Source: Caldilineaceae bacterium (GTDB lineage Bacteria; Chloroflexota; Anaerolineae; Caldilineales; Caldilineaceae). Taken from it: a DNA stretch of 64,000 bases. Of this stretch, positions 1 through 64,000 are shown piece after piece. Position 1 is the first letter of the stretch; each line of letters starts with the position of its first letter. The notes below the pieces were generated by a model. That model saw only the letters and a program-made list of their open reading frames with translations, ran no database searches and was not told the DNA's origin. The position numbers and the translations under genes are program-made. The DNA lies in contig WTGY01000141.1 in assembly GCA_011523365.1 (NCBI GenBank), positions 1 to 64,000 of the forward strand, in the 5' to 3' direction.

Positions 1-250
1 GTGCGGGGGCTCCGCCCCCGCAACGCCCCCTCTCCTACAACATCCCTCGCCGACCGGGTGTCGATATTGGTGACAGGTGCCTGATCGAAGGTGTTTAGCC
101 CGACCACGTCCCGCCAGTCCCATCAAGTCCCCGTAGGTGCCGGCCCTGTGCCGCCCTGCGTCCCTCCCAGAGCCGCCAAGCTGTTTCAGCCGCCGCTGGC
201 ATGAACGGTCCGCCAGACTGTTCCCATCCCAAACCTGGGATGCACGCATC
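1..250. repeat. Dispersed intergenic repeat, copy 1 (left-truncated by the window edge)
   Basis: The first bases carry a strong palindrome, GCGGGGGC-TCC-GCCCCCGC, followed by CAACGCCCCCTCTCC. The same block recurs at 18011 and 49834. Downstream, copy 1 stays alignable to the 49.8-50.1 kb copy for about 250 bases, sharing for instance GACCGGGTGTCGATATT, CCACGTCCCGCCAGTCCCAT and CGCCAGACTGTTCCCA. No reading frame is conserved between the copies, so I read it as a non-coding interspersed element. The part left of the palindrome lies outside the window. Confidence 0.75.
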
Positions 251-262
251 GGCCGCTGCTTT

Positions 263-291
263 TTGACTCCCCGCCCCTTTTCAACTACGAT
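263..291 (+). promoter_or_regulatory. Putative sigma-70 promoter for pheS
   Basis: TTGACT at 263-268 and TACGAT at 286-291 are separated by 17 bases, matching the consensus at 5/6 and 4/6 positions. The pair sits about 80 bases before the pheS start and directly after the end of the dispersed repeat. The call rests on sequence matching only. The rest of the 1-373 gap shows nothing beyond the repeat. Confidence 0.35.
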
Positions 292-373
292 TGACACCTG
301 ACGAACGCGCAAAACACGGCGGCCAGCCGCCACCGTCACCCATTACCCCGATACCAATACTGTGAGATGAAAT

Positions 374-1399
374 ATGCAGGCGCTTGAAGAACTACAGACC
401 CGCGCACAAGAAGAACTCGCCGCAGCCGACACCGTCGAGGCCACCGAAGCCTGGTTCCGCGACTACCTCGGCCGCAACGGTGCCCTCACCAACTTCCTGC
501 GCGGCCTCAGCGACCTGCCCCGCGAAGAGCGCCCCGCCGCCGGCCGCGCCGGCAACCAGCTCAAAAACCTCCTCGAAGAGGCCCTCCACACACGCCAGGA
601 GGCCATCCGCCATCAGGAGATGGAGCAGACCCTCGCCGCCGAAGGCGTCGACGTCACCATGCCCGGCCGCAGACCCACCCTCGGCAAAATCCATCCCAGC
701 AACCAGACCCTGCGCGAGATCGCCCACATCTTCGGCCAGATGGGCTTCCAGGTCTACGACTCCCCCGAAGTCGAGACCGACGATAACAACTTCGGCCTCC
801 TCAACATCCCGCCCGGCCACCCTGCCCGCGACATGTGGGACACCTTCTACACCACCACCCCCGGCGTCATCCTCCGCACCCACACCAGCCCCGGCCAGAT
901 CCACGCCATGCGCGAATACTGCCCGGAGCCCATCCGCGTCATATTACCCGGCAAATGTTACCGCCACGAGGATGTCAGCGCCCGCTACGACATGATGTTC
1001 CACCAGGTCGAAGGCCTAGTCGTCGGCCACAACGTCACTTTCAGCGACCTCAAGGGTACCCTCGTAAACTTCGCCAACCAGATGTTCGGCGAAGGCTGCG
1101 CCCTCCGCTTCCGCAAAAGCTACTTCCCCTTCACCGAGCCCAGCGTCGAAGTCGACGCCGGCTGCGTCCTCTGTGAAGCCAAGGGCTGCCGCATCTGCAA
1201 ACAGACCGGTTGGCTCGAAATCCTCGGCGCCGGCATGGTCCACCCCATCGTCCTCCACAACGGCGGCTACGACCCCGCCGTCTACAGCGGCTTCGCCTTC
1301 GGCATGGGCCCCGAGCGCATCGCCATGCTCAAATACGGCATCGACGACATCCGCTACTTCTTCACCAACGACGTGCGCTTCCTCGAACGCGTAGGCTGA
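374..1399 (+). CDS. pheS: Phenylalanine--tRNA ligase alpha subunit
   Basis: This 341-residue protein is the catalytic alpha subunit of the class II (alpha-beta)2 synthetase that charges tRNA-Phe in the cytoplasm. An N-terminal helical region (about 1-90) is followed by the class II core. Motif 2 is around [19 protein letters not shown] and the C-terminal motif 3 is [24 protein letters not shown]...CRIC cysteine cluster before the GTGWLEI-like stretch is a feature of many bacterial PheS proteins and probably binds zinc. The length is normal for the family. The beta-subunit gene pheT, often immediately downstream, is absent here: the next gene begins 56 bases later and encodes an unrelated secreted protein. 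The identification is firm. Confidence 0.97.
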
Positions 1400-1454
1400 T
1401 TCCGTCACGAACCGCCGACAACGAAATACCAACCCCCACCTATACCGCGCGACA

Positions 1455-4400
1455 GTGCCGTCGTCCCTCCTGACGCTCTTCGTCGCCCTTCTCACCTGCG
1501 CCAGCGTTGCCCAGGCCCAACAATCTTCCCCGGCATCCAACCTCTCTGTCCCCCATCTGACCGCGCAACGCGAAGACGGCGCCATTGAACTGCGCTGGCC
1601 GGCCGTGCCCGGCGCACTCCGTTACGAACTCTGGTCCTGGACCTCCTCCGGCGGCTGGCTGCAACTCGGAGGCGACGACCTCACCGACACCAGCTTCACC
1701 CACACCGGAATCTCGACCGGCACAGCCTACTATTACCAGATACGCGCCGTCGGTGCGTTCGGCGACGTCAGCGAATGGTCCCAGCCCGTCCACGTTACCG
1801 TGCCCGGTAATCTGCCCGCACCGGCACTCTCCGCACAGGCCCGGCCCGTCCCGACACCGCTTCCAGGCGCACCGTCCCGGCCCGTAGATGCACCGCCCCC
1901 GTACAACGACTACGGCACCGCGGAGTTGACCTGGGATGCAGTAACCGGTGCCGCACGCTACGAACTCTGGACCTGGTGGGACCATACCCCTGGCTGGCAA
2001 AATCTCGGCGGCGACACCCTGACCGCAACCAGCTTCACCCACATCTTTCCCTTACCAAACACGACCTTCTACTACCAGGCTCGTGCCGTCTCCGCCTCCG
2101 GCGCAACAAGCCCGTGGTCGCAGCTGATATCCGCTACATCATTCGATGTGCTAACACCGACTTCGACGCCAACTCCAACGTCTACGCCCACTGCAACCCC
2201 AACACCGCCAAACACGACCCCCGCATCCACTCCGACGCCTACCTGGACGCCTGCTTCGACACCAACACCGACACTGACACTGACGCCAACGCAGACACCG
2301 ACACCGGCACCGACGTCAACCCCAACCCCGACCTCAACTTCGACGCCTGCACTCACGTCCACGCCGACAGAGACGGTTACGCCAACCAATTCCCCTACAG
2401 TGACACCGACATCGATGACACCGGCACTGGCGGTTCCCGCCATGACCGCACAGCCAGCAGAAAACGCGGTGATTCTGAACTGGGAAGCCGTGGCCGCCGC
2501 AATCCGTTACGAACTATGGTCGTGGACCCTTGAAGGAGGATGGATTCCCATCGGACCCGACAATCTGACCGGCACGAGCTACACCCACACCGGACTCGCC
2601 GCGGGCACCACATACTACTATTCGATCCGCGCCGTCAGCGCCTCAGGCGAAGCAAGTGCCTGGTCCGAACCCATCCCCGCCACCGTAACCGACACACAGT
2701 CGTCAACATCGACGCCAACCCCGACCCCGGACCCGTCCACAACGTCCACTGCTACGCCGACCGCAACGCCGCCCGCGCTGCCCGCGCCCGCCCTGACCGC
2801 ACAGCCAACCGCCGGCGCAGTCGACCTGAGCTGGGACGCCGTGACCGGCGCCGTCCGCTACGAGCTCTGGGTCTGGACCGAAGCCGAAGATTGGCAGCAG
2901 ATCGGCGGCAACAATCTGACAGGCACCACCTTCCGACACGACGACCTTCAGGTCGGCGGAACCTTCCACTACGCAGTGCGTGCCCTCAACGCTGACGGCG
3001 CCGCCAGCCCATGGTCACAGTATGCTTCCGCGACACTGGATCCGTCTCTGATTGCCTTCGTCTCCAACCGCGACGGTAACGATGAAATCTACGTCATGTA
3101 CGCCGATGGCTCGAATGTTACCCGCATTACCAACCATCCCGAAGCGGATAACGATCCCGCCTGGGCGCCCGACGGCAACAGAATCGCCTTTCATTCCGCC
3201 CGCGATAGAAACTCTGAGATCTACGTCATGAACGCCGATGGGTCCGGCCCGGTCAACCTCACTAACAATCTGAGTAGTGACTTGGAACCCTCCTGGTCGC
3301 CTGACGGTAACAGGATCGCCTTTCGTTCCAATCGCTCCGGGAACTATGAGATCTATCTGATGAATGCCGACGCTTCCGGCGTCGTTCAGCTCACCAACCA
3401 TGCCGCAGAGGATAGTTCTCCCTCCTGGTCGCCCGACGGCAGCAAAGTCGCCTTTTCATCCGGTCGCGATGGGCACCCCGAAATCTACGTGATCAACATC
3501 GACGGTTCTGGCCTTACCCGACTCACACGCCATCCTGAACCGGACTTCCAACCCGTCTGGTCGCCCGACGGCAGCAAAATCGCCTTTGTGTCGTCCCGCG
3601 ACGGCTTCCCTGCCGTCTTTGTGATGAATGCCGATGGCTCCGGTAGCACACGCCTCACCGACCCGCTTGAACACGCGCACCACCCCTCTCCTGCCTGGTC
3701 GCCCCACAGCAACAGAGTCGCCTTCAACGCCTTCAGTGATGGTGACCTGGATATCTTCGTCATCAACACCGATGGCTCCGGCCTCACCCGCCTTACCGAA
3801 AACACAGTCAGGGATTCCAACCCATCTTGGAGACATTCCTCAGCCCCCATCGAGACGAGGCCCATTCCCACGATCCCAACCCTGTCGGCCGCTGCCGAAC
3901 AGGGAGGTATCCAACTCAATTGGACCCCCTTGACCGGTGCCGCGCGCTATGAACTTAGGGTCCGCATCGGTGCCGGCAGCTGGCGTCAAATCGGCGGCAA
4001 CAACCTTTCCGGCACCAGATTCAAGCATTTCGGACTCGAGGCCGGTACCGCCTACCAATACCAGATTCGAAAGGTGGATGCCGCCGGCGCAGGAGGCGAC
4101 TGGTCGCAGACCGTCTCCGCAACTCTCACCGCCGCCCAATCCCGCATTCCGTCCCGGCTCGCCTTCTCCTCCTACCGCGGCGGAAACGCCGCCATCTACG
4201 TTATGAATGCCGATGGCACTGGCCTCACCCGTCTGACCGACCATCCGGCAGACGAGTGGTTTCCCGCCTGGTCGCCCGATGGCGCCAGAATTGCATTCGT
4301 TTTGTATCGTGCCCTCAATTTCGAAATCTACGTCATGAACGCCGACGGCACCGGCATTACCCCCGTTACCGACCCGCTTTCATCGAGATACCAACATTCA

Positions 4401-6086
4401 TGGAACTACCATCCCTCTTGGTCGCCCGACGGCACCAAGATTGCCTTTGCGACCACCCGCCATGGCGACGGGGAAATCTATCTCATGAATGCTGATGGCT
4501 CCGATCCCCTGCGCCTCACCAAAGACATCGGCTACGCGGGTTTCCCCGCCTGGTCGCCCGATGGCCGTACCATCGCTTTCCACTCCCAACGCGGCGGACA
4601 TCATGATATCCACCTGATGAACACCGACGGTTCAGGCCTCACCCGGCTTACCTACGATCCTCCCAGCCACTGGTTCGCCTCCTGGTCCCCCGACGGCAAC
4701 AGGCTCGCCTTTCAATCTGGCACCATCGGTAGACATGATATCTTCGTGATGAACAAAGACGGTTCCGGGCTGTCACGCCTTACCTACCATCCCGCAGACG
4801 ACCGATATCCCACTTGGTCGGAAGACGGCACGCGCATCGCCTTCGCCTCCTTCCGCAATGGCAACTGGGAACTCTATTCGGTTAACGCCAACGGGTCTGG
4901 CCTCACTCGCCTTACAGAGAATCGTACCACGGATGACGATCCAGCCTGGAGCCCCTCTCCTCACGACCGGTCACAAACACCTCCTCCCTCTGCTCCCCAG
5001 CTTAAGGCCCACGCGGCTGGCACCGAGGTTCAACTCAATTGGGCGCCCGTCACCGGCGCAGCACGCTATGAACTGTGGTCCAGGAATGGCTTCGGGAATA
5101 ACTACTCTGACTGGCTCCAGATCGGCGGATACTACCTTACCGGCACAGCATTCAACCATGAGAGTCTCTATCTTGAGCAAACCTACCAGTACAGGGTCCG
5201 CGCCGTGAATTATGCCGGCGATTTTGGCCCTTGGTCGCAGACCATTACCGTCACCATAACCTCCCCCTCCGTCAAGACGTACTCGCCGGTCGCCTTCCAC
5301 TCAAACCGTAGCGGCCTCTGGGATATCTATATTCAGGGCAGCGGCAGCGCAGGCTTGGACGGAAGACTTACCAAACATCCTGCCGAAGACCGCTATCCCG
5401 ACTGGTCGCCCGATGGCAGCAGAATCGCATTTCATTCCTTCCGCGACGGCAATTACGAGATCTACCTGATAAATGTCGACGGTTCCGGCCTGACCCGTCT
5501 CACCGACCACGCCGAATCCGATCAGTTTCCCGCCTGGTCCCCCGACGGCAGCAAGATCGCCTTTCAGTCCCACCGCGACGGCAACTGGGAAATCTACCTG
5601 GTAAACGTCGATGGTTCAGGCCTGACCCGTCTCACCGACCATACTGAATCTGACCAGTTTCCCGCCTGGTCGCCCGACGGCACCAGGATTGCATACCAGT
5701 CGGTCCGCGATAGCAATGCAGACATCTACCTGATGAACGCCGACGGCACCGGCCTCTCCCGGCTTACCACCCATCCTGATCCCGATGGCCATCCTGCCTG
5801 GTCGCCCGACGGCACCCGAATTGCCTTTAGCTCTGGCCGCGACCCCTTAGCTGATATCTACACGATCAATATCGACGGTTCAGGCCGCACCCGTCTCACC
5901 CACTACCCCGGCTGGGACGCCCACCCAACTTGGTCGCCCGACGGTAGCAGAATCGCCTTTGAGTCGCGTCGCGGCCGCCTCTATGATATCTACTCGATCA
6001 ACCCCGACAGATCCAACCTCTCCCGCCTCACCCAACACGCTGCAGAGGACAGCGGCCCATCCTGGGGCCCGACCCTCTCCCAATGA
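1455..6086 (+). CDS. Secreted FN3 / triple PD40 (TolB-like) beta-propeller protein
   Basis: This is a 1543-residue exported protein. Residues 1-22 look like a signal peptide (hydrophobic core, AQA cleavage site), but the GTG start lacks a clear ribosome site. Two FN3-like modules (about 30-225) are followed by a Thr/Pro linker (about 230-325) and two more FN3 modules (to about 525). Three blocks then follow, each of six PD40 repeats of the [15 protein letters not shown]...PAWSPDG kind (about 530-800, 900-1165, 1275-1543). An FN3 module separates successive blocks, giving six FN3 and eighteen PD40 repeats in total. Six repeats per block is the number expected for a closed TolB-type propeller. 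The likely role is extracellular or surface binding. No catalytic motif is visible and no ligand can be named. Confidence 0.85.
2157..2425 (+). repeat. Thr/Pro-coding low-complexity tract
   Basis: This is an imperfect ACN-CCN microrepeat inside the FN3/PD40 protein. It encodes a TPTSTPTPT-type linker between FN3 modules 2 and 3. Such linkers are extended and commonly O-glycosylated in secreted modular proteins. The repeat is degenerate in its third positions, so it looks selected at the protein level rather than being a recent slippage product. Confidence 0.8.
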
Positions 6087-6513
6087 CCTCATAGCAGCAC
6101 CAATCCCGTCCACATTCTATCCCCTTCCCGCCCCGTCACTCCTCGCCCTTTGAGGAGGCCGCAAGCCCAATCCGCGGCCCAAATGCCTTGATCCTCGTAT
6201 GCCTGCAACTGCATCCCATCCCTCAAATCCCCCTGGATAATTGTTCAGACAATCGCGCCTGCCAGTTGACAAGCGCGCAAAAGGCGGCAGTCATCTGCCG
6301 CCTTTAGTCAAAGCCCCCGTATTTGGATTGTGAAATCAAGAATTCACGTGCCTGTGGAACCGCAAAATCGCGCAGTAGAAGAAGTAGGCGCTACCGCAAC
6401 CGTCGGTTTGGTCTAAACCTGTTTCCGAGTTCACCTCGTACACAACGGCGCTGTCTTAAACATCTTGCACGGGTTAAGCGACCTGACCGGCGCCCGGCCA
6501 CTATCCACAGCCG
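6087..6513. other. Intergenic region without a convincing gene
   Basis: Apart from the hairpin at 6281-6304 this stretch shows no conserved frame. The possible frames are low-complexity Arg/Ser-rich shadows. It separates the rightward propeller gene from the leftward genes that follow. Confidence 0.6.
6281..6304. terminator. Hairpin between convergent genes
   Basis: The arms AAGGCGGCAG and CTGCCGCCTT (10 bp) flank a TCAT loop, with A-rich sequence on the left and T-rich sequence on the right. It lies between the rightward propeller gene and the leftward four-helix-bundle gene and could end transcription in either direction. The T tract is short. Confidence 0.55.
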
Positions 6514-6891
6514 TCACACACTATCCACTTTGCGCTCGAGCGCCCGCATCATGCTTTCCAGCATTCTGTTGATCTCGGCGGATTCGCCTAACAACCTGTT
6601 TCCGGTTTCGCTCTGAAGTAGACCCAACCTTTCCGACAAAGTCAAAAAGGTTTCAAGTTCGGCCAGAGATCCTCGCGCAATACCAAGGAACTGTAGGAAT
6701 TCCCTTGTTGAACGCCTTTCGCGTCCCTCTGCAATATTGGCAGGTACCGAGGCCGCCGCCCTTCTCATCTGCGAAGTAAGGCCATACCTCTCCGCCGACG
6801 GAAAGCCCTTTGTTACCTCATAAGTCCGCACTGTCAAATCCATCGACTTCTGCCACACCTTCAAATCACGATACGACCTGATATACGTCAC
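6514..6891 (-). CDS. Four-helix bundle protein (23S rRNA IVS / S23-like family)
   Basis: The 125-residue product matches the small four-helix-bundle family named for proteins encoded in 23S rRNA intervening sequences. Diagnostic features are the YRDLKVWQKSMDL start, RRAAASVPANIAEG in the middle and EFLQFLGIARGSLAELET near the end. These stand-alone proteins are widespread in Bacteroidota and Chloroflexota and have no settled function. I chose the GTG at 6891 because family similarity starts there and an AGGGGG element precedes it. A longer frame upstream reads low-complexity sequence. The gene lies 52 bases downstream of the aldolase gene and could share its transcript. Confidence 0.82.
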   Translation of the reverse strand: MTYIRSYRDLKVWQKSMDLTVRTYEVTKGFPSAERYGLTSQMRRAAASVPANIAEGRERRSTREFLQFLGIARGSLAELETFLTLSERLGLLQSETGNRLLGESAEINRMLESMMRALERKVDSV

Positions 6892-6943
6892 CCAACCCCC
6901 TGCAGTTCCCCCGAAGTTTCCCTGCCGTTCCCCTGCCGTTCCC

Positions 6944-7729
6944 CTAGCCCTCAAGGGCCTTTCGCATATCCTCCCCCTCCTTCTGCCACCATTGGTGAAG
7001 GATCGCAATATCCGTCCCAATACAAAAATGCCGAGCCCCCATATCCAGGAAACGCTTCGCATCATCCGCAGTACCGATCTCAATCCGGGGATGAACGCCC
7101 GCCGCCAAACAGCCTTCAATCACACGCTTCTGGCCCGCCTGCACCTCTGGAACATTTCGCTGTCCCGGCTTCCCAATACTCATCGAGAAATCGGAAGGAC
7201 CCCACTGCAGCATCTCCACCCCCTCCACCGCCAGAATCCCGTCCAACTCATCCAGCGCCGGCTTCTTCTCCAGCATCAGCGCCACAACAATATCGTCCAG
7301 CGCCTGAACATATGCCTCGTTGCCTCCGTACCCCATGTACGAAAACCGCCGCGTCGCCACGCCGAACGTGCCCCCCGCATGCGGCGTATCCGCCCGCACA
7401 TAGCTCACACAGTCCGCCGCCCCCGCCGCCGAACGCACGTCCGAAAACAGCACGCTGTTGAAACCCGACCCCACCGCCCGCTGCGCAACAAACTCATTGT
7501 TTGCCCAGTCGATCTTGATCATCGAGCCCAGGCCATGCAGCTCCGCCGCCCGGCAGATATTGTCCAAATCGTGCAGCGTATACGTTCCATACTCAGCCAC
7601 AAACTCCACGTAATCATACAGCCCCGTATGCCCCAGCGCCTCAACCACATTTGGCCACACACTGTGAATATGGGTCGCCAGCGTCGGTTTGCCCGCGTCG
7701 AGCAACTTGCGAATCGGATTCGCGCGCAT
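6944..7729 (-). CDS. HpcH/HpaI-family aldolase
   Basis: This 261-residue TIM-barrel protein belongs to the metal-dependent class II 2-keto-3-deoxy acid aldolase family (HpcH, GarL, RhmA relatives). These enzymes cleave 2-keto-3-deoxy sugar acids or 4-hydroxy-2-ketoacids to pyruvate plus an aldehyde. Visible features are the N-terminal HIHSVWPNVVEALG strand-loop, the FVAEYGTY stretch, VEGVEMLQWGPSDFSMSIG with the acidic metal-site region, and a C-terminal RHFCIGTDIAILHQWW. The ATG at 7729 is preferred over an in-frame start 28 codons upstream because the preceding residues match nothing in the family. The substrate cannot be read from sequence. It may serve sugar-acid catabolism. Confidence 0.85.
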   Translation of the reverse strand: MRANPIRKLLDAGKPTLATHIHSVWPNVVEALGHTGLYDYVEFVAEYGTYTLHDLDNICRAAELHGLGSMIKIDWANNEFVAQRAVGSGFNSVLFSDVRSAAGAADCVSYVRADTPHAGGTFGVATRRFSYMGYGGNEAYVQALDDIVVALMLEKKPALDELDGILAVEGVEMLQWGPSDFSMSIGKPGQRNVPEVQAGQKRVIEGCLAAGVHPRIEIGTADDAKRFLDMGARHFCIGTDIAILHQWWQKEGEDMRKALEG

Positions 7730-7918
7730 TGTTAAATTCTCCGCATGGGATGGCGTGCTGACCTCCCGCAACCGCGAGTGCCAGCCAAAGTGATGATAGA
7801 TAAGGCGCTGCACCTCCGCTCTACATGTCCCAGCGGCGGTGGAAGCGCTTCGCTAAACGATCTGTGCCTCAGAAAAGTGTCTAAATGGTAGGACAGGCCG
7901 CCCCGGCCCGCAGTGGGC

Positions 7919-7927
7919 AGTATAGCA
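7919..7927 (-). promoter_or_regulatory. Possible extended -10 element upstream of the aldolase gene
   Basis: On the minus strand the bases read TGCTATACT, an extended -10 form (TGn + TATACT, 5/6). They lie about 190 bases before the aldolase start and immediately downstream of the transporter gene. No good -35 box is present. Confidence 0.25.
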
Positions 7928-7992
7928 CAGCAAAAAAGGGAGTAACAGTCCCGCACCGCCGTCTCTAACCCCTGGCCCCTAACCCCTGTAGT

Positions 7993-10206
7993 TCAATCGT
8001 TTGGCGCCAGCAGGTCCTCTGTCTGCCCGCTGTGAATCAGCAACACAGTCCCCACCGCGCTCAACCAGCCGTTGAGCTGGTTTCCGTATCTCTCGCGCTC
8101 CTCCGCGTCCGGCCGGTTCATGCCCAATAGCGTCAGATCAGTCTCTCTGCTCCACGTCTTTACCGTCTCCGGGAACGCCTCACCTCGCGGCGGCACCACC
8201 ACCACCGGCTCAGCATTCACGCGCACCCTGTCCAACAGCCCCCGCAAATGCGCCTCCACCTGTTCCCGCCCTTCCCCGCGTGGCAGTGTCTGCAGCAGCC
8301 GGATCGACGCCCCGTCCCAAGTCGGACTCTGCGAAATAATATGCGCCAGCAGCAGCATCAGATCCCCGTTCCCACTGCGCCCCCGCCACCACACGTCGAT
8401 CACCCTGCGATTGCCGAAACCCCGCTTCTCATCATGATGCAGGAACAGCACCGACTTGCCCAGCTCGAACAGCGTCGACAATAGGCGCAACGACAGCGTG
8501 CGCCCGCCCTCCGTATCGCTCCAACCCATCAGCACCGCGTTCGGCTCCAGCCCGCCCACCCCATGCGCCTGGCATACCGTCACCGCGCCCGCATAGAAAT
8601 TCTCCACAATGTCCGCCTCCGCAAAGGCAGTCATGTTCTGCTCCTGGATGAACGTGCGGATCTGCCTCCGCGCAATGCTGCGCAGCCTTCTCTGCGCCAG
8701 CTGATCGATATCCCCCACCAGCAACTGGTAAAACGAAACGATGCCGTACCCCCGGCTCAGCAGATTCGCCACCTCCACCAGCGGCGCTCGGTTATGCGGC
8801 TGCCCCGTGAATACCAGAATGTTCGGCCGCCAGTTCTTAGCATGAAAGACCGAGCGCTCCAGGTTCAGCAACGACCGCCGCGCCAGCGCAAACCAGATCC
8901 CGTTGCGCACGTCGCCCCACGTGCGAATCGTCGAGCGGCGCTCCAGGTAGAAATAGATCCCGTAGCTGATCAGGATCGCAACCACCGTTGCCCCGGGATT
9001 GATCACGAACATCGCCCCGTAACAGCCGGCCGCACCCAGCAACGAGAAACTGAAATGGATATTCGCCCGCGGCCGGAAACTTGGGTTCCCCACCAGCTTC
9101 TCAATCCCCGCCACCAGGTTCGTCATCCCGTACGTGTTCAGGAAAAACATCGTGATGATTGGCGCCACGACGTTGAGATCACCGGCCCAGATCACTGCGA
9201 ACGCGATTCCCGCCGTGATCAGGACCCCCACCCGCGGCTCCGTCCTGCTCCCCAGCCGCAAACCCAGCACCCGCGGCACAATTCCGTCATTCGCCATCGC
9301 CTGCAACGTCCGCGGCGCCGCCACAATGCTCCCCAACGCCGATGACAGCGTCGCCGCCCACACCCCGATCAGAATTAGCGGCGGAAACAGCGCGATATCC
9401 CGCATGATCAACGTATTGCTCTTCAGCTCATCCGGGCTGCCATGCAACGACAGCCAGATGACCGAGAGAAAATAAACGACAGCCGTAAACATCACCGAAA
9501 AAAGCGTGCCTTTGTGAATGCTCCGGCCCGGGTCCTTCAGATCGCCCGACATGCTCGCGCCCACCGCAATGCCCGTCACAGCCGGGAAAAAGACCGCAAA
9601 AACACTCCAGAAACTCATCCCCTCGCCGTAGTTGGCCGTCAGCGTCGGAGCCTGAATCGACAACCAGCCTCCCCCAAAGAAAGAAAGCAGCGCCGCCATC
9701 AACGCCGCCAGAATGAAGTACTGTATCTTGATTGCAAAGTCCGCGCCGATAAACGCCACCACCGCGAAGACAATTGCAATCAATGTCGATAACACCCTGG
9801 CATCGATCTGGCTGAAGAAGGCGATGCCCTCCAGCGATTCGGTGAACCCAATGATGTAAAAGGCAACCGAGATCGCCTGCGACAGATAGAGCGGCACCCC
9901 GATCGCCCCGCCAATTTCACGCCCCAGCGTCCGCGAAATCAGGTAATACTTCCCGCCCGCCCGCACGTTCATCGACGTCGCGATCGCCGACAGCGACAAC
10001 CCCGTCAGAAAGCTGATCGAATTGGCTATCAACACGATCAACAGCGCGCCCAGCAGACCGGCCTGGCCTACAACCCAGCCCGCCCGCAAAAACAGGATTA
10101 GCCCCAGAATCGTCAGCACGTTCGGCGTAAACACGCCCCCGAACGTTCCGAACCGGGCCGACGCATTTGTCGTTTGCCCTGAAGCCGCCTGTGCAGATGC
10201 TGTCAT
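7993..10206 (-). CDS. Cation-chloride cotransporter-like (SLC12/APC superfamily) permease
   Basis: This 737-residue integral membrane protein opens with FGGVFTPNVLTILGLILFLR, the signature of bacterial and eukaryotic cation-chloride cotransporters. About twelve hydrophobic segments span residues 25-420. A soluble C-terminal half of about 310 residues follows, with a fold reminiscent of the SLC12 C-terminal domain (GQPHNRAPLVEVANLLSRGYG, then a second universal-stress-like half). The family moves Na+/K+ with Cl-, although some bacterial members carry amino acids instead. Its start codon overlaps the stop of the upstream gene by 4 bases (ATGA), so the two are probably translated together. The substrate is not assignable. 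Confidence 0.82.
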   Translation of the reverse strand: MTASAQAASGQTTNASARFGTFGGVFTPNVLTILGLILFLRAGWVVGQAGLLGALLIVLIANSISFLTGLSLSAIATSMNVRAGGKYYLISRTLGREIGGAIGVPLYLSQAISVAFYIIGFTESLEGIAFFSQIDARVLSTLIAIVFAVVAFIGADFAIKIQYFILAALMAALLSFFGGGWLSIQAPTLTANYGEGMSFWSVFAVFFPAVTGIAVGASMSGDLKDPGRSIHKGTLFSVMFTAVVYFLSVIWLSLHGSPDELKSNTLIMRDIALFPPLILIGVWAATLSSALGSIVAAPRTLQAMANDGIVPRVLGLRLGSRTEPRVGVLITAGIAFAVIWAGDLNVVAPIITMFFLNTYGMTNLVAGIEKLVGNPSFRPRANIHFSFSLLGAAGCYGAMFVINPGATVVAILISYGIYFYLERRSTIRTWGDVRNGIWFALARRSLLNLERSVFHAKNWRPNILVFTGQPHNRAPLVEVANLLSRGYGIVSFYQLLVGDIDQLAQRRLRSIARRQIRTFIQEQNMTAFAEADIVENFYAGAVTVCQAHGVGGLEPNAVLMGWSDTEGGRTLSLRLLSTLFELGKSVLFLHHDEKRGFGNRRVIDVWWRGRSGNGDLMLLLAHIISQSPTWDGASIRLLQTLPRGEGREQVEAHLRGLLDRVRVNAEPVVVVPPRGEAFPETVKTWSRETDLTLLGMNRPDAEERERYGNQLNGWLSAVGTVLLIHSGQTEDLLAPND

Positions 10207-11459
10207 AAGCCTTGGTTGACCTCCTTCTCCAGTGCGTCGCGCCAGGCAGCGGGGATCCGCCCCCCCAGCTCGACGCCTTTTGCGCCGATAAACCGGGCCA
10301 GCTCCACCAACGTCTCGGCAACTGCCGCCCCCGTCTGCGCGTCAATGCGCGCCCCTTCCTCCGCATACAGTGCGTGTATACGGTAGATTCCCGTCTTGCG
10401 CTCGATCTGCGAATCCATTCTCCCCAAAAAGCTGTCGCCGTGCAGCAGCGGCAACACATAATATCCGTACTCCCGCTTGGCCTTCGGCACGTAAATCTCA
10501 ATGCGATAATGAAATTCGAAAAACTGTTCCGTCCGTTCCCGGTCACAGATCAGATTGTCAAATGGCGACAGGAACACCGTCCGCGGCGCCCAGCCGCCCT
10601 CCCGGATAGACTGCAGCAGCGACACGGAATCCCGGTGGATATACCACTCGCCCTCCCAGGGCCCTTCCTCACCAACGATCTGCGCCGGCAACACGGTCCC
10701 TTCATCCAAAAGCTCCGCCAGCCTCCGCCCTAGGTTGGGATACTTGTTGCGGATGAAATGACGGCTGATCTGCCTCTGGTTGGCCACACCCAGCGCCTTC
10801 AGCGAGCGCTGGCAGGTAAGACCTACGACCTCCTCCTCAACCGGCAGCGCCTGGTCCGCCCACTCCGGCAGCCACGCATCCCGCAGATGCCACAACCTCT
10901 GACTTCCCTTCCGGCCAACGCACATCACAACGCCCTGCCAGCTCAAAAGACTCAGCATCATGGAGGCGGGTTTGCCGCTAAACCATCTCGAAGGGAACCA
11001 CGGCACTGCTTCCAGGTCGTCGAAAACAGTTGAAGTCAAAGGGCCCTCTTTCCCGAGCCGTCTGATAATCTCTACCCGCAGCGATTCGTTTGCCTCCATC
11101 CACTCGCGCGCCCGCGCCATCCCCGCGCCATTTCTCTCAAAAAGACTCCCGATCCAGCGCCGAAAGAGCGGATAGTCTTCCGTCAGAACGTACGAGGCCC
11201 GGTGCGCGTCATCCTCAATGATCAGGCGCTCCCGTTGCAGTTCTTCCAGCCACGACGGGTCAAACGCCCCCATCCGGCTCCACAACACCAGCAGCTGCGT
11301 CCTCTCCACCGCCCGGATCGGATCGATCTGCAGACAGTTGATCTGCCTCATTAGCTCGAGGATACCCGCCTTGCTGGCCTCAACACGCGGCCCCTCTAGC
11401 CGCTGAACGGCAACGGCAAGGCGTCTCGCTTCAGTCTCGGTAAGCGTGATCATTTTCAT
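10203..11459 (-). CDS. Winged-helix protein of the YcaQ/AlkX (AZL) DNA glycosylase family
   Basis: The roughly 418-residue protein belongs to the HTH_42 family, whose characterised members YcaQ/AlkX and AZL unhook DNA interstrand crosslinks and excise alkylated bases. The QxD catalytic motif is present near the N terminus (INCLQIDPI). The strongly conserved block SPFDNLICDRERTEQFF...YRIEIYVPKAKREYGYYVLP, with a following LHGD, lies in the C-terminal third. ATG codons at 11459 and 11453 and a TTG at 11471 are all possible starts, and none has a clear ribosome site. The 4-base overlap with the transporter gene suggests co-translation without an obvious functional link. Confidence 0.85.
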   Translation of the reverse strand: MKMITLTETEARRLAVAVQRLEGPRVEASKAGILELMRQINCLQIDPIRAVERTQLLVLWSRMGAFDPSWLEELQRERLIIEDDAHRASYVLTEDYPLFRRWIGSLFERNGAGMARAREWMEANESLRVEIIRRLGKEGPLTSTVFDDLEAVPWFPSRWFSGKPASMMLSLLSWQGVVMCVGRKGSQRLWHLRDAWLPEWADQALPVEEEVVGLTCQRSLKALGVANQRQISRHFIRNKYPNLGRRLAELLDEGTVLPAQIVGEEGPWEGEWYIHRDSVSLLQSIREGGWAPRTVFLSPFDNLICDRERTEQFFEFHYRIEIYVPKAKREYGYYVLPLLHGDSFLGRMDSQIERKTGIYRIHALYAEEGARIDAQTGAAVAETLVELARFIGAKGVELGGRIPAAWRDALEKEVNQGL

Positions 11460-12028
11460 TGGATGGATCAAGGTGTTGTCAGGATCTGCCGTCCGGCCGA
11501 TAGGGTGACAGCTCTTCCAGCGACGCCCGTTGCCTCTGCAACCACGGACGCCCTCTCAGTCTGCTTCCGAAAGGAGACGAAGTGCAGTACGTTCACCGTA
11601 ACTCTCGTGCCATATTCACGATCGTCAGGCACTAAGTCCGCTTCCGCTCGTATGTCTACTGCCAAACGAAAAGGAAAGCAGCAATGGAACCGCCGCGCCG
11701 ATTCGGCGCGCAGCCAACAGCAGTCGCGTTATAAGCGACTGCTACAAATGTCAATTTCGCAAAAGTGGATCATCTGTTCAAACGCTCGCACGCCGCCGGC
11801 GAGGAGGAGATTCCCGGCGCCGCAAGTTGGCGACAGCGTCGATCTGTGCACGAGGTCGGCATTTGGCAGCCAATGGAACTGTCGCTGCGCCAGCCGGTTC
11901 GGGGTTGGAAGACTGCCCAGTCTGGTTTCCGCTAATTCGGCGTCAGAACTGTGACTCATGGATTCGTCGGCAACGCTGCCGCTCCACTATCTGGACCAGC
12001 GTACTGACTCACAGCATGTGAGGCATCG
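11460..12028. other. Long intergenic region with REP-like inverted repeats, no convincing gene
   Basis: Both flanking genes are leftward, so this is the upstream region of the YcaQ-like gene. Frames on both strands are short and unrecognisable. A leftward frame at 11468-11665 could be a gene remnant but shows no identifiable family. The only clear structure is the pair of inverted repeats at 11694-11743. Confidence 0.55.
11694..11743. repeat. Two adjacent inverted repeats (REP-like)
   Basis: CGCGCCGA-T-TCGGCGCG (11694-11710) is followed eight bases later by AGCAGTCGC-GTTATAA-GCGACTGCT (11719-11743). Both palindromes are perfect. Neither has a T tract, so they are not typical intrinsic terminators. 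Tandem short hairpins of this kind are typical of REP/BIME-type intergenic elements. Only one copy is in this window. Confidence 0.6.
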
Positions 12029-13180
12029 TCACCCCAACACCGCCTCGCCGATCGCCCGGTACCCCTGCGCCGCCGCGATCAGATCGTCCAGCTTCAATCT
12101 CTCATTGATGATGTGCGCATCGGCCTCCGTCGCCGGACCAAAGCCGATCGTCGGAATTCCCGCTACGCCCGCGCTGTAGGCCGCATTCGTGCAGAATCGA
12201 TACGCGTTCAACCCCGCATCGATCCCTGTCCCGTGCACCGCCGCCAGCGCGCCCGTCACAAACGGGTCGGCGTCATCCGCCAGCCACGCCGGAAAGAACT
12301 TCTCCGTCACAAAAGTGTGCCCCGTATAGCTCCTGTATTCTCCCGTCCCCACACGCGCATCCAGCTGAATGTCCGCCAGCTCAGGTCGCTCGCTGATATC
12401 CGCCAGCACACGCTCCGCCGCCTCCCCGGGCAGCAACCTTCGGTCATACGTCACCCGGCAAATGCTCGGAATCACCGAATGACCCGGGTAAGGCTCGCTG
12501 ATGATGTCCGTCAAGGCAAAGATCGCCGGCCCCATCTGCGGATGCTCGTCCAGCGCCAGATCCTCTACCGCCGCGATCACCCGCATCATGTCCAGCACCG
12601 CGTTGCGCCCCATCTGCGGCGCCGACGAATGCGACGGCCGCCCCGTCGTCGTCAGGTGGATCTCTGCCCGCCCGCGTCCCCCCCGCACAATCTGCAGATC
12701 CGACGCCTCACCGATAACAACGAAATCCGCGCCCGTCTGCTCGATCACCTTCTCCAGCGCCACCCCCTCCAGAACCTCCTCCATCACCGACGCGCTTACC
12801 ACGGCCTTGCCCTTCAACCCAGCCCGGTCCAGCCCGCCAATCCCGTGCACCATCGCCGCAAGCGCACCCTTCATATCCGCCGCGCCGCGCCCGTGCAGCG
12901 CCCCGTCCCGCACCTCCCCGCTGAACGGGTCCAGCTCCCAAGGCACCCCCGGCGAAACTCCGACCGTATCCGTATGCGCGTCAAAAACGATCGTCGGGCC
13001 GGGCTGCGCACCCTCAACCACCCCAACGACGTTGCCCACGCTGTCCGTCCACACCCTGTCGAACCCCAGCGCCGTCATCTCCTTCCAGATTCGGAAGGAA
13101 ACCTTCGCCTCCTCACCGCTCAGGCTCTCGATGCGCACGATATCTCGGGTAAACGAGATCAGGCGATCTCTGTCAAGCAT
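12029..13180 (-). CDS. M20-family metallopeptidase / amidohydrolase (YgeY-like)
   Basis: This 383-residue cytosolic di-zinc hydrolase belongs to the M20 family (ArgE, DapE, CPG2, YgeY). Visible metal and catalytic motifs are DAHTDTV (metal His and catalytic Asp), GRGAADMKGALAAM (bridging Asp), SVMEEVLEG (catalytic Glu pair), GEASDL (metal Asp/Glu region) and a C-terminal GFGPATEADAH with the last metal His. The dimerisation domain lies in between. The general form is closest to the YgeY group of selenium- or purine-linked hydrolases, but no xdh or selenium genes are nearby. The ATG at 13180 is chosen because family similarity begins at MLDRDRLISFTRDIV. The frame extends 87 codons upstream without family similarity. 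Confidence 0.88.
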   Translation of the reverse strand: MLDRDRLISFTRDIVRIESLSGEEAKVSFRIWKEMTALGFDRVWTDSVGNVVGVVEGAQPGPTIVFDAHTDTVGVSPGVPWELDPFSGEVRDGALHGRGAADMKGALAAMVHGIGGLDRAGLKGKAVVSASVMEEVLEGVALEKVIEQTGADFVVIGEASDLQIVRGGRGRAEIHLTTTGRPSHSSAPQMGRNAVLDMMRVIAAVEDLALDEHPQMGPAIFALTDIISEPYPGHSVIPSICRVTYDRRLLPGEAAERVLADISERPELADIQLDARVGTGEYRSYTGHTFVTEKFFPAWLADDADPFVTGALAAVHGTGIDAGLNAYRFCTNAAYSAGVAGIPTIGFGPATEADAHIINERLKLDDLIAAAQGYRAIGEAVLG

Positions 13181-13504
13181 TCGAATTTCCTTGCATATGA
13201 GAGTTTGAACCGCTCTTACCGTGGCTTCCTTCTTGTCGCCGCACGGCCCGGTGATCTCGAAAGTTCCCCGTTTCGGGCGCACGCGACAGAAATATAGCTG
13301 AAATACCGAAATTCGCGCAACTGCCATTTTTTGGCGCCCGCCAAAGATACAACCAACCGCAATCACACCGGGCATCGAAGCCCGGATCAATTCCGATGCT
13401 TTGCAAAGCGCCCGCCTGTCAGATACACTACAACGTACCATAGCGGCCAGCTGCCAGCATCCATGCGCCGCACCAGCCGCCGGTCAAAGGAGACGCCCCC
13501 TCAC
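13181..13504. promoter_or_regulatory. Divergent intergenic region with a possible leftward promoter
   Basis: This separates the M20 gene (leftward) from the MoxR gene (rightward). On the minus strand, TTGCGC (13320-13315) and TATATT (13296-13291) are 18 bases apart, matching consensus at 3/6 and 5/6. That would give a leader of roughly 105 bases for the M20 gene. For the rightward gene only a weak TTGCAA/GATACA pair is visible near 13390-13425. Confidence 0.3.
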
Positions 13505-14491
13505 ATGAATACAACCAGCGCATTTGAGTCGATCGAAGAAACGACAGACTCTCTTGGCGGCCAGCAGTACATCGCCAATGATGAAATAGCCACGACCGTC
13601 TACCTGTCGCAGCAGCTGGGCAAACCGCTGCTGACCGAAGGACCGGCCGGCGTCGGCAAGACCGAGCTCGCCAAAGCCGTCGCCGGCTCGCTTGACCGCA
13701 CCCTCATCCGCCTCCAGTGCTACGAAGGTCTGGACGAGACTAAGGCCCTCTATGAATGGGAGTACGCCAAGCAGCTTCTCTACACCCAGCTGCTCCGCGA
13801 TCAGTTGCAGCAGACCCTCGCCGGCGCCAGCTCCCTCGCCGAAGCCGCCGACCGTCTCACCGACGAGGAAGACGTCTTCTTCTCCATGCGTTTCCTCCTC
13901 CAGCGACCCCTGCTGCGCGCTATTCTCAGCGACGAACCTGTTGTGCTCCTCATCGACGAAATCGACCGCGCCGATGCCGAATTCGAGGCCTTTCTCCTCG
14001 AAGTATTGAGCGACTTCCAGGTCAGCGTGCCCGAACTCGGCACGCTCGCGGCCAACCATGTACCCATCGTCGTCCTCACCAGCAACAACACCCGCGAACT
14101 GAGCGAAGCCCTCAAACGGCGCTGCCTCTACCTCTTCATCGACTACCCCTCACTCGAGCAGGAGCTCAGCGTCGTCCGCCTGAAAGTGCCCGACCTGGCC
14201 CCGCAAATGGCCCGCCAGGCCGTGGAGCTTGTGCAAAGCCTGCGCCAGATCGATTTGCGTAAGCACCCCAGCATCTCCGAAACCTTGGACTGGGCACAGG
14301 CTCTGGTCACCCTCAACTCCGAAAACCTCGATCGCAAGACGCTCGAAACAACGCTCAGCGTCTTGCTGAAACATGAGACCGACCTGCGCAAAGTACAGCG
14401 CCAACTGGGAAGGATGGACGGCCGGGACGACGACGAAGATGAGACCGACTGGGACGAAGAACTGCCTCGCCGTCGCCGGCGCATCGACTGA
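13505..14491 (+). CDS. MoxR-family AAA+ ATPase (CoxD-like)
   Basis: This 328-residue AAA+ ATPase has Walker A at EGPAGVGKTELAKAVAG, Walker B at PVVLLIDEIDRAD, a sensor-1 Asn in VLTSNNTRELS and an arginine-rich stretch EALKRRCLYLF. MoxR ATPases act with VWA partners as metal-insertion or complex-maturation chaperones, for example CoxD-CoxE in CO dehydrogenase maturation. The VWA partner follows 86 bases downstream. AAAGGAGA precedes the ATG at 13505. The C terminus (about residues 305-328) is very acidic, then basic (DGRDDDEDETDW, RRRRR). No cox structural genes occur in the window, so the client is unknown. Confidence 0.9.
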   Translation: MNTTSAFESIEETTDSLGGQQYIANDEIATTVYLSQQLGKPLLTEGPAGVGKTELAKAVAGSLDRTLIRLQCYEGLDETKALYEWEYAKQLLYTQLLRDQLQQTLAGASSLAEAADRLTDEEDVFFSMRFLLQRPLLRAILSDEPVVLLIDEIDRADAEFEAFLLEVLSDFQVSVPELGTLAANHVPIVVLTSNNTRELSEALKRRCLYLFIDYPSLEQELSVVRLKVPDLAPQMARQAVELVQSLRQIDLRKHPSISETLDWAQALVTLNSENLDRKTLETTLSVLLKHETDLRKVQRQLGRMDGRDDDEDETDWDEELPRRRRRID

Positions 14492-14577
14492 TCTGCGTTC
14501 AGCCAAAAGGCCATCCGGGGGCACGTTGAGAAACCCAGAGCACATCGCCTGACCTCCCCGTTGCCGAGGAGAATCCC

Positions 14578-15960
14578 ATGGAAGAGCGAATTGTAAAGTT
14601 CATTTCCGCCTTGCGGTCCGGCGGCGTGCGCGTCAGCCTCGCCGAGAGCGCCGATGCCTTCTCCGCCGTCGACAACCTCGGCATCCAGGAACGGGACGCC
14701 TTCCGCCTCAGCCTGCGCGCAACCCTGGTCAAAGACGCAGAGAGCCTCCCAACCTTCGAAGAGCTCTTCCCCCTCTTCTTCGGCAGCGGCGAGCCGCCCC
14801 CCCTCATGAACCTGATGGAAGACCTGACCGAAGAAGAGGCCAACATGCTGGCCCAGGCCCTCCAGGAATACGGACAGCGCCTGCGTGAAATGCTGGAACG
14901 GCTGCTGCGCGGCGAGCAGCTCACGCCCGAAGAGCTCGAAGGCCTCGGGCAAATGGTGGGCCTCAATCAGGCCGATGATCTGCGCTATCGTGAATGGATG
15001 GCGCGCCGTATGCAGCGTGCCCTCCAGTTCGAACAGGTACGCAAAGCCATGCAGGAGATCATGGAGCTCATGGCCCAGTTGGGCATGAATAAGGAACGCC
15101 TGGACCAGATGCGCCAGCTAATCGCCCAGAACATGGAATCCCTGCGCGAACAGCTGCGCCAGCACGCCGGCCAGCGCATCGCCGAAAACATGGCCGAGCA
15201 ACGCCCTGAGGACCAACTCGAAGGCCTCATGGACCGACCTTTTCAGGCCCTCTCCGACAGCGACATGCAGAAACTGCGCCAGGAAGTCCGGCGACTAGCC
15301 GCCCTTTTGCGCAGCCGCATCGCCCTCCGCCAGAAGAGGGCCAAAACCGGCCACCTCGACGCCAAAGCGACCATCCGCGCCAACCTCAAACACGGTGGCG
15401 TCCCCTTTCATATCAAACACCGCGACCGCACCCTCAAGCCCAAGCTCGTAGTGATCTGCGACATCAGTACCTCCATGCGCCACTGCTCCGAGCTCATGCT
15501 CTCCCTCCTCTACGAGTTGCAGGATCAGGTAAGCAAGTCCCACGCCTTCGCCTTCATAGACCACCTCGAATACATCACGCCCGACTTCCAGGGCAACCGC
15601 GCCAATGAAGCCATCCAACAGGTCCTGATCAGGATGCCACCCGGCTACTACAGCACCGATCTCGGCCACAGTCTCCAGAACTTCGCCGACGACTACCTCG
15701 ACACCATCGACCACCGCACCACCCTCATCGTCGTCGGCGACGGCCGCAACAACTACAACGATCCCCGGCTCGATATCTTCAGAAAAATGGCCCGCCGCAG
15801 TCGCCGCACCCTCTGGCTGAATCCCGAACTGCCCATGCTGTGGGGCACCGGCGACAGCGACATGCTCGACTACCTGCCCCTCTGCGACACTATCCTGCAG
15901 GTAAGTACCCTCTCCGAACTGACGGCAGCGGTGGACCAGCTGCTGGTCGAGAAGTCATAG
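14578..15960 (+). CDS. CoxE-like VWA-domain protein
   Basis: The 460-residue protein pairs with the upstream MoxR ATPase. The N-terminal third carries the CoxE-type region (KFISALRSGGVRVSLAESAD). The middle (about 80-230) is rich in Met/Gln/Glu helices and probably coiled. The C-terminal VWA domain (about 290-455) has a MIDAS motif in CDISTSMRHCSELM and the later GDGRNNY segment. A GAGGAGAA site sits before the ATG. MoxR-VWA pairs are thought to remodel or load metal into target proteins in the cytoplasm. The target here is not evident. Confidence 0.88.
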   Translation: MEERIVKFISALRSGGVRVSLAESADAFSAVDNLGIQERDAFRLSLRATLVKDAESLPTFEELFPLFFGSGEPPPLMNLMEDLTEEEANMLAQALQEYGQRLREMLERLLRGEQLTPEELEGLGQMVGLNQADDLRYREWMARRMQRALQFEQVRKAMQEIMELMAQLGMNKERLDQMRQLIAQNMESLREQLRQHAGQRIAENMAEQRPEDQLEGLMDRPFQALSDSDMQKLRQEVRRLAALLRSRIALRQKRAKTGHLDAKATIRANLKHGGVPFHIKHRDRTLKPKLVVICDISTSMRHCSELMLSLLYELQDQVSKSHAFAFIDHLEYITPDFQGNRANEAIQQVLIRMPPGYYSTDLGHSLQNFADDYLDTIDHRTTLIVVGDGRNNYNDPRLDIFRKMARRSRRTLWLNPELPMLWGTGDSDMLDYLPLCDTILQVSTLSELTAAVDQLLVEKS

Positions 15961-16022
15961 CGGCACCGGCACGTGGCAAGGACTGCCTGTTGCTCTGTGG
16001 CGGTCGCTGATCTTTGAGCGCT

Positions 16023-17822
16023 ATGAGAGCACTCGTTCGGGTCGTAAGCTGGGTCGCTGGGCTCTGTCTGTTGGGCGCGCTGCTCCTCTTCGCACTGCGA
16101 CAGTACAATATCGTTGAGCCTGCCCGCGAGCTGCTGCTCAACGCCTCCGGCGTAAGCCTCTCCCCTCGTGTCGATCCCTGCCTGCAAAACGACTCCGCCG
16201 GAGCCATCGTTGCCAGTATCGACTACACAGACGCACACGCTCTGAATACTCTCTTCGACCAGGTCGACATCTGGCACGTCGAGCCGGAACAACAATCCGC
16301 TGTCGCACTGGTGTCGCCCGCGCAGCAACAGTGGCTGACCCAGGAAGGCTTTCCATTCTCACAGAATACGGAGCTGACCGACGCCCTGCCCGACCCCTGC
16401 GCCTTCCAGGCCCTGGCCGACAGCCGCAGCATTCCCGGCTACGCCTGCTATCGCACAGTCGATGCAACCCACGCCGACCTCGCCTCCCTCGCCGAACAGC
16501 ACCCTAACCTCGCCCAACTGACCGACATCGGCAACAGCTGGTACAAGATCCGCTCCTTTGGCCTGGCCGGCTCCGATATTCAGGCCCTCGTCCTAACCAA
16601 CACCCAGGCTACCGACATCGAAAAAGGCGAGCTGGTCGTCATTGCCGCCCAACACCCCCGCGAGCTGTCAACCACTGAAATCGCTACCCTCTTCGCCGAA
16701 CTGCTGCTCTCCCAATACGGCGCCGACCCCGACCTGACCTGGCTCCTCGACTACAACCGAATTCACATCATCCCCCTGGCCAATCCCGATGGCCGTACCT
16801 GGGTCGAAAAGGGGCACCTCTGGCGCAAAAACACCAATTCCACCTACGGCTGTGACTTCCCCAAGCACGGTGTCGACCTCAACCGCAACGGCAGCTTCCT
16901 GTGGAACCACTGCAACGGCTGTTCATCCAGCGATGTCTGCTCCAACTTCTACCGCGGCGACGAGCCCGCATCCGAGCCTGAGACCCAAGCAATCGAAGCC
17001 TATCTCCGTGACGTCTTTGCCGACCAGCGCGGCGAAGGCTACAATGACCCCGCGCCGGAGGATACAAACGGCGTCTTCATCTCGCTCCACTCCTACGGCC
17101 GGCTCCTCTTCTACCCCTGGGAGCACTCCGCAACCCCGGCCCCAAACCGCGATGAGCTGCGCCGCCTCGGCCGCAAACTGGGCTACTTCCCCGACTACAA
17201 AGTCTGCAATCCCGAGCTTTGCATGTACCGTTTCGACGGCAGCACCACCGATTTCGCCTACGGCACCCTCGGCGTCGCCGCCTTTACCTACGAGCTCGGA
17301 ACCGCCTTCTTCCAGACCTGCCCCTACTTCGAGTCCTATATCGCCGACCAGATTCTCGACTCCCTCGTCTATGCCGCCAAAACGGCCCGCCGTCCCTACC
17401 AGCTGCCGGCCGGACCCGACGTGACCGCCGCCAGCGCCGACCCGCCGCGCCTGCTGCCCGGGAAGGAAGTCTCACTAACCGCAACCGCCGACGACACCCG
17501 CAGCGCCGGCACCGGCTCCGACACCGAACCCGCCCAACCAATCAGCGCTGCCCGCTTTTCCGTCGGCGCGCCCTCCTGGATCGCAGCCACATTCGAGACC
17601 CTGCAGCCCCTGGATGGCGAATATGATTCCTCCGTCGAACTGCTGACGGGGTCGCTTGAAACCACTGGCTGGCAGCCCGGCGCCTACACAATCTTCCTCG
17701 AAGCCCAGGATGCCGACGGCAACTGGGGTCCGCCCACCGCCGTTTCCATAGAGGTCGTCGCCCTCCCCACCGAGCGGGCTCCTCCACAATTCAAGCAGTA
17801 CCTTCCCCGCGTCTGGCGCTAG
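16023..17822 (+). CDS. Secreted or membrane-anchored M14 zinc carboxypeptidase
   Basis: This protein of about 599 residues has an N-terminal hydrophobic segment (VVSWVAGLCLLGALLLFAL), either an uncleaved anchor or a signal peptide. The M14 catalytic domain spans about residues 150-450. The zinc ligands HPRE are in AAQHPRELSTTEI, with DLNRNGSF for the substrate-binding Asn-Arg, LHSYGRLLFYPW with the third zinc His, and TYELGTAFF with the catalytic Glu. A C-terminal beta-rich region (about 455-599) follows. The enzyme probably removes C-terminal residues from peptides outside the cell. ATG at 16023 is preferred to a TTG three codons upstream. All catalytic residues appear intact. Confidence 0.87.
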   Translation: MRALVRVVSWVAGLCLLGALLLFALRQYNIVEPARELLLNASGVSLSPRVDPCLQNDSAGAIVASIDYTDAHALNTLFDQVDIWHVEPEQQSAVALVSPAQQQWLTQEGFPFSQNTELTDALPDPCAFQALADSRSIPGYACYRTVDATHADLASLAEQHPNLAQLTDIGNSWYKIRSFGLAGSDIQALVLTNTQATDIEKGELVVIAAQHPRELSTTEIATLFAELLLSQYGADPDLTWLLDYNRIHIIPLANPDGRTWVEKGHLWRKNTNSTYGCDFPKHGVDLNRNGSFLWNHCNGCSSSDVCSNFYRGDEPASEPETQAIEAYLRDVFADQRGEGYNDPAPEDTNGVFISLHSYGRLLFYPWEHSATPAPNRDELRRLGRKLGYFPDYKVCNPELCMYRFDGSTTDFAYGTLGVAAFTYELGTAFFQTCPYFESYIADQILDSLVYAAKTARRPYQLPAGPDVTAASADPPRLLPGKEVSLTATADDTRSAGTGSDTEPAQPISAARFSVGAPSWIAATFETLQPLDGEYDSSVELLTGSLETTGWQPGAYTIFLEAQDADGNWGPPTAVSIEVVALPTERAPPQFKQYLPRVWR

Positions 17823-17940
17823 ACCCGCAATCGCCAGTGCCAGAATCCGTATCCTCACCAGCAATCCTCTTGCCTTCTCACCTCTTCCACTGACTACCCA
17901 GCCCTACCCCAATCATGACCCAAACTGAAGTGAGCCGGTG

Positions 17941-18052
17941 AGCCTCTCTCTCCTCACTTCTCTACACTCTCCCCTCGCATTTGGGCGGTCGGCCGCAAGC
18001 GGCCTCCCTTGTGCGGGGGCTCCGCCCCCGCAACGCCCCCTCTCCTACAACC
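17941..18052. repeat. Dispersed intergenic repeat, copy 2 (5' part only)
   Basis: A pyrimidine-rich run of CTCTC units leads into GGGCGGTCGG, a short GC inverted repeat, GGCCTCCCTTGTGC, and then the palindrome GCGGGGGC-TCC-GCCCCCGC with CAACGCCCCCTCTCCTACAA. The first 41 bases after the TTGT are identical to the window start. The pyrimidine head matches the copy at 49.77 kb. After about 18052 the similarity to the longer copies stops. Confidence 0.75.
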
Positions 18053-18361
18053 TCGCGCCGCAGCGAGTGTAAGCGCAATTCGACCTTGGCGCCCCGCGGC
18101 GACCCGCACTTCCCCCCGCCTCCTGGTGGATTCCGCAAATGTGCCAGCGCAGGCAAGGCAGGCGAGGCAACTCCCATATATCTCCAACGTTCACCGCGAT
18201 GACCATCGACAGCCCGCTACAGAAACTCTGAAGGTTCATTTCCCCCAGGCAGACCGCACACAGTACACACACAACATGGCTTAGTAGCTACCCAAAAACG
18301 AAAAACAGACAACTAAAAAATGTCGTCCACAGTTCCCTTTTTCTCACCCCGCGGTCAAATC

Positions 18362-18391
18362 TTAGCCGATCAGTTTCTCTCGCTGTATAAT
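18362..18391 (+). promoter_or_regulatory. Putative ilvE promoter
   Basis: A perfect TATAAT at 18386-18391 is preceded by a weak TTAGCC (3/6) with an 18-base spacer. Transcription from here would give a leader of about 105 bases before the ATG at 18504. Confidence 0.4.
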
Positions 18392-18503
18392 GCAACCTGA
18401 TTTGGCATGGCAGGCAGGCTGCCTGCTCTCCCAGCCCACCTAAAGAAGCCGGTTGGCTCCCGTACGCCAATCAGGCGCGCACTCGGCAAGAAGGAGTTCA
18501 TCG

Positions 18504-19427
18504 ATGGCGAAGATGCAAGCGGACTATATCTGGATGAACGGGGAGATCATCCCGTGGGAGCAGGCAACGGTGCATGTATTCACCCATGCACTGCACTACG
18601 GCAGCAGCGCCTTTGAAGGAATTCGCGCCTACGAAGTCAATGACGCTGCCGCGATTTTCCGCGGCCCGGAGCACTTCGAGCGGCTTCTATACTCCTGCAA
18701 GGTAGCGCACATTCCATCGCCCCTCACCGTCGACGAGTGGATGGACGTGGCCAAAGCCGTCCTGCTCAAGAACAACCATACCAGCGCCTACATCCGGCCG
18801 CTGGTCTTCCGCGGCTACGAGAGCTTGGGCGTAGACGGCCGTGGCTGCCCCGTGGAGTCCATCCTGGCATCCGTCCCGTGGGGTCGCTATCTCGGCGCAG
18901 AGGCCATCGAAGAAGGGGTCGATGTTCAGGTGAGCAGCTGGCGGCGCATGGCTTCCAACATGCTCAGCCCAATGGCCAAGATCGGCGGCCAGTACGTCAG
19001 CAGCCAGAACATCGTCATGGAAGCCAAGGACAACGGCTTCACCGAGGGCATCGCTCTCGACATCAACGGCCAGGTAAGCGAAGGCAGCGGCGAAAACATC
19101 TTTGTCATCTACAAGGGCGTGATCTATACCCCGCCCCTGGGCAGCAGTATCCTCGGTGGCATCACCCGCGACGCCGCCATCACCATCGCCCGCGATCTTG
19201 GCTACGACCTGCGCGAGCAGGCCATGACGCGCGAGATGCTCTATCTGGCCGACGAAATCTTCTTCACCGGCACCGCAGCCGAAATCACCCCCGTCCGCTC
19301 AGTCGACCGTCTGCCCGTGGGCGACGGCAAACGTGGCCCCGTCACCCAGGCAATCCAGGGCGTCTTTTTCGGCATCCTCGAAGACGACATGCCCGACAAA
19401 TGGGGTTGGCTCACACAAGTGACATAA
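18504..19427 (+). CDS. ilvE: Branched-chain amino acid aminotransferase
   Basis: The 307-residue fold-type IV PLP enzyme makes Leu, Ile and Val from their 2-keto acids with glutamate as amino donor. Visible motifs are the N-terminal VHVFTHALHYGSSAFEGIR, the PLP-lysine region SPMAKIGGQYVSSQN, the EGSGENIFV loop and the phosphate-binding LGGITRDAAI, with EIFFTGTAAEITPV near the C terminus. The length is typical of bacterial IlvE. AAGGAG lies 9 bases before the ATG at 18504, which settles the start against an in-frame codon upstream. The gene is monocistronic: the next gene is convergent and its terminator overlaps the ilvE stop. Confidence 0.95.
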   Translation: MAKMQADYIWMNGEIIPWEQATVHVFTHALHYGSSAFEGIRAYEVNDAAAIFRGPEHFERLLYSCKVAHIPSPLTVDEWMDVAKAVLLKNNHTSAYIRPLVFRGYESLGVDGRGCPVESILASVPWGRYLGAEAIEEGVDVQVSSWRRMASNMLSPMAKIGGQYVSSQNIVMEAKDNGFTEGIALDINGQVSEGSGENIFVIYKGVIYTPPLGSSILGGITRDAAITIARDLGYDLREQAMTREMLYLADEIFFTGTAAEITPVRSVDRLPVGDGKRGPVTQAIQGVFFGILEDDMPDKWGWLTQVT

Positions 19428-19460
19428 AAAAGTGAGGAGCGGAGGAATTCCGCTCCTCAC
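19426..19460 (-). terminator. Intrinsic terminator of the leftward binding-protein/glycosidase operon
   Basis: Perfect 12-bp arms GTGAGGAGCGGA/TCCGCTCCTCAC flank a five-base loop and, on the minus strand, run straight into six T residues (19431-19426). The hairpin begins immediately after the stop codon of the leftward gene and reaches into the stop codon of ilvE. Confidence 0.85.
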
Positions 19461-20396
19461 TCACTCCTCACCCTCCGCCACCTGCCCGAACCAGCGCGCC
19501 TCCAGCATCCTCAGCCGCCCCGCCTCTTCCAGCGTTGCCAGCGCCTGCAGCAACGCGCTCTGCAGCTTCGGTGCCTTGATCGACACCGCGATGACATAGG
19601 GATCTTCATCCAGCACCGCCCCCACCGCACGAATCTGCTTACCCTCACCCTGCGCCAGCCGCAGCGTGACGCCGTCGATCAGTAGAGCACTGCTCGCGCC
19701 GGATACCAGCGCCGCGATCGCCTTCTCGGAAGATTCAAACGGCATCCGCCTGAAGCCTGCCCCATCCCTCTGCAATCGACGCGCGATCGCATCGCCCCGG
19801 CTGCCCCACTCCACCGCCACCGTGCCCCCATCCAGGTCCCCCATCTCGTCAAACGCGGCATCGGCGCCGACCACGAGCCGCACACCCGCCTCGAAATAGG
19901 GCGGCGAATAATGTACGTCCTTCGTCATCCGCGCATTGTACGGAAACGCGCTGATCACCGCATCCACGCGGTCGACCAGCAGCGCATCCAATAAACTGTC
20001 GTACCCGATCGCGACTATCTCCGCCTCCAGTCCCCACGTTGCCGCGATCTCCCGCGCCAGGTCCACGTCATAGCCGATCGGCGAGCCCTCCGCATCCAGC
20101 GTCTCAAAAGGCGGAAAGCTGGGGTCCATGCCCACCCGCCAGCTCCCCCGCTCCTGCATCTTGAGCCACGTCTCGTCCACCGCCGGCCCGCTGGTGCGCA
20201 ATACAAGCCACCCACCCACCGCCAGCACCACGATGCAGACCGCGATCCACAGCCGCGCCCTCCCCTCAACACTGCGTCGCACAAAAGAGCCGGCCCAGCG
20301 TTCCCTATGGCTCCCCGCGACCAACCACTGCCGGTTGGCGCCGCCCTCTGCCCCCTGCAAAGCTTCTTTCTCCCCGCTCCCTTTCTGGTCGGTCAT
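19461..20396 (-). CDS. Membrane-anchored family 3 solute-binding protein
   Basis: This 311-residue protein has a basic cytoplasmic N terminus, one transmembrane helix (about 49-66, LWIAVCIVVLAVGGWLVL) and a periplasmic-binding-protein type II domain of the amino-acid-binding class (SBP_bac_3). That domain shows GSWRVGMDPSFPPFETLD, GYDVDLAREIAATWG, VDAVISAFPYNARM and YFEAGVRLVVG. There is no lipobox. No permease or ATPase lies next to it, so it may act as a sensor-like receptor or serve a transporter encoded elsewhere. Its start overlaps the glycosidase stop by 4 bases, implying translational coupling. A strong terminator follows. Confidence 0.82.
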   Translation of the reverse strand: MTDQKGSGEKEALQGAEGGANRQWLVAGSHRERWAGSFVRRSVEGRARLWIAVCIVVLAVGGWLVLRTSGPAVDETWLKMQERGSWRVGMDPSFPPFETLDAEGSPIGYDVDLAREIAATWGLEAEIVAIGYDSLLDALLVDRVDAVISAFPYNARMTKDVHYSPPYFEAGVRLVVGADAAFDEMGDLDGGTVAVEWGSRGDAIARRLQRDGAGFRRMPFESSEKAIAALVSGASSALLIDGVTLRLAQGEGKQIRAVGAVLDEDPYVIAVSIKAPKLQSALLQALATLEEAGRLRMLEARWFGQVAEGEE

Positions 20397-21571
20397 GGCG
20401 CCTCGAACCGCCCCTCCGAGTACGCTTGCATCTCCAGATAAATCGCCTTGGGTTCAAAATCGGTATCAACAAAAGTGAAATAGTCCTGGTAACTCTTCTG
20501 GTCCCAGGGAAATCGGAAAACCCACAGACAAACGCTCTCCAACCAGGGCCATTCCGTGTTCGCGATCTCATACGCCCGCACGGTGTTGACGATGCGCTCA
20601 GCGGGACGCACGGCCCGCGTCCAGCGTGGATGATCGTTCCATCCCCCTTCAGTGATCATCGCCGTCTTGTCGCCGTCGCCGTTGCGGACCATGATCTCCC
20701 GCAGCAGTTCGGAGCGCCGAAAGTTGACAACCGATTCGCCCGCTGGCTCGTCCGCATCGAATCCCAAACCGTATGCGTGAATCGCCAGTATGTCGAAATA
20801 GTCGGCCGCACCCGCGTCGTACATCCGCTGCAGGTAATCCAGGTCATTCATGCTCCACTCACTGCCAGGTGGGTCCAGCGTCGGCGCCAGCGCGCCCGCC
20901 AACACCTGCACCTCCGGGGCGGCCGCTTTCACCATCGGGTAGACCACCTCCAGCATCTTCACGTATGACGCCGGGTCTACCGGGCGAAAACCCCACTCCA
21001 GGCTAAGGTTCGGCTCGTTCCATATGATTACATAGCCCACCTTGTCCTGATAGCGCCGAACAAACTCGACCGCAAAGCGCCCGAATGCCTCGTAGCTTTC
21101 TTCCTCCAGGTAAAGATGATGGGAATCTTCCGGCCGCGCCCACTCCGGCACATAGCCCAGACGGGCAATCACGGTAAGCCCCTGCCGTTTGGCGTGGTCG
21201 ATCACCAGGTCCGGATGGCTCCATTCGTACTGACCGCGTCTCGGTTCGTAGTACGCCCAGGGGAAATACTCGACGATCCAGGGCGCGCCCATCTCTCGCA
21301 CCATTTCAAGGCTTCGCTTGATCTTGGCCGCGTCCGGCTCATCGGTAAGCCGCATATGGACGCCCATCTTGGGGTTGACCGTCGCCACCGCCCGCTGCGG
21401 ACCCAAAGGGACCCAGTTGCGAAAATAGGAACGATAGGTCAGGCCGACTACGCTGCACAAGAGCAGCGCCCCAATCAGTTTTCTGACGCGCGGCGACCAC
21501 TTTGCGATTGGTGGTATGCGGTTGATTAAGTCTGACTTCCTGCGCAAATAAGAGGCGAAGCGGCCAATCAT
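20393..21571 (-). CDS. Membrane-anchored clan GH-A glycoside hydrolase-like protein
   Basis: The 392-residue protein has one N-terminal transmembrane segment (about 31-46) and an extracellular TIM barrel of clan GH-A (families 5/39-like). The putative acid/base Glu186 lies in VIIWNEPN after beta-4. The putative nucleophile Glu308 lies in MITEGGW after beta-7. ILAIHAYG and FPWAYYEPRRGQYEW are further barrel landmarks. It resembles the C-terminal domain of the large protein at 46.1-49.3 kb, including RLGYVPEWA versus NAPPWA and DYLQRMYDAGAADY versus EYLEKMFQAGLNSY. The substrate is unknown. It is coupled to the downstream anchored binding protein, which suggests a shared role at the cell surface. 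Confidence 0.8.
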   Translation of the reverse strand: MIGRFASYLRRKSDLINRIPPIAKWSPRVRKLIGALLLCSVVGLTYRSYFRNWVPLGPQRAVATVNPKMGVHMRLTDEPDAAKIKRSLEMVREMGAPWIVEYFPWAYYEPRRGQYEWSHPDLVIDHAKRQGLTVIARLGYVPEWARPEDSHHLYLEEESYEAFGRFAVEFVRRYQDKVGYVIIWNEPNLSLEWGFRPVDPASYVKMLEVVYPMVKAAAPEVQVLAGALAPTLDPPGSEWSMNDLDYLQRMYDAGAADYFDILAIHAYGLGFDADEPAGESVVNFRRSELLREIMVRNGDGDKTAMITEGGWNDHPRWTRAVRPAERIVNTVRAYEIANTEWPWLESVCLWVFRFPWDQKSYQDYFTFVDTDFEPKAIYLEMQAYSEGRFEAP

Positions 21572-21598
21572 CAGCAGGAGAGGTGGGGCGGGCGGCGT

Positions 21599-22144
21599 CT
21601 ACGTCTCTTCCTGAAACTCTTCATCATCTTCATCGGACGGTATCGCAGGAGCAAATTCGAACTCCTCTTCCTCTCTAGGAGGGGTCTGTTCTTGGGGAGC
21701 CTGGCTGGCTTCGATTGCCTGGATTCCATTCTCTGCCTGGTGCAGCGAGTTGTTCAGTTTGTCACGCAGCCGGTAAAGTACATCCAGAGCATAAACCTCA
21801 GCTTCATCAACCAGCCGGATCGCCTCGGCATGCCCATGCGCGATAATTCGCTCCGCCTCCTCCCGGGCACGGTCGGTGATTGCATCCTCACTGACAATCT
21901 GGATCGCCTGCTGCTCCGCGTGGGCTATAATCTGCTCTGCACGCGCCTGCGCATCACTTAGTATGCGATCCCGCTCGGTTATCATGCGCTCGCTTTCCTT
22001 GATGGCGCTCGGAATGCTGATTCGCATCTGATCTATCAGCCGGAGACACTCCTCCGAATTTACCATCAGAGACGGCGAAAATGGCACTCGCCACCCTCTG
22101 TTCAGGGTCTGTTCAAGTTGATCCACAAGTTGTAGAATTTCCAT
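21599..22144 (-). CDS. DivIVA/SepIVA-like coiled-coil protein
   Basis: The 181-residue soluble protein begins MEILQLVDQLEQTLNRGWRVPFS, then has a long helical coiled coil (about 30-140) with heptad patterns such as RERDRILSDAQARAEQIIAHAEQQA. It ends in a Pro/Glu/Asp-rich tail (EEEEFEFAPA, SDEDDEEFQEE). Proteins of this form, often labelled ATP-synthase-b-like or DivIVA, commonly sit next to coaD in Chloroflexota and Actinomycetota. In mycobacteria the relative SepIVA organises the septum and envelope precursor zone. A cell-division or polar scaffold role is an inference. It is 68 bases downstream of coaD in a probable coaD operon. Confidence 0.65.
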   Translation of the reverse strand: MEILQLVDQLEQTLNRGWRVPFSPSLMVNSEECLRLIDQMRISIPSAIKESERMITERDRILSDAQARAEQIIAHAEQQAIQIVSEDAITDRAREEAERIIAHGHAEAIRLVDEAEVYALDVLYRLRDKLNNSLHQAENGIQAIEASQAPQEQTPPREEEEFEFAPAIPSDEDDEEFQEET

Positions 22145-22212
22145 GATCAGTTTGAACTCTCGTTTGACAGTTCCCGGCAGCCGCAGGAAACTGGAACCCG
22201 GAAGCGATTTCG

Positions 22213-22701
22213 CTACCGCTTGCGCTCCGCAAAACGCTTCTGTAATGCCTGCTCAGTATGCGGTGTCACCCAGTGGGAAACGTCGCCATCCAGGCTGGCC
22301 ACTTCCTTCAGGATTGTTGAGCTGAGATAGACATACTTTGGGCTGCACAGCAGGTAACATGTCTCAATCTGCGGCACCATCTGCCGGTTGGCCATGTCGA
22401 TGCGCGATTCAAAGGAAAGATCATCCACATTTCGTATCCCGCGTACGATCACACGCGCACCATGTCGCTGTGCCCATTTTACCGTTAGTCCGCTATATGA
22501 CACAATCGAAATATTCTGTACGTCTTGGAGCACTTCCCGCGCTAACTCTATCCGTTCCTCCGTGGAAAACAGGAGCCGCTTGGCCGGCGCGTCAAAAATT
22601 GTCACTAGCAGCTCATCAAAAAGTCCGGCCGCCCTGCGGGCAATGTCCAGATGTCCGAAATGGAAAGGATCGAAACTTCCAGGATAGATGGCGCGAGTCA
22701 T
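22213..22701 (-). CDS. coaD: Phosphopantetheine adenylyltransferase
   Basis: The 162-residue nucleotidyltransferase catalyses the fourth step of coenzyme A synthesis, joining 4'-phosphopantetheine and ATP to form dephospho-CoA. The HxGH-type motif is in YPGSFDPFHFGHLDIARRA. The Arg-rich substrate loop region is RGIRNVDDLSFESRIDMANRQM. The C-terminal LSSTILKEVASLDGDVSHWV replaces the usual ISSS-KEVA. The ATG at 22701 begins the family-conserved MTRAIYPGSFDP. The length is standard for the hexameric bacterial enzyme. Confidence 0.96.
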   Translation of the reverse strand: MTRAIYPGSFDPFHFGHLDIARRAAGLFDELLVTIFDAPAKRLLFSTEERIELAREVLQDVQNISIVSYSGLTVKWAQRHGARVIVRGIRNVDDLSFESRIDMANRQMVPQIETCYLLCSPKYVYLSSTILKEVASLDGDVSHWVTPHTEQALQKRFAERKR

Positions 22702-22754
22702 AAAGCGTCGTTGTCTCGAAATCAACTCAATTGAAGCCGGTATTGCAACCCTGT

Positions 22755-23438
22755 TCAGAGCGACTGTCGTTCACTGTCCGGGTGGTCGAAAGAGGCGATC
22801 AGGTCGTCCGGCGCCATGCTGGCGATTGAGTTAAGGCAGAGGTCCGCGCCCGAAAAGTCCGAGTCGCGCGTAATGCAGTTCGGCACCGAAACACACCGCA
22901 GTCCGGCCCGTTGCGCCCCGAGCATCCCATTATGGGAGTCCTCAATCGCGATCGCCCTCTCCGGCATCACCTGCAACTTCTGCGCCGCCAGCCGGTAAAG
23001 CGCCGGGTCAGGTTTGACCCGCTCGACATCATCCGCAGTGACGATGGCTGCGAAACGCCCGAGAAGCCCCAGCCGCTGCAAATGCGACTCCACCCACTTT
23101 CGGTCCGAGCTCGAGGCCACTGCCAGCCTCACGCCTCGCCGCTCCGCCGCGTCGATCAGTTCCACCACCCCCGGCATGATCGGCATCACCTTAATCAGGT
23201 CCAGGAACCGCTTTCGCCGCTCTGTTCGCACGCGTTCTCGGTCGATCACTCTGCCCAGCAACCCCTCCAGATAACTGTCAGGCCTGAACTCCCCTGTGCC
23301 GCCGCCTACACATTGCAGCCAGACGTCCAGCGGCAACTCAGCGCCGTGATTACGGTAAACCTCTTGCCACGTCTGGAAATCGGGCGTCTCTGTATCCAGA
23401 ATCGTTCCGTCAAAGTCAAATACAATCGCCTCCAGCAC
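22755..23438 (-). CDS. HAD-superfamily phosphatase (beta-phosphoglucomutase/GPH-like)
   Basis: The 227-residue protein has the four HAD motifs: FDFDGTILDTE (nucleophile and acid/base Asp), VASSSDRKWVE (Thr/Ser of motif 2), the Lys in RVKPDPALYRLAAQKL, and IAIEDSHNGMLGAQRAG. The cap between motifs 1 and 2 is the alpha-helical C1 type of beta-phosphoglucomutase, phosphoglycolate phosphatase and sugar phosphatases. A GTG at 23438 preceded by GAGGGAG is chosen as the start. An upstream frame exists but lacks similarity. It sits 53 bases before coaD on the same strand. The substrate is not determined by sequence. Confidence 0.85.
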   Translation of the reverse strand: MLEAIVFDFDGTILDTETPDFQTWQEVYRNHGAELPLDVWLQCVGGGTGEFRPDSYLEGLLGRVIDRERVRTERRKRFLDLIKVMPIMPGVVELIDAAERRGVRLAVASSSDRKWVESHLQRLGLLGRFAAIVTADDVERVKPDPALYRLAAQKLQVMPERAIAIEDSHNGMLGAQRAGLRCVSVPNCITRDSDFSGADLCLNSIASMAPDDLIASFDHPDSERQSL

Positions 23439-23537
23439 CGGCAAACTCCCTCTTCGTTCTGTTTGTGGGTTAAGTGGCCTACCGCTCTGCCATGCCTGCA
23501 AGGATGGGGGTCGGCAAAGCTCTGCCGTACACGGCCT

Positions 23538-24983
23538 TCACGCAATGAACTCGCTGAACACCCTGTTTCCAACGAGCAACCCCTTGGGCGTCAGGCGCAC
23601 TCGTTCACTGTCCGATTCCAGCAAGCCTTCCTCCTGCAGTCGATCCACGCTGGGGCCAAAAGCACACGCCAAAGGTTGTCCGTGCATCGCCTCAAAACGC
23701 GCAAACGGTACACCCTCGCGCACGAGCCGCAATCCCAGCATCATCGTTTCACCCATCGAAACCTCGGCCGATATCTCCTCATGAAAATCCACCGGGCTTT
23801 CGCCTGCATCGACCCGCTTTATGTAGCCCTGCACGCCCTTGCGATTGGACCAGCGGACAGCGGCAACGGGCGCACCTGACCCAGCCGCCTCGTCACAGGC
23901 GTCACCACTCATAAATGGCAGATCCCCAATGGACTCGCCCCGCAACCCGGTGGGGAAGCGCAGATGACTGTGCGCGCCGGGCCCAACACCGATCCACTCC
24001 TGGTTGCGCCAGTAAAGCAGATTGTGCCGGCAGGCATAGCCCGCCCCCCGTGCCCAGTTTGACACCTCGTATTGTTCGTAATCGGCCTCCCCCATGCGGC
24101 TTATCGCAGTTTCATACATCTCTGCCGCCAAGTCATCGTCCGGCGCCGGCGTCTGTCCGGTCTCCACCCAGTGCGCCAGCGGCGTATCCGGCTCGACGAT
24201 CAAGCTGTACAGGCTGACATGCCGAGGCGTCAGATCCAGTGCTTTGCCCAAACTGTCATGCCAGGCCGCCACCGACTGCCGCGGCAACCCAAACATGAAG
24301 TCAAGATTGATGTTGGCAAAGCCCGCGTCCACAGCCGCCTCATAAGCGTGCAGCGCATCCTCCGCGTCGTGGATGCGGCCCAGGAAGGCAAGCTCCTCCT
24401 CCTGAAAGCTCTGCACCCCCATGCTCAACCGGTTCACGCCCAAGCTGTGCAGCAGGGCGAACTGCCCCCGGTCCTCGATGCCCGGATTGGCCTCGCAACT
24501 GATCTCAGCCTCGTCTGCCAGCGCAAACCGGTCGTGGACCAGTTCCAGAATTAGTCTCAACTGGCCTGCACTTAGCACTGTCGGCGTGCCGCCGCCAAGG
24601 AAGACCGTGTGTACAGTCCGGCCGTCGAGGCGCGCTGCCCACCGACCCAACTCCCGGCAAAGAGCCTCACTGTACGCTTCGTACAGCGGTTCAAGACGGG
24701 CGTAGGTATTGAAATCGCAGTAGGGGCACTTCCGGGCGCAAAATGGAATGTGAATGTAAAGGCCCAAAGGCCCTTCGCCGGTCTCCGAAACAGGAGGAAC
24801 TGGAAATCGGCGTGACTCCCGCGTCCGGTCGGTATGAGCGACTTCCAACGTGGTCAATTTAGCGGCCGTAGAGGAGCCGCTCCAGGAGTTTGACTCGCCG
24901 GGCCCGCCTTCGGGAACCTGCGCCCCCTCTTCCTCTGCGCCGCGCTCAGAATCTGTAGGACGCAATGCAGCCAAGACATTCAT
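23538..24983 (-). CDS. hemW: Radical SAM heme chaperone HemW
   Basis: The 481-residue protein belongs to the HemW (formerly HemN-like) family, which binds a [4Fe-4S] cluster and heme and delivers heme to respiratory enzymes. The cluster motif is CARKCPYC (Cys82, Cys86, Cys89) after LGLYIHIPF. The core continues with FLGGGTPTVLSAGQL, SCEANPGI, GVNRLSMGVQSFQEEELAFLGR, NINLDFMFGLPRQS and the C-terminal HemN domain with HNLLYWRNQEWIGVGPGAHSH. The Cys of the HemN fourth position is absent, as expected for HemW. About 72 residues precede the first conserved strand and look like low-complexity linker. The true start may be internal (TTG codons near 24857 or 24848). Confidence 0.9.
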   Translation of the reverse strand: MNVLAALRPTDSERGAEEEGAQVPEGGPGESNSWSGSSTAAKLTTLEVAHTDRTRESRRFPVPPVSETGEGPLGLYIHIPFCARKCPYCDFNTYARLEPLYEAYSEALCRELGRWAARLDGRTVHTVFLGGGTPTVLSAGQLRLILELVHDRFALADEAEISCEANPGIEDRGQFALLHSLGVNRLSMGVQSFQEEELAFLGRIHDAEDALHAYEAAVDAGFANINLDFMFGLPRQSVAAWHDSLGKALDLTPRHVSLYSLIVEPDTPLAHWVETGQTPAPDDDLAAEMYETAISRMGEADYEQYEVSNWARGAGYACRHNLLYWRNQEWIGVGPGAHSHLRFPTGLRGESIGDLPFMSGDACDEAAGSGAPVAAVRWSNRKGVQGYIKRVDAGESPVDFHEEISAEVSMGETMMLGLRLVREGVPFARFEAMHGQPLACAFGPSVDRLQEEGLLESDSERVRLTPKGLLVGNRVFSEFIA

Positions 24984-25072
24984 CAGCCCTGAGTCGTCGC
25001 TCCTTGGGCGCGCAGAAAGCGAAGAGGAACGACAAGAAAGGGTACCTCGCCTTTCACTCCCCGCCCTTGCGG

Positions 25073-25801
25073 TCAGGGATTCTCCAACCGGAAACCGTGG
25101 CCGCGCACTGTTACTATGAAGTTGGATCTCTCGTCGTGCTCGTTGAGCCGTTCGCGCAACCGCCGCACAAGAGCGTCGATGGCCTGCTTGCTGACACCCG
25201 CCCCGCTGGTCTCCGGCCAGACCGCCTGCACGATCTGTTCGCGAGTCATCACTCCGCCTCCCTCATGCCAAAGGGCACTCAGCAGCCGGTACTGATGCAG
25301 ACTCAAAGGAGGCTCCAGCAGCGAGCCGTTCAGCCACACCTGTCGCGTCTCTTCTTCAATGCGTAACCCCGATTCCGACTGCGCGTCGCTATCGCTGGAG
25401 TCCAGCGTTAGGGGAGTGGTCGCCTCGTCATCGACAAACGACAGCTTGAATCGTAGCGCGATCTGCACCTCGTCACCATCTGACAAACTGTGCGACCCGT
25501 CAGCAATATCCATGCCATTGACATGGGTTCCGTTCTTGCTGCCCAGGTCCTCAATCGAATATCCGAACCCGTCCCAGAATATGCGGGCGTGGTTCCGGCT
25601 TACCTGGCGGTCTGGCAGCGTAACGTGGCATTCTTCGTGGCGCCCGATGATCAGTGGCGTGGTACGGCTCAGGGGCCAGCCCTGGCCGGTTTGATTGCCG
25701 TGGCGCAGGATCAGCATTGCCGTCTCACGTTGCCTGTCGACGGGTCGAACACTCCGTGTCTCTACATACTGTTGTCCAGCGTTGGGGCCCTCTTGCGTCA
25801 T
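25073..25801 (-). CDS. FHA-domain / winged-helix DNA-binding regulator
   Basis: The 242-residue protein joins an N-terminal FHA domain to a C-terminal OmpR/PhoB-type winged helix. FHA phosphothreonine-binding residues are Gly53-Arg54 ([11 protein letters not shown]), Ser68-Arg69-Asn70-His71 and Asn90/Asn95 ([10 protein letters not shown]). The wing-helix (about 145-242) shows [17 protein letters not shown] and ends in [11 protein letters not shown]. It has no receiver domain, so input is probably a phosphothreonine on a partner protein. A Ser/Thr kinase gene lies divergently upstream, which makes that kinase the natural candidate. AGGGAAGGAA precedes the ATG at 25801. It is probably a transcription factor responding to Ser/Thr phosphorylation. 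Confidence 0.87.
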
Positions 25802-26154
25802 TTCCTTCCCTCGTAAAAATAGCATGCAAGGTAAGTTTTAACGTCACTTGCACATTTCTCAGTCTATTATTATAGTATGATTCCCTGTGTCCGAGCCCCC
25901 AACGATTGTGGCAACAACTCTTCAGTAAACTTGGCGTAACGATTACGAGGGAGAGATTCATTATATCGAAGCGGTTTACATCCGTCAACCACTTTTTCAA
26001 AATAGCCGCATAGCTCGGCTGTAGAATACGAACTCTTTGACGCACCGTAGCGCCAAATTCAGCGTTCTGCCGCAACCCACAGCGGCCACGCCTCACCAAC
26101 GGGCGCGCAACGGGCGGCAGCTTTCTTCCTCCGGAAAATCAGCAGAGGTGTCTT
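25802..26154. promoter_or_regulatory. Shared divergent control region of the FHA regulator and the Ser/Thr kinase
   Basis: The 353 bases are AT-richer than the flanking genes. On the minus strand TATAAT occurs at 25874-25869, 68 bases before the FHA-regulator start, without a good -35. A small inverted repeat AGCCG/CGGCT lies near 26004-26020, followed by TAGAAT on the plus strand. No reading frame is convincing. Confidence 0.4.
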
Positions 26155-27159
26155 TTGGCTACAGTATTGGATTCAGATTCAATCCTGCGCGGGCGTTACG
26201 AAATCGTTCGTCTTGTAGGTCAAGGTGGAATGGGTGCAGTTTACCAGGCTAACGATCTGCGCCTGGACGGCCGAGTCTGCGCGATCAAAGAAATCCTGCC
26301 CGCCCTCCTCATCGACCAGCGCGGGCCCGAACTGGACTTGGGTCAGACGATCGAACAGTTCTACCAGGAGGCCAGCGTCCTCGCCCGGCTCGATCATCCC
26401 AACCTCCCCAAAGTCTCCGACTACTTCTCCGTAGATGGCCGCGAGTACCTGGTCATGGATTTCATCGAAGGCCGTGATCTGCAAGAGATCGTAAATGAAG
26501 CCATTCGACAGAATAAACACCTCTCCGAAGCTCAGGTCCTCCTCTGGGCCACGCAACTCCTGGACGCCTTGGAATATCTGCACAGCCAGGACCCGCCTGT
26601 GCTCCATCGAGACATCAAGCCGGGTAACATAAAGATTACGCCCGAAAATAGACTGAAACTGGTTGACTTCGGGCTCGTCAAAGTACTGCAACCGGACGAC
26701 GCTCGCACCGTGACCGTCGTCCAGGGCAGGGGCACTGTTGCCTATACCCCCCTCGAACAGTATGGCGGCGACACCGGCCACACAGATGTCCGCTCCGATA
26801 TCTACAGCGTCGGCGCCACGCTCTATCACCTGCTCGCCGGCACGCCCCCACAGGATGCCAGAGAGCGCTTCCTTAAGTCTGGGTTGCTCGATCCGCTGCG
26901 TCAGCTGAATCCTGCAATCTCCACACGAACCGAAAGGGCCGTCTTCCAGGCCCTGGCCATGCATCCCGACGAACGTCCCTCCAGTGTCTTCGATCTGCGG
27001 CAGGCGCTGTTCGGAGCCGAAAACGCCAAAAAGGATCCAACTACGGATCTGCTGCCACCCCCCACCTGGAATGAAATCCTCCACAAAAACAGAATGCTGA
27101 TCGGGGCGACCGCTCTTCTCTTCATCATCGCCTCAGTCATCAGCATCTATGACCTCTGA
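26155..27159 (+). CDS. Membrane-anchored eukaryotic-like Ser/Thr protein kinase
   Basis: The 334-residue protein is a Hanks-type kinase of the PknB class. It has the glycine loop GQGGMGAVY, Lys45 in CAIKE, the catalytic loop HRDIKPGN (Asp153), DFGLVK (Asp171) and YTPLEQY in the activation segment. A single transmembrane helix ends the protein (about 313-331), and there is no extracellular sensor domain. The kinase therefore faces the cytoplasm as a tail-anchored enzyme. TTG at 26155 with AGAGGTG upstream is the likely start. The divergent FHA regulator is a plausible substrate or reader. Confidence 0.93.
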
Positions 27160-27534
27160 AAACCTCAACATCTGCCAAGACTATCAGCCGCTGATAACCA
27201 GCCTTAGCAACCAACGCTGGCGCTGGCGCCTTGCAGCTGAAACACGCTCAATTCGCGTAGTCGGTAACCCGGCCAACAGCCCCGCACGCGCACGAATCAC
27301 TGCTTCAACAACGCTGTGAAAATTTGCGCAATCCTTCTCCGCCCCTTTATACTGATAGCTGACTATCTCAAGAATCTCAGCGACCCCACTGGTGTCTTTC
27401 CCCCTGACCGAGCGATACAGCGGGCAGTCGCAAACTGGAAGATGATCCAAGGGACATACCTTCGTCCCAACCCGTCGCTTGAGTTTGCATCTGTGGCAGA
27501 CCGCTCAAGACCGCCGTCTACAGGAGGGTAGATC
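27160..27534. other. Intergenic region upstream of the ATP synthase operon
   Basis: The 375 bases hold no gene I can support. A 71-codon frame at 27316-27531 lacks recognisable family features and overlaps the probable promoter. I looked for atpI, which often precedes atpB, and do not see it. Confidence 0.5.
27324..27353 (+). promoter_or_regulatory. Possible promoter of the atp operon
   Basis: TTGCGC and TATACT are 18 bases apart (3/6 and 5/6 to consensus). They lie about 180 bases before the atpB start. Confidence 0.3.
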
Positions 27535-28808
<1,274 letters not shown>

Positions 28809-28922
28809 ACCTGTTCGCAGTGGCCAGAGTTCAGTCATCAGTGACCGGTGTTCACTTCCAACGGCCTGTGAAACGACTGGCCCCGAACAACGAGCCACTG
28901 CAGTGTATCCAGGAGGTTGGCC

Positions 28923-29432
28923 TTGGACGCTCTCGATAAATTAGGTATCAGTTGGCAGTTATTGCTCTCGCAGATCATCAACTTCGGGCTGTTGATGGTT
29001 ATTCTGCAGCAGCTACTCTACAAGCCGGTTCTGAACATGCTCGAGCAGCGCAGACAGCGCATCGCCCAGGGTTTGGAACAGGCCGATAAGGCTTCCAGCG
29101 CCGCCGCCGAAGCCGAAGCGGAGAAACAGGCGATCCTCGAAGAGGCTCGCCGCGAGGCGCAGGAAGTGCGCGCCCAGGCCACACGCGACGCCGAACGCAT
29201 CGCCCAGGATGTCCGCAGCCGCGCCGATCAGGAAGCCCAGGAAATCCGAATGAAGGCCCAGGCCGACGCCGAAGCGCAGACAGCCGCCGTCATGGCCGAC
29301 GCCAGAAAGCAGATCGCCGATCTGGCCATCGCCGCCACCGAGCAGATCCTCGGCCGCGAACTCGCAAGCCGGGATGAACAGGAACGCTTTGTCGCCGACT
29401 ATCTGGCCCAGCAAAACGGGAGCGGTTCATGA
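28923..29432 (+). CDS. atpF: F1Fo ATP synthase subunit b
   Basis: The 169-residue peripheral-stalk subunit has one N-terminal membrane helix ([21 protein letters not shown]) and a long, highly charged coiled coil. TTG at 28923 lies 6 bases after AGGAGG, whereas an alternative TTG at 28917 abuts it, so the later codon is chosen. The stop overlaps the atpH start by 4 bases. Confidence 0.93.
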
Positions 29433-29926
29433 GCGAGCGCGCGACGGCCGAACGATACGCCCAGGCCATTCTCGAGGCTATCGTCGAGCAGTGGCAGACG
29501 ACGCTGACCGAAGTCGCTGACGCCCTGGCGCAAGACCCAAAACTGGGCGCCGACGTCGACGCCGTCGATGCCGCAATTCCCGACAGCGCCTCCCCGGAAC
29601 TGCAAAACTTTGTCAAAATGCTCGTGCAGGAGGGGGATGCAACGCTCCTGCCCCGCGTCATCGTCGCTTTGGGCGCAAGCCTGCGAGGCGAGACCGGACC
29701 GCAGTCGGCTGACATCACTAGCGCCATCGAGTTGGGTGACGACGCACAAGAGCAGATTCGCCAGCGACTTACCCAACAGTACGGCGAAGACATCGTCTTC
29801 AGCTTCGATGTTGACCCATCCCTGATGGGTGGCCTGCGCATCCGCGTCGGCGATCAGCTGATCGACAACACCGTCGCAAATCGGTTGATGGCTCTGCGCG
29901 AAATGGTCGCGGCCTCTGTGCGATAA
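29429..29926 (+). CDS. atpH: F1Fo ATP synthase subunit delta
   Basis: The 165-residue OSCP/delta subunit connects the peripheral stalk to the F1 head. It opens with [14 protein letters not shown] and ends with the conserved beta-hairpin region [25 protein letters not shown]. It is somewhat shorter than the usual 175-180 residues, mainly in the middle. The ATGA overlap with atpF indicates translational coupling. Confidence 0.93.
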
Positions 29927-30020
29927 ATCTGGATTAGGTAGTCAGATTCGGGTCCTGACTAACAGGCCGGCAGGCTGTCAGGCACCCTGAATTGGGACAA
30001 TACAATAAAGGACAGCGCTT

Positions 30021-31550
30021 ATGGCAGTTCAGACTGAGGAGCTGACCCAGGAATTTACCGACCGGCTCAAGCAGCAGATCCTCAACTTCCAGCCGGCCCC
30101 CAGCCGCGTGGACGTGGGCGAAGTCGTCGAAGTCGGTGACGGCATCGCCATCATCTCCGGCCTCCAGGGCGTCATGGCCAGCGAGTTGGTCGAATTCACC
30201 AAGACTGGCGTGCTCGGAATCGCCCAAAACCTGAACGATGATTCCGTAGGTATCATCATCATGGGCGAATACACCGAGATCGAAGAAGGTGACCTTGTGC
30301 GCAGCACCGGCCGCCTCGCTTCAGTCCCCGTCGGTGACCCACTGATCGGCCGCGTGGTCAACGCCGTCGGTCAACCCCTCGACGGCAAAGGCCCAATCGA
30401 CTCCACCGCCACCCGTCCGGTTGAGCGCATCGCCCCCGGCGTCGTGTTGCGCAAAGGCGTCGATACCCCTGTCGAGACCGGCATCACCGTCGTTGACGCC
30501 CTCATTCCCATCGGCCGCGGCCAGCGAGAGCTAATCATCGGCGACCGCCAGACCGGCAAGACCGCCCTCGCCGTCGATACAATTATCAACCAGAAGGGCA
30601 AAGACCTGATCTGCATCTACGTCGCCGTCGGTCAGAAGCAGTCAACCGTGGCGCAGGTCGTCGGTACCCTCGAAAAATATGGCGCCATGGATCACACCAT
30701 CGTCGTGACCGCCTCCGCCGCCGACCCCGCCGCCTTGCAGTTCCTGGCGCCCTACGCCGGTTGCGCAATGGGCGAAGAGTTCATGGAGCAGGGCCGCGAC
30801 GCCCTCATCGTCTACGATGATCTCTCCAAGCACGCCCAGGCCTACCGCCAGGTATCCCTCCTGCTGCGGCGCCCGCCCGGCCGCGAGGCCTACCCTGGCG
30901 ACGTGTTCTACCTGCATAGCCGCCTCCTGGAACGGGCCGCCCGCCTAGACGAGGAGTTCGGCGGTGGCAGCCTGACCGCCCTGCCGGTGATCGAGACCCA
31001 GGCAGGCGACGTCTCGGCATACATTCCCACCAACGTGATTTCCATTACCGACGGCCAGATCTTCCTGGAGAGCGACCTCTTCTACGCCGGTATTCGCCCT
31101 GCCATGAACGTCGGCCTCTCGGTTAGCCGCGTAGGCAGCGCCGCCCAAACCCGCGCCATGAAAGGCGTCGCCGGCCGCCTCAAACTGGAGTTCAGCCAGT
31201 TCCGTGAGCTCGCCGCCTTTGCTCAGTTCGGCTCCGACCTCGACGCTGCAACCCAGCGCCAGCTCAATCGCGGTCAGCGCATTCAGGAAACTCTGAAACA
31301 GCCCCAGTACGAGCCTCTGCAGCTGGACAAGCAGGTCATGAGTCTCTTCGCGGTGAACAACGGCTTTGTCGACGACATCGACATCACCGATGTGAAGCGT
31401 TGGGAACTGGAAATGCACGCCTACATGGATGCCAACCATCCCGAGATTGGTCAGACTATCCTGCGTGCGCAAGACCTGCCCGATGAATCGGTCGATTCCC
31501 TGAGCCTGGCCTTGGAAACCTTTAACAGCAATTGGACTGGATCTGAATAG
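30021..31550 (+). CDS. atpA: F1Fo ATP synthase subunit alpha
   Basis: The 509-residue non-catalytic nucleotide-binding subunit has the P-loop [14 protein letters not shown]. The Walker B region is [17 protein letters not shown]. The alpha signature [17 protein letters not shown] precedes the C-terminal helical domain. The length matches the family closely. Confidence 0.98.
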
Positions 31551-31626
31551 TTTTGAGATCAGTTGTCAGTGACCAGCGCAGCAACCCTGCATCGAGCCAC
31601 GGATTACTGCGTCTGAGGAGGCATTG

Positions 31627-32496
31627 GTGGCAAGTACACGTGAGATTCGCCGTCGCATCCGCTCGGTAAGAAACATCTCTCAGGTCACGCGCGCGATGGA
31701 AGCCGTGGCTGCATCCAAGATGCGCCGCGCCCAACAACAGGTGATGGCGACACGCCCCTACGCGGAAAAAGCACTCGAAGTCCTCAGCCACATCGCCCGT
31801 CTGCACGGCAGCGGCGACGCCTTGGACGCGCTCATCACCGCCAGGGCCGAAATCAAACGAGTCGGGATCGTCCTGATCACCGCCGACCGCGGGCTGGCCG
31901 GCGGCTTCAATGCCAACGTGTTGCGGCAGAATGCGGCCTTCATCAAAGCCCAGCGTGACCAGGACCGCGAAGTAGAGGTCGTTGTCGTCGGCCGCAAAGG
32001 CCGCGACTGGCTTCTGCGTTACGACCCGGTCATCCGCGCCGAATTCACCAACATGCCCGATACCCTCGCCACCGCCGACATCGCTCCCATCTCCCGGACG
32101 ATCATCGACGATTTTCGCTCTGAGCGTTTCGACGAGGTCCACCTTATCTTTACCGACTTCGTCAATACGCTGATCCAACGGCCCACTGTGCAACAGATTC
32201 TGCCCGTCGTTCCTGCAGAGACAACCGCTACCATGCCGCCGGACTATATTTTTGAGCCAAGCGTCGAAGCCGTATTGGAGCAGGTACTGATCGGCTTCAC
32301 CGAAGTGCAGATCTTGCAGGCCATGTACGAGAGCATCGCCAGCGAACACTCGGCCCGCATGGTCGCCATGCGCAACGCCACCGAAGCCGCCAACGAGCTC
32401 GTGGACGAGTTGACACTGACCTACAACAAGGCCCGTCAGGAAGGCATCACCCGTGAACTGATGGACATTATCGGCGGTTCAATCGGCCTCGAATAG
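31627..32496 (+). CDS. atpG: F1Fo ATP synthase subunit gamma
   Basis: The 289-residue central-stalk subunit shows [34 protein letters not shown] at the N terminus (quoted in parts: [12 protein letters not shown], then [16 protein letters not shown]). The C-terminal signature is [20 protein letters not shown] at 31627 lies 6 bases after GAGGAGG and is preferred to a TTG one codon upstream. Confidence 0.96.
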
Positions 32497-32511
32497 ATCT
32501 GAGCGGGCTGA

Positions 32512-34400
<1,889 letters not shown>

Positions 34401-34425
34401 AGCCCTTTGCCAGCAAGAAAAATCA

Positions 34426-34462
34426 GGCCGGGTCTTCGCACACGAAGGCCCGGCCTTTCTGT
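34426..34462 (+). terminator. Intrinsic terminator of the atp operon
   Basis: GGCCGGGTCTTCG pairs with CGAAGGCCCGGCC over 13 positions with a single G-U wobble, around a CACA loop. A T-rich tail (TTTCTGTT) follows. It lies 26 bases after the atpC stop. Confidence 0.88.
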
Positions 34463-34559
34463 TCTATTAGTGTACCCAGTCATTTGTGTCTGGCTGGACA
34501 TGAATGAAATAACTCATTAGAATCTCTACAGGTTGCAAGAGTCAATGAGGAGATGCCTT

Positions 34560-35489
34560 ATGGATCGCGAAATCATCCATGACTGGCTGCGCGGCCCCGT
34601 CGTGGCTGTTGCGACACCGTTCAAAGAAGATTTCTCCCTCGACCTGGCCGCCCTGCAAGACAATATCCGCTTCATGATCGAAGGCGGCGTCACGACAGGT
34701 GACGGCGTCCTGTTGGTCGGCGCAGCGGGCGGCGAGTTCCCAACCCTCAATCTGGATGAGCGCAAAGCGATTATGGATGCCGCCGTCGCAGCTGCCCGCG
34801 GCCAGGTGCCCGTCATGACCAGCATCCAGCATACCGATTACCGGGTCATCCTCGACCTCGTCAGCCACGCTGAACAAGCCGGCATCGCCGCCGCCCAGTT
34901 GGGTCAGCTCTACTACTACCCATCCACCGAGCGCGACGTCTACAATCTCTTCAAACTGGTCGCCGATAACGCCGCGTTAACCCTCATGGTCTACCACACA
35001 CCCTGGGACGGCATCCACATGAGCCGCGATCTGCTGACCCAGCTGACATCCATTCCAACGGTGGGAGCAATCAAGTGGGCCTCAGAGGATGCGGCCGTCT
35101 TCCGCGACACGATTTTGGACTTCAAGGACGCGGTCGCCATGGTCGATAATGAGGGCCACCACGTTCTCAGCCACATGTATGGAGCGCGGGCTTTCGTCAC
35201 GCATCTCAGCGGTTTCTGGCCCCAGTATCCGCGCAAGCTCTGGCGTCTTCTGGAGGCCGGAAAGTACGACGATGCGCACGCGACGCTCGCTGCATTCAAA
35301 TGGAAGTGGACTGCTTGGGTGGAGGAGGCAGTCAAGTATACCGAGGGCGAGGGACCGTTCATTAAGGCGGCAATGGAAGCGGTAGGCCTGAAGGTCGGCC
35401 CGCCCCGCCCGCCCTATTCACGCCTGTCGTCCGAACTCCTTGCCCAACTGCAAACCCTCTTTCGCGAGGCGGGAGTGCCCCGAGTTTGA
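34560..35489 (+). CDS. DapA/NanA-superfamily aldolase-lyase
   Basis: This 309-residue class I aldolase is of the dihydrodipicolinate synthase / N-acetylneuraminate lyase superfamily. GAAGGEFPTLNLDERKAIM corresponds to the substrate carboxylate-binding loop. The catalytic Tyr is in LMVYHTPWDGI and the Schiff-base Lys in VGAIKWASED. The Trp after the Lys and the C-terminal FKWKWTAWVEEA region differ from true DapA, so a sugar-acid or neuraminate-type substrate is more likely than lysine synthesis. ATG at 34560, with GAGGAG 10 bases before, is chosen over a TTG upstream. It faces the sialidase-like/transporter operon, consistent with a joint catabolic role. Confidence 0.83.
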   Translation: MDREIIHDWLRGPVVAVATPFKEDFSLDLAALQDNIRFMIEGGVTTGDGVLLVGAAGGEFPTLNLDERKAIMDAAVAAARGQVPVMTSIQHTDYRVILDLVSHAEQAGIAAAQLGQLYYYPSTERDVYNLFKLVADNAALTLMVYHTPWDGIHMSRDLLTQLTSIPTVGAIKWASEDAAVFRDTILDFKDAVAMVDNEGHHVLSHMYGARAFVTHLSGFWPQYPRKLWRLLEAGKYDDAHATLAAFKWKWTAWVEEAVKYTEGEGPFIKAAMEAVGLKVGPPRPPYSRLSSELLAQLQTLFREAGVPRV

Positions 35490-35600
35490 ACCTGTTGAGG
35501 CGGTCAACGGTGCCGTCTTCGCGTAGCCTGCGCACGGGTCGCCCACTGCAGACGGCAATTCCTCTGTACGTCAGACCGCCATCCTCGCCTCCGAACTGTC

Positions 35601-36581
35601 CTATCTCCGTACCGGCGCCAGCGCGCGCGGATTCAAAGCATCGTTGAGACCGTCGCCAAAGAAGTTGAAGGCGATGATCGCCAGCATCAAAAGAATACCC
35701 GGCATCAGTACCAGGTGGGGATAGTAACGCCACTGTCCCATGCTCAGCACAATCATGTTGCCCCAGCTGGCCCCGGGGGGCTGGATGCCGATGCCGATGA
35801 AACTGAGGCTCGACTCATACATCATCGCCCCGCCGAAACTGCTGCTCAGTGCCACGATCACCGGGCCGATCGCGTTCGGCACCAGATGACGCAAGATAAT
35901 CCAGCGCTCCCTTGCACCCACGCAACGGGCAGCCAGTACAAAATCGGTCGCCCGCAGCGTCAGCACCTGCCCGCGTATCAAGCGGCCGATACCGGCCCAC
36001 CCAATCATCGACAACGCCCCAAACACGACCAGGTAATCAATATAGACCGTGTTATCGGCAAGCAGACTGATTCCCTGCGTCTCCTCAAGGCTCCGCGCCA
36101 ACCGCAGGACCCAGGGCCGCATCGTCGAGGCCAGCAACATCGCCACCAGAATGTGCGGAAAGCTGTCGAACAGGTCGACCGTGCGTACAAACACGGCATC
36201 GGTAAGCCCGCCGCGATAGGCCGCCAGCGTGCCGAAAAGGATGCCGATCAGATAGGAAATTGACGTACTCACGACGGCCACCATGATAGCCGTTCGCCCG
36301 CCCCAAAGCAGGCGCGACAGCATGTCACGCCCCAATTCGTCTGTACCCAGCAAATGCTCGCGGCTCGGGCCTTGATTGTACGCCCGCAAGTCCTGCTCAA
36401 GGTAGTCCTGCGGCGCCAGTAACGGTCCGAAGATGCCGATGAAGAAGACGAAAACAATGACAAACAGGCTGACCATCGCCAGCCTGTTGGCAACCAACTT
36501 GCGCACGGCATCGCGCACGAGGCTGCGTTCGTCCTGCCGGAACAGCTGGCTGGTCTCGGAAACCTCCTTGTACACGATCAT
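35601..36581 (-). CDS. ABC transporter permease (OppC/DppC family)
   Basis: The 326-residue permease has an OppC-type N-terminal segment and about six membrane helices. The conserved cytoplasmic EAA-like loop is GARERWIILRHLVPNAIGPVIV. LLGTDELGRDMLSRLLWGGRTA is the OppC signature stretch. It forms the heterodimeric channel with the OppB-type partner encoded just upstream (4-base overlap). It is the last gene of the leftward operon. No ATPase genes (OppD/OppF) follow. Confidence 0.9.
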   Translation of the reverse strand: MIVYKEVSETSQLFRQDERSLVRDAVRKLVANRLAMVSLFVIVFVFFIGIFGPLLAPQDYLEQDLRAYNQGPSREHLLGTDELGRDMLSRLLWGGRTAIMVAVVSTSISYLIGILFGTLAAYRGGLTDAVFVRTVDLFDSFPHILVAMLLASTMRPWVLRLARSLEETQGISLLADNTVYIDYLVVFGALSMIGWAGIGRLIRGQVLTLRATDFVLAARCVGARERWIILRHLVPNAIGPVIVALSSSFGGAMMYESSLSFIGIGIQPPGASWGNMIVLSMGQWRYYPHLVLMPGILLMLAIIAFNFFGDGLNDALNPRALAPVRR

Positions 36582-37534
36582 ACCTCCTCGACGCGCCTGC
36601 CCAGCCGGACGCGGGGGTCGACCAGCCCGTAGGACACGTCAAGGACCAGATTCAAGGTCATCGCTATCACCGCCGCCACCACCGTCGTCGCCAGAATTAC
36701 GGGAAAGTCTCGTGCCACAAAGGACTGAAAACTGAGTGCCCCGTAGCCGGGAATGTTGAAAACGCGTTCAACAAAGATGGAACCCTGCAGGATCCCCCCG
36801 AACAGCCCCACGCCGACCGACAACAGGGGCGTCAAAATGTGGCGAAAGATATGCCGCCATATGACCATTCGGCGCGGCAACCCCTTTGCGTACGCCGTGC
36901 GCACATAGTCCTGTCGGATTACTTCCAGCACCGCACTCCGCGCTTGGCGCACAATACCCATCAGCGGCCCCACCGCGATACAGAACGCAGGCAGCACAAT
37001 ACGCGCGTCGAAGACGCCGCCCCAGCCAATTGGATTCTTCAGAACAGGGATGACCAATACAAACAGAATGAGCAGCATCGGCGCCAATACAAAGGTGGGG
37101 ATCGACGACAACACTACCGATGCCGACACAATCGCGTAGTCGACCAGAGAGTTCTGTCTCAAGGCCGCGAGAATCCCTAGGGGAACGCCCATCCCGACCG
37201 TTATGACAAAAGCAACGAAACCGAGTTGGACGCTGACAGGCAGTGCGCGCCGGATCATCACCTCGATCGGGCGGCCGCCGGCCCAGATCGATTTGCCGAA
37301 AGTCCCGCGTACCAGGCCGGTGACGTAATCGCCGAACTGCACCAGGAAAGGCCGGTCTAACCCATACTGCCTGCGCAGTGCCTCGTAGGCTTCCTCGCTC
37401 AACCTGCCCTGCTGCTCCAGAAAAACACGGATCGGATCGCCAGGACCGAAATAGGTCAGCGTGAACGCGATAAAGATGCCAACCAGAAGCGTCGGTACGA
37501 TAGCACCCAGACGCCTGATGATGTACCCGATCAC
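36578..37534 (-). CDS. ABC transporter permease (OppB/DppB family)
   Basis: The 318-residue permease starts MIGYIIRRLGAIVPTLLVG with the family's FTLTYFGPGDPIRVFL. It has six predicted helices, the EAA loop in VIRQDYVRTAYAKGLPRRMV, and GYGALSFQSFVARDFPVI near the end. It pairs with the OppC-type subunit. It lies 128 bases downstream of the first sialidase-like gene. Confidence 0.92.
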   Translation of the reverse strand: MIGYIIRRLGAIVPTLLVGIFIAFTLTYFGPGDPIRVFLEQQGRLSEEAYEALRRQYGLDRPFLVQFGDYVTGLVRGTFGKSIWAGGRPIEVMIRRALPVSVQLGFVAFVITVGMGVPLGILAALRQNSLVDYAIVSASVVLSSIPTFVLAPMLLILFVLVIPVLKNPIGWGGVFDARIVLPAFCIAVGPLMGIVRQARSAVLEVIRQDYVRTAYAKGLPRRMVIWRHIFRHILTPLLSVGVGLFGGILQGSIFVERVFNIPGYGALSFQSFVARDFPVILATTVVAAVIAMTLNLVLDVSYGLVDPRVRLGRRVEEV

Positions 37535-37662
37535 TCTGGTTCACCGCCGCTGTCCTGCAGCATCGACCTCCAGGCCCAGCGAATAACCGTGGGGCTTTCT
37601 TTCTTACAGAATCTACTGCGGGCAGCGCGGCCTGAAACCTTGATTGCAGCCTCCCAACAGTC

Positions 37663-38724
37663 CTACTTTCCGTAAAACCAGTCGATTCCGATTCGCGCCA
37701 CGTAAATGCCGTCCCGCTTATGGTAGCTGATCAGCGCCATATCATCCACAAAGGTCAGACTTGGATAGCCGTAGTCGTCCTCAGGATCAGAACCGATCTC
37801 GCGTTCGTGGATCCAGGTGTCGCCCTCATCCGTTGAAACTGCTGAGACGAATGGAGTGCGGAGGCGATTCTTGGTGTCCGTCGAGCGCAGCAATAGCAGG
37901 TCGCCCGTAGACGGGATACGCTTGACGTTGAGTGCCGACGAGTTGCTTGAGAGCTTCAAACTGCGCACATGCTCGCCTGGCGACCAGGTGGCCCCTTCGT
38001 CTTCGGAATAGGACCGGACAATGTATTCGCTGTACGTCCGGCACAGCATCATCAGACGGCCATCTTTTAATGGGACCACGTGCGGCTCCTGCGCCTCCAC
38101 CGGCAGCGTATCGACCACGTTCTGCGACTGCCACCAGGAATAGCCGTCGTCGTCGGAGTAGAAAACCAGGCTGACGTAGCCGCGATGGTCGCCGCCCTCT
38201 TCCTTGATCTCCCTCTCGCAGGGTGCGAGTATCCGACCGGAGGACAGTTGGATCAGTTTGTCGTTGAAAACATGATTCGTGCCGGCGTGGGGCGTAACGA
38301 TCAACTGATCGCCCCATGTCGCGCCGTCGTCGGTCGAGCGGCGGTAGTAGGAGTGCGCGTAACGCGGCATCGAGCCGGCAAAGTAAATGTAGGACATGAG
38401 CAGCTGCCCGTTGGCCAGCCTCAGAAAACTGGGGTGCCAGTATCCCTCATCCTTGCGATACGGCTTTGGCCGCGAAATGAGTAGGAACGGCTCACCCCAG
38501 GTCTTGCCCCCCTCATTTGAGACCCGTCCCATGATGTCACCAACGTCGATGCTATCTCCAGGGCTGTCATCGTTGCATGTGTATGAGAGCAACAGACGTC
38601 CATCATTGAGTTGTACGATATCGCCCACATTCCCGCGGTAGCCAAACCTCCGCCTCGGCAACTTCATAACATGGACGTCTTCGAAGGAAGCGCCTGAGGT
38701 CTCTGCTGAACGATTGGATTGCAT
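37663..38724 (-). CDS. BNR/Asp-box sialidase-like protein, copy 1
   Basis: The 353-residue six-bladed propeller of the BNR sialidase superfamily has five Asp-box motifs (SNEGGKTW, STDDGATW, SDDDGYSW, SEDEGATW, STDEGDTW). The propeller lies between FGYRGNVGDI near the start and DGIYVARIGIDWFYGK at the end. There is no signal peptide, so it is probably cytoplasmic or acts on imported oligosaccharide. ATG at 38724 is chosen. A longer frame would run into the upstream binding-protein gene. It is a clear paralogue of the gene at 40646-41827. True sialidase activity is not proven: the catalytic Arg triad and Tyr/Glu need alignment. Confidence 0.8.
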   Translation of the reverse strand: MQSNRSAETSGASFEDVHVMKLPRRRFGYRGNVGDIVQLNDGRLLLSYTCNDDSPGDSIDVGDIMGRVSNEGGKTWGEPFLLISRPKPYRKDEGYWHPSFLRLANGQLLMSYIYFAGSMPRYAHSYYRRSTDDGATWGDQLIVTPHAGTNHVFNDKLIQLSSGRILAPCEREIKEEGGDHRGYVSLVFYSDDDGYSWWQSQNVVDTLPVEAQEPHVVPLKDGRLMMLCRTYSEYIVRSYSEDEGATWSPGEHVRSLKLSSNSSALNVKRIPSTGDLLLLRSTDTKNRLRTPFVSAVSTDEGDTWIHEREIGSDPEDDYGYPSLTFVDDMALISYHKRDGIYVARIGIDWFYGK

Positions 38725-38810
38725 TGGTAACCCCGCCCTTGATTTGCCTTGTCCATTGCCGCGGCGGCGGTGAAGAAAGGCCAGATCTCTCCACCACCGC
38801 CGTGCAGTGG

Positions 38811-40505
38811 TCACTCCTCGGCGATGTATATGTATTCGGAATTGATCCAACGAAAAGTGGGATCGAAGACAACGCCCTTTACGTTCGGCCTCACCAGGAA
38901 CCTGCCTTCCGGCCAGTAAAGTGGGATCATCCAGTACTCGCTCCAGACGACATCCACAAACTCCGACCAGGCCTGGATGCGCGCGGCCCTATCGGGATTC
39001 GATTCTATTTCCGCCAACAGCGCGTCGGTACGTTCATCACCCCAATGCGCATGACGCGTGGATATGAAAGAATCGCTGGCGAAGTTGTAAGAACCCCAGG
39101 CCTGGGCATCCATGGAAAAAGTTTCATAGCCATCCTCCCAGATCTGGAATTTCACTCTTTCGGATGGCTCCATACTGGAAGCGACGGTGATCTGGATCTC
39201 GATGCCGGTCGCATCGGCCACCATCTGCTGGACCGCCTGGGCTACCTGTGCCCATTCGGGGTCCGGATAGCGGGACCAGTAGAGGATTGGGGGCACGTTT
39301 TCGGCGCTGCCGTATGAGGAATCGGCGACCGCCTGCCTGGCGCGTTCCGGGTCCGGTTGCCAATACCCGGGCCGGTCTTCGCGGTGGAAAGGCCCGGAGG
39401 GGATGATGCCGGTCGCCCGCCGTTGCAGGTTGCGATAGACCGTCTCATGGATCAGATCCAGATCGATTGAGTAAAAGATGGCTTCGCGGATTTTGGGATC
39501 GTTGGTCGGCTCCGCCGCGAGGTCAAATTCGAGCCACTGCAAGCCGGCAATGCCGAAGGTCTGCACATGGTCATGCAGGGGATGGTTGGAATCGTTCATA
39601 AACTGGGCGAAATCTGCGGTCGAAGGCATGGCGATGTCCAACTCGCCACTTTCGTAGAGCACCAACTGGGTCTGCCGGTCCTGTATGCCCTTGAACGTCA
39701 TCTTCTGCAACAGGGCCTGGGGTCCCAGCGTGTAATGGGGATTGGGCACCAGCACGCTCACGTCCTCTTCCGGATCGAAGGATTCCACCATGAAGGGACC
39801 AAAGCCGCCACAAAAGTCGGGATGTTCATGCCAAGGCATCTCCCCCGTACCGAGTCTGATCTGTGCCGGGTCGAGAAGCCCCCAGGCGCCCAGGTTGCCC
39901 GAGGATGCCACGTCAATGAAAGCTGGCGTCACGCCCTTCAGTTTGACCTGCAGCGTGTGGTCGTCAAGGGCGACCAGCCCGCTGATTGCCGCTTCGCCCC
40001 ATTGGTCGAAGTCCCATGGGCCCACATCCGCCGTTGCTTCGAGGAACTCCTCTATGCCGTCCACCATGTACCAGGCGTAATCCTTAGCCCACTTGAACTG
40101 GATATTGAGCCACTCCCAGCCCCACTTGACATCCTGGGCCGTAATCGGCTCACCCGTACACCACTTCAAATCGGGATTCAGGCTGAAAGTATAGACTGTG
40201 CCTTCTTCGTTGACTTCCCATGAGTCGGCAGCCCATGGGCGAATGCTGCCGTCAGGATGTCGCTCCAGAAGGCCGCCGCCCATGACTAGACCGCCATCAT
40301 ACCAAGAGCCCTCAGTGAAATGGCCCGAGAAATAGAAGACCCTGCCCATGGTCAGTTCCTGGCTGGCGGCCATATCGGCCGGTCTCCCAGAGTCGGTGGA
40401 GTCCGCCTCTTGTGGGGCTTCAGCGGGAACTGCTGCGGGGGCGCACGCGGTAAGCAGAAACGACAGAATCACGAGCAGACTGGCGAATCTCAGATACTTT
40501 TCCAT
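38811..40505 (-). CDS. Family 5 solute-binding lipoprotein, copy 1
   Basis: The 564-residue extracellular receptor of the peptide/opine/oligosaccharide class (SBP_bac_5) has a lipoprotein signal (FASLLVILSFLLTAC, Cys21) followed by a Pro/Ala/Ser/Asp-rich tether. The mature domain includes LNPDLKWCTGEPITAQDVKW, FGPFMVESFDPEEDVSVLVP, ESGELDIAMPST and YWPEGRFLVRPN. It delivers ligand to the downstream OppB/OppC-type permeases. It is a near twin of the 41868-43577 product. Confidence 0.93.
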   Translation of the reverse strand: MEKYLRFASLLVILSFLLTACAPAAVPAEAPQEADSTDSGRPADMAASQELTMGRVFYFSGHFTEGSWYDGGLVMGGGLLERHPDGSIRPWAADSWEVNEEGTVYTFSLNPDLKWCTGEPITAQDVKWGWEWLNIQFKWAKDYAWYMVDGIEEFLEATADVGPWDFDQWGEAAISGLVALDDHTLQVKLKGVTPAFIDVASSGNLGAWGLLDPAQIRLGTGEMPWHEHPDFCGGFGPFMVESFDPEEDVSVLVPNPHYTLGPQALLQKMTFKGIQDRQTQLVLYESGELDIAMPSTADFAQFMNDSNHPLHDHVQTFGIAGLQWLEFDLAAEPTNDPKIREAIFYSIDLDLIHETVYRNLQRRATGIIPSGPFHREDRPGYWQPDPERARQAVADSSYGSAENVPPILYWSRYPDPEWAQVAQAVQQMVADATGIEIQITVASSMEPSERVKFQIWEDGYETFSMDAQAWGSYNFASDSFISTRHAHWGDERTDALLAEIESNPDRAARIQAWSEFVDVVWSEYWMIPLYWPEGRFLVRPNVKGVVFDPTFRWINSEYIYIAEE

Positions 40506-40645
40506 CAGAACTCCTCCTTACCACAGAAGCGGTAGGGACCTGGAAATAGCTGCTCCAGGATGAACCTATAGGCTGTCGATATTGATTTGCGGGCTTACCA
40601 CCTCCCCTTTCCTGTCATCCATCGCAACCTTCCAGCAGACTGATT

Positions 40646-41827
40646 CTATTTGCCGTAAAACCAGTCGATGTCGATTCGCGCCACGTAGATGCCGTCCCGC
40701 TTATGATAGCTGACCAGCGCCATATCGTTCACAAAGGTCAGGCTCGGATAGCCATAATCCTCATCGGGGTCGGAACCGACCGGCCGTTCATGGATCCACG
40801 TGCGGCCTTCATCCCTGGAGATTGCTGAGACAAACGGTGTGCGCAGTCTGTTCTTGGTGTCGGTCGAGCGCAGCAGAAGCAGGTCTCCGGTAGACGGGAT
40901 ACGTTTGACGTTGAGCGCCGACCCAACGATCGAGAGTGTCAAGCTGCGCACATGCTCAGCCGGCGACCATGTGACACCCTCGTCTTCGGAATAGGATCGG
41001 ACGATGTAACCGCTGTGCGTCCGGCAAAGCATCAACAGGCTACCGTCCTTCAAAGGGACCACGTGCGGCTCCTGCGCCTCCACCGGCAGGATATCGATAA
41101 CATTGTCAGAACGGTGCCAGGAATAGCCGTCGTCGTCGGAGTAGAAAACGTAGCTGATATAGCCGCTGTGGTCGTCACCCTCCTCCCTGATCTCCTTCTC
41201 GCAAGGGGCGAGGATACGACCGGAGGGCAGTTGGATGAGCTTGTCGTTGAAGACGTGATTTGTGCCGGCGAGGGGCGTGGCGATCAGTTGATCGCCCCAG
41301 GATTCGCCGTCGTCAGTCGAACGGCGGTAGTACGTGTGGGCGAAGCGCGGAAAAGATTCAGAAAAGTAAAAATAGATGTAGGAAAGAAGCAGTTGGCCGT
41401 TCTGCAAACGCAGCAGACTGGGGTGCCAGTATCCCTCATCCTCGCGAAATGGCTTCGCGCGCGCAATCAGCCTTTCCGGCTCACTCCACGTCTTGCCCTG
41501 GTCTCCGGAGTACCGTTTAACGATATCTCCAGCGCCTACGTTGTCTCCAAGGATGTCACCGGATTCAGTGTAACATATCAACAGCCGTCCATCTCTGAGC
41601 AGGGCGATATCGCCCACATTGCCGCGGTACCCGTACTTGTGTTTGGGCATCTTCGCCACATGTAAATCTTCGAAAAAGGCGTTAGAGGTCTCTGCCCTTT
41701 GATGGGAACCCAGTCCTGATTCCTCCTTACTCTTGCTCCTCCCTTGCCACGGCCAAAGGGGAGAGAGACTGAAGTAAATCCCGTTCGAAGCCAGGACCTT
41801 CTGCATCGGGCAGGGGCAGGCTTCCAT
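40646..41827 (-). CDS. BNR/Asp-box sialidase-like protein, copy 2
   Basis: This paralogue of the 37663-38724 product is alignable from about the GLGSHQRAETS region to the identical C terminus DWFYGK. Five Asp boxes are present (SGDQGKTW, STDDGESW, SDDDGYSW, SEDEGVTW, SRDEGRTW). The start is uncertain. The first ATG (41827) gives 393 residues, but the first 40 or so have no counterpart in copy 1, so translation may start at an internal non-ATG codon or at the ATG before PKHKYGYRGN. There is no signal peptide under any of these options. It lies between the two binding-protein genes in the duplicated unit. Confidence 0.78.
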   Translation of the reverse strand: MEACPCPMQKVLASNGIYFSLSPLWPWQGRSKSKEESGLGSHQRAETSNAFFEDLHVAKMPKHKYGYRGNVGDIALLRDGRLLICYTESGDILGDNVGAGDIVKRYSGDQGKTWSEPERLIARAKPFREDEGYWHPSLLRLQNGQLLLSYIYFYFSESFPRFAHTYYRRSTDDGESWGDQLIATPLAGTNHVFNDKLIQLPSGRILAPCEKEIREEGDDHSGYISYVFYSDDDGYSWHRSDNVIDILPVEAQEPHVVPLKDGSLLMLCRTHSGYIVRSYSEDEGVTWSPAEHVRSLTLSIVGSALNVKRIPSTGDLLLLRSTDTKNRLRTPFVSAISRDEGRTWIHERPVGSDPDEDYGYPSLTFVNDMALVSYHKRDGIYVARIDIDWFYGK

Positions 41828-41867
41828 CCTGAGCCCACTTCAGGCCTCTCTCTACCTTATACGACTG

Positions 41868-43577
41868 TTACTCCTCAGCAATGTACATGTATTCGGCATT
41901 GATCCAACGGAAAGTGGGATCGAAAGCCAGTCCCTGCACGTTCGGGTTCACCAGGAATCTGCCGGTCGGCCAGTAAAGCGGGATCATCCAGTACTCGCCA
42001 AAGACGATATCCTCGAACTCCGTCCACGCCGCAATGCGGTCTGCCTCATTTGGATTCGACTCGATTTCCGCCAGCAGCGAATCGGTATGCTCATCCCCCC
42101 AATGTGTATGGCGCGTTGCGATGAAAGAGTCACTGGCGAAATTGTATGACCCCCAAGCCTGGGCGTCCAGGGAGAACGTTCCGTAGCTGTCCTCCCAGAT
42201 CTGATACTTCACCCTCTCAGTTGCCTCCATACTGGAGGCAACCGTAATCTGGATATCCAGGCCCGTCGCATCTTTCACCATCTGCTGCACCGCCTGGGCC
42301 AGCTGCGGCCATTCAGGGTCCGGGTAGCGGGACCAGTAAAGAATTGGCGGCACGTTTTCGGCGCTGCCATAGGTGGAGTCTGCCACCGCCTGCCTGGCCC
42401 GCTCCGGGTCCGCCTGCCAGTACGCCGGCCGGTCCTCACGGTAGAACGGTCCCGAAGGGATGATACCCGTCGCCCGCCGCCTCAGGTTGCGATAGACCGT
42501 CTCATGGATCAGGTCCAGGTCGATCGAGAAATAGATGGCTTCGCGGATCTTGGGATCGTTTGTCGGTTCCGCCGAGACATCGAATTCAAGCCACTGCAAC
42601 CCGGCCAGACCGAATCCCTGGACATGCCCATTCAAAGGGTGGTTCGGGTCGCTGGTGAACTGGGCGAAATCAGCGGTCGACGGCATCGCGATGTCCAGCT
42701 CGCCGCTTTCGTAGAGCACCAGCTGCGTCTGCCGGTCCTGTATCGACTTTAGCGTGATTTTGTCCAGCAGGGGCTGGGGTCCCAGTACGTAATGGGGATT
42801 GGGTACCAGCACGCTCACATCCTCTTCCGGGTCGTAGGTTTCCACCATGAAGGGACCGAAGCCCCCGCAATAGTCGGGATGTTCATGCCACGGTGCTTCG
42901 TCTGTCCCAAGTCTGATCTGCGCCGGGTCGAGAAGCCCCCATGTGCCCAGAATGCCCGAAGACGTGACGTCAATGAATGCTGGAGTCACGCCCTTCAGAT
43001 TGACCTGAAGCGTATGGTCATCCAGGACAACCAGGCCGCTGATTTCGGCGTCGCCCCAACTGTCGAAATCATAGGTGGCCACGTCCGCGGTTGCCTCCAG
43101 GAATTCGTCAATTCCTTCCACCATGTACCAGGCGTAATCCTTGGCCCACTTGAACCGGATATTGAGCCACTCCCAGCCCCACTTGACATCCTGGGCCGTA
43201 ATCTGCTCACCTGTACACCACTTCAAATCGGGATTCAGGTTGAAAGTATAGACGGTGCCATCGTCGCTGACATCCCATGAGTCGGCAGCCCATGAGCGGA
43301 TACTGCCGTCAGGATGCCGCTCCAGAAGGCCGCCGCCCATGACATTGGTACCGTCATACCAGGCAGCCTCATTGATGTGGCCCGCAAAATAGAAGACCCT
43401 GCCCACCGTCAGCTCCTGGTTGGCGGCCATATCCGATGGTCTTGAAGAGTCGCTAGAGTCCGCCTCGGAGGCTGCCGCCTCTTGCGGGGCTTCGGCGGGA
43501 ACTGCTGCGGGGGCGCACGCGGTGAGTAGAAACGACAGAATGACGAGCAAATTGGCAAACCTCAGACACTTGTTCAT
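41868..43577 (-). CDS. Family 5 solute-binding lipoprotein, copy 2
   Basis: The 569-residue first gene of the leftward operon encodes a solute-binding lipoprotein (FANLLVILSFLLTAC lipobox). It is the paralogue of the 38811-40505 product, with the same block order and long identical stretches, such as RRATGIIPSGPF and SADFAQF-type segments. The Ala/Ser/Glu tether is six residues longer. ATG at 43577 follows AGGAGG by seven bases. Whether the two receptors bind the same ligand is unknown, but both feed the same permease pair by position. Confidence 0.93.
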   Translation of the reverse strand: MNKCLRFANLLVILSFLLTACAPAAVPAEAPQEAAASEADSSDSSRPSDMAANQELTVGRVFYFAGHINEAAWYDGTNVMGGGLLERHPDGSIRSWAADSWDVSDDGTVYTFNLNPDLKWCTGEQITAQDVKWGWEWLNIRFKWAKDYAWYMVEGIDEFLEATADVATYDFDSWGDAEISGLVVLDDHTLQVNLKGVTPAFIDVTSSGILGTWGLLDPAQIRLGTDEAPWHEHPDYCGGFGPFMVETYDPEEDVSVLVPNPHYVLGPQPLLDKITLKSIQDRQTQLVLYESGELDIAMPSTADFAQFTSDPNHPLNGHVQGFGLAGLQWLEFDVSAEPTNDPKIREAIYFSIDLDLIHETVYRNLRRRATGIIPSGPFYREDRPAYWQADPERARQAVADSTYGSAENVPPILYWSRYPDPEWPQLAQAVQQMVKDATGLDIQITVASSMEATERVKYQIWEDSYGTFSLDAQAWGSYNFASDSFIATRHTHWGDEHTDSLLAEIESNPNEADRIAAWTEFEDIVFGEYWMIPLYWPTGRFLVNPNVQGLAFDPTFRWINAEYMYIAEE

Positions 43578-43925
43578 CACTGTTCCTCCTTGTCATGGAT
43601 GCAAATGGACCCGCAAAAGAGAATCCCGAGATGAGCCTGTAGGTCGTTGCTATGAGTCGAAGATCGGGCTGAATTTCTGCCAATGAGATTGCCCAATTTC
43701 AAGATTTCTAATAAAGACCTGGATATTTTATGTAGGTACCAAATGAAGGGTGAAGACAACCTCTGGGAGAACCCAGACCGTTAGATTGCTCAGCCCGCTC
43801 TGACTCCCCAGAGGTTTGCGAAAACTCACCGCCTGTCGGACTGCACCCCCAAGTGAGAGGGCCGCATCCCAGATGTAAGGGAGGGGAGCAGCATTCGAAA
43901 GGACGGGAAGGAGGAAGGGATCTCC
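43578..43925. other. Intergenic region upstream of the binding-protein/sialidase operon
   Basis: The 348 bases are AT-richer in their right-hand part (around 43680-43745) and probably carry the leftward promoter. I could not match a convincing -35/-10 pair. No gene is visible. Confidence 0.4.
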
Positions 43926-44549
43926 CTATTCATCCATTACCCTCCCTATCAACTCCCGATCCCTTACCTTCTCATACGCCTTCTGCGATATCTCTTCTCT
44001 TTCAACCATCTGCTTTAGCTCCGCCAGCTTCTCTTCCAACCTTGAAGTTTCCGAGGCTGCAGTCATGGAACCGGAATGTTTGATTCCATAAAGTGGGCTT
44101 CCATAACTGATTTGACGACTCGTATTTCGAATCTGCCTGAACATCATCTCCACCACAATCAGTCCAATCAGGAGCGCAATGACCTGCTGCCAGCTCGCAA
44201 CGAAATACACTTGCAACACAACTGCCAGGTTGAGCAGCAAGATCACAGTCTGTAACAAGAGTTGTAGCTTTTTTCGACGTTGGACAATCTCTTCTGTCCC
44301 TCCCTCAATGTTTTGCTGGCTCAACTGCCAGCCTATCCGGTCCACGTCGAATGCTACATATCGAAATAACTGGATCAGGCCAACCAGAAACAAGGAGAGT
44401 AAGGCCGGTCGCCAGCCATAATAGACCACCAGAAGTCCAAGAAAGAGCAGGTAAATGGCAAATATGCCTATATACAGTGTTCCTATCCACAGACGACGAA
44501 GCCTGAGCGCGAATCTTTCAGCGTCAAACTCCCTTGACTTGGTATTCAT
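43926..44549 (-). CDS. Hypothetical four-helix membrane protein
   Basis: I do not recognise a named family for this 207-residue protein. It has four hydrophobic segments in two hairpins (about 20-50 and 50-66, then 96-116 and 120-136). A short linker follows, then an amphipathic C-terminal helix pair (TSRLEEKLAELKQMVEREEISQKAYEKVRDRE, read in parts) that resembles a SHOCT-like oligomerisation tail. The gene is AT-richer than its neighbours. It starts 13 bases after the homocysteine methyltransferase stop and is probably co-transcribed with it. Confidence 0.7.
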   Translation of the reverse strand: MNTKSREFDAERFALRLRRLWIGTLYIGIFAIYLLFLGLLVVYYGWRPALLSLFLVGLIQLFRYVAFDVDRIGWQLSQQNIEGGTEEIVQRRKKLQLLLQTVILLLNLAVVLQVYFVASWQQVIALLIGLIVVEMMFRQIRNTSRQISYGSPLYGIKHSGSMTAASETSRLEEKLAELKQMVEREEISQKAYEKVRDRELIGRVMDE

Positions 44550-44562
44550 GGGAGAGAGTCTT

Positions 44563-45492
44563 TCAAACCTCCACCTCCTCAGCCCCCTTCACCACCGGTC
44601 GTATCGCCGCAATATGCTCCGGGCCCGTAGCGCAACAGCCGCCGATGATCTGGGCGCCCATCTCGAGCCAGTCACGCGCAAACTCGGCATATCGCTCAGG
44701 AGGATAATCGTCGGTCTCGATCACGTGCCACTGTCGCTTGGGAAATTCCGGTCGTCCGGACGCCTGATTGTAGCCGATGTTGGCATACGCCCCGACAGGT
44801 CCGTCAAATGCCGTGCGCAGCTTGGGCAACGAGGCCGAAATCGCCTCAGGCCGGCTGCACATTGGCAGGATCGCATCAACGCCATATCCTTCCAGGCCGT
44901 CTGCCAGCTGCTCAAACGATTCACCGTCAGAGTTGGTCCCTTCCAGAGTGACATGCTTGAGACCCAGAAAAATGGGCAGTCCGGTCCCCGAGACCGCCCG
45001 AACTGCCTCAACACAGTCGGCCACCGATCCTACATACTCAAGCAGAATGATGTCCACGCCCCCTGCCGCCAGCACCGCCGACTGGTCGCTGAACTCCTTC
45101 GCCAGGTCCCCCCAGCCCGGAGGAGCCATACTGCCGGCCACATACGCTTGCGGATTCAGCCCGTCCCGTGCCTCGCACGCAATCTCCGCCGCCAGGTGCG
45201 TGTACTCCTCCATTTTGTCCGCCAGCCCCACCATGCCCAGCCGCTCACGATTGGTCCAGAAGCTGTTGGTCGTGATGATATCCGCGCCCTCGCGCAGGTA
45301 ATCTTCATGGACCTCGCGTACCAGCTCCGGCGCATCCCCCATAGCCGTCGCCGACCATGGACCGAGCCCCCCATCAGCGGTCACGCCTTTAGAGACATTG
45401 ACGCCGCGGCGCTGTAGCTCCGATCCGGTAGCGCCGTCCAACAATAGCCGCTCTCCCTCTGTCAATCGAGACCGAATATCATCCCTATTCAT
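44563..45492 (-). CDS. Homocysteine S-methyltransferase family protein
   Basis: The 309-residue TIM barrel is of the Pfam S-methyl_trans family (MmuM, BHMT, MetH N-terminal domain). It has the N-terminal LLLDGATGSELQRRG and the zinc cysteines in ILPMCSRPEAI and GGCCATGPEHI, which together supply three Cys ligands. The enzyme would transfer a methyl group to homocysteine, or to another thiol or selenol, giving methionine; the donor may be S-methylmethionine or a betaine. No cobalamin domain is present. GAGGAGA precedes the ATG. A consensus promoter lies over 200 bases upstream, with a foldable leader between. Confidence 0.88.
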   Translation of the reverse strand: MNRDDIRSRLTEGERLLLDGATGSELQRRGVNVSKGVTADGGLGPWSATAMGDAPELVREVHEDYLREGADIITTNSFWTNRERLGMVGLADKMEEYTHLAAEIACEARDGLNPQAYVAGSMAPPGWGDLAKEFSDQSAVLAAGGVDIILLEYVGSVADCVEAVRAVSGTGLPIFLGLKHVTLEGTNSDGESFEQLADGLEGYGVDAILPMCSRPEAISASLPKLRTAFDGPVGAYANIGYNQASGRPEFPKRQWHVIETDDYPPERYAEFARDWLEMGAQIIGGCCATGPEHIAAIRPVVKGAEEVEV

Positions 45493-45700
45493 CTTTCTCT
45501 CCTCGGGTACGCTGGCAGGGCCAGCAACTGATCATGGGGAGCGCGTCTCTGATAAACCCTTGGTCCGACAGAAAAGAATCTGCTGCGCTGGAACTCGGCA
45601 GCCAGCTGGACCAAATGCCCAGTCCCAAGGCCGCCCGTCGGTCGGATGGACTTGGCAGACCGAACTATCGGCAAAACGAGACGGCTACGCGTCAACTTTG
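45493..45700 (-). promoter_or_regulatory. Structured 5' leader of the homocysteine methyltransferase mRNA (candidate riboswitch)
   Basis: On the minus strand TTGGTCC (45614-45608) can pair with GGACCAA (45566-45560), enclosing two further hairpins: GCTGG...CCAGC and CAGA-TTCTTT-TCTG. This gives a three-way-junction-like fold. Just before the ribosome site a second element, GCTGGC-CCT-GCCAGC (45525-45511), could control access to GAGGAGA. I see no match to SAM-I, SAM-IV, SAH or cobalamin consensus motifs. The regulatory role is inference from length and foldability. Confidence 0.4.
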
Positions 45701-45706
45701 GGGCGT

Positions 45707-45735
45707 AGTATAAGAAATAGCATTAACGCTGTCAA
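45707..45735 (-). promoter_or_regulatory. Strong sigma-70 promoter for the homocysteine methyltransferase gene
   Basis: On the minus strand a perfect TTGACA is followed after exactly 17 bases by TATACT (5/6). Transcription would begin near 45700, about 208 bases before the start codon. Confidence 0.75.
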
Positions 45736-45989
45736 CGGCAGTTTGGCCAAGCGGGAGCGGCCAGATCAACCCAGGACAATGCAGGGATCGCTGCAAGAGG
45801 CCCGGCTCAGCCTGATTTCTTCGCCCACTAATGCTCTCGCGACTGCGAACGCGGACCAGGCAGGATCACTCAGTTACCGGAAAACGATTCGATGGACGGC
45901 AGAATTCCAACTCCGGTCTGCTCTGGAATTGGAAGATGTGAGGTTGTGCCGGCGGTTAGCGAATAATCCGATCTCTGTCTGCCCAATGC

Positions 45990-46026
45990 CCAAAAAGAAA
46001 TTGCCGCCAAGCCAGTTGGCGGCAAT
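45990..46026 (-). terminator. Intrinsic terminator of the 1072-residue protein gene
   Basis: ATTGCCGCCA and TGGCGGCAAT (10-bp perfect arms) enclose seven bases. On the minus strand the stem runs into TTCTTTTTG. It is 41 bases past the stop codon of the leftward gene. Confidence 0.85.
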
Positions 46027-46067
46027 CTGCACCCTATTTCTTGCTATAATATCGCACTCGGCGCCCC

Positions 46068-49000
46068 CTACTTCGGCATATCCCGCAGCGCATCAAATAC
46101 CGGCAGATTGCTCCAATCATGTCTCACAATCCCCCACTGTGCCTTCTCCGTATGATTCGCCACCACCCGGAAATTCAGATTCCACAGGATCGCCGGACCC
46201 ACCCAGCCCCATCTCTTCATCATCTGAAAGGCCTCGACCGTCCACGCCGCCTGCTCGCTGAAGTCGTTGTCGTTCGCATACCCATAACGCGGATCGAACG
46301 CGCCGCCTGCTGCCCACCCAAACTCCGTCGGCCAGATCCGCTTGTTCGCCGCGCCGTACTTGACCGCAATGTTTCGATAGCCCTCCATCGTACTCCGGAA
46401 ACTCCACGAGTGGTGCGGGCTGTCGCACGCGCCGTTGAAGCCGCTGTTGCCATGCCTCTGAATCGCTTCACAGCCCTGCTCCCACGTATACTGGGGCGGC
46501 ACGTTATATCCACTCGGATGCGCGCCGATGCCGTCCATGTAGCTGTTCAGCCCGGCCTGGAACATCTTCTCCAGGTACTCAAAATCATCCATCGCCGCGA
46601 TGCCGCCCCGGCTCTGCGGTGCACCGTTGCTGGCAGCAGGCGTCAGCGCCCCGCTGATCACGAACATCGACGGGCACGCCCTCTTGATCTCCGCGTAGGC
46701 CGGTCTCAAGAGAGCCACATACTTTGCAGGATCCAAAGGCAGGTTGCCCCACTCGTAATGCAGGTTCTGCTCGTTCCAGACCTCTATCGCCTTCAGCGAA
46801 GTCCCGCAGTACTTGCCGGCCATCGCCCCCAGGAACCTCGCAAACGTATTCGGGTCCGCCGGAGGACCGCCAACATTCGGCTCGAAATTCGCCTCGCGCG
46901 CCCATGGCGGCGCATTCACAACGCTGAAAAGCAGGCTGATGCCCGCGTTGTTCGCAGCATCGATGATCCCCTGCATCGAGCCCCAATCGTAGTTCCCCTG
47001 GCTATGCTCGAAGACCTTCCACTCAATCTGCTGTTTCACCCAGCCGAATCCCATCTCACGCGTCTTCTGCATCACTTGGCCGGCCATATTGTTGTGCACC
47101 ATATGCGCCTGCACACCATACCCGAAACCGCCGCCCCCGGTTGGTGCCGGAGCTTGCGCCGCCGGTGCAGCCGCTGGCGCTGGAATATCCCTGACCACTT
47201 CGACATTGTTTAGCGGCCCGCTTGCTGTCGTCAATTCTGCATACACCCAACCTTTTTTGCCGCCTATGTCGATCTGCCACCAATCCCCTGTCTGATTCTT
47301 TCCGAAAATCAGGTATGGCTGACCAGCATTGAGCTGTCCTATAATGCCGTAGCCGGTGGTGCCTGGTCCTTCTCGGACGTTTATGTTTTGCGTGCTAACC
47401 ACTCTCGGGGCCTCCGGCGTCGGCGTCGGCACCGGCGTAGCAGTCGCAACCGGCGTCGGCGTCGCTAGGCTCATTGCCACCGTATTCTGCGGGCTCGCCG
47501 CCTGCATGCTCCCCAGATTCGATATCTGCACGACTTGGGCCTCGACCTGTATGTCACCCTCGCCCGCCGGCGCCATAAACGTATAGACCGGATTCTCAAT
47601 CGGGACCGTAACCTCCTCCAACACGCCGCCGTCAGGGTGGAATATCCTGTATGCTACCTTCAGCATCGCCGGCGACGTATTCACCCCGCCTCCCGTCTGA
47701 AAAAGGCGCGCCACCTCCCACAAGTCCGGGTCCACGTCCCCGGAATCCACATCACGCACCATCACTTGGGTCACGTCAAACCGCTCCAGCAGGTTGAGCT
47801 TGCGGGCAAAGCTGCTGCTGTTCTCAATCGTAACCGTCCGCTCCATCTGCTGGTCGTCAGTGTACGCATACACATAGGCCCCGATCGCGTCATCCCATGA
47901 CAAGGGGCGCGTGATACGCGGGTTCACCGCCGCAACCTCTACATCCCCGCCGGGAAGGATCACCCCGTCTTCTCCCTCCAGCCGAATCTGGGCGACCAAT
48001 GGTTGCAGAGACTGTTGAAAGCCCTTGAGCCACCACTGGTTTCCGCTCCTTTCCACCGACATGCCCGGCAGTTCCACCTGCACCTTGCGCCTGTCGACCT
48101 GATCTGTGGCGTAGGCCAGCAGGGCGCTCATCTGCCCTCCCAACTGATACGCCGCAGGGTCGACAGGTCCTGGAACCATAACGCGGTCAGCAACGCTGCC
48201 CAATGCTTTCCAGTCATAGCCGCGGGTGTCCCACTCCGCCGCCGAAATCTGCTGGGGCGACTCCACTCGAACTGCCAGCCAGCGATTCATGTCCGGCGCG
48301 TGCAGTCGTTCCGCCAGGCGCTCAATGAAATAGGTGAACGCCTCCTCCCCCGCCAATACCGCTTCCATGCCGCGATAGTCGACGATGACGCCAGGATAGC
48401 TGTACTGGCTGAGCAGATTTGCCACGGCGTCCAGCTGGTTTTGCATCTGACCTTGTTGCACCAGCATATTGTGCAGCAGGTCGCTGCGCGGCGCCTCGCC
48501 GCCCTGCCAGTTTCGCAGAACCGGCACGATCGCATAGTTCCCGGCCGGAACACTCGTGCGCGAAACATCCAGAGCACCGTCGCCGCGCAGGTAATACCCC
48601 CCGACGGCAAGAGTCGTAATCGCAGCGTTGGCCAGACTCGCTGGAGCCTGCTCGCCTACCCCAATGTTGGTCCCCACCCGCGCCGGCGGCGCTCCCGTCT
48701 GCATCACCACGAAATTGGCAGGAGGCGGGCCGTCTACTCGGGCCTCAATTTTGTCCTCCACTGCCAAAACCGCACTGGGCACAAATTCCCAACTGTCCCC
48801 ATCCCAACTGTACAGTTCCAGCGTTTCGTACGGCTGGCTGTCGTTCGGAATCGGTATCTGTACGATGCTCTGCTCCAGGCGCCCTCCCTGCACGTCCACC
48901 TGGTAGATCGGGCTCTTGGCTTCCAGGCCCGCGGCGGCTAGCGCATTCAGCGCGGTCATCCACGCCTCTCCCGCACTCCCGTTAAGAAACTCTGCACGTG

Positions 49001-49286
49001 GAATGCTTACAAGGCTGACACGAAAGGACTCAATTACACCTTCCGGAGGAAAAACGATCGTCGTCCCGTCTGGATCCATGAGCGACCCGCCGTTCCTGCC
49101 AATCTCCATGGAAGACAAGCCCTGGATGCGCTCAAGCAGACTGATCGGCGGTAGAAGCAACGCGGCGATGATCAGAGCGGGAATCAGGACGAGCGAAAGA
49201 ACTGCCGTCGCAAACCTTCGCAGCCCGGACGCCGGTCTCGACTCAGGTCGGAGCGGCTCATCGTAATCGAAAGATGACCTTCCCAT
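46068..49286 (-). CDS. Giant membrane-anchored protein: ZU5-like, degenerate GH18-like, SH3b and GH-A glycosidase domains
   Basis: The 1072-residue protein has a short cytoplasmic tail, one transmembrane helix (about 24-50) and an extracellular remainder. Residues 58-200 resemble a ZU5-type beta domain (GGSLMDPDGTTIVFPPEGV). Residues 240-450 look like a GH18-type barrel, but at the catalytic FDGVDIDWE position it reads YPGVIVDYR, with Arg305 in place of the acid Glu. A beta-rich region, a Thr/Pro linker (608-628), and a bacterial SH3 domain (630-690, INVREGPGTTGYGIIGQL) follow. The C-terminal clan GH-A barrel (720-1072) has Glu839 (EVWNEQN) and Glu988 (WPTEFGW). It probably binds and cleaves cell-wall or extracellular glycans. 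GGAGGAGAAGG precedes the ATG. Confidence 0.85.
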   Translation of the reverse strand: MGRSSFDYDEPLRPESRPASGLRRFATAVLSLVLIPALIIAALLLPPISLLERIQGLSSMEIGRNGGSLMDPDGTTIVFPPEGVIESFRVSLVSIPRAEFLNGSAGEAWMTALNALAAAGLEAKSPIYQVDVQGGRLEQSIVQIPIPNDSQPYETLELYSWDGDSWEFVPSAVLAVEDKIEARVDGPPPANFVVMQTGAPPARVGTNIGVGEQAPASLANAAITTLAVGGYYLRGDGALDVSRTSVPAGNYAIVPVLRNWQGGEAPRSDLLHNMLVQQGQMQNQLDAVANLLSQYSYPGVIVDYRGMEAVLAGEEAFTYFIERLAERLHAPDMNRWLAVRVESPQQISAAEWDTRGYDWKALGSVADRVMVPGPVDPAAYQLGGQMSALLAYATDQVDRRKVQVELPGMSVERSGNQWWLKGFQQSLQPLVAQIRLEGEDGVILPGGDVEVAAVNPRITRPLSWDDAIGAYVYAYTDDQQMERTVTIENSSSFARKLNLLERFDVTQVMVRDVDSGDVDPDLWEVARLFQTGGGVNTSPAMLKVAYRIFHPDGGVLEEVTVPIENPVYTFMAPAGEGDIQVEAQVVQISNLGSMQAASPQNTVAMSLATPTPVATATPVPTPTPEAPRVVSTQNINVREGPGTTGYGIIGQLNAGQPYLIFGKNQTGDWWQIDIGGKKGWVYAELTTASGPLNNVEVVRDIPAPAAAPAAQAPAPTGGGGFGYGVQAHMVHNNMAGQVMQKTREMGFGWVKQQIEWKVFEHSQGNYDWGSMQGIIDAANNAGISLLFSVVNAPPWAREANFEPNVGGPPADPNTFARFLGAMAGKYCGTSLKAIEVWNEQNLHYEWGNLPLDPAKYVALLRPAYAEIKRACPSMFVISGALTPAASNGAPQSRGGIAAMDDFEYLEKMFQAGLNSYMDGIGAHPSGYNVPPQYTWEQGCEAIQRHGNSGFNGACDSPHHSWSFRSTMEGYRNIAVKYGAANKRIWPTEFGWAAGGAFDPRYGYANDNDFSEQAAWTVEAFQMMKRWGWVGPAILWNLNFRVVANHTEKAQWGIVRHDWSNLPVFDALRDMPK

Positions 49287-49577
49287 TTACCTTCTCCTCC
49301 ATTCTGCGCCGCTTTCGGCCACGGGCGCGCTGAACGTAAATCCTGTCTACTGGCATGTGCCCAATTGCAGCGGTCGCTTCGCCTTCACATGCCCAAACGA
49401 CCGGGCATCTGTCAATCTACTGCTCTAAGCGGCATGCTTTTAAGTTCGGGGAAACCGTCTTTATCGCCCGTCGCCGCCTCACCATGCTGACGTGAACCGT
49501 CACTATCGCCGCAATCGGCAGCAGGTGAACCCGGCCTTTGCGCTGTCGCGCCTGATACATCTGTCCTGCAACCGGGC

Positions 49578-49604
49578 AAAAAATGCGCCAAGCTCCTTGG
49601 CGCA
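49578..49604 (-). terminator. Orphan minus-strand intrinsic terminator
   Basis: TGCGCCAAG-CTC-CTTGGCGCA is a perfect 9-bp hairpin followed on the minus strand by six T residues (49583-49578). No leftward gene lies immediately upstream of it: the next 650 bases are non-coding and include the dispersed repeat. It may end a small RNA or read-through transcript. Confidence 0.75.
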
Positions 49605-49764
49605 CGCAGTCCACTATCTATCTTAGCACAGGCAAAAAACTCAACAAAAATAGCTGCATTTCACAGGGTAAATCCCAAAACAAGGGCAAACTTTCCTTCA
49701 CCACTGGCACCAACCAAACCATGGTCCTTCCGCGTTCAACTCTGAAGCAGGGGGAAACGGCAGT

Positions 49765-50130
49765 TCTCTCTCCTCTCTCCTCTTCACTCTCTTCTCGCTT
49801 TTCTGGGCGGTCGGGCCTATTCGGCCCTCCCTTGTGCGGGGGCTCCGCCCCCGCAACGCCCCCCCTAATGCCTACCCGACCGGGTGTCGATATTCGTAAC
49901 AGGTGCCTAATCGAAGGTGTCTGGCCCGACCACGTCCCGCCAGTCCCATCAGGCCCCCGTAGGTGCAGGCCTTGTGCCTGCCCTCGCACCCTCCCCAACT
50001 GACGGACTCCATCGTACGGCCAGGCCTGGCGCCTGCAATGGGTCTCGCCCAAAGACGGTAAACAACGCCAACCACCGCTGGCACTGACTCCCCGCCAGAC
50101 TGTTCCCACCCCAAATCTGTGATGCACCCA
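49765..50130. repeat. Dispersed intergenic repeat, copy 3 (longest in the window)
   Basis: A CTCTC-rich head leads into GGGCGGTCGGGCC-TATTC-GGCCC, then CTTGTGC and the GCGGGGGC-TCC-GCCCCCGC palindrome (from 49834). The body is alignable to copy 1, including GACCGGGTGTCGATATT, CCACGTCCCGCCAGTCCCAT, CCCCGTAGGTGC and CGCCAGACTGTTCCCA. It includes about 60 extra bases relative to copy 1 in the middle (around 49995-50080). No frame is conserved. Confidence 0.75.
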
Positions 50131-50144
50131 CTGCAGCTATCCGA

Positions 50145-50174
50145 TTGCCGGATCCTTCTTCACTGCATTATACT
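50145..50174 (+). promoter_or_regulatory. Putative proB promoter
   Basis: TTGCCG (4/6) and TATACT (5/6) are 18 bases apart and begin about 15 bases after the end of repeat copy 3. The leader would be about 80 bases. Confidence 0.45.
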
Positions 50175-50261
50175 GTTAGACCAATTCCAGCGAATCAGAG
50201 CTGCCACAAAAAAACTTGCAACTGCTGAATAGGTCTTGGTTTTTCCGGCAGAGCACCAGAA

Positions 50262-51365
50262 ATGTATCGCAAAATCGTCGTCAAGTTGGGTACGGGCGTA
50301 CTTACCAAGGGCACCCGTTTCCTCAACCAGCCCCAAATGGTGGAGCTGACCCGCCAGATAGCCGCGCTCCATCATCAGAATAAGGAGTTGATCGTCTGCT
50401 CCTCCGGCGCGCAGGCCGCAGGACGGGCCCGCTTGCGATTTCCCGAGTTGCCCACCACGCTATCCAGTCGGCAGATGCTTGCCGCCGTCGGCCAGAGTCG
50501 CCTGATGCTTCTATGGGAACGCTTCTTCGAAATATACAGCATACACGTCGGCCAAATCTTGCTCACCAGGGCCGACACCGAAAACCGTCAGCGTTTTCTC
50601 AACGTCCGCGACACCTTCAATGCACTCTTGGAGCACAAGATAGTACCAATCGTCAACGAAAACGACGCCGTTGTCGTCGACGAAATCAAAGTTGGCGACA
50701 ATGACAATCTCTCGGCGCTCGTCGCAGTCCTGACCAACGCCGACCTCCTGCTTATGTTAACCGACCAGGAGGGCCTCTTCACGGCCGACCCGCGCACCGA
50801 CCCGAACGCGCAGCTGATTCCTGAAGTCCAGACGATTGACGATTCCTTGCGCGCCCTCGCCGGTAACACGCCGTCCAACCTGGGGATTGGCGGCATGAGT
50901 ACCAAACTGCAGGCCGCCGACATCGCCTGCCGCGCCGGCACCGATGTCGTGATCGCCAACGGCAGCGCGCCCGACGTGATACTGCGGGCGGTCTCTGGTC
51001 AGCAAGTGGGGACTCGCTTCCCCGCACAGGAAGCCCCCCTGGAAAACCGCAAACGCTGGATCCTGGCCGGCCCCGCCCCCTCGGGCCATCTCCTGGTGGA
51101 TGCCGGCGCCGCCAATGCCCTGCGCCATCAGGGCAATAGCCTTCTTCCAGTCGGTATCACAACCGTCCACGGCGAGTTCGAGCGCGGCGACGCCGTCTAC
51201 GTAAAGGAGAAAAACGGGCCAAATCTGGCCCGCGGCATCTCTCGCTATAGTAGCGCTGACCTGAATCTCATTCGCGGCTGCCAGTCCCACGAGATTAGCG
51301 AACGGCTCGGATATGACTACGGGCAGGTGGCCCTCCACCGCAATGATATGATCCTATTGGAATAG
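50262..51365 (+). CDS. proB: Glutamate 5-kinase
   Basis: The 367-residue enzyme phosphorylates glutamate in the first step of proline synthesis. The amino-acid-kinase domain (about 1-255) has VVKLGTGVLT, CSSGAQAAGRARL, PIVNENDAVVVDEI and GDNDNLSALVAVLTNADLL, plus LLMLTDQEGLFTADP. A C-terminal PUA domain (about 275-360, LLVDAGAANALRHQGNSLLP) completes the standard form. In E. coli the enzyme is feedback-inhibited by proline. proA follows after 16 bases. Confidence 0.96.
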   Translation: MYRKIVVKLGTGVLTKGTRFLNQPQMVELTRQIAALHHQNKELIVCSSGAQAAGRARLRFPELPTTLSSRQMLAAVGQSRLMLLWERFFEIYSIHVGQILLTRADTENRQRFLNVRDTFNALLEHKIVPIVNENDAVVVDEIKVGDNDNLSALVAVLTNADLLLMLTDQEGLFTADPRTDPNAQLIPEVQTIDDSLRALAGNTPSNLGIGGMSTKLQAADIACRAGTDVVIANGSAPDVILRAVSGQQVGTRFPAQEAPLENRKRWILAGPAPSGHLLVDAGAANALRHQGNSLLPVGITTVHGEFERGDAVYVKEKNGPNLARGISRYSSADLNLIRGCQSHEISERLGYDYGQVALHRNDMILLE

Positions 51366-51381
51366 GGCAGGGAGGTAATAC

Positions 51382-52728
51382 ATGACCATAGCTGTCAAGA
51401 AACCAGGCACGAACGACCAAAACACAGTTCAGCTTCTTCAGGATGAACCTTCCCAGCCCGCGGCACAACAGATAGACCTCAAGGCAATGGGAAAGGCCGC
51501 GCGGCAAGCCAGCCGAACACTGGCCGGGCTGTCCTCAACCTGCAAGAATGAGGCGCTTCACGCCATCGCCGACGCGCTGGAAGCACGCAGCGCGGAGGTC
51601 CTGGCCCAGAATGAACTCGACATCGCCGACGGCCGCGCCAACGGCCTCAACGAAGCCTTGCTCGACCGCCTCCTGCTGACGCCCGAACGAATCCGAGGTC
51701 TGGCCGACGACACGCGCAAAGTGGCTGCCCTCCCCGACCCGGTAGGCGCCGAGCTTGAAAGCCGGCTCCTGCCCAATAGGCTCCGCCTCAGCCGGCGCCG
51801 CATTCCCATCGGCGTCCTCGGCGTCATCTACGAAGCACGCCCCAATACCACCATCGATATCGCCGTCCTCAGCCTCAAGACCGGCAACGCCGTCATCCTG
51901 CGCGGCGGCAAAGAGACCCTGCGCAGCAACCTGGCCCTCGTATCCGTAATTTGCGACGCGCTGCAAGCCCAGGGCCTGCCACGCGAGGCAATCCAATACA
52001 TCGGCAACCCCGACAGGGCCCTGGTCTCCCAGTTCCTGCGCATGGACGAATACGTAGATATGCTCATCCCCCGCGGCGGCAACAGCCTCCACCGCCTCTG
52101 CCGCGATCAAAGCACCATTCCCGTCATCACCGGCGGCATCGGCATCTGCCACTACTATGTAGACATCACTGCCGATCAGGAACGCTGCATGGACGTCATC
52201 GTCAACGCCCGCACCCAGCGTCCCTCCGTCTGCAACGCCCTCGATACCCTCCTCGTCAACCGCCAGATCGCGCCCGAGTTTCTGCCAAAACTGGCGCAGC
52301 GCATGGCCGAATGCGGTGTCGAGATACGCGCGACACCCGACGCCATGCCCCATCTCACAGACAACGGTGCAACCGTCATCCCCGCCGGGCCCGACGACTG
52401 GGACACCGAATGGATGACACTGATCCTCGGCGTCAAACTGGTGGACACGCTCGACGAGGCCATCGAGCATATCCAGGAGCACAGCCAGGACCACTCCGAT
52501 GGCATCCTCACCCAGGACTGGAACAACGCCCAACGCTTCGTCGATGCCGTCAACTCCTCAGCCGTCTTCGTCAACGCCAGCACACGCTTCAACGACGGCG
52601 GCCAGTTCGGCCTCGGTGCCGAGGTCGCCATCAGCACGCAGAAGCTCCACGCCCGCGGCCCAATGGGGCTCGAAGAGCTGACCACCTACAAATGGATTGT
52701 CCTGGGCGATATGCACGTACGGGAGTAA
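51382..52728 (+). CDS. proA: Gamma-glutamyl phosphate reductase
   Basis: The 448-residue NADPH-dependent enzyme is an aldehyde-dehydrogenase-fold reductase that makes glutamate-5-semialdehyde, the second step of proline synthesis. [31 protein letters not shown] and [16 protein letters not shown] are typical. The catalytic Cys is in [13 protein letters not shown], and the C terminus has [16 protein letters not shown]. About 25 residues precede the usual start, so a later start is possible, though GGGAGG sits well before the ATG at 51382. Confidence 0.96.
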
Positions 52729-52750
52729 CTCGAAGCCGATCGTTCTTTCG

Positions 52751-52775
52751 ACCGGGGCCGCACGGCCCCGGTTTT
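52751..52775. terminator. Bidirectional terminator between proA and the FGGY kinase
   Basis: ACCGGGGCCG-CA-CGGCCCCGGT forms a 10-bp GC-rich hairpin followed by TTTT on the plus strand. It lies 22 bases after proA and just beyond the stop of the convergent kinase gene. The plus-strand T tract makes it a terminator of proBA first. Confidence 0.82.
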
Positions 52776-52780
52776 CCTTC

Positions 52781-54223
52781 CTACGGTTCGACTGCGTCCG
52801 CGTAGTCCAGCATCGCCGCCGCCGCCGTCTCTAGGTCACCGAAAACACCCAATCCAACCGACGCCGCCACCGCCGCACCCACCGCCGCCTCTTCCGCATG
52901 GCTCGGTATCAGCAACGTCTTCTCGAAACGGCGCGCCAGGATCTGGACCAGCAGCCCGTTCTGCCGGACCCCGTTTCCCGCGCCCACCAGGAGCGGCGGC
53001 GTTCCCACCACCGGCTCCATCTGTTCAAAAAAGGCGAAAAAGCCGTCCGCCATGCCCTCGAGCAGGGCCCGCGCGAAATGGGCAGGCGTGAAATTGTCCG
53101 GTGACAGCCCCCTGAACGAAGCCCGCAACCCCGGATCGGTGCGGCTGCCGCTGAAGAACGGTTCACATCGCAGCCCGTCACTGCCCGCAGGGACCGTCGC
53201 CGCCAGTCCCGTCATTCGTTCGTAAAGGTCGCTCGGCGTTTCAACTCCCAAAAGTTGCGCGCCCACCTGCTGAAAGAATACCTGCAAGTAAGCATAGGAA
53301 CGCCCGCCGAACAGCCCTCCTCCTATCAGTAGATACTGTCCCCCAGGGAAAGGGCGGTTTTCCAACCCGGGAATGAAATGAAAACTGCCCGTCCGGGCAG
53401 AAATCTGGCCCCCGGTTCCCACATTCAGGAGCAGACTGCGGCCCGGCTCCGGTGCACTGCCGATGAAACTGGCCTGGTTGTCCCCCAGCGCGATCGTTAC
53501 CGGCGTCCCCGGCTCCAAACCGACAGCTTCAGCCAGCCCGCGCCGCAAACCCCCCACAATATCCCCGGCGTCGCCGATCGGCGGGAAGAGACCTGCCGGC
53601 AGCGCCAACCGCTCCAAGAGCGTCGAATCCCAACAGTTCGCCCGGATGTCGAAGATCCCGGAACTCCCCGCCAGCGTCGGCTCACACACCACCGACGCGC
53701 CCGTCATGAACGAGACCACCGCATCCGGGACAAAGCAGGCAGTCACCGGGGGATCGGGCAGATCCCCCTGCAAACTGAGCCAGTACAGGCTGGGTCCCAG
53801 AAACCCCGCCGCCGGCAGGCAGCCGGTGTTGCGAAAGGCCTCACGCCCTCCCGCGGCCGAAATGAACCGCTCCAGCACCGGCCTGTCAGAACCGGGCAAC
53901 GGCTCCTGCACCCGCAAGTCCTGCCACGTAATCGCGGGCCCGGCCGGCGAAGCGTCCGGTCTGATCAGGGCAACCCCATGCTGCTGTCCCGTGACCCCGA
54001 TGCCTTGGATGTCCGACGAGCCCAAGTCTGCCTGCGCTACCAGTCCCGCCAGGCACTCCACTGCCAGTTCGTACAAGTGCGCCAGGTCCAGCTCAGCCCG
54101 CCCAGGTCCCGGAGACGAACCAGCGCGGTTGGCAACAGTCCGGTGGGCCGCCTGCCTGCCGCTCACTGGATCCAGCACAACCGCACTCAATGAAGTCGTG
54201 CCAATATCGAGTCCGATGATCAT
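52781..54223 (-). CDS. FGGY-family carbohydrate kinase
   Basis: The 480-residue sugar kinase belongs to the xylulokinase/sedoheptulokinase/gluconokinase family. It has the N-terminal phosphate motif GLDIGTTSLSAVVLD, the GIGVTGQQHGVALI segment with the GQxHG of xylulokinase-like enzymes, the catalytic Asp in ALGDNQASFIGS, and the adenosine motif LLVGAGNGVRQNGLLVQILA. GDNQAS is common in sedoheptulokinase-like members, so D-sedoheptulose or D-xylulose are both possible. The divergent neighbour is a PhyH dioxygenase with a 248-base gap in which I see no clear promoter pair. Confidence 0.87.
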   Translation of the reverse strand: MIIGLDIGTTSLSAVVLDPVSGRQAAHRTVANRAGSSPGPGRAELDLAHLYELAVECLAGLVAQADLGSSDIQGIGVTGQQHGVALIRPDASPAGPAITWQDLRVQEPLPGSDRPVLERFISAAGGREAFRNTGCLPAAGFLGPSLYWLSLQGDLPDPPVTACFVPDAVVSFMTGASVVCEPTLAGSSGIFDIRANCWDSTLLERLALPAGLFPPIGDAGDIVGGLRRGLAEAVGLEPGTPVTIALGDNQASFIGSAPEPGRSLLLNVGTGGQISARTGSFHFIPGLENRPFPGGQYLLIGGGLFGGRSYAYLQVFFQQVGAQLLGVETPSDLYERMTGLAATVPAGSDGLRCEPFFSGSRTDPGLRASFRGLSPDNFTPAHFARALLEGMADGFFAFFEQMEPVVGTPPLLVGAGNGVRQNGLLVQILARRFEKTLLIPSHAEEAAVGAAVAASVGLGVFGDLETAAAAMLDYADAVEP

Positions 54224-54471
54224 AGCTGATTCCCTTCAAATGCTACTGGAGGACACACCGCGATTGTATCCCAGATCTCCGAATGGGAGCATTCTCGCAT
54301 CGCAGCGTCAGTATGCATAGACCCTTGTCTCTCTGTTACAATAGGGACAATTTCGTAGGGGGATGTCGAGTTTTGCCGCCCTTCTCGTAAACATGGCAGT
54401 AAACGACCATACGCATCCCCGCACCTCCATTCATGCTCTTACGCCGTACCGCACTACGCAGGAGATGCATC

Positions 54472-55317
54472 ATGACGACGACCACCATCGCCCAGGACAA
54501 AAGGACCCAGTTGATAGAAGACGGCTACTGCGTCTTCGAGCAGGTACTGTCTCCCGAAATGCTGGCCCGCGTGCGTGCCGCCAGCGACGGCCTCATCGCG
54601 GCCCAGTCCGCCGAGCACTTCGAAGAGCAGAAATCCACCGGCAGCATGATCAGCGTCTACGATGATCCCTTCTTCGCCGAACTGGTCGCCTATCAACCGG
54701 CCCTCGACGCACTGGCCTCTTTGGGCTATCCAAAGCCGCGCTGGTCCTCCGGCTTTGTCATCAGCAAGCCCGGCCACTCACCGCCCCTCTTCTGGCATCA
54801 GGACTGGTGGGGATGGAACGATCCGCTCAGCTATACAGACCTCCCCCTGCAGGTCTTTGCCATGTACTATCTGGTCGATACGCGCATCGAGAACGGCTGC
54901 CTGCGCGTCATCTCCGGTTCCCACCGCAAGCGCCACCGCATGCACGACGTCGTGCATACTGCACATACGGATGAGCTGCGCCGCGCCACCGACCCCAACC
55001 ATCCTGCCTACCAACCATTGCCGGGAGATCAGGCCGTACCCGTACGCGCCGGCGATCTGGTGATCGGTGACTCCAGGCTGCTCCATGGCTCCTACGCCAA
55101 CCAGACTGATGAACGGCGCACAGTCATCACGATCTGGTACCATCCCAACTTCGACGTCTCCTCCCCCCGCATCCAGTCCAATCTGAGCAAGACCCAGACA
55201 CGCGTAGTCGACTGGCCGCCGCAGGCGCAGAAACTCGTCCAGAGATTGGTTCCCACTTACGAAGGCGACGAAAAACCGCTGGAGTGGAACCGCGTGCCCG
55301 GACCTGATCTGAAGTGA
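54472..55317 (+). CDS. Phytanoyl-CoA dioxygenase (PhyH) family protein
   Basis: The 281-residue Fe(II)/2-oxoglutarate-dependent oxygenase has a double-stranded beta-helix fold. The iron ligands are the His and Asp of FWHQDWWGW and the distal His of SRLLHGSYANQTDERR, whose Arg would bind 2-oxoglutarate. The N-terminal QLIEDGYCVFEQVLSPEMLARV is typical of bacterial PhyH proteins. ATG at 54472 follows GGAGA. The next gene, an aldehyde dehydrogenase, starts 86 bases on and could oxidise an aldehyde released by this enzyme; that pairing is an inference. Confidence 0.88.
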   Translation: MTTTTIAQDKRTQLIEDGYCVFEQVLSPEMLARVRAASDGLIAAQSAEHFEEQKSTGSMISVYDDPFFAELVAYQPALDALASLGYPKPRWSSGFVISKPGHSPPLFWHQDWWGWNDPLSYTDLPLQVFAMYYLVDTRIENGCLRVISGSHRKRHRMHDVVHTAHTDELRRATDPNHPAYQPLPGDQAVPVRAGDLVIGDSRLLHGSYANQTDERRTVITIWYHPNFDVSSPRIQSNLSKTQTRVVDWPPQAQKLVQRLVPTYEGDEKPLEWNRVPGPDLK

Positions 55318-55403
55318 AATTCGCCTGCGCAAATCGCGCAGCGATAGCACGTTCATCAAAGCAACCATTCTGAAAATACAGTGACAATAAGGAGAACAAT
55401 CCG

Positions 55404-56819
55404 ATGAAAATGCACATTGGCGGACATTGGGTGGACAAGTCCGAAAAGATCGAAGTATTGCACCCTTTCGACGGCTCCGTCATCGACACAATCCCCAGAG
55501 GCGATGCGGCCGATGTCGAACTGGCCCTCGCGACTGCCGAACGCGGCGCCAAAGTAATGGCCAGTTTGACCGGCTATGAGCGCTACGAAATCCTCCACAA
55601 GGCTGCCCACCTGATGGAGGAACGCAACGAAGACCTGGCCCGCACCATTACGCTCGAAGAGGGCAAGATCATCGCTGAGGGCCGCATCGAAGCCGCACGC
55701 GCCGTGGAAATCATCGCACTCTCCGCTGAAGAGGCCAAGCGCCTCGGTGGCGAAGTCGTCCCCCTAGACGGCGCACCCGGTGCGGCCGGCAAGTTCGGCT
55801 TCACCGTCCGCGTCCCCTGCGGCGTCATCGTCGGCATCAGCCCCTTCAACTTCCCCCTCCACCTCGTCTGCCACAAGATCGGTCCCGCCCTGGCCGCCGG
55901 CAACGCCATCATTCTCAAGCCGGCCACCGACACGCCGCTCTCAGCACTCAAGCTGGTCGAGATCTTCCTCGAAGCCGGCACTCCGCCCGAGGCGCTTCAA
56001 TGCCTCACCGGCTCCGGCGGCGTCATCGGCGATGCTCTCTGCGCCGACCCCCGCGTCCGCAAGATCACCTTCACCGGCAGCCGCGACATCGGCGAGCACA
56101 TCTGCCGCACCGCCGGCCTCAAGCGCGTCACCATGGAACTCGGGTCCAATGCGCCCCTCATCGTCATGCCCGATGCCGACCCCGAACGCGTAGCCCAGGC
56201 CGCCGCCGCCTCCGGTTACTCCAACGCCGGCCAGGTCTGCATTTCCACACAGCGCGTCGTCACCCACGAAAAGATCTACGGCGATTTTCTCGACGCCTTC
56301 AAGGCCACCGTCGAAAACATCACAACCGGCAACCCGCTCGCCGAATCCACCAAAATGGGACCGATGATTCGCGAGGAAGACGCCGTGCGCGTCGATCAGT
56401 GGGTCGATGAAGCCGTAAGCGGCGGCGCCGAGCTCGTCCTCGGCGGCCAGCGCAACGGCCAGATGTACCAGCCCACCATCGTCTCCAACGTCAGCCCGGA
56501 GATGAAGATCTCCTGCGACGAGGTCTTCGGCCCCGTCGTTGGCGTCACCCGCGTCAGCGACATCGACGAGGCCATCGCCCTCGCCAACGACACCAACTAC
56601 GGCCTGAGCGCTGCAATCTTTACGCAGAATATCGATTGGGCAATGAGATTCGTGCAGGAGGTGGAGTCCGGCAATCTGCACGTCAACTGGGGCACCCAGT
56701 GGCGCGCCGACCTAATGCCCTACGGCGGCGTTAAGGAGAGCGGCATGGGCAAGGAAGGACCCAAGTACGCCATCGAGGAAATGACCGAGACCAAGATGGC
56801 GGTCTTCCACCTGAGCTGA
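55404..56819 (+). CDS. NAD(P)-dependent aldehyde dehydrogenase
   Basis: The 471-residue enzyme belongs to the succinate-semialdehyde/lactaldehyde/phosphonoacetaldehyde dehydrogenase part of the ALDH superfamily. It has VPCGVIVGISPFNFPLHLVCHKIGPALAAGNAIILKP as the cofactor-binding strand-helix region (read in parts). ITFTGSRDIGEHI and the general-base Glu in TMELGSNAPLIV are visible, as is the catalytic Cys in YSNAGQVCISTQRV. EVFGPVVGV and PYGGVKESGMGKEG close the C-terminal half. The substrate cannot be fixed, but LGSNAP with VPCG fits the small hydroxy- or phospho-aldehyde group. Confidence 0.92.
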   Translation: MKMHIGGHWVDKSEKIEVLHPFDGSVIDTIPRGDAADVELALATAERGAKVMASLTGYERYEILHKAAHLMEERNEDLARTITLEEGKIIAEGRIEAARAVEIIALSAEEAKRLGGEVVPLDGAPGAAGKFGFTVRVPCGVIVGISPFNFPLHLVCHKIGPALAAGNAIILKPATDTPLSALKLVEIFLEAGTPPEALQCLTGSGGVIGDALCADPRVRKITFTGSRDIGEHICRTAGLKRVTMELGSNAPLIVMPDADPERVAQAAAASGYSNAGQVCISTQRVVTHEKIYGDFLDAFKATVENITTGNPLAESTKMGPMIREEDAVRVDQWVDEAVSGGAELVLGGQRNGQMYQPTIVSNVSPEMKISCDEVFGPVVGVTRVSDIDEAIALANDTNYGLSAAIFTQNIDWAMRFVQEVESGNLHVNWGTQWRADLMPYGGVKESGMGKEGPKYAIEEMTETKMAVFHLS

Positions 56820-56867
56820 TTGGGCAAGCTGGATTCAACCTGATCGAAGAAGAGGTTCCCGACTCCA

Positions 56868-56907
56868 AAAGGCATCGCCGCGGGCATGTTCCCGTGTCGA
56901 TGCCTTT
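56868..56907. terminator. Bidirectional hairpin terminator between convergent genes
   Basis: AAAGGCATCG and CGATGCCTTT pair perfectly, with an inner CGGG-CATGTT-CCCG stem. The flanking A and T runs allow function on either strand. It ends the aldehyde dehydrogenase transcript and lies just beyond the stop of the convergent methyltransferase gene. Confidence 0.8.
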
Positions 56908-56920
56908 GCCTTCTCAGCCC

Positions 56921-57811
56921 CTAGCTATCACTGTGGAAGACAGCCAGCCTAAACTCGTGGTTCATCCCCGCCTCCTGCAAGGACAGCCACGACTCCGCCG
57001 CGATCTGCTCCGTACACGGGCCAAACGAACAGACTATCAACCGCCGCGTGCGAGCTTCTTGCCCGAGCCTGTTGAGTACCATTTGCAGCATCTGCCCCCT
57101 GAACGGGGAGAACAGAAAATAAACCGTGCCCCCGCACAGGTCCGCGTCGCGAGCATCTCCCTCACTGAAAGAGACCCCATCAAGTCCCAACTCGGCTGAC
57201 TCACCCCGAGCCTGCTCCACATATTCCGGCACGACCTCCAGCCCGACCGACTCCACGCCCGTCAGCAGATGGACCATCAGCACAACCTGCCCCAGCCCGG
57301 AGCCGATATCGACAAATCGGTCGCCGCGCGTCAGCGGCACGCGGTCCACCAATTCCAGCACCGCGCTCACCGGCGTCGACTCATAATGGATCATCTCAGC
57401 GTCGCCCCCGTCCCACGGCTGCGGCACGCAGTCGCTGCGGAAAATCCCTGCAGCCAGCGCGTCCGCGGCCTCCGCGCCCCAGTGCATGGACGCGGTATCA
57501 CCGCGCCGGTACCGGCAGTTGCTTTCAAGCAGCGCCCGCAGTTGGCCCGGTTTCACCGTTCTCGACTGGATGCCTAGACGCAGCTTCCGAAAGAGGGCTT
57601 GGTTTAGCCCCCCCAAGTCGCCCTGCAAGGCGCGCACGCGCCGCAGCCCGCTTGCAGCGAGCCGCTGCCCGGCCTTTATCGCGTACGCTTCACCCAGAAA
57701 GTCGAGCGTCTTCAGCGCCTCGAAGCGTCCCGCTAAATTGTCACTGCTGTGGAGTGTGGAGTCCCGTTCCAGAGCGGCCAGATCCCGTTCCAACTTCGAC
57801 AGATCGGCCAT
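56921..57811 (-). CDS. Class I SAM-dependent methyltransferase (DOT1-like fold)
   Basis: The 296-residue protein has a helical N-terminal part (about 1-130) and a Rossmann methyltransferase domain. Motif I is DRFVDIGSGLGQVVLMV, the acidic residue of motif II lies in VGLEVVPEYVEQAR, and GDARDADL is next. The N-terminal PVSAVLELVDRVPLTRGDR lead-in resembles bacterial DOT1-like/Mycolic-type methyltransferases. The substrate is unknown. It follows rimO after 29 bases on the same strand. Confidence 0.8.
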   Translation of the reverse strand: MADLSKLERDLAALERDSTLHSSDNLAGRFEALKTLDFLGEAYAIKAGQRLAASGLRRVRALQGDLGGLNQALFRKLRLGIQSRTVKPGQLRALLESNCRYRRGDTASMHWGAEAADALAAGIFRSDCVPQPWDGGDAEMIHYESTPVSAVLELVDRVPLTRGDRFVDIGSGLGQVVLMVHLLTGVESVGLEVVPEYVEQARGESAELGLDGVSFSEGDARDADLCGGTVYFLFSPFRGQMLQMVLNRLGQEARTRRLIVCSFGPCTEQIAAESWLSLQEAGMNHEFRLAVFHSDS

Positions 57812-57840
57812 GACGGTCTCCGTGCGAGGTAATATGCCTT

Positions 57841-59250
57841 CTACTTTAGCTCTGCCAGCATTTCCGTCCTGCTGGAAAACGTTTCAGCGATCAGCGGTTC
57901 ACCCACCAAATCATATTCCAGCGCCCCATTGATGTGCACCTGCAGAATAGCGCCGGCTGGCGCTTCCGCAATGCCTGGCACGAGCACCAGGCCGTCCACC
58001 TCCGGCGCATCGCGATAGCTGCGGCCCATTACCAGCGGCGCGCCGCTCTCCGCAATCTCGCCCTGGCCCTCGACGAGGATGTCAAGCACCTTCCCAACCT
58101 GCTCCTGGTTCTTTCGCAGACTGATCGGCTGCTGGACCTCCATCAACCTGCCGTAGCGCTCCTCTTTCTCCTCCTCAAACACCGGGTCAGGCAACTCCGC
58201 CGCCGGCGTTCCCGGTTCCGGGCTGAAAGGAAATGCGCCCACCTTGTCGAATTCGACCTCCTGCACGAATTCTAGCAACCCCTGAAACTCCTCTTCAGTC
58301 TCGCCCGGGTAACCGACAATAAACGTGGTGCGCATCGCGATATCCGGCATCGCCGCCCGCAGCTTCTCCACGTGGTCATAGACCATCTCCAGCCGCGATG
58401 GCCTGCGCATACGCCGTAACGTGCGCGGGTCTCCGTGCTGCAGGGGCATATCCAGATAGGGCACAATCTTTTCCTGGCTCGCCATCACTTCGATCAGCCC
58501 GTCGCTCACATGCCCCGGGTACGCGTACATCATCCGCACCCACTTCAGAGCGTCGCTCGTCCGGTTGCACAGGGCGCTCAACAAACGCGGCAGACTGTCC
58601 GGCTCACCCTGGTCCCGCCCGAAGTCGGTCGTATCCTGAGCTACGATCACCAACTCCTTTGCGCCCGCCTCCACCAACGCATTGGCTTCATTGATGATGG
58701 CCTCAATGGGCCGGCTGCGCAGCTTGCCTTTGAAGCTGGGAATCGTGCAGAACGCGCACGGCGCGTTGCAACCGTCCGAAATCTTGAGATAGGCGCTGCC
58801 CCCGGCCACCGGCGGCCGTGGCACCGCCTGCACATAACTTTCGTCCGGCTCACCCAACAGACTGTACCGCTCCAACCTGCGCTGCTCCGGTCCGCCGCGC
58901 ACCTGCTTGATCAACGCCACCACATCCATCCAACGCCGCGTTCCCAGCAGACCGTCCACCTGAGGCACCCGCGTCAGCACCTCCTCGCCGTTGCGCTGCG
59001 CCAGGCAGCCGGCCGCGATCAGCATCTGGTGCCGCCGCTTCCCGTCCGCCAGCTCCTGCAAAACCCCGATCGATTCCTCTTTGGCCGCCTCCAGAAAGCC
59101 GCACGTGTTCACGATCAACACATCCGCCCGCCGCGCATCGGCACTTACGCCAAAGTCGGCCTGCCGCAACAGCATCTCCATGCCGTCACTGTCAACCTCA
59201 TTCTTCGGACATCCAAGGGTAACCAGGTGGTAAGATTGTCTAATCTTCAT
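57841..59250 (-). CDS. rimO: Ribosomal protein uS12 methylthiotransferase
   Basis: The 469-residue radical SAM enzyme adds a methylthio group to the conserved Asp of ribosomal protein S12. The N-terminal UPF0004 domain has VTLGCPKNEVDSDGMEMLL, VNTCGFLEAAKEES and GCLAQRNGEEVL, supplying the three auxiliary-cluster cysteines. The radical SAM cluster is CNAPCAFCTIP. The C-terminal TRAM domain ends near EYDLVGEPL. LGCPKNEVDS marks RimO rather than MiaB. ATG at 59250 is chosen. It overlaps the end of the decayed hepT frame by 11 bases. Confidence 0.95.
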   Translation of the reverse strand: MKIRQSYHLVTLGCPKNEVDSDGMEMLLRQADFGVSADARRADVLIVNTCGFLEAAKEESIGVLQELADGKRRHQMLIAAGCLAQRNGEEVLTRVPQVDGLLGTRRWMDVVALIKQVRGGPEQRRLERYSLLGEPDESYVQAVPRPPVAGGSAYLKISDGCNAPCAFCTIPSFKGKLRSRPIEAIINEANALVEAGAKELVIVAQDTTDFGRDQGEPDSLPRLLSALCNRTSDALKWVRMMYAYPGHVSDGLIEVMASQEKIVPYLDMPLQHGDPRTLRRMRRPSRLEMVYDHVEKLRAAMPDIAMRTTFIVGYPGETEEEFQGLLEFVQEVEFDKVGAFPFSPEPGTPAAELPDPVFEEEKEERYGRLMEVQQPISLRKNQEQVGKVLDILVEGQGEIAESGAPLVMGRSYRDAPEVDGLVLVPGIAEAPAGAILQVHINGALEYDLVGEPLIAETFSSRTEMLAELK

Positions 59251-59704
59251 TTCTTTGCAGGACCTCTCGCAGCAAGTCTTCAACGAGAGCAACAATACTG
59301 TCGTGAGAGTCGACTATTCTACCGACAATAACGGCCAGCTTCGCCTCATCGATTAGGAAGCCATAAATCTTTGTCGCGACATGTCAAAAGGCCATTAGCT
59401 CCAGACAGATTCTTAGTGTTTGCGGCTTCATCGTCACTCTATATTCCGCGACCATGGCTTCCAAAGCTTGTAGTGCCTCTCGATGCGAAAACGGTCCAGT
59501 TGGATGCTCTTTTCTCAAAAACTTAATGAATCGGAGGATGAGGTGTTCAAAGGCATTGTAGTAGCCAAAGCATTCATATGTTAGAGCCGACCGTCGAACA
59601 ATTTCATCAACATCCTGCGATTATATGTGTATGATATTTGAACGTACGCGAGTGAGATTTTCTAGACCGAAGTGAACCTCTTGCTCAAACTCGTTCGCGT
59701 TCAT
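59240..59704 (-). pseudogene. Decayed HepT-like HEPN ribonuclease toxin with two in-frame stops
   Basis: Reading the minus strand from the ATG at 59704 gives a continuous 154-codon frame ending at 59242-59240, interrupted by TAA at codon 28 (59623-59621) and TGA at codon 107 (59386-59384). The recoverable protein reads ALTYECFGYYNAFEHLILRF, HPTGPFSHREALQALEAMV, LELMAF-stop-HVATKIYGFLID and VEDLLREVLQRNED, the HepT-like toxin pattern. The TGA replaces the Arg of the (F)RH HEPN catalytic motif by a CGA-to-TGA change. The ATG lies inside the 3' end of the MNT antitoxin gene, the usual arrangement. Other genes here end in TGA, so recoding is unlikely. Confidence 0.85.
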
Positions 59705-60014
59705 ATAGAACTAAACCCTCTTCCAGAATTCGATTTCTCAGGAGACCGTAGCTACTTTGCAAATCAATCACGCTAATGGAATGCTTTGAGTGAAGGAGGC
59801 ACTCGCCCAAAGCACAGAAAAAGTTTTCATCGGGCAACCCTTCAACACAAATATCCAAATCCGAGTCCGGGCGCGCATCTCCGCGGGCTAATGAGCCATA
59901 CAGCATTACGCGCTCTGCACCGTAACGCTGCAAAGTCCTGACGGCAGAGGCGACGTCCTTCTGGTACTTATGAGGAAGCGCTTCTATTTGAACTGTTCTC
60001 ACTAGGAAAACCAC
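59685..60014 (-). CDS. MNT-type minimal nucleotidyltransferase antitoxin
   Basis: The 109-residue protein has the minimal nucleotidyltransferase motif GSLARGDARPDSDLDI (GSxxRG plus SDxDL). Antitoxins of this class, such as MntA, inactivate their HepT partner by adding AMP units to a tyrosine near the HEPN active site. The catalytic residues look intact. The start is GTG at 60014, with another GTG four codons later. The gene overlaps the decayed hepT frame by 20 bases and is AT-richer than the surrounding genes, suggesting acquisition by transfer. Confidence 0.85.
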   Translation of the reverse strand: MVFLVRTVQIEALPHKYQKDVASAVRTLQRYGAERVMLYGSLARGDARPDSDLDICVEGLPDENFFCALGECLLHSKHSISVIDLQSSYGLLRNRILEEGLVLYERERV

Positions 60015-60221
60015 TCTATGTTTTCTACGTCACCAGAAGCCACGCTGCATGACGCAAAAGCGAACCGAAACGCCACTGCTGAACAGGATGTGCGAGCCCC
60101 CTGACCACTCTTTGCGAGGTCACGCACAGCCAAGCCATTCTAGCACAAAGTACTGTGAAGTTGGATTCAGCCGCCCGGGAAGATCCACTCACAGCCGTGG
60201 CGCACGCGAGGGCACATACAA

Positions 60222-60842
60222 TCAGGGACGAATACGATCCAACAGCTCGTCCAACTCCTGCTGGCTCGCGATCGGCCCCACAACGGTCTCGACGATCCTA
60301 CCTTCGGGGCTGATAAAGAAAGTCTCCGGCACACCCTGAATCCTGTAGCGCCGGGCTGCCTGGCTACGCAGGTCCGGCCCGTTGGGGTAGGTGATATCAA
60401 ACTCCGCAAGATAGGCGAGCGCCGCCGGCTCCTGGTCCAGATAGTCCAGCCCCAGAAAAACAATCCCGTTCTCCTTCTCCCGGCGCCACGTCTGCTCCAG
60501 CAGATCCGCCTCATCGCGACAGGGCGTACACCAACTGGCCCAGAAATTGATTACCACGCCCTTCCCCCGCAACTCGTCCAGATCGATTTCCACGCCATCG
60601 AAAGTCGTGAAGCGCAGTTCCGGCGCCTCACCAGCGGCACGCTGCTCCTGCACATTCGTCTGCCACAACCGCACTGCCAGCAGGACGATAAACGCCACGA
60701 TGGCACCAAGAAACAAGACGCGCCACAAGCGTACCGCTCGCGTGGCTGGCGTTCCAATCTGCCGATCACTTGGTGACTCTAATGGGGTGTCTCTTTCTAG
60801 AGGATGTGATGCACCGCTCTCCGACCCGCCCAATTCAGTCAT
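60222..60842 (-). CDS. ccmG: CcmG/ResA-like thiol:disulfide oxidoreductase
   Basis: The 206-residue protein has a variable N-terminal tail, one transmembrane helix (about 43-62) and an extracytoplasmic thioredoxin domain. The active site is WASWCTPC, and the cis-proline comes in [17 protein letters not shown]. CcmG/ResA proteins keep apocytochrome c heme-binding cysteines reduced. It overlaps ccmH by 8 bases, consistent with a cytochrome c maturation pair. No ccmF or ccmC is in the window. Confidence 0.87.
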
Positions 60843-61371
60843 AGCGGGCTAATTCCTCATCCAACCGCCGCTCCCGCTCATCGGCCTCTGGTCTGGCTAC
60901 TCTGGCCGGCGTCGGTCGCAGCGGTCGCGACATCTGCTGCAAGCGCAGCCAGAGGAAGACGCCGCCTCCTGCAACCGTAACGGCAGGCAGAATCCACGCC
61001 AGCCAGTTGAACCCCTGCCGGGGCGGTTCCCCAAGCACCTGCGGCCCGTACTGCTCCAGAAAATAGTCCCTGATTGACTCAGCGTCCTCACCCTCCGCCA
61101 GTTTGATCTCGATCACCTCCCGCATCTGCGCACATGCCTTCAGTTCGCAGCTGTCCAGTCGTAATCTGCCCCCGCACAGTGGGCACCACAAGTCCCGCGC
61201 AACCGTGTTCACTTCATCGGCGGTGATGCCGGTGGCTTCGTCTTGGGCAAAAAGGGGCGGACTGCTGAACGAGGAAATGACCAGCAGGTAAATGGCTAGG
61301 AGGGCAAATCGTAGAGTGGTCGAATGCGTAGCAGAATCGCGAATTGTGCGCGCTTTGAGGGGAGAGGCCAT
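60835..61371 (-). CDS. ccmH: CcmH-like cytochrome c maturation protein
   Basis: The 178-residue membrane protein has an N-terminal signal or anchor ([21 protein letters not shown]), the extracytoplasmic CcmH/CycL domain, a transmembrane helix ([20 protein letters not shown]) and a basic/acidic C-terminal tail. The usual LRCxxC appears as LWCPLCGG and is followed by an extra pair, SCELKAC. CcmH normally reduces the apocytochrome disulfide. The added cysteines are noted in the findings. It lies directly upstream of ccmG. Confidence 0.85.
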
Positions 61372-61398
61372 GCGTGTACTGTGCTGAACGATGCCCGA

Positions 61399-62112
61399 CT
61401 ACGTGGCAGGCTGCTCAGTCAATCTTACAAAGAGACATTTCGCCAGGGAACGGCCAATGATCTTTACCAGACCCCCCGGCTCTGTCTGCGCGGAACTGTC
61501 CTCGATCTGTACGATGCTTGGCCCATCAAAGGGCTCTACATTCAACACTTTGACCCGATATCCGGGTTCGAGATTCATCTGTGTCAGATACCGCAGCATC
61601 GGCGCGTTGTGGTTGGCTACCCGGCGCAATTCACCCGATTGTCCCGGCCGTAGTTCGGCTAGGCTGACCAGATTCTCGCTCAGAACGTGCCCGTCCTCGC
61701 TGGGAACCGGGTCCCCGTGCGGGCAGTGGGTCGGGAAGTTGCACAGTACTTCCATGCGCTTCTCAAACTCTGGGCTTATTGCGTGCTCCAGCCGCATCGC
61801 CTCCGCCTTCACCTGGTCCCAGGTGAAGCCCATCACCTCGATCAGAAACACCTCCAACAGTCGGTGCCTTCGAAGTAGCTGCAACGCCGCCAGCCGTCCC
61901 TGATCGGTCAACTGAATGCCCGCTTTCGCAGAGCGCACTACGTGGCCCGTCTCTGTCAGGCGTTTCGCCATGCTGCTGGCCGCAGCCGGCGTCACCTCCA
62001 TCTTCTGTGCCAGCACGGAGGTCGAAATCCGGTCGTTCGTTTCGCTCAACTCGTAGATCGCAACCAGGTAGTCGAGCATCCCATCGGTGATGATGTTGCA
62101 GAATGTACGCAT
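61399..62112 (-). CDS. DtxR/MntR-family metal-dependent transcriptional regulator
   Basis: The 237-residue repressor has an N-terminal winged helix (ISTSVLAQKMEVTPAAASSMAKRL), the dimerisation/metal domain (HRLLEVFLIEVMGFTWDQVKAEAMRLEHAIS, read in parts) with NFPTHCPHGDPVP, and a C-terminal FeoA/SH3-like domain (about 155-230). HRLLE, the Cys-His in HCPHGDP and the Glu-His of RLEHAIS are the usual metal ligands. It is likely to sense Fe(II) or Mn(II). A consensus promoter and two related palindromes precede the ATG at 62112, which suggests autoregulation. Confidence 0.9.
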   Translation of the reverse strand: MRTFCNIITDGMLDYLVAIYELSETNDRISTSVLAQKMEVTPAAASSMAKRLTETGHVVRSAKAGIQLTDQGRLAALQLLRRHRLLEVFLIEVMGFTWDQVKAEAMRLEHAISPEFEKRMEVLCNFPTHCPHGDPVPSEDGHVLSENLVSLAELRPGQSGELRRVANHNAPMLRYLTQMNLEPGYRVKVLNVEPFDGPSIVQIEDSSAQTEPGGLVKIIGRSLAKCLFVRLTEQPAT

Positions 62113-62113
62113 G

Positions 62114-62154
62114 ATAGCTATAGTTCAACCGCTGGGAAATGGAATAGCAGCTAT
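62114..62154. promoter_or_regulatory. Two related palindromes in the leader of the DtxR-like gene (candidate operators)
   Basis: ATAGCTAT (62114-62121) abuts the start codon. ATAGC-A-GCTAT (62144-62154) lies 30 bases upstream. Both share the ATAGC/GCTAT half-sites and fall between the -10 box and the ATG. They do not match the classical DtxR or MntR consensus, so the operator call is inference from symmetry and position. Confidence 0.4.
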
Positions 62155-62166
62155 GGCAATTGCTAA

Positions 62167-62195
62167 ATTATAGTATGTTGTCCGTACACTGTCAA
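62167..62195 (-). promoter_or_regulatory. Perfect-consensus sigma-70 promoter of the DtxR-like gene
   Basis: On the minus strand TTGACA is followed after exactly 17 bases by TATAAT, both boxes matching consensus at all positions. Transcription would start near 62160, about 48 bases before the ATG. Confidence 0.85.
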
Positions 62196-62330
62196 TGCTG
62201 AATCGAATTAGTTGACACCATCGAACTGCTGCCGCCGCAGTGCACGGCCTGCAACGCAAATACAGCGGTACGTGCCGCCGAAATGCCCCTCCCCAATGCC
62301 ATTCGATCGTGTCTTCTATGGAGTGCCCCA

Positions 62331-62996
62331 ATGCAGCCTGGAACTGTCGACCTGAGCTATCCCCTTGCCCCTTCGACTCCCCCGTTCCCAGGCGATTCTC
62401 CGGTCGAAATCGAGGTGCGCACCTCTATCCCAGCCGACCTCCCACCCGGCACACCGGGACACATGAATACAAGCAACCTGCGCACTTCCCTCCACACTGG
62501 CACCCACATGGACGCCTTCTTCCACTTCTATCGAGACGGTGCAACGATCGATCAGATCCCGTTGGCACAGTGCATCGGCCCGGCCCTGCTGCTTGACCTC
62601 TCCACCAAACAGGCCAAAGAAGAAATCACCGCCGATGATCTGGCCCCTCATCGCCAGGCCATCAGCCGCACTCCAAAACTGATTCTGAACACCGGCTGGG
62701 CCCGGAACTGGGGCAACGCCCACTACTTTTCCCACTATCCCGCGCTGACAGGAGACGCCGCCCGCCTCCTCGTGAATTGCGGTATCGAACTGATAGGCAT
62801 CGATACTCCGTCGGTCGACTATTCGCCCAACGACGCCCACTTTGTACTCCTGGGCCACAAAGTTCTGATCGTCGAAAACCTGACAAACCTCGATCAGATC
62901 GGCCAGCCCCATTTTCAATTCGTGGCTCTGCCCCTCAAGATTTCAGGCCGGGACGGATCTCCAGTGCGAGCTATCGCCATCACCGAAGATACGTAG
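62331..62996 (+). CDS. Metal-dependent cyclase-family hydrolase (kynurenine formamidase-like)
   Basis: The 221-residue protein belongs to the cyclase/KynB family of zinc or manganese hydrolases. The signature HTGTHMDAFFHF fits the HxGTHxDxPxH metal motif, with Ala-Phe instead of the usual Pro-plus position. GIDTPSVD and LGHKVLIVENL are the later conserved segments. Characterised members hydrolyse N-formylkynurenine or cyclic amides and isatin. ATG at 62331 follows GGAG; an in-frame ATG 16 codons upstream gives residues with no family counterpart. A PhyH gene follows after 74 bases on the same strand. Confidence 0.85.
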   Translation: MQPGTVDLSYPLAPSTPPFPGDSPVEIEVRTSIPADLPPGTPGHMNTSNLRTSLHTGTHMDAFFHFYRDGATIDQIPLAQCIGPALLLDLSTKQAKEEITADDLAPHRQAISRTPKLILNTGWARNWGNAHYFSHYPALTGDAARLLVNCGIELIGIDTPSVDYSPNDAHFVLLGHKVLIVENLTNLDQIGQPHFQFVALPLKISGRDGSPVRAIAITEDT

Positions 62997-63070
62997 TACG
63001 CCCCATACCACTCTCCCGCTCCCTGTCGCCGCAACGGACCAGGATACAAATGACCTGAAGAGGTTAAATC

Positions 63071-63937
63071 ATGGCACACAAGATTGCAGAGAAAGTCGCG
63101 TCCGTCCTCCACAGTGACAATACACCGACGGCCGTAGACGCCGGCCCCACGCCAGCCGAACGCTTCTTCTTCGACAACAACGGCTACCTGGTTCTCGAAG
63201 AGTTCCTCGACGCAGACCACGTCAACGCCCTGCTCCAGGCCCTCCACCGCGTGATACAACGGCGGTGCAAACTGCAGGAGCAGGAGCTCCCGCATACCGG
63301 CATCACTACGTCCATGGGCGAAAAGAGTACCCGTATCTTTTACATTCTCGACGACGATCCGCTCTTCCTCGAGATGCTCGACTGGCCCGCTATCTGGCCT
63401 TACGTAACCGGCCTCCTCAATGCTCTCCCGCATCACCATGCCTCCGACGCAATCATCGAGCATGGCAGCGATCTCATCGGCCGCGGCATGAGATGGCATA
63501 TCGACGGTATTGACGACGGATTCAGAAACCTGGGCCCGCAGATTCCTCTGCTGCAACTCAAAATCGGTTACTATCTCAGCGACATGACCCGACCCGGCCA
63601 GGGCAATCTCTGCGTAGTGCCGGGCAGCCATAAGGCCGCCCCTGCGCCAACTCGCGAAGACCTGCAGCGGTGGGGCAAATCTGCCGGGGTTACGGAAATC
63701 TGCGCGCCGGCAGGGACCGCCATCCTGTTCCACAATGCCCTCTGGCACTCCGCCGGCCCGTTCAGCAGCAAATATGGTCAACGCGCCATGCTCTATTACG
63801 CCTACGAGCATCCCTGGATGATCGCTTCCCAGGAACACTGGGGCTACCCAAGCCAATTCTACAACAGTCTCTCACCGGCTCGGCGCAAGCTGTTCCACGG
63901 CTTTCTCTTCGACCCACCCGAGCAGCGCTGGGGATGA
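63071..63937 (+). CDS. Phytanoyl-CoA dioxygenase (PhyH) family protein
   Basis: This 288-residue Fe(II)/2-oxoglutarate oxygenase has the His and Asp ligands in WHIDGIDDG. The distal His is in LFHNALWHSAGPFS and the 2-oxoglutarate Arg in YGQRAMLYY. The N-terminal FFFDNNGYLVLEEFLDADHVNALL is typical. It differs strongly from the 54472-55317 product. The gene is complete, with 63 bases left to the window edge. It may act in one pathway with the upstream cyclase; the substrate is unknown. Confidence 0.88.
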   Translation: MAHKIAEKVASVLHSDNTPTAVDAGPTPAERFFFDNNGYLVLEEFLDADHVNALLQALHRVIQRRCKLQEQELPHTGITTSMGEKSTRIFYILDDDPLFLEMLDWPAIWPYVTGLLNALPHHHASDAIIEHGSDLIGRGMRWHIDGIDDGFRNLGPQIPLLQLKIGYYLSDMTRPGQGNLCVVPGSHKAAPAPTREDLQRWGKSAGVTEICAPAGTAILFHNALWHSAGPFSSKYGQRAMLYYAYEHPWMIASQEHWGYPSQFYNSLSPARRKLFHGFLFDPPEQRWG

Positions 63938-64000
63938 GTGTCGCCCGTCGGCCTCAGCCGGAATCGACCCCCATCTTGAGCACCCACAAAACTGGACTGT

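Follow-up and report, generated by a model that had tools for sequence, protein, structure and literature searches.

We tentatively interpret a block of seven genes from a Caldilineaceae bacterium as a cassette, either mobile or repeatedly lost, that serves to catabolise an acidic sugar compound and would operate by import followed by cytosolic cleavage and an aldolase step; we regard this reading as possible and a little short of probable. According to this proposal, the two solute-binding lipoproteins (SBPa and SBPb) would capture a small carboxylate-bearing glycoside or oligosaccharide, and the permeases PermB and PermC would import it with an ATPase that is presumably encoded elsewhere. 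In the cytosol, two sialidase-fold proteins (BNRa and BNRb) may use an arginine cluster to grip the carboxylate and a Tyr/Glu pair to break the glycosidic bond, as their fold and residues suggest, and the DapA-superfamily enzyme could then employ its Schiff-base lysine to process the 2-keto-type sugar acid set free. A non-acetylated ulosonate (Kdn- or Kdo-like), or some related sugar acid, is a more likely substrate than Neu5Ac, and the findings argue against ordinary sialic acid as the food.

The block occupies positions 34560-43580 of the window, by which we mean the entire 64,000-nucleotide stretch that was analysed, and its features are collected in Table 1. The ORF and Pfam scans recovered every component named in a preliminary description of this DNA, namely two solute-binding lipoproteins, two BNR enzymes, two permeases and a DapA-superfamily gene, with best Pfam E-values for the seven genes (7e-25 to 3.2e-58) that are far beyond chance. 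That description had the DapA-superfamily gene facing the operon, and the gene does converge on the series SBP-BNR-SBP-BNR-PermB-PermC, but it is not an operon member; 111 bp lie between the two, and the gene is located downstream of ATP-synthase genes and on the same strand as those. This convergent arrangement, in which the DapA gene is not co-transcribed with the operon, counts against our best explanation. The SBP-BNR unit is a tandem duplication whose copies correspond at ~82% and 74% on the amino acid level. GC content across the region ranges from 0.54 to 0.61 with no sharp break at the block, and purifying selection is evident in every gene pair tested (15 pairs; dN/dS 0.035-0.21).

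Table 1. Features of the gene block and of other genes in the window.
Feature	Position	Strand	Evidence and remarks
DapA-superfamily class I aldolase/dehydratase-like gene, 'KW' clade	34533 (TTG) or 34560 (ATG) to 35489	+	PF00701, E 7.7e-35
PermC, OppC-type ABC permease	35601-36581	-	PF00528, E 7e-25, and OppC_N
PermB, OppB-type ABC permease	36578-37534	-	PF00528, E 5.4e-36
BNRb, sialidase-fold protein without signal peptide	37663-38724/38850	-	BNR_2, E 8.6e-38; probable start ATG 38724
SBPb, solute-binding lipoprotein, SBP_bac_5	38811-40505	-	PF00496, E 2.7e-55; LTAC lipobox-like signal in translation
BNRa, sialidase-fold protein without signal peptide	40646-41713/41827	-	BNR_2, E 2.1e-34; start CTG 41713 behind AAGGAGG (possible), or ATG 41806/41827
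SBPa, solute-binding lipoprotein, SBP_bac_5	41868-43580	-	PF00496, E 3.2e-58
207-aa protein	43926-44549	-	Weak YitT_membrane match, below cut-off
Homocysteine S-methyltransferase-family gene (HcyMT)	44563-45492	-	PF02574, E 6.5e-51
FGGY-type carbohydrate kinase	52781-54223

Within a genus sample of 17 Caldilineaceae genomes (species), the DapA gene (E up to 1e-30) and the SBP (E up to 1e-100) are present in exactly the same six, each of which carries PermB, PermC and BNR with them at the same site. DapA and the transporter are inherited together. In a phylogeny of the flanking genes, these six genomes do not form one clade. Eight other species carry one BNR alone at the same site, and tblastn (E 1e-5, no identity filter) found none of DapA, PermB, PermC, SBP, HcyMT or the 207-aa protein at these loci, in agreement with an initial comparison that counted matches of >55% identity. 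The methyltransferase-family gene is present in all four cassette loci whose contig reaches it and in 0/8 BNR-alone loci, with no match near other BNR or DapA loci (34 loci); the proposed scheme has no explanation for this co-inherited gene. The 207-aa protein belongs to the block in G000 and G314, and was not found in G309 or G315.

The BNR proteins adopt what is predicted to be a clear sialidase propeller. An AlphaFold2 model of BNRa (pLDDT 89.1, pTM 0.89) superimposes on 2ber with a Z score of 36.3 and an rmsd of 2.6 over 320 residues at ~24% identity, and the 50 matches listed in a structure search are sialidases or sialidase-based constructs, plus 5hx0 of unknown function. Five Asp boxes (S-x-D-x-G-x-x-W) are present in BNRa, and BNRb has four exact copies and one with E. 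Alignment to a characterised sialidase had been suggested as a check on the arginine triad and the Tyr/Glu pair, and most of this set is in place. With residue numbers according to the 354-aa model and conservation counted over 26 aligned BNR sequences (two of them from the window), Glu214 and Tyr321 are kept in all 26, Arg230 and Arg290 in 25 each, and all four align with the 1EUR chain (Micromonospora sialidase), whose residue roles we take as the guide for the Tyr/Glu pair. The first-arginine candidate, Arg29, is likewise found in 26/26 but in the alignment lies two residues off-register relative to 1EUR.

The acid/base position is less constant. Both window proteins carry D there, but across the 26 sequences the position is occupied by D (7), E (8), A (3), S (2), F (1) or a gap (5), such that D or E accounts for 15/26. 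Because this position varies among BNR relatives, hydrolysis is not assured. The two copies studied are not clear sialidases. The Y/FRIP motif is also absent, with GYRGN in both copies. This YRGN-type sialidase-fold subfamily occurs in Caldilineaceae, Hydrogenedentota, Acidobacteria, Armatimonadota and Planctomycetia MAGs.

Neither BNRa nor BNRb has an N-terminal hydrophobic stretch in a hydropathy test, in keeping with the earlier statement that the hydrolases lack signal peptides. The same test found no signal peptide in 19/19 BNR_2 proteins above cut-off in this genome, and found one in eight of the ten BNR-subfamily relatives tested from other lineages. In G303 and G314 a stop codon lies inside the stretch aligned with the longer BNRa N-terminus, and the gene therefore begins below it there. 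Both proteins are likely to be cytosolic on these grounds, which favours the earlier idea of cleavage after import. However, such a reversal of the usual external scheme is not unprecedented, since B. infantis sialidases are intracellular according to the available portions of two reports (PMC10298468, PMC5758520). We consider it unlikely, although worth recording, that the YRGN-type subfamily, in which the arginine cluster and Tyr/Glu pair are retained, manages without the acid/base Asp and that, in sponge Caldilineaceae, it shed its secretion signal and became linked with an importer and an enzyme of the DapA superfamily, giving a new pathway that handles a marine compound resembling an ulosonate; working without the Asp would in that event imply that the acidic sugar has a good leaving group, or that the mechanism is a different one.

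The DapA-superfamily enzyme retains the catalytic Lys and Tyr of its family but not the further active-site residues of NanA. Its Schiff-base Lys181 and Tyr154 (318-aa numbering from 34533) align with those of E. coli NanA, DapA and YagE, and the atypical 'KW' context that had been noticed at the lysine is real (AIKWASED). The positions that we take to complete the E. coli NanA active site, Ser47, Thr48, Thr167, Asp191, Glu192 and Ser208, are replaced by Ala, Gly, Ala, Glu, Gly and His, and thus 0/6 are kept. NCBIfam cut-offs for NanA are missed widely (TIGR00683, 56.7 versus 382 bits; NF003164, 70.2 versus 281 bits). Kinship to NanA from the best NCBIfam match was considered and rejected, as every match falls below cut-off. 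The gene is under purifying selection (dN/dS 0.11-0.13). Seven of the 23 rows in the first DapA alignment (L001, L002, L015-L019) had been taken from the wrong strand and were excluded.

Among three E. coli paralogues compared, the enzyme is most similar to YagE (28% identity, with a common GGEF motif), followed by NanA (22%) and DapA (19%). This ranking lends some weight to a uronate/aldarate-type cassette, in which the BNR proteins would cleave a glycoside to free a hexuronate or aldonate, and the DapA-like protein would be a YagE- or KdgD-like 2-keto-3-deoxy-sugar-acid aldolase/dehydratase. We judge this alternative somewhat unlikely, although uronate pathways are reported in sponge Anaerolineae and Caldilineae in the available part of PMC6306507. 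It is also favoured by a related operon in G321, downstream of which come Ldh_2, a GD_AH gene (galactarate/altronate dehydratase) and another BNR. An arginine cluster with Tyr and Glu is, however, the signature of 2-ulosonate enzymes and not of uronate enzymes. The sialidase residues of that signature appear in the accessible text of PMC10298468. Moreover, the KdgD profile (TIGR03249) scores 66.3 bits against a cut-off of 373.95, and no uronate-pathway gene was recognised by Pfam among the block genes.

Neuraminate-type catabolism, as initially suggested for this region, fares unevenly. The sialidase fold, the SBP_bac_5 importer family, the co-inheritance of DapA and transporter and the likely cytosolic BNR proteins are consistent with it; the NanA comparisons just described and the unconserved acid/base Asp are not. 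The reported lack of nanE extends well beyond the window, with no NanE (PF04131) in this genome or in any of the 17 genomes of the genus by profile search. The same profile matched eight of 14 control genomes, six of these over cut-off. For nanK and nagA, judgement is based on Pfam scans of 38 window ORFs. Ordinary use of Neu5Ac would entail sialoside import, a cytosolic sialidase, a NanA-like lyase and an AGE-type epimerase that turns ManNAc into GlcNAc. We find this very unlikely for the same reasons, despite the D in both window BNR proteins and the precedent of B. infantis, whose intracellular sialidases accompany a similar gene cluster in the available part of PMC10298468. A PF07221 epimerase-family gene is indeed present in 17/17 genomes, but these include 11 without the cassette, and in the present genome it resides on another contig. 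The best-fitting part of the earlier reading is its hedge that the substrate may be another nonulosonate or acidic sugar.

The importer is composed of Opp/Dpp-type parts by Pfam, SBP_bac_5 receptors with two permeases, and the latter are under purifying selection (dN/dS versus G309 of 0.065 for PermC and 0.035 for PermB). No Opp-type ATPase was found beside it, as none of the genome's 48 PF08352 matches falls on this contig. The best solved relatives of SBPa are the peptide receptors DppE and OppA (best 60 of 62 PDB matches), and SatA (entry 5z99), which presumably also belongs to SBP_bac_5 (PF00496), is absent from those 60. SatA is the subject of PMC11364026, in the part available. The family assignment nonetheless gives ordinary Neu5Ac use some credit, in that most actinobacterial Neu5Ac ABC importers are of the SBP_bac_5 family according to the available text of PMC8754123.

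Comparable gene associations recur outside the block. A second island in the same genome reads BNR-SBP_bac_5-PermB-PermC-BNR-DHDPS in one direction, with members that are only distant paralogues, and the series GntR-DapA-SBP-permease-permease-BNR, again in one direction, occurs in a genome from a different genus. Of the 12 BNR clusters in the present genome, seven have an ABC permease no more than 5 kb away, versus 15.9% of the genome (p ~0.001), a background that is approximate because 150/332 permease candidates were scored and contig ends were ignored; thresholds of 3, 4, 5 and 8 kb give uncorrected p values of 0.006, 0.003, 0.001 and 0.007. Within this genome alone, the link of DapA to BNR by proximity is weak (2/10 within 10 kb, p 0.06).

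Contexts in relatives that point elsewhere, which the preliminary description had named as damaging to its reading, were found in part. In a different genus of the family, a DapA relative lies upstream of a galactarate/altronate-dehydratase-family gene. The closest relative outside the genus (G098, 49% identity) sits among housekeeping genes (rpoC, thrS, citrate synthase and gcvT/H-type genes), and another (G240, 35%) is beside GntR/FCD, SDR and class III aminotransferase genes, with a lone SBP_bac_1 ORF ~8 kb away. Among the ORFs scanned, these two of three DapA-relative neighbourhoods outside the genus have no BNR and no permease; nor did any picked ORF in 15 neighbourhoods of BNR relatives from other lineages match the window's DapA, SBP or permeases. 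Both results, like the weak DapA-BNR proximity, count against the cassette reading proposed here. The housekeeping neighbours, the BNR-alone loci and the variable acid/base position, with purifying selection on the tested genes persisting also in species whose residue at that position is E or A (G301, G306, G316), would suit BNR proteins that are not glycosidases (binding, mutarotase-like or other) and a DapA-like passenger gene, the block then being just an importer of Opp type next to a commonplace propeller protein. We view this as decidedly unlikely, on the evidence of the nearly invariant arginine cluster, Glu and Tyr, the joint presence or absence of DapA and transporter, and a second set of these families elsewhere in the genome, with two BNR, an importer and DHDPS.

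The source bacterium belongs to a lineage found in marine sponges. Two genome surveys, in their available portions, take GH33 genes of sponge symbionts as a sign of host sialic acid use (PMC6306507, PMC8163846). If the pattern of missing secretion signals, importer proximity, absent NanE and BNR copies that are not clear sialidases holds more widely, reading GH33 genes as evidence that these symbionts forage on host sialic acid calls for testing, and the cassette offers testable candidates for the real substrate.

Our literature search, a limited guide to novelty, found no published description of this cassette, although several known systems resemble it in part. The PF00496 receptor with two permeases resembles SBP_bac_5 sialic-acid importers (ST3, and SatABCD of Haemophilus ducreyi; for the ST3 family, the available text of PMC8754123), which differ in that the best solved relatives of SBPa are peptide receptors and the cassette has no ATPase. 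The DapA-like enzyme shares the Schiff-base Lys, the Tyr and GGEF with E. coli YagE (2-keto-3-deoxygluconate aldolase), but its Lys is in IKWASED, it has a four-residue insertion near residue 56 and its gene context is different. The GH33 sialidase of Micromonospora viridifaciens (1EUR/2BER) has the same propeller, Asp boxes and aligned Tyr, Glu and two Arg, whereas the BNR proteins diverge in overall identity, in YRGN for Y/FRIP, in the variable acid/base position and in having no secretion signal. The nearest whole systems are the nan clusters of Bifidobacterium longum subsp. infantis and B. breve, which likewise combine an importer, a cytosolic sialidase-fold enzyme and a DapA-superfamily enzyme. 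In the accessible parts of their descriptions (PMC10298468, PMC5758520) those clusters have NanA, NanE and NanK, whereas here NanE is absent, the lyase is without the further NanA residues, and the BNR proteins have neither the FRIP motif nor a conserved acid/base Asp. The cassette would be a variation on the import-then-cleave scheme known from bifidobacteria.

Every gene that the preliminary description had assigned to a neuraminate-type catabolic island was confirmed in the window, which comes from a genome of 5.67 Mb in 214 contigs. The block comprises two SBP_bac_5 solute-binding lipoproteins (SBPa and SBPb), two BNR_2 proteins (BNRa and BNRb) and OppB- and OppC-type ABC permeases (PermB and PermC), and converges on a DapA-superfamily gene across a gap of 111 bp. 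Its SBP-BNR unit is tandemly duplicated, with identities of ~82% for the SBPs and 74% for the BNRs (82% and 78% as DNA). Values of dN/dS between 0.035 and 0.21 across the 15 pairs tested indicate that the duplicated genes are maintained by selection.

Locations of features in the window and on two other contigs (C195, C161) of the same genome
Feature	Location	Strand	Remarks
SBPa, BNRa, SBPb, BNRb, PermB, PermC		minus	in this order
DapA-superfamily gene		plus	132 bp downstream of atpC if started at TTG, 159 bp if started at ATG
Homocysteine S-methyltransferase-family gene (PF02574)	44563-45492		
1072-aa protein	46068-49286		SH3_3 domain, no further Pfam match above cut-off; found next to the locus in all 11 relatives with sequence extending that far
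1543-aa protein	1455-6086		numerous PD40 propeller repeats and fibronectin III-like matches
Four consecutive BNR_2 genes	L040:6528-11601 (C195)		close to an Opp-type importer
Separate BNR_2 protein	L041:452-1516 (C161)		YRIP, GDAGEID, E, R, R and Y at apparent classical GH33 places (by eye); no signal peptide

Modelled with AlphaFold2 (pLDDT 89.1, pTM 0.89), BNRa finds its best structural match in the sialidase of M. viridifaciens (Z 36.3, rmsd 2.6, 320 residues), and the lowest Foldseek E value (4.7e-18) belongs to a Propionibacterium sialidase. The 50 structural matches listed are sialidases or constructs on one, together with 5hx0, whose function is unknown. In a profile alignment with 1EUR, the Glu, second Arg, third Arg and Tyr of the BNRs coincide with the corresponding active-site residues of the enzyme. 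These are conserved in 26, 25, 25 and 26 of 26 aligned sequences, respectively, a set that includes the two window BNRs. A candidate first Arg, within GYRGN, is present in all 26, but is offset by two residues from the Arg of the Y/FRIP motif, and that motif itself is absent. The acid/base position is occupied by D (7), E (8), A (3), S (2), F (1) or a gap (5). All these counts, and those of the genus alignment below, vary with the alignment. Given that the fold, Asp boxes and Tyr/Glu are present while one feature of GH33, as listed in PMC10298468, is missing and two (the Arg triad and the acid/base Asp) give a mixed picture, we refer to these as sialidase-fold proteins rather than sialidases. 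Judged from its sequence, the separate BNR_2 protein on C161 is a better sialidase candidate than the window BNRs.

The DapA-like protein shares Lys181 and Tyr154 with the E. coli enzymes, and is 28% identical to YagE, 22% to NanA and 19% to DapA. Six further positions of the NanA active site all differ, and no NCBIfam cut-off is reached. Its clade is marked by A(G/A)G(E/D) replacing GSTGE, by Y(H/N)TxW and by KW. The absence of nanE, previously noted for the window, extends to all 17 genomes of the genus. A PF07221 epimerase-family gene occurs in all 17, and because these include 11 without the cassette, and the copy in the window's own genome is on a different contig, it provides no evidence for the island.

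PF00496 receptors are described, in a portion of PMC8754123, as serving most actinobacterial Neu5Ac ABC importers, and thus the receptor family permits a sialic acid. Among the matches listed for SBPa, DppE and OppA are the best solved relatives, and SatA does not appear. No Opp-type ATPase is encoded on the cassette's contig, and the 48 PF08352 matches in the genome make it plausible that a shared ATPase encoded elsewhere serves the importer.

The hydrolases had been described as lacking signal peptides. This agrees with a simple test of hydropathy, applied to the longest ORF, in which none of the genome's 19 BNR_2 proteins shows the kind of hydrophobic N-terminus seen in six SBP controls. 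Eight of ten subfamily relatives tested (45-60% identity) do have one: five from Hydrogenedentota and one each from Acidobacteria, Planctomycetia and Armatimonadota, the last of these represented by three records. The sponge lineage therefore seems to have moved a once-secreted protein into the cytosol, a direction of change that we infer. Around BNR relatives in other lineages, 15 neighbourhoods (3.7 to 21 kb) include no picked ORF matching the window SBP, permeases or DapA.

Our genus comparison covered 17 genomes, including that of the window, and the named relatives (Caldilineaceae MAGs) other than bin5 are presumably sponge-derived as well. For bin5 (MPML), the source given in the part of PMC5649159 consulted is the sponge Aplysina aerophoba. 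A BNR of the window's subfamily is present in 14 of 17 genomes (E up to 1e-20), and the DapA gene (E up to 1e-30) and SBP (E up to 1e-100) in the same six (G000, G303, G305, G309, G314 and G315); no such gene passes the thresholds applied in G304, G310 or G312. The eight other BNR-bearing genomes carry a single BNR with no DapA, SBP, PermB or PermC match around it, in stretches of 14-20 kb per genome between atpC and the 1072-aa neighbour. Four cassette genomes have two SBP-BNR pairs, divided between two contigs in G303, and two have one. The PF02574 gene is present in all four cassette loci whose contig extends to it and in none of the eight BNR-alone loci; it is gained or lost together with the cassette. 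In a 15-row genus alignment, the acid/base residue is D in all six transporter-linked rows, three of eight BNR-alone rows and the outgroup row. The other five BNR-alone copies (among L081-L088) have N (1), E (3) or A (1), and pairs with G301, G306 and G316 (E, A and E) still give dN/dS of 0.13-0.21.

The six cassette genomes do not form one clade on a tree of AtpA, AtpG, AtpD, AtpC and the 1072-aa neighbour, which reflects the flanks rather than the genomes. G309 and G315 group with G307, G308 and G313 (support 0.997), and BNR-alone G301 is placed within the remaining four, at low support (0.355). The simplest reading of this tree is that the whole block was gained or lost more than once.

Similar gene families recur elsewhere. 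Contig C2 of the same genome carries, in one direction throughout, BNR, SBP_bac_5, PermB, PermC, BNR and DHDPS genes, which are only distantly paralogous to those of the window (the BNRs share 24-26% identity with BNRa, and the DHDPS protein lacks the KW motif). In G321, from another genus of the family, a 36% identical DapA relative lies in the order GntR/FCD, DHDPS, SBP_bac_1/8, two permeases and BNR_2. Beyond these lie Ldh_2, a gene of the galactarate/altronate dehydratase family and another BNR_2. Counting against this association are two other genomes outside the genus. The closest DapA relative there (G098, 49%) is surrounded by housekeeping genes, namely rpoC and those for threonyl-tRNA synthetase, citrate synthase and glycine cleavage. 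In G240 (35%), genes for a regulator (GntR/FCD), an SDR enzyme and a class III aminotransferase lie beside the DapA relative, together with a second DHDPS gene, and the 10 ORFs scanned include neither a permease nor a BNR. Within the window's genome, 19 of 20 BNR_2 matches exceed the cut-off and fall into 12 clusters, the one below it being left out. Seven clusters have a scored permease within 5 kb, versus 15.9% of the genome (binomial p ~0.001; p 0.006, 0.003 and 0.007 at 3, 4 and 8 kb).

Import before cleavage, which had been presented as the reverse of the usual scheme, has a precedent in Bifidobacterium infantis according to portions of PMC10298468 and PMC5758520, and thus the principle is not new. 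What distinguishes the cassette is the combination of an equivocal acid/base residue, a non-NanA lyase, no NanE, the duplication of both receptor and enzyme, and an unexplained methyltransferase. PMC6306507 and PMC8163846 take the GH33 genes of sponge symbionts, among them Caldilineae, to indicate host sialic acid, and it is on this published interpretation that the cassette bears.
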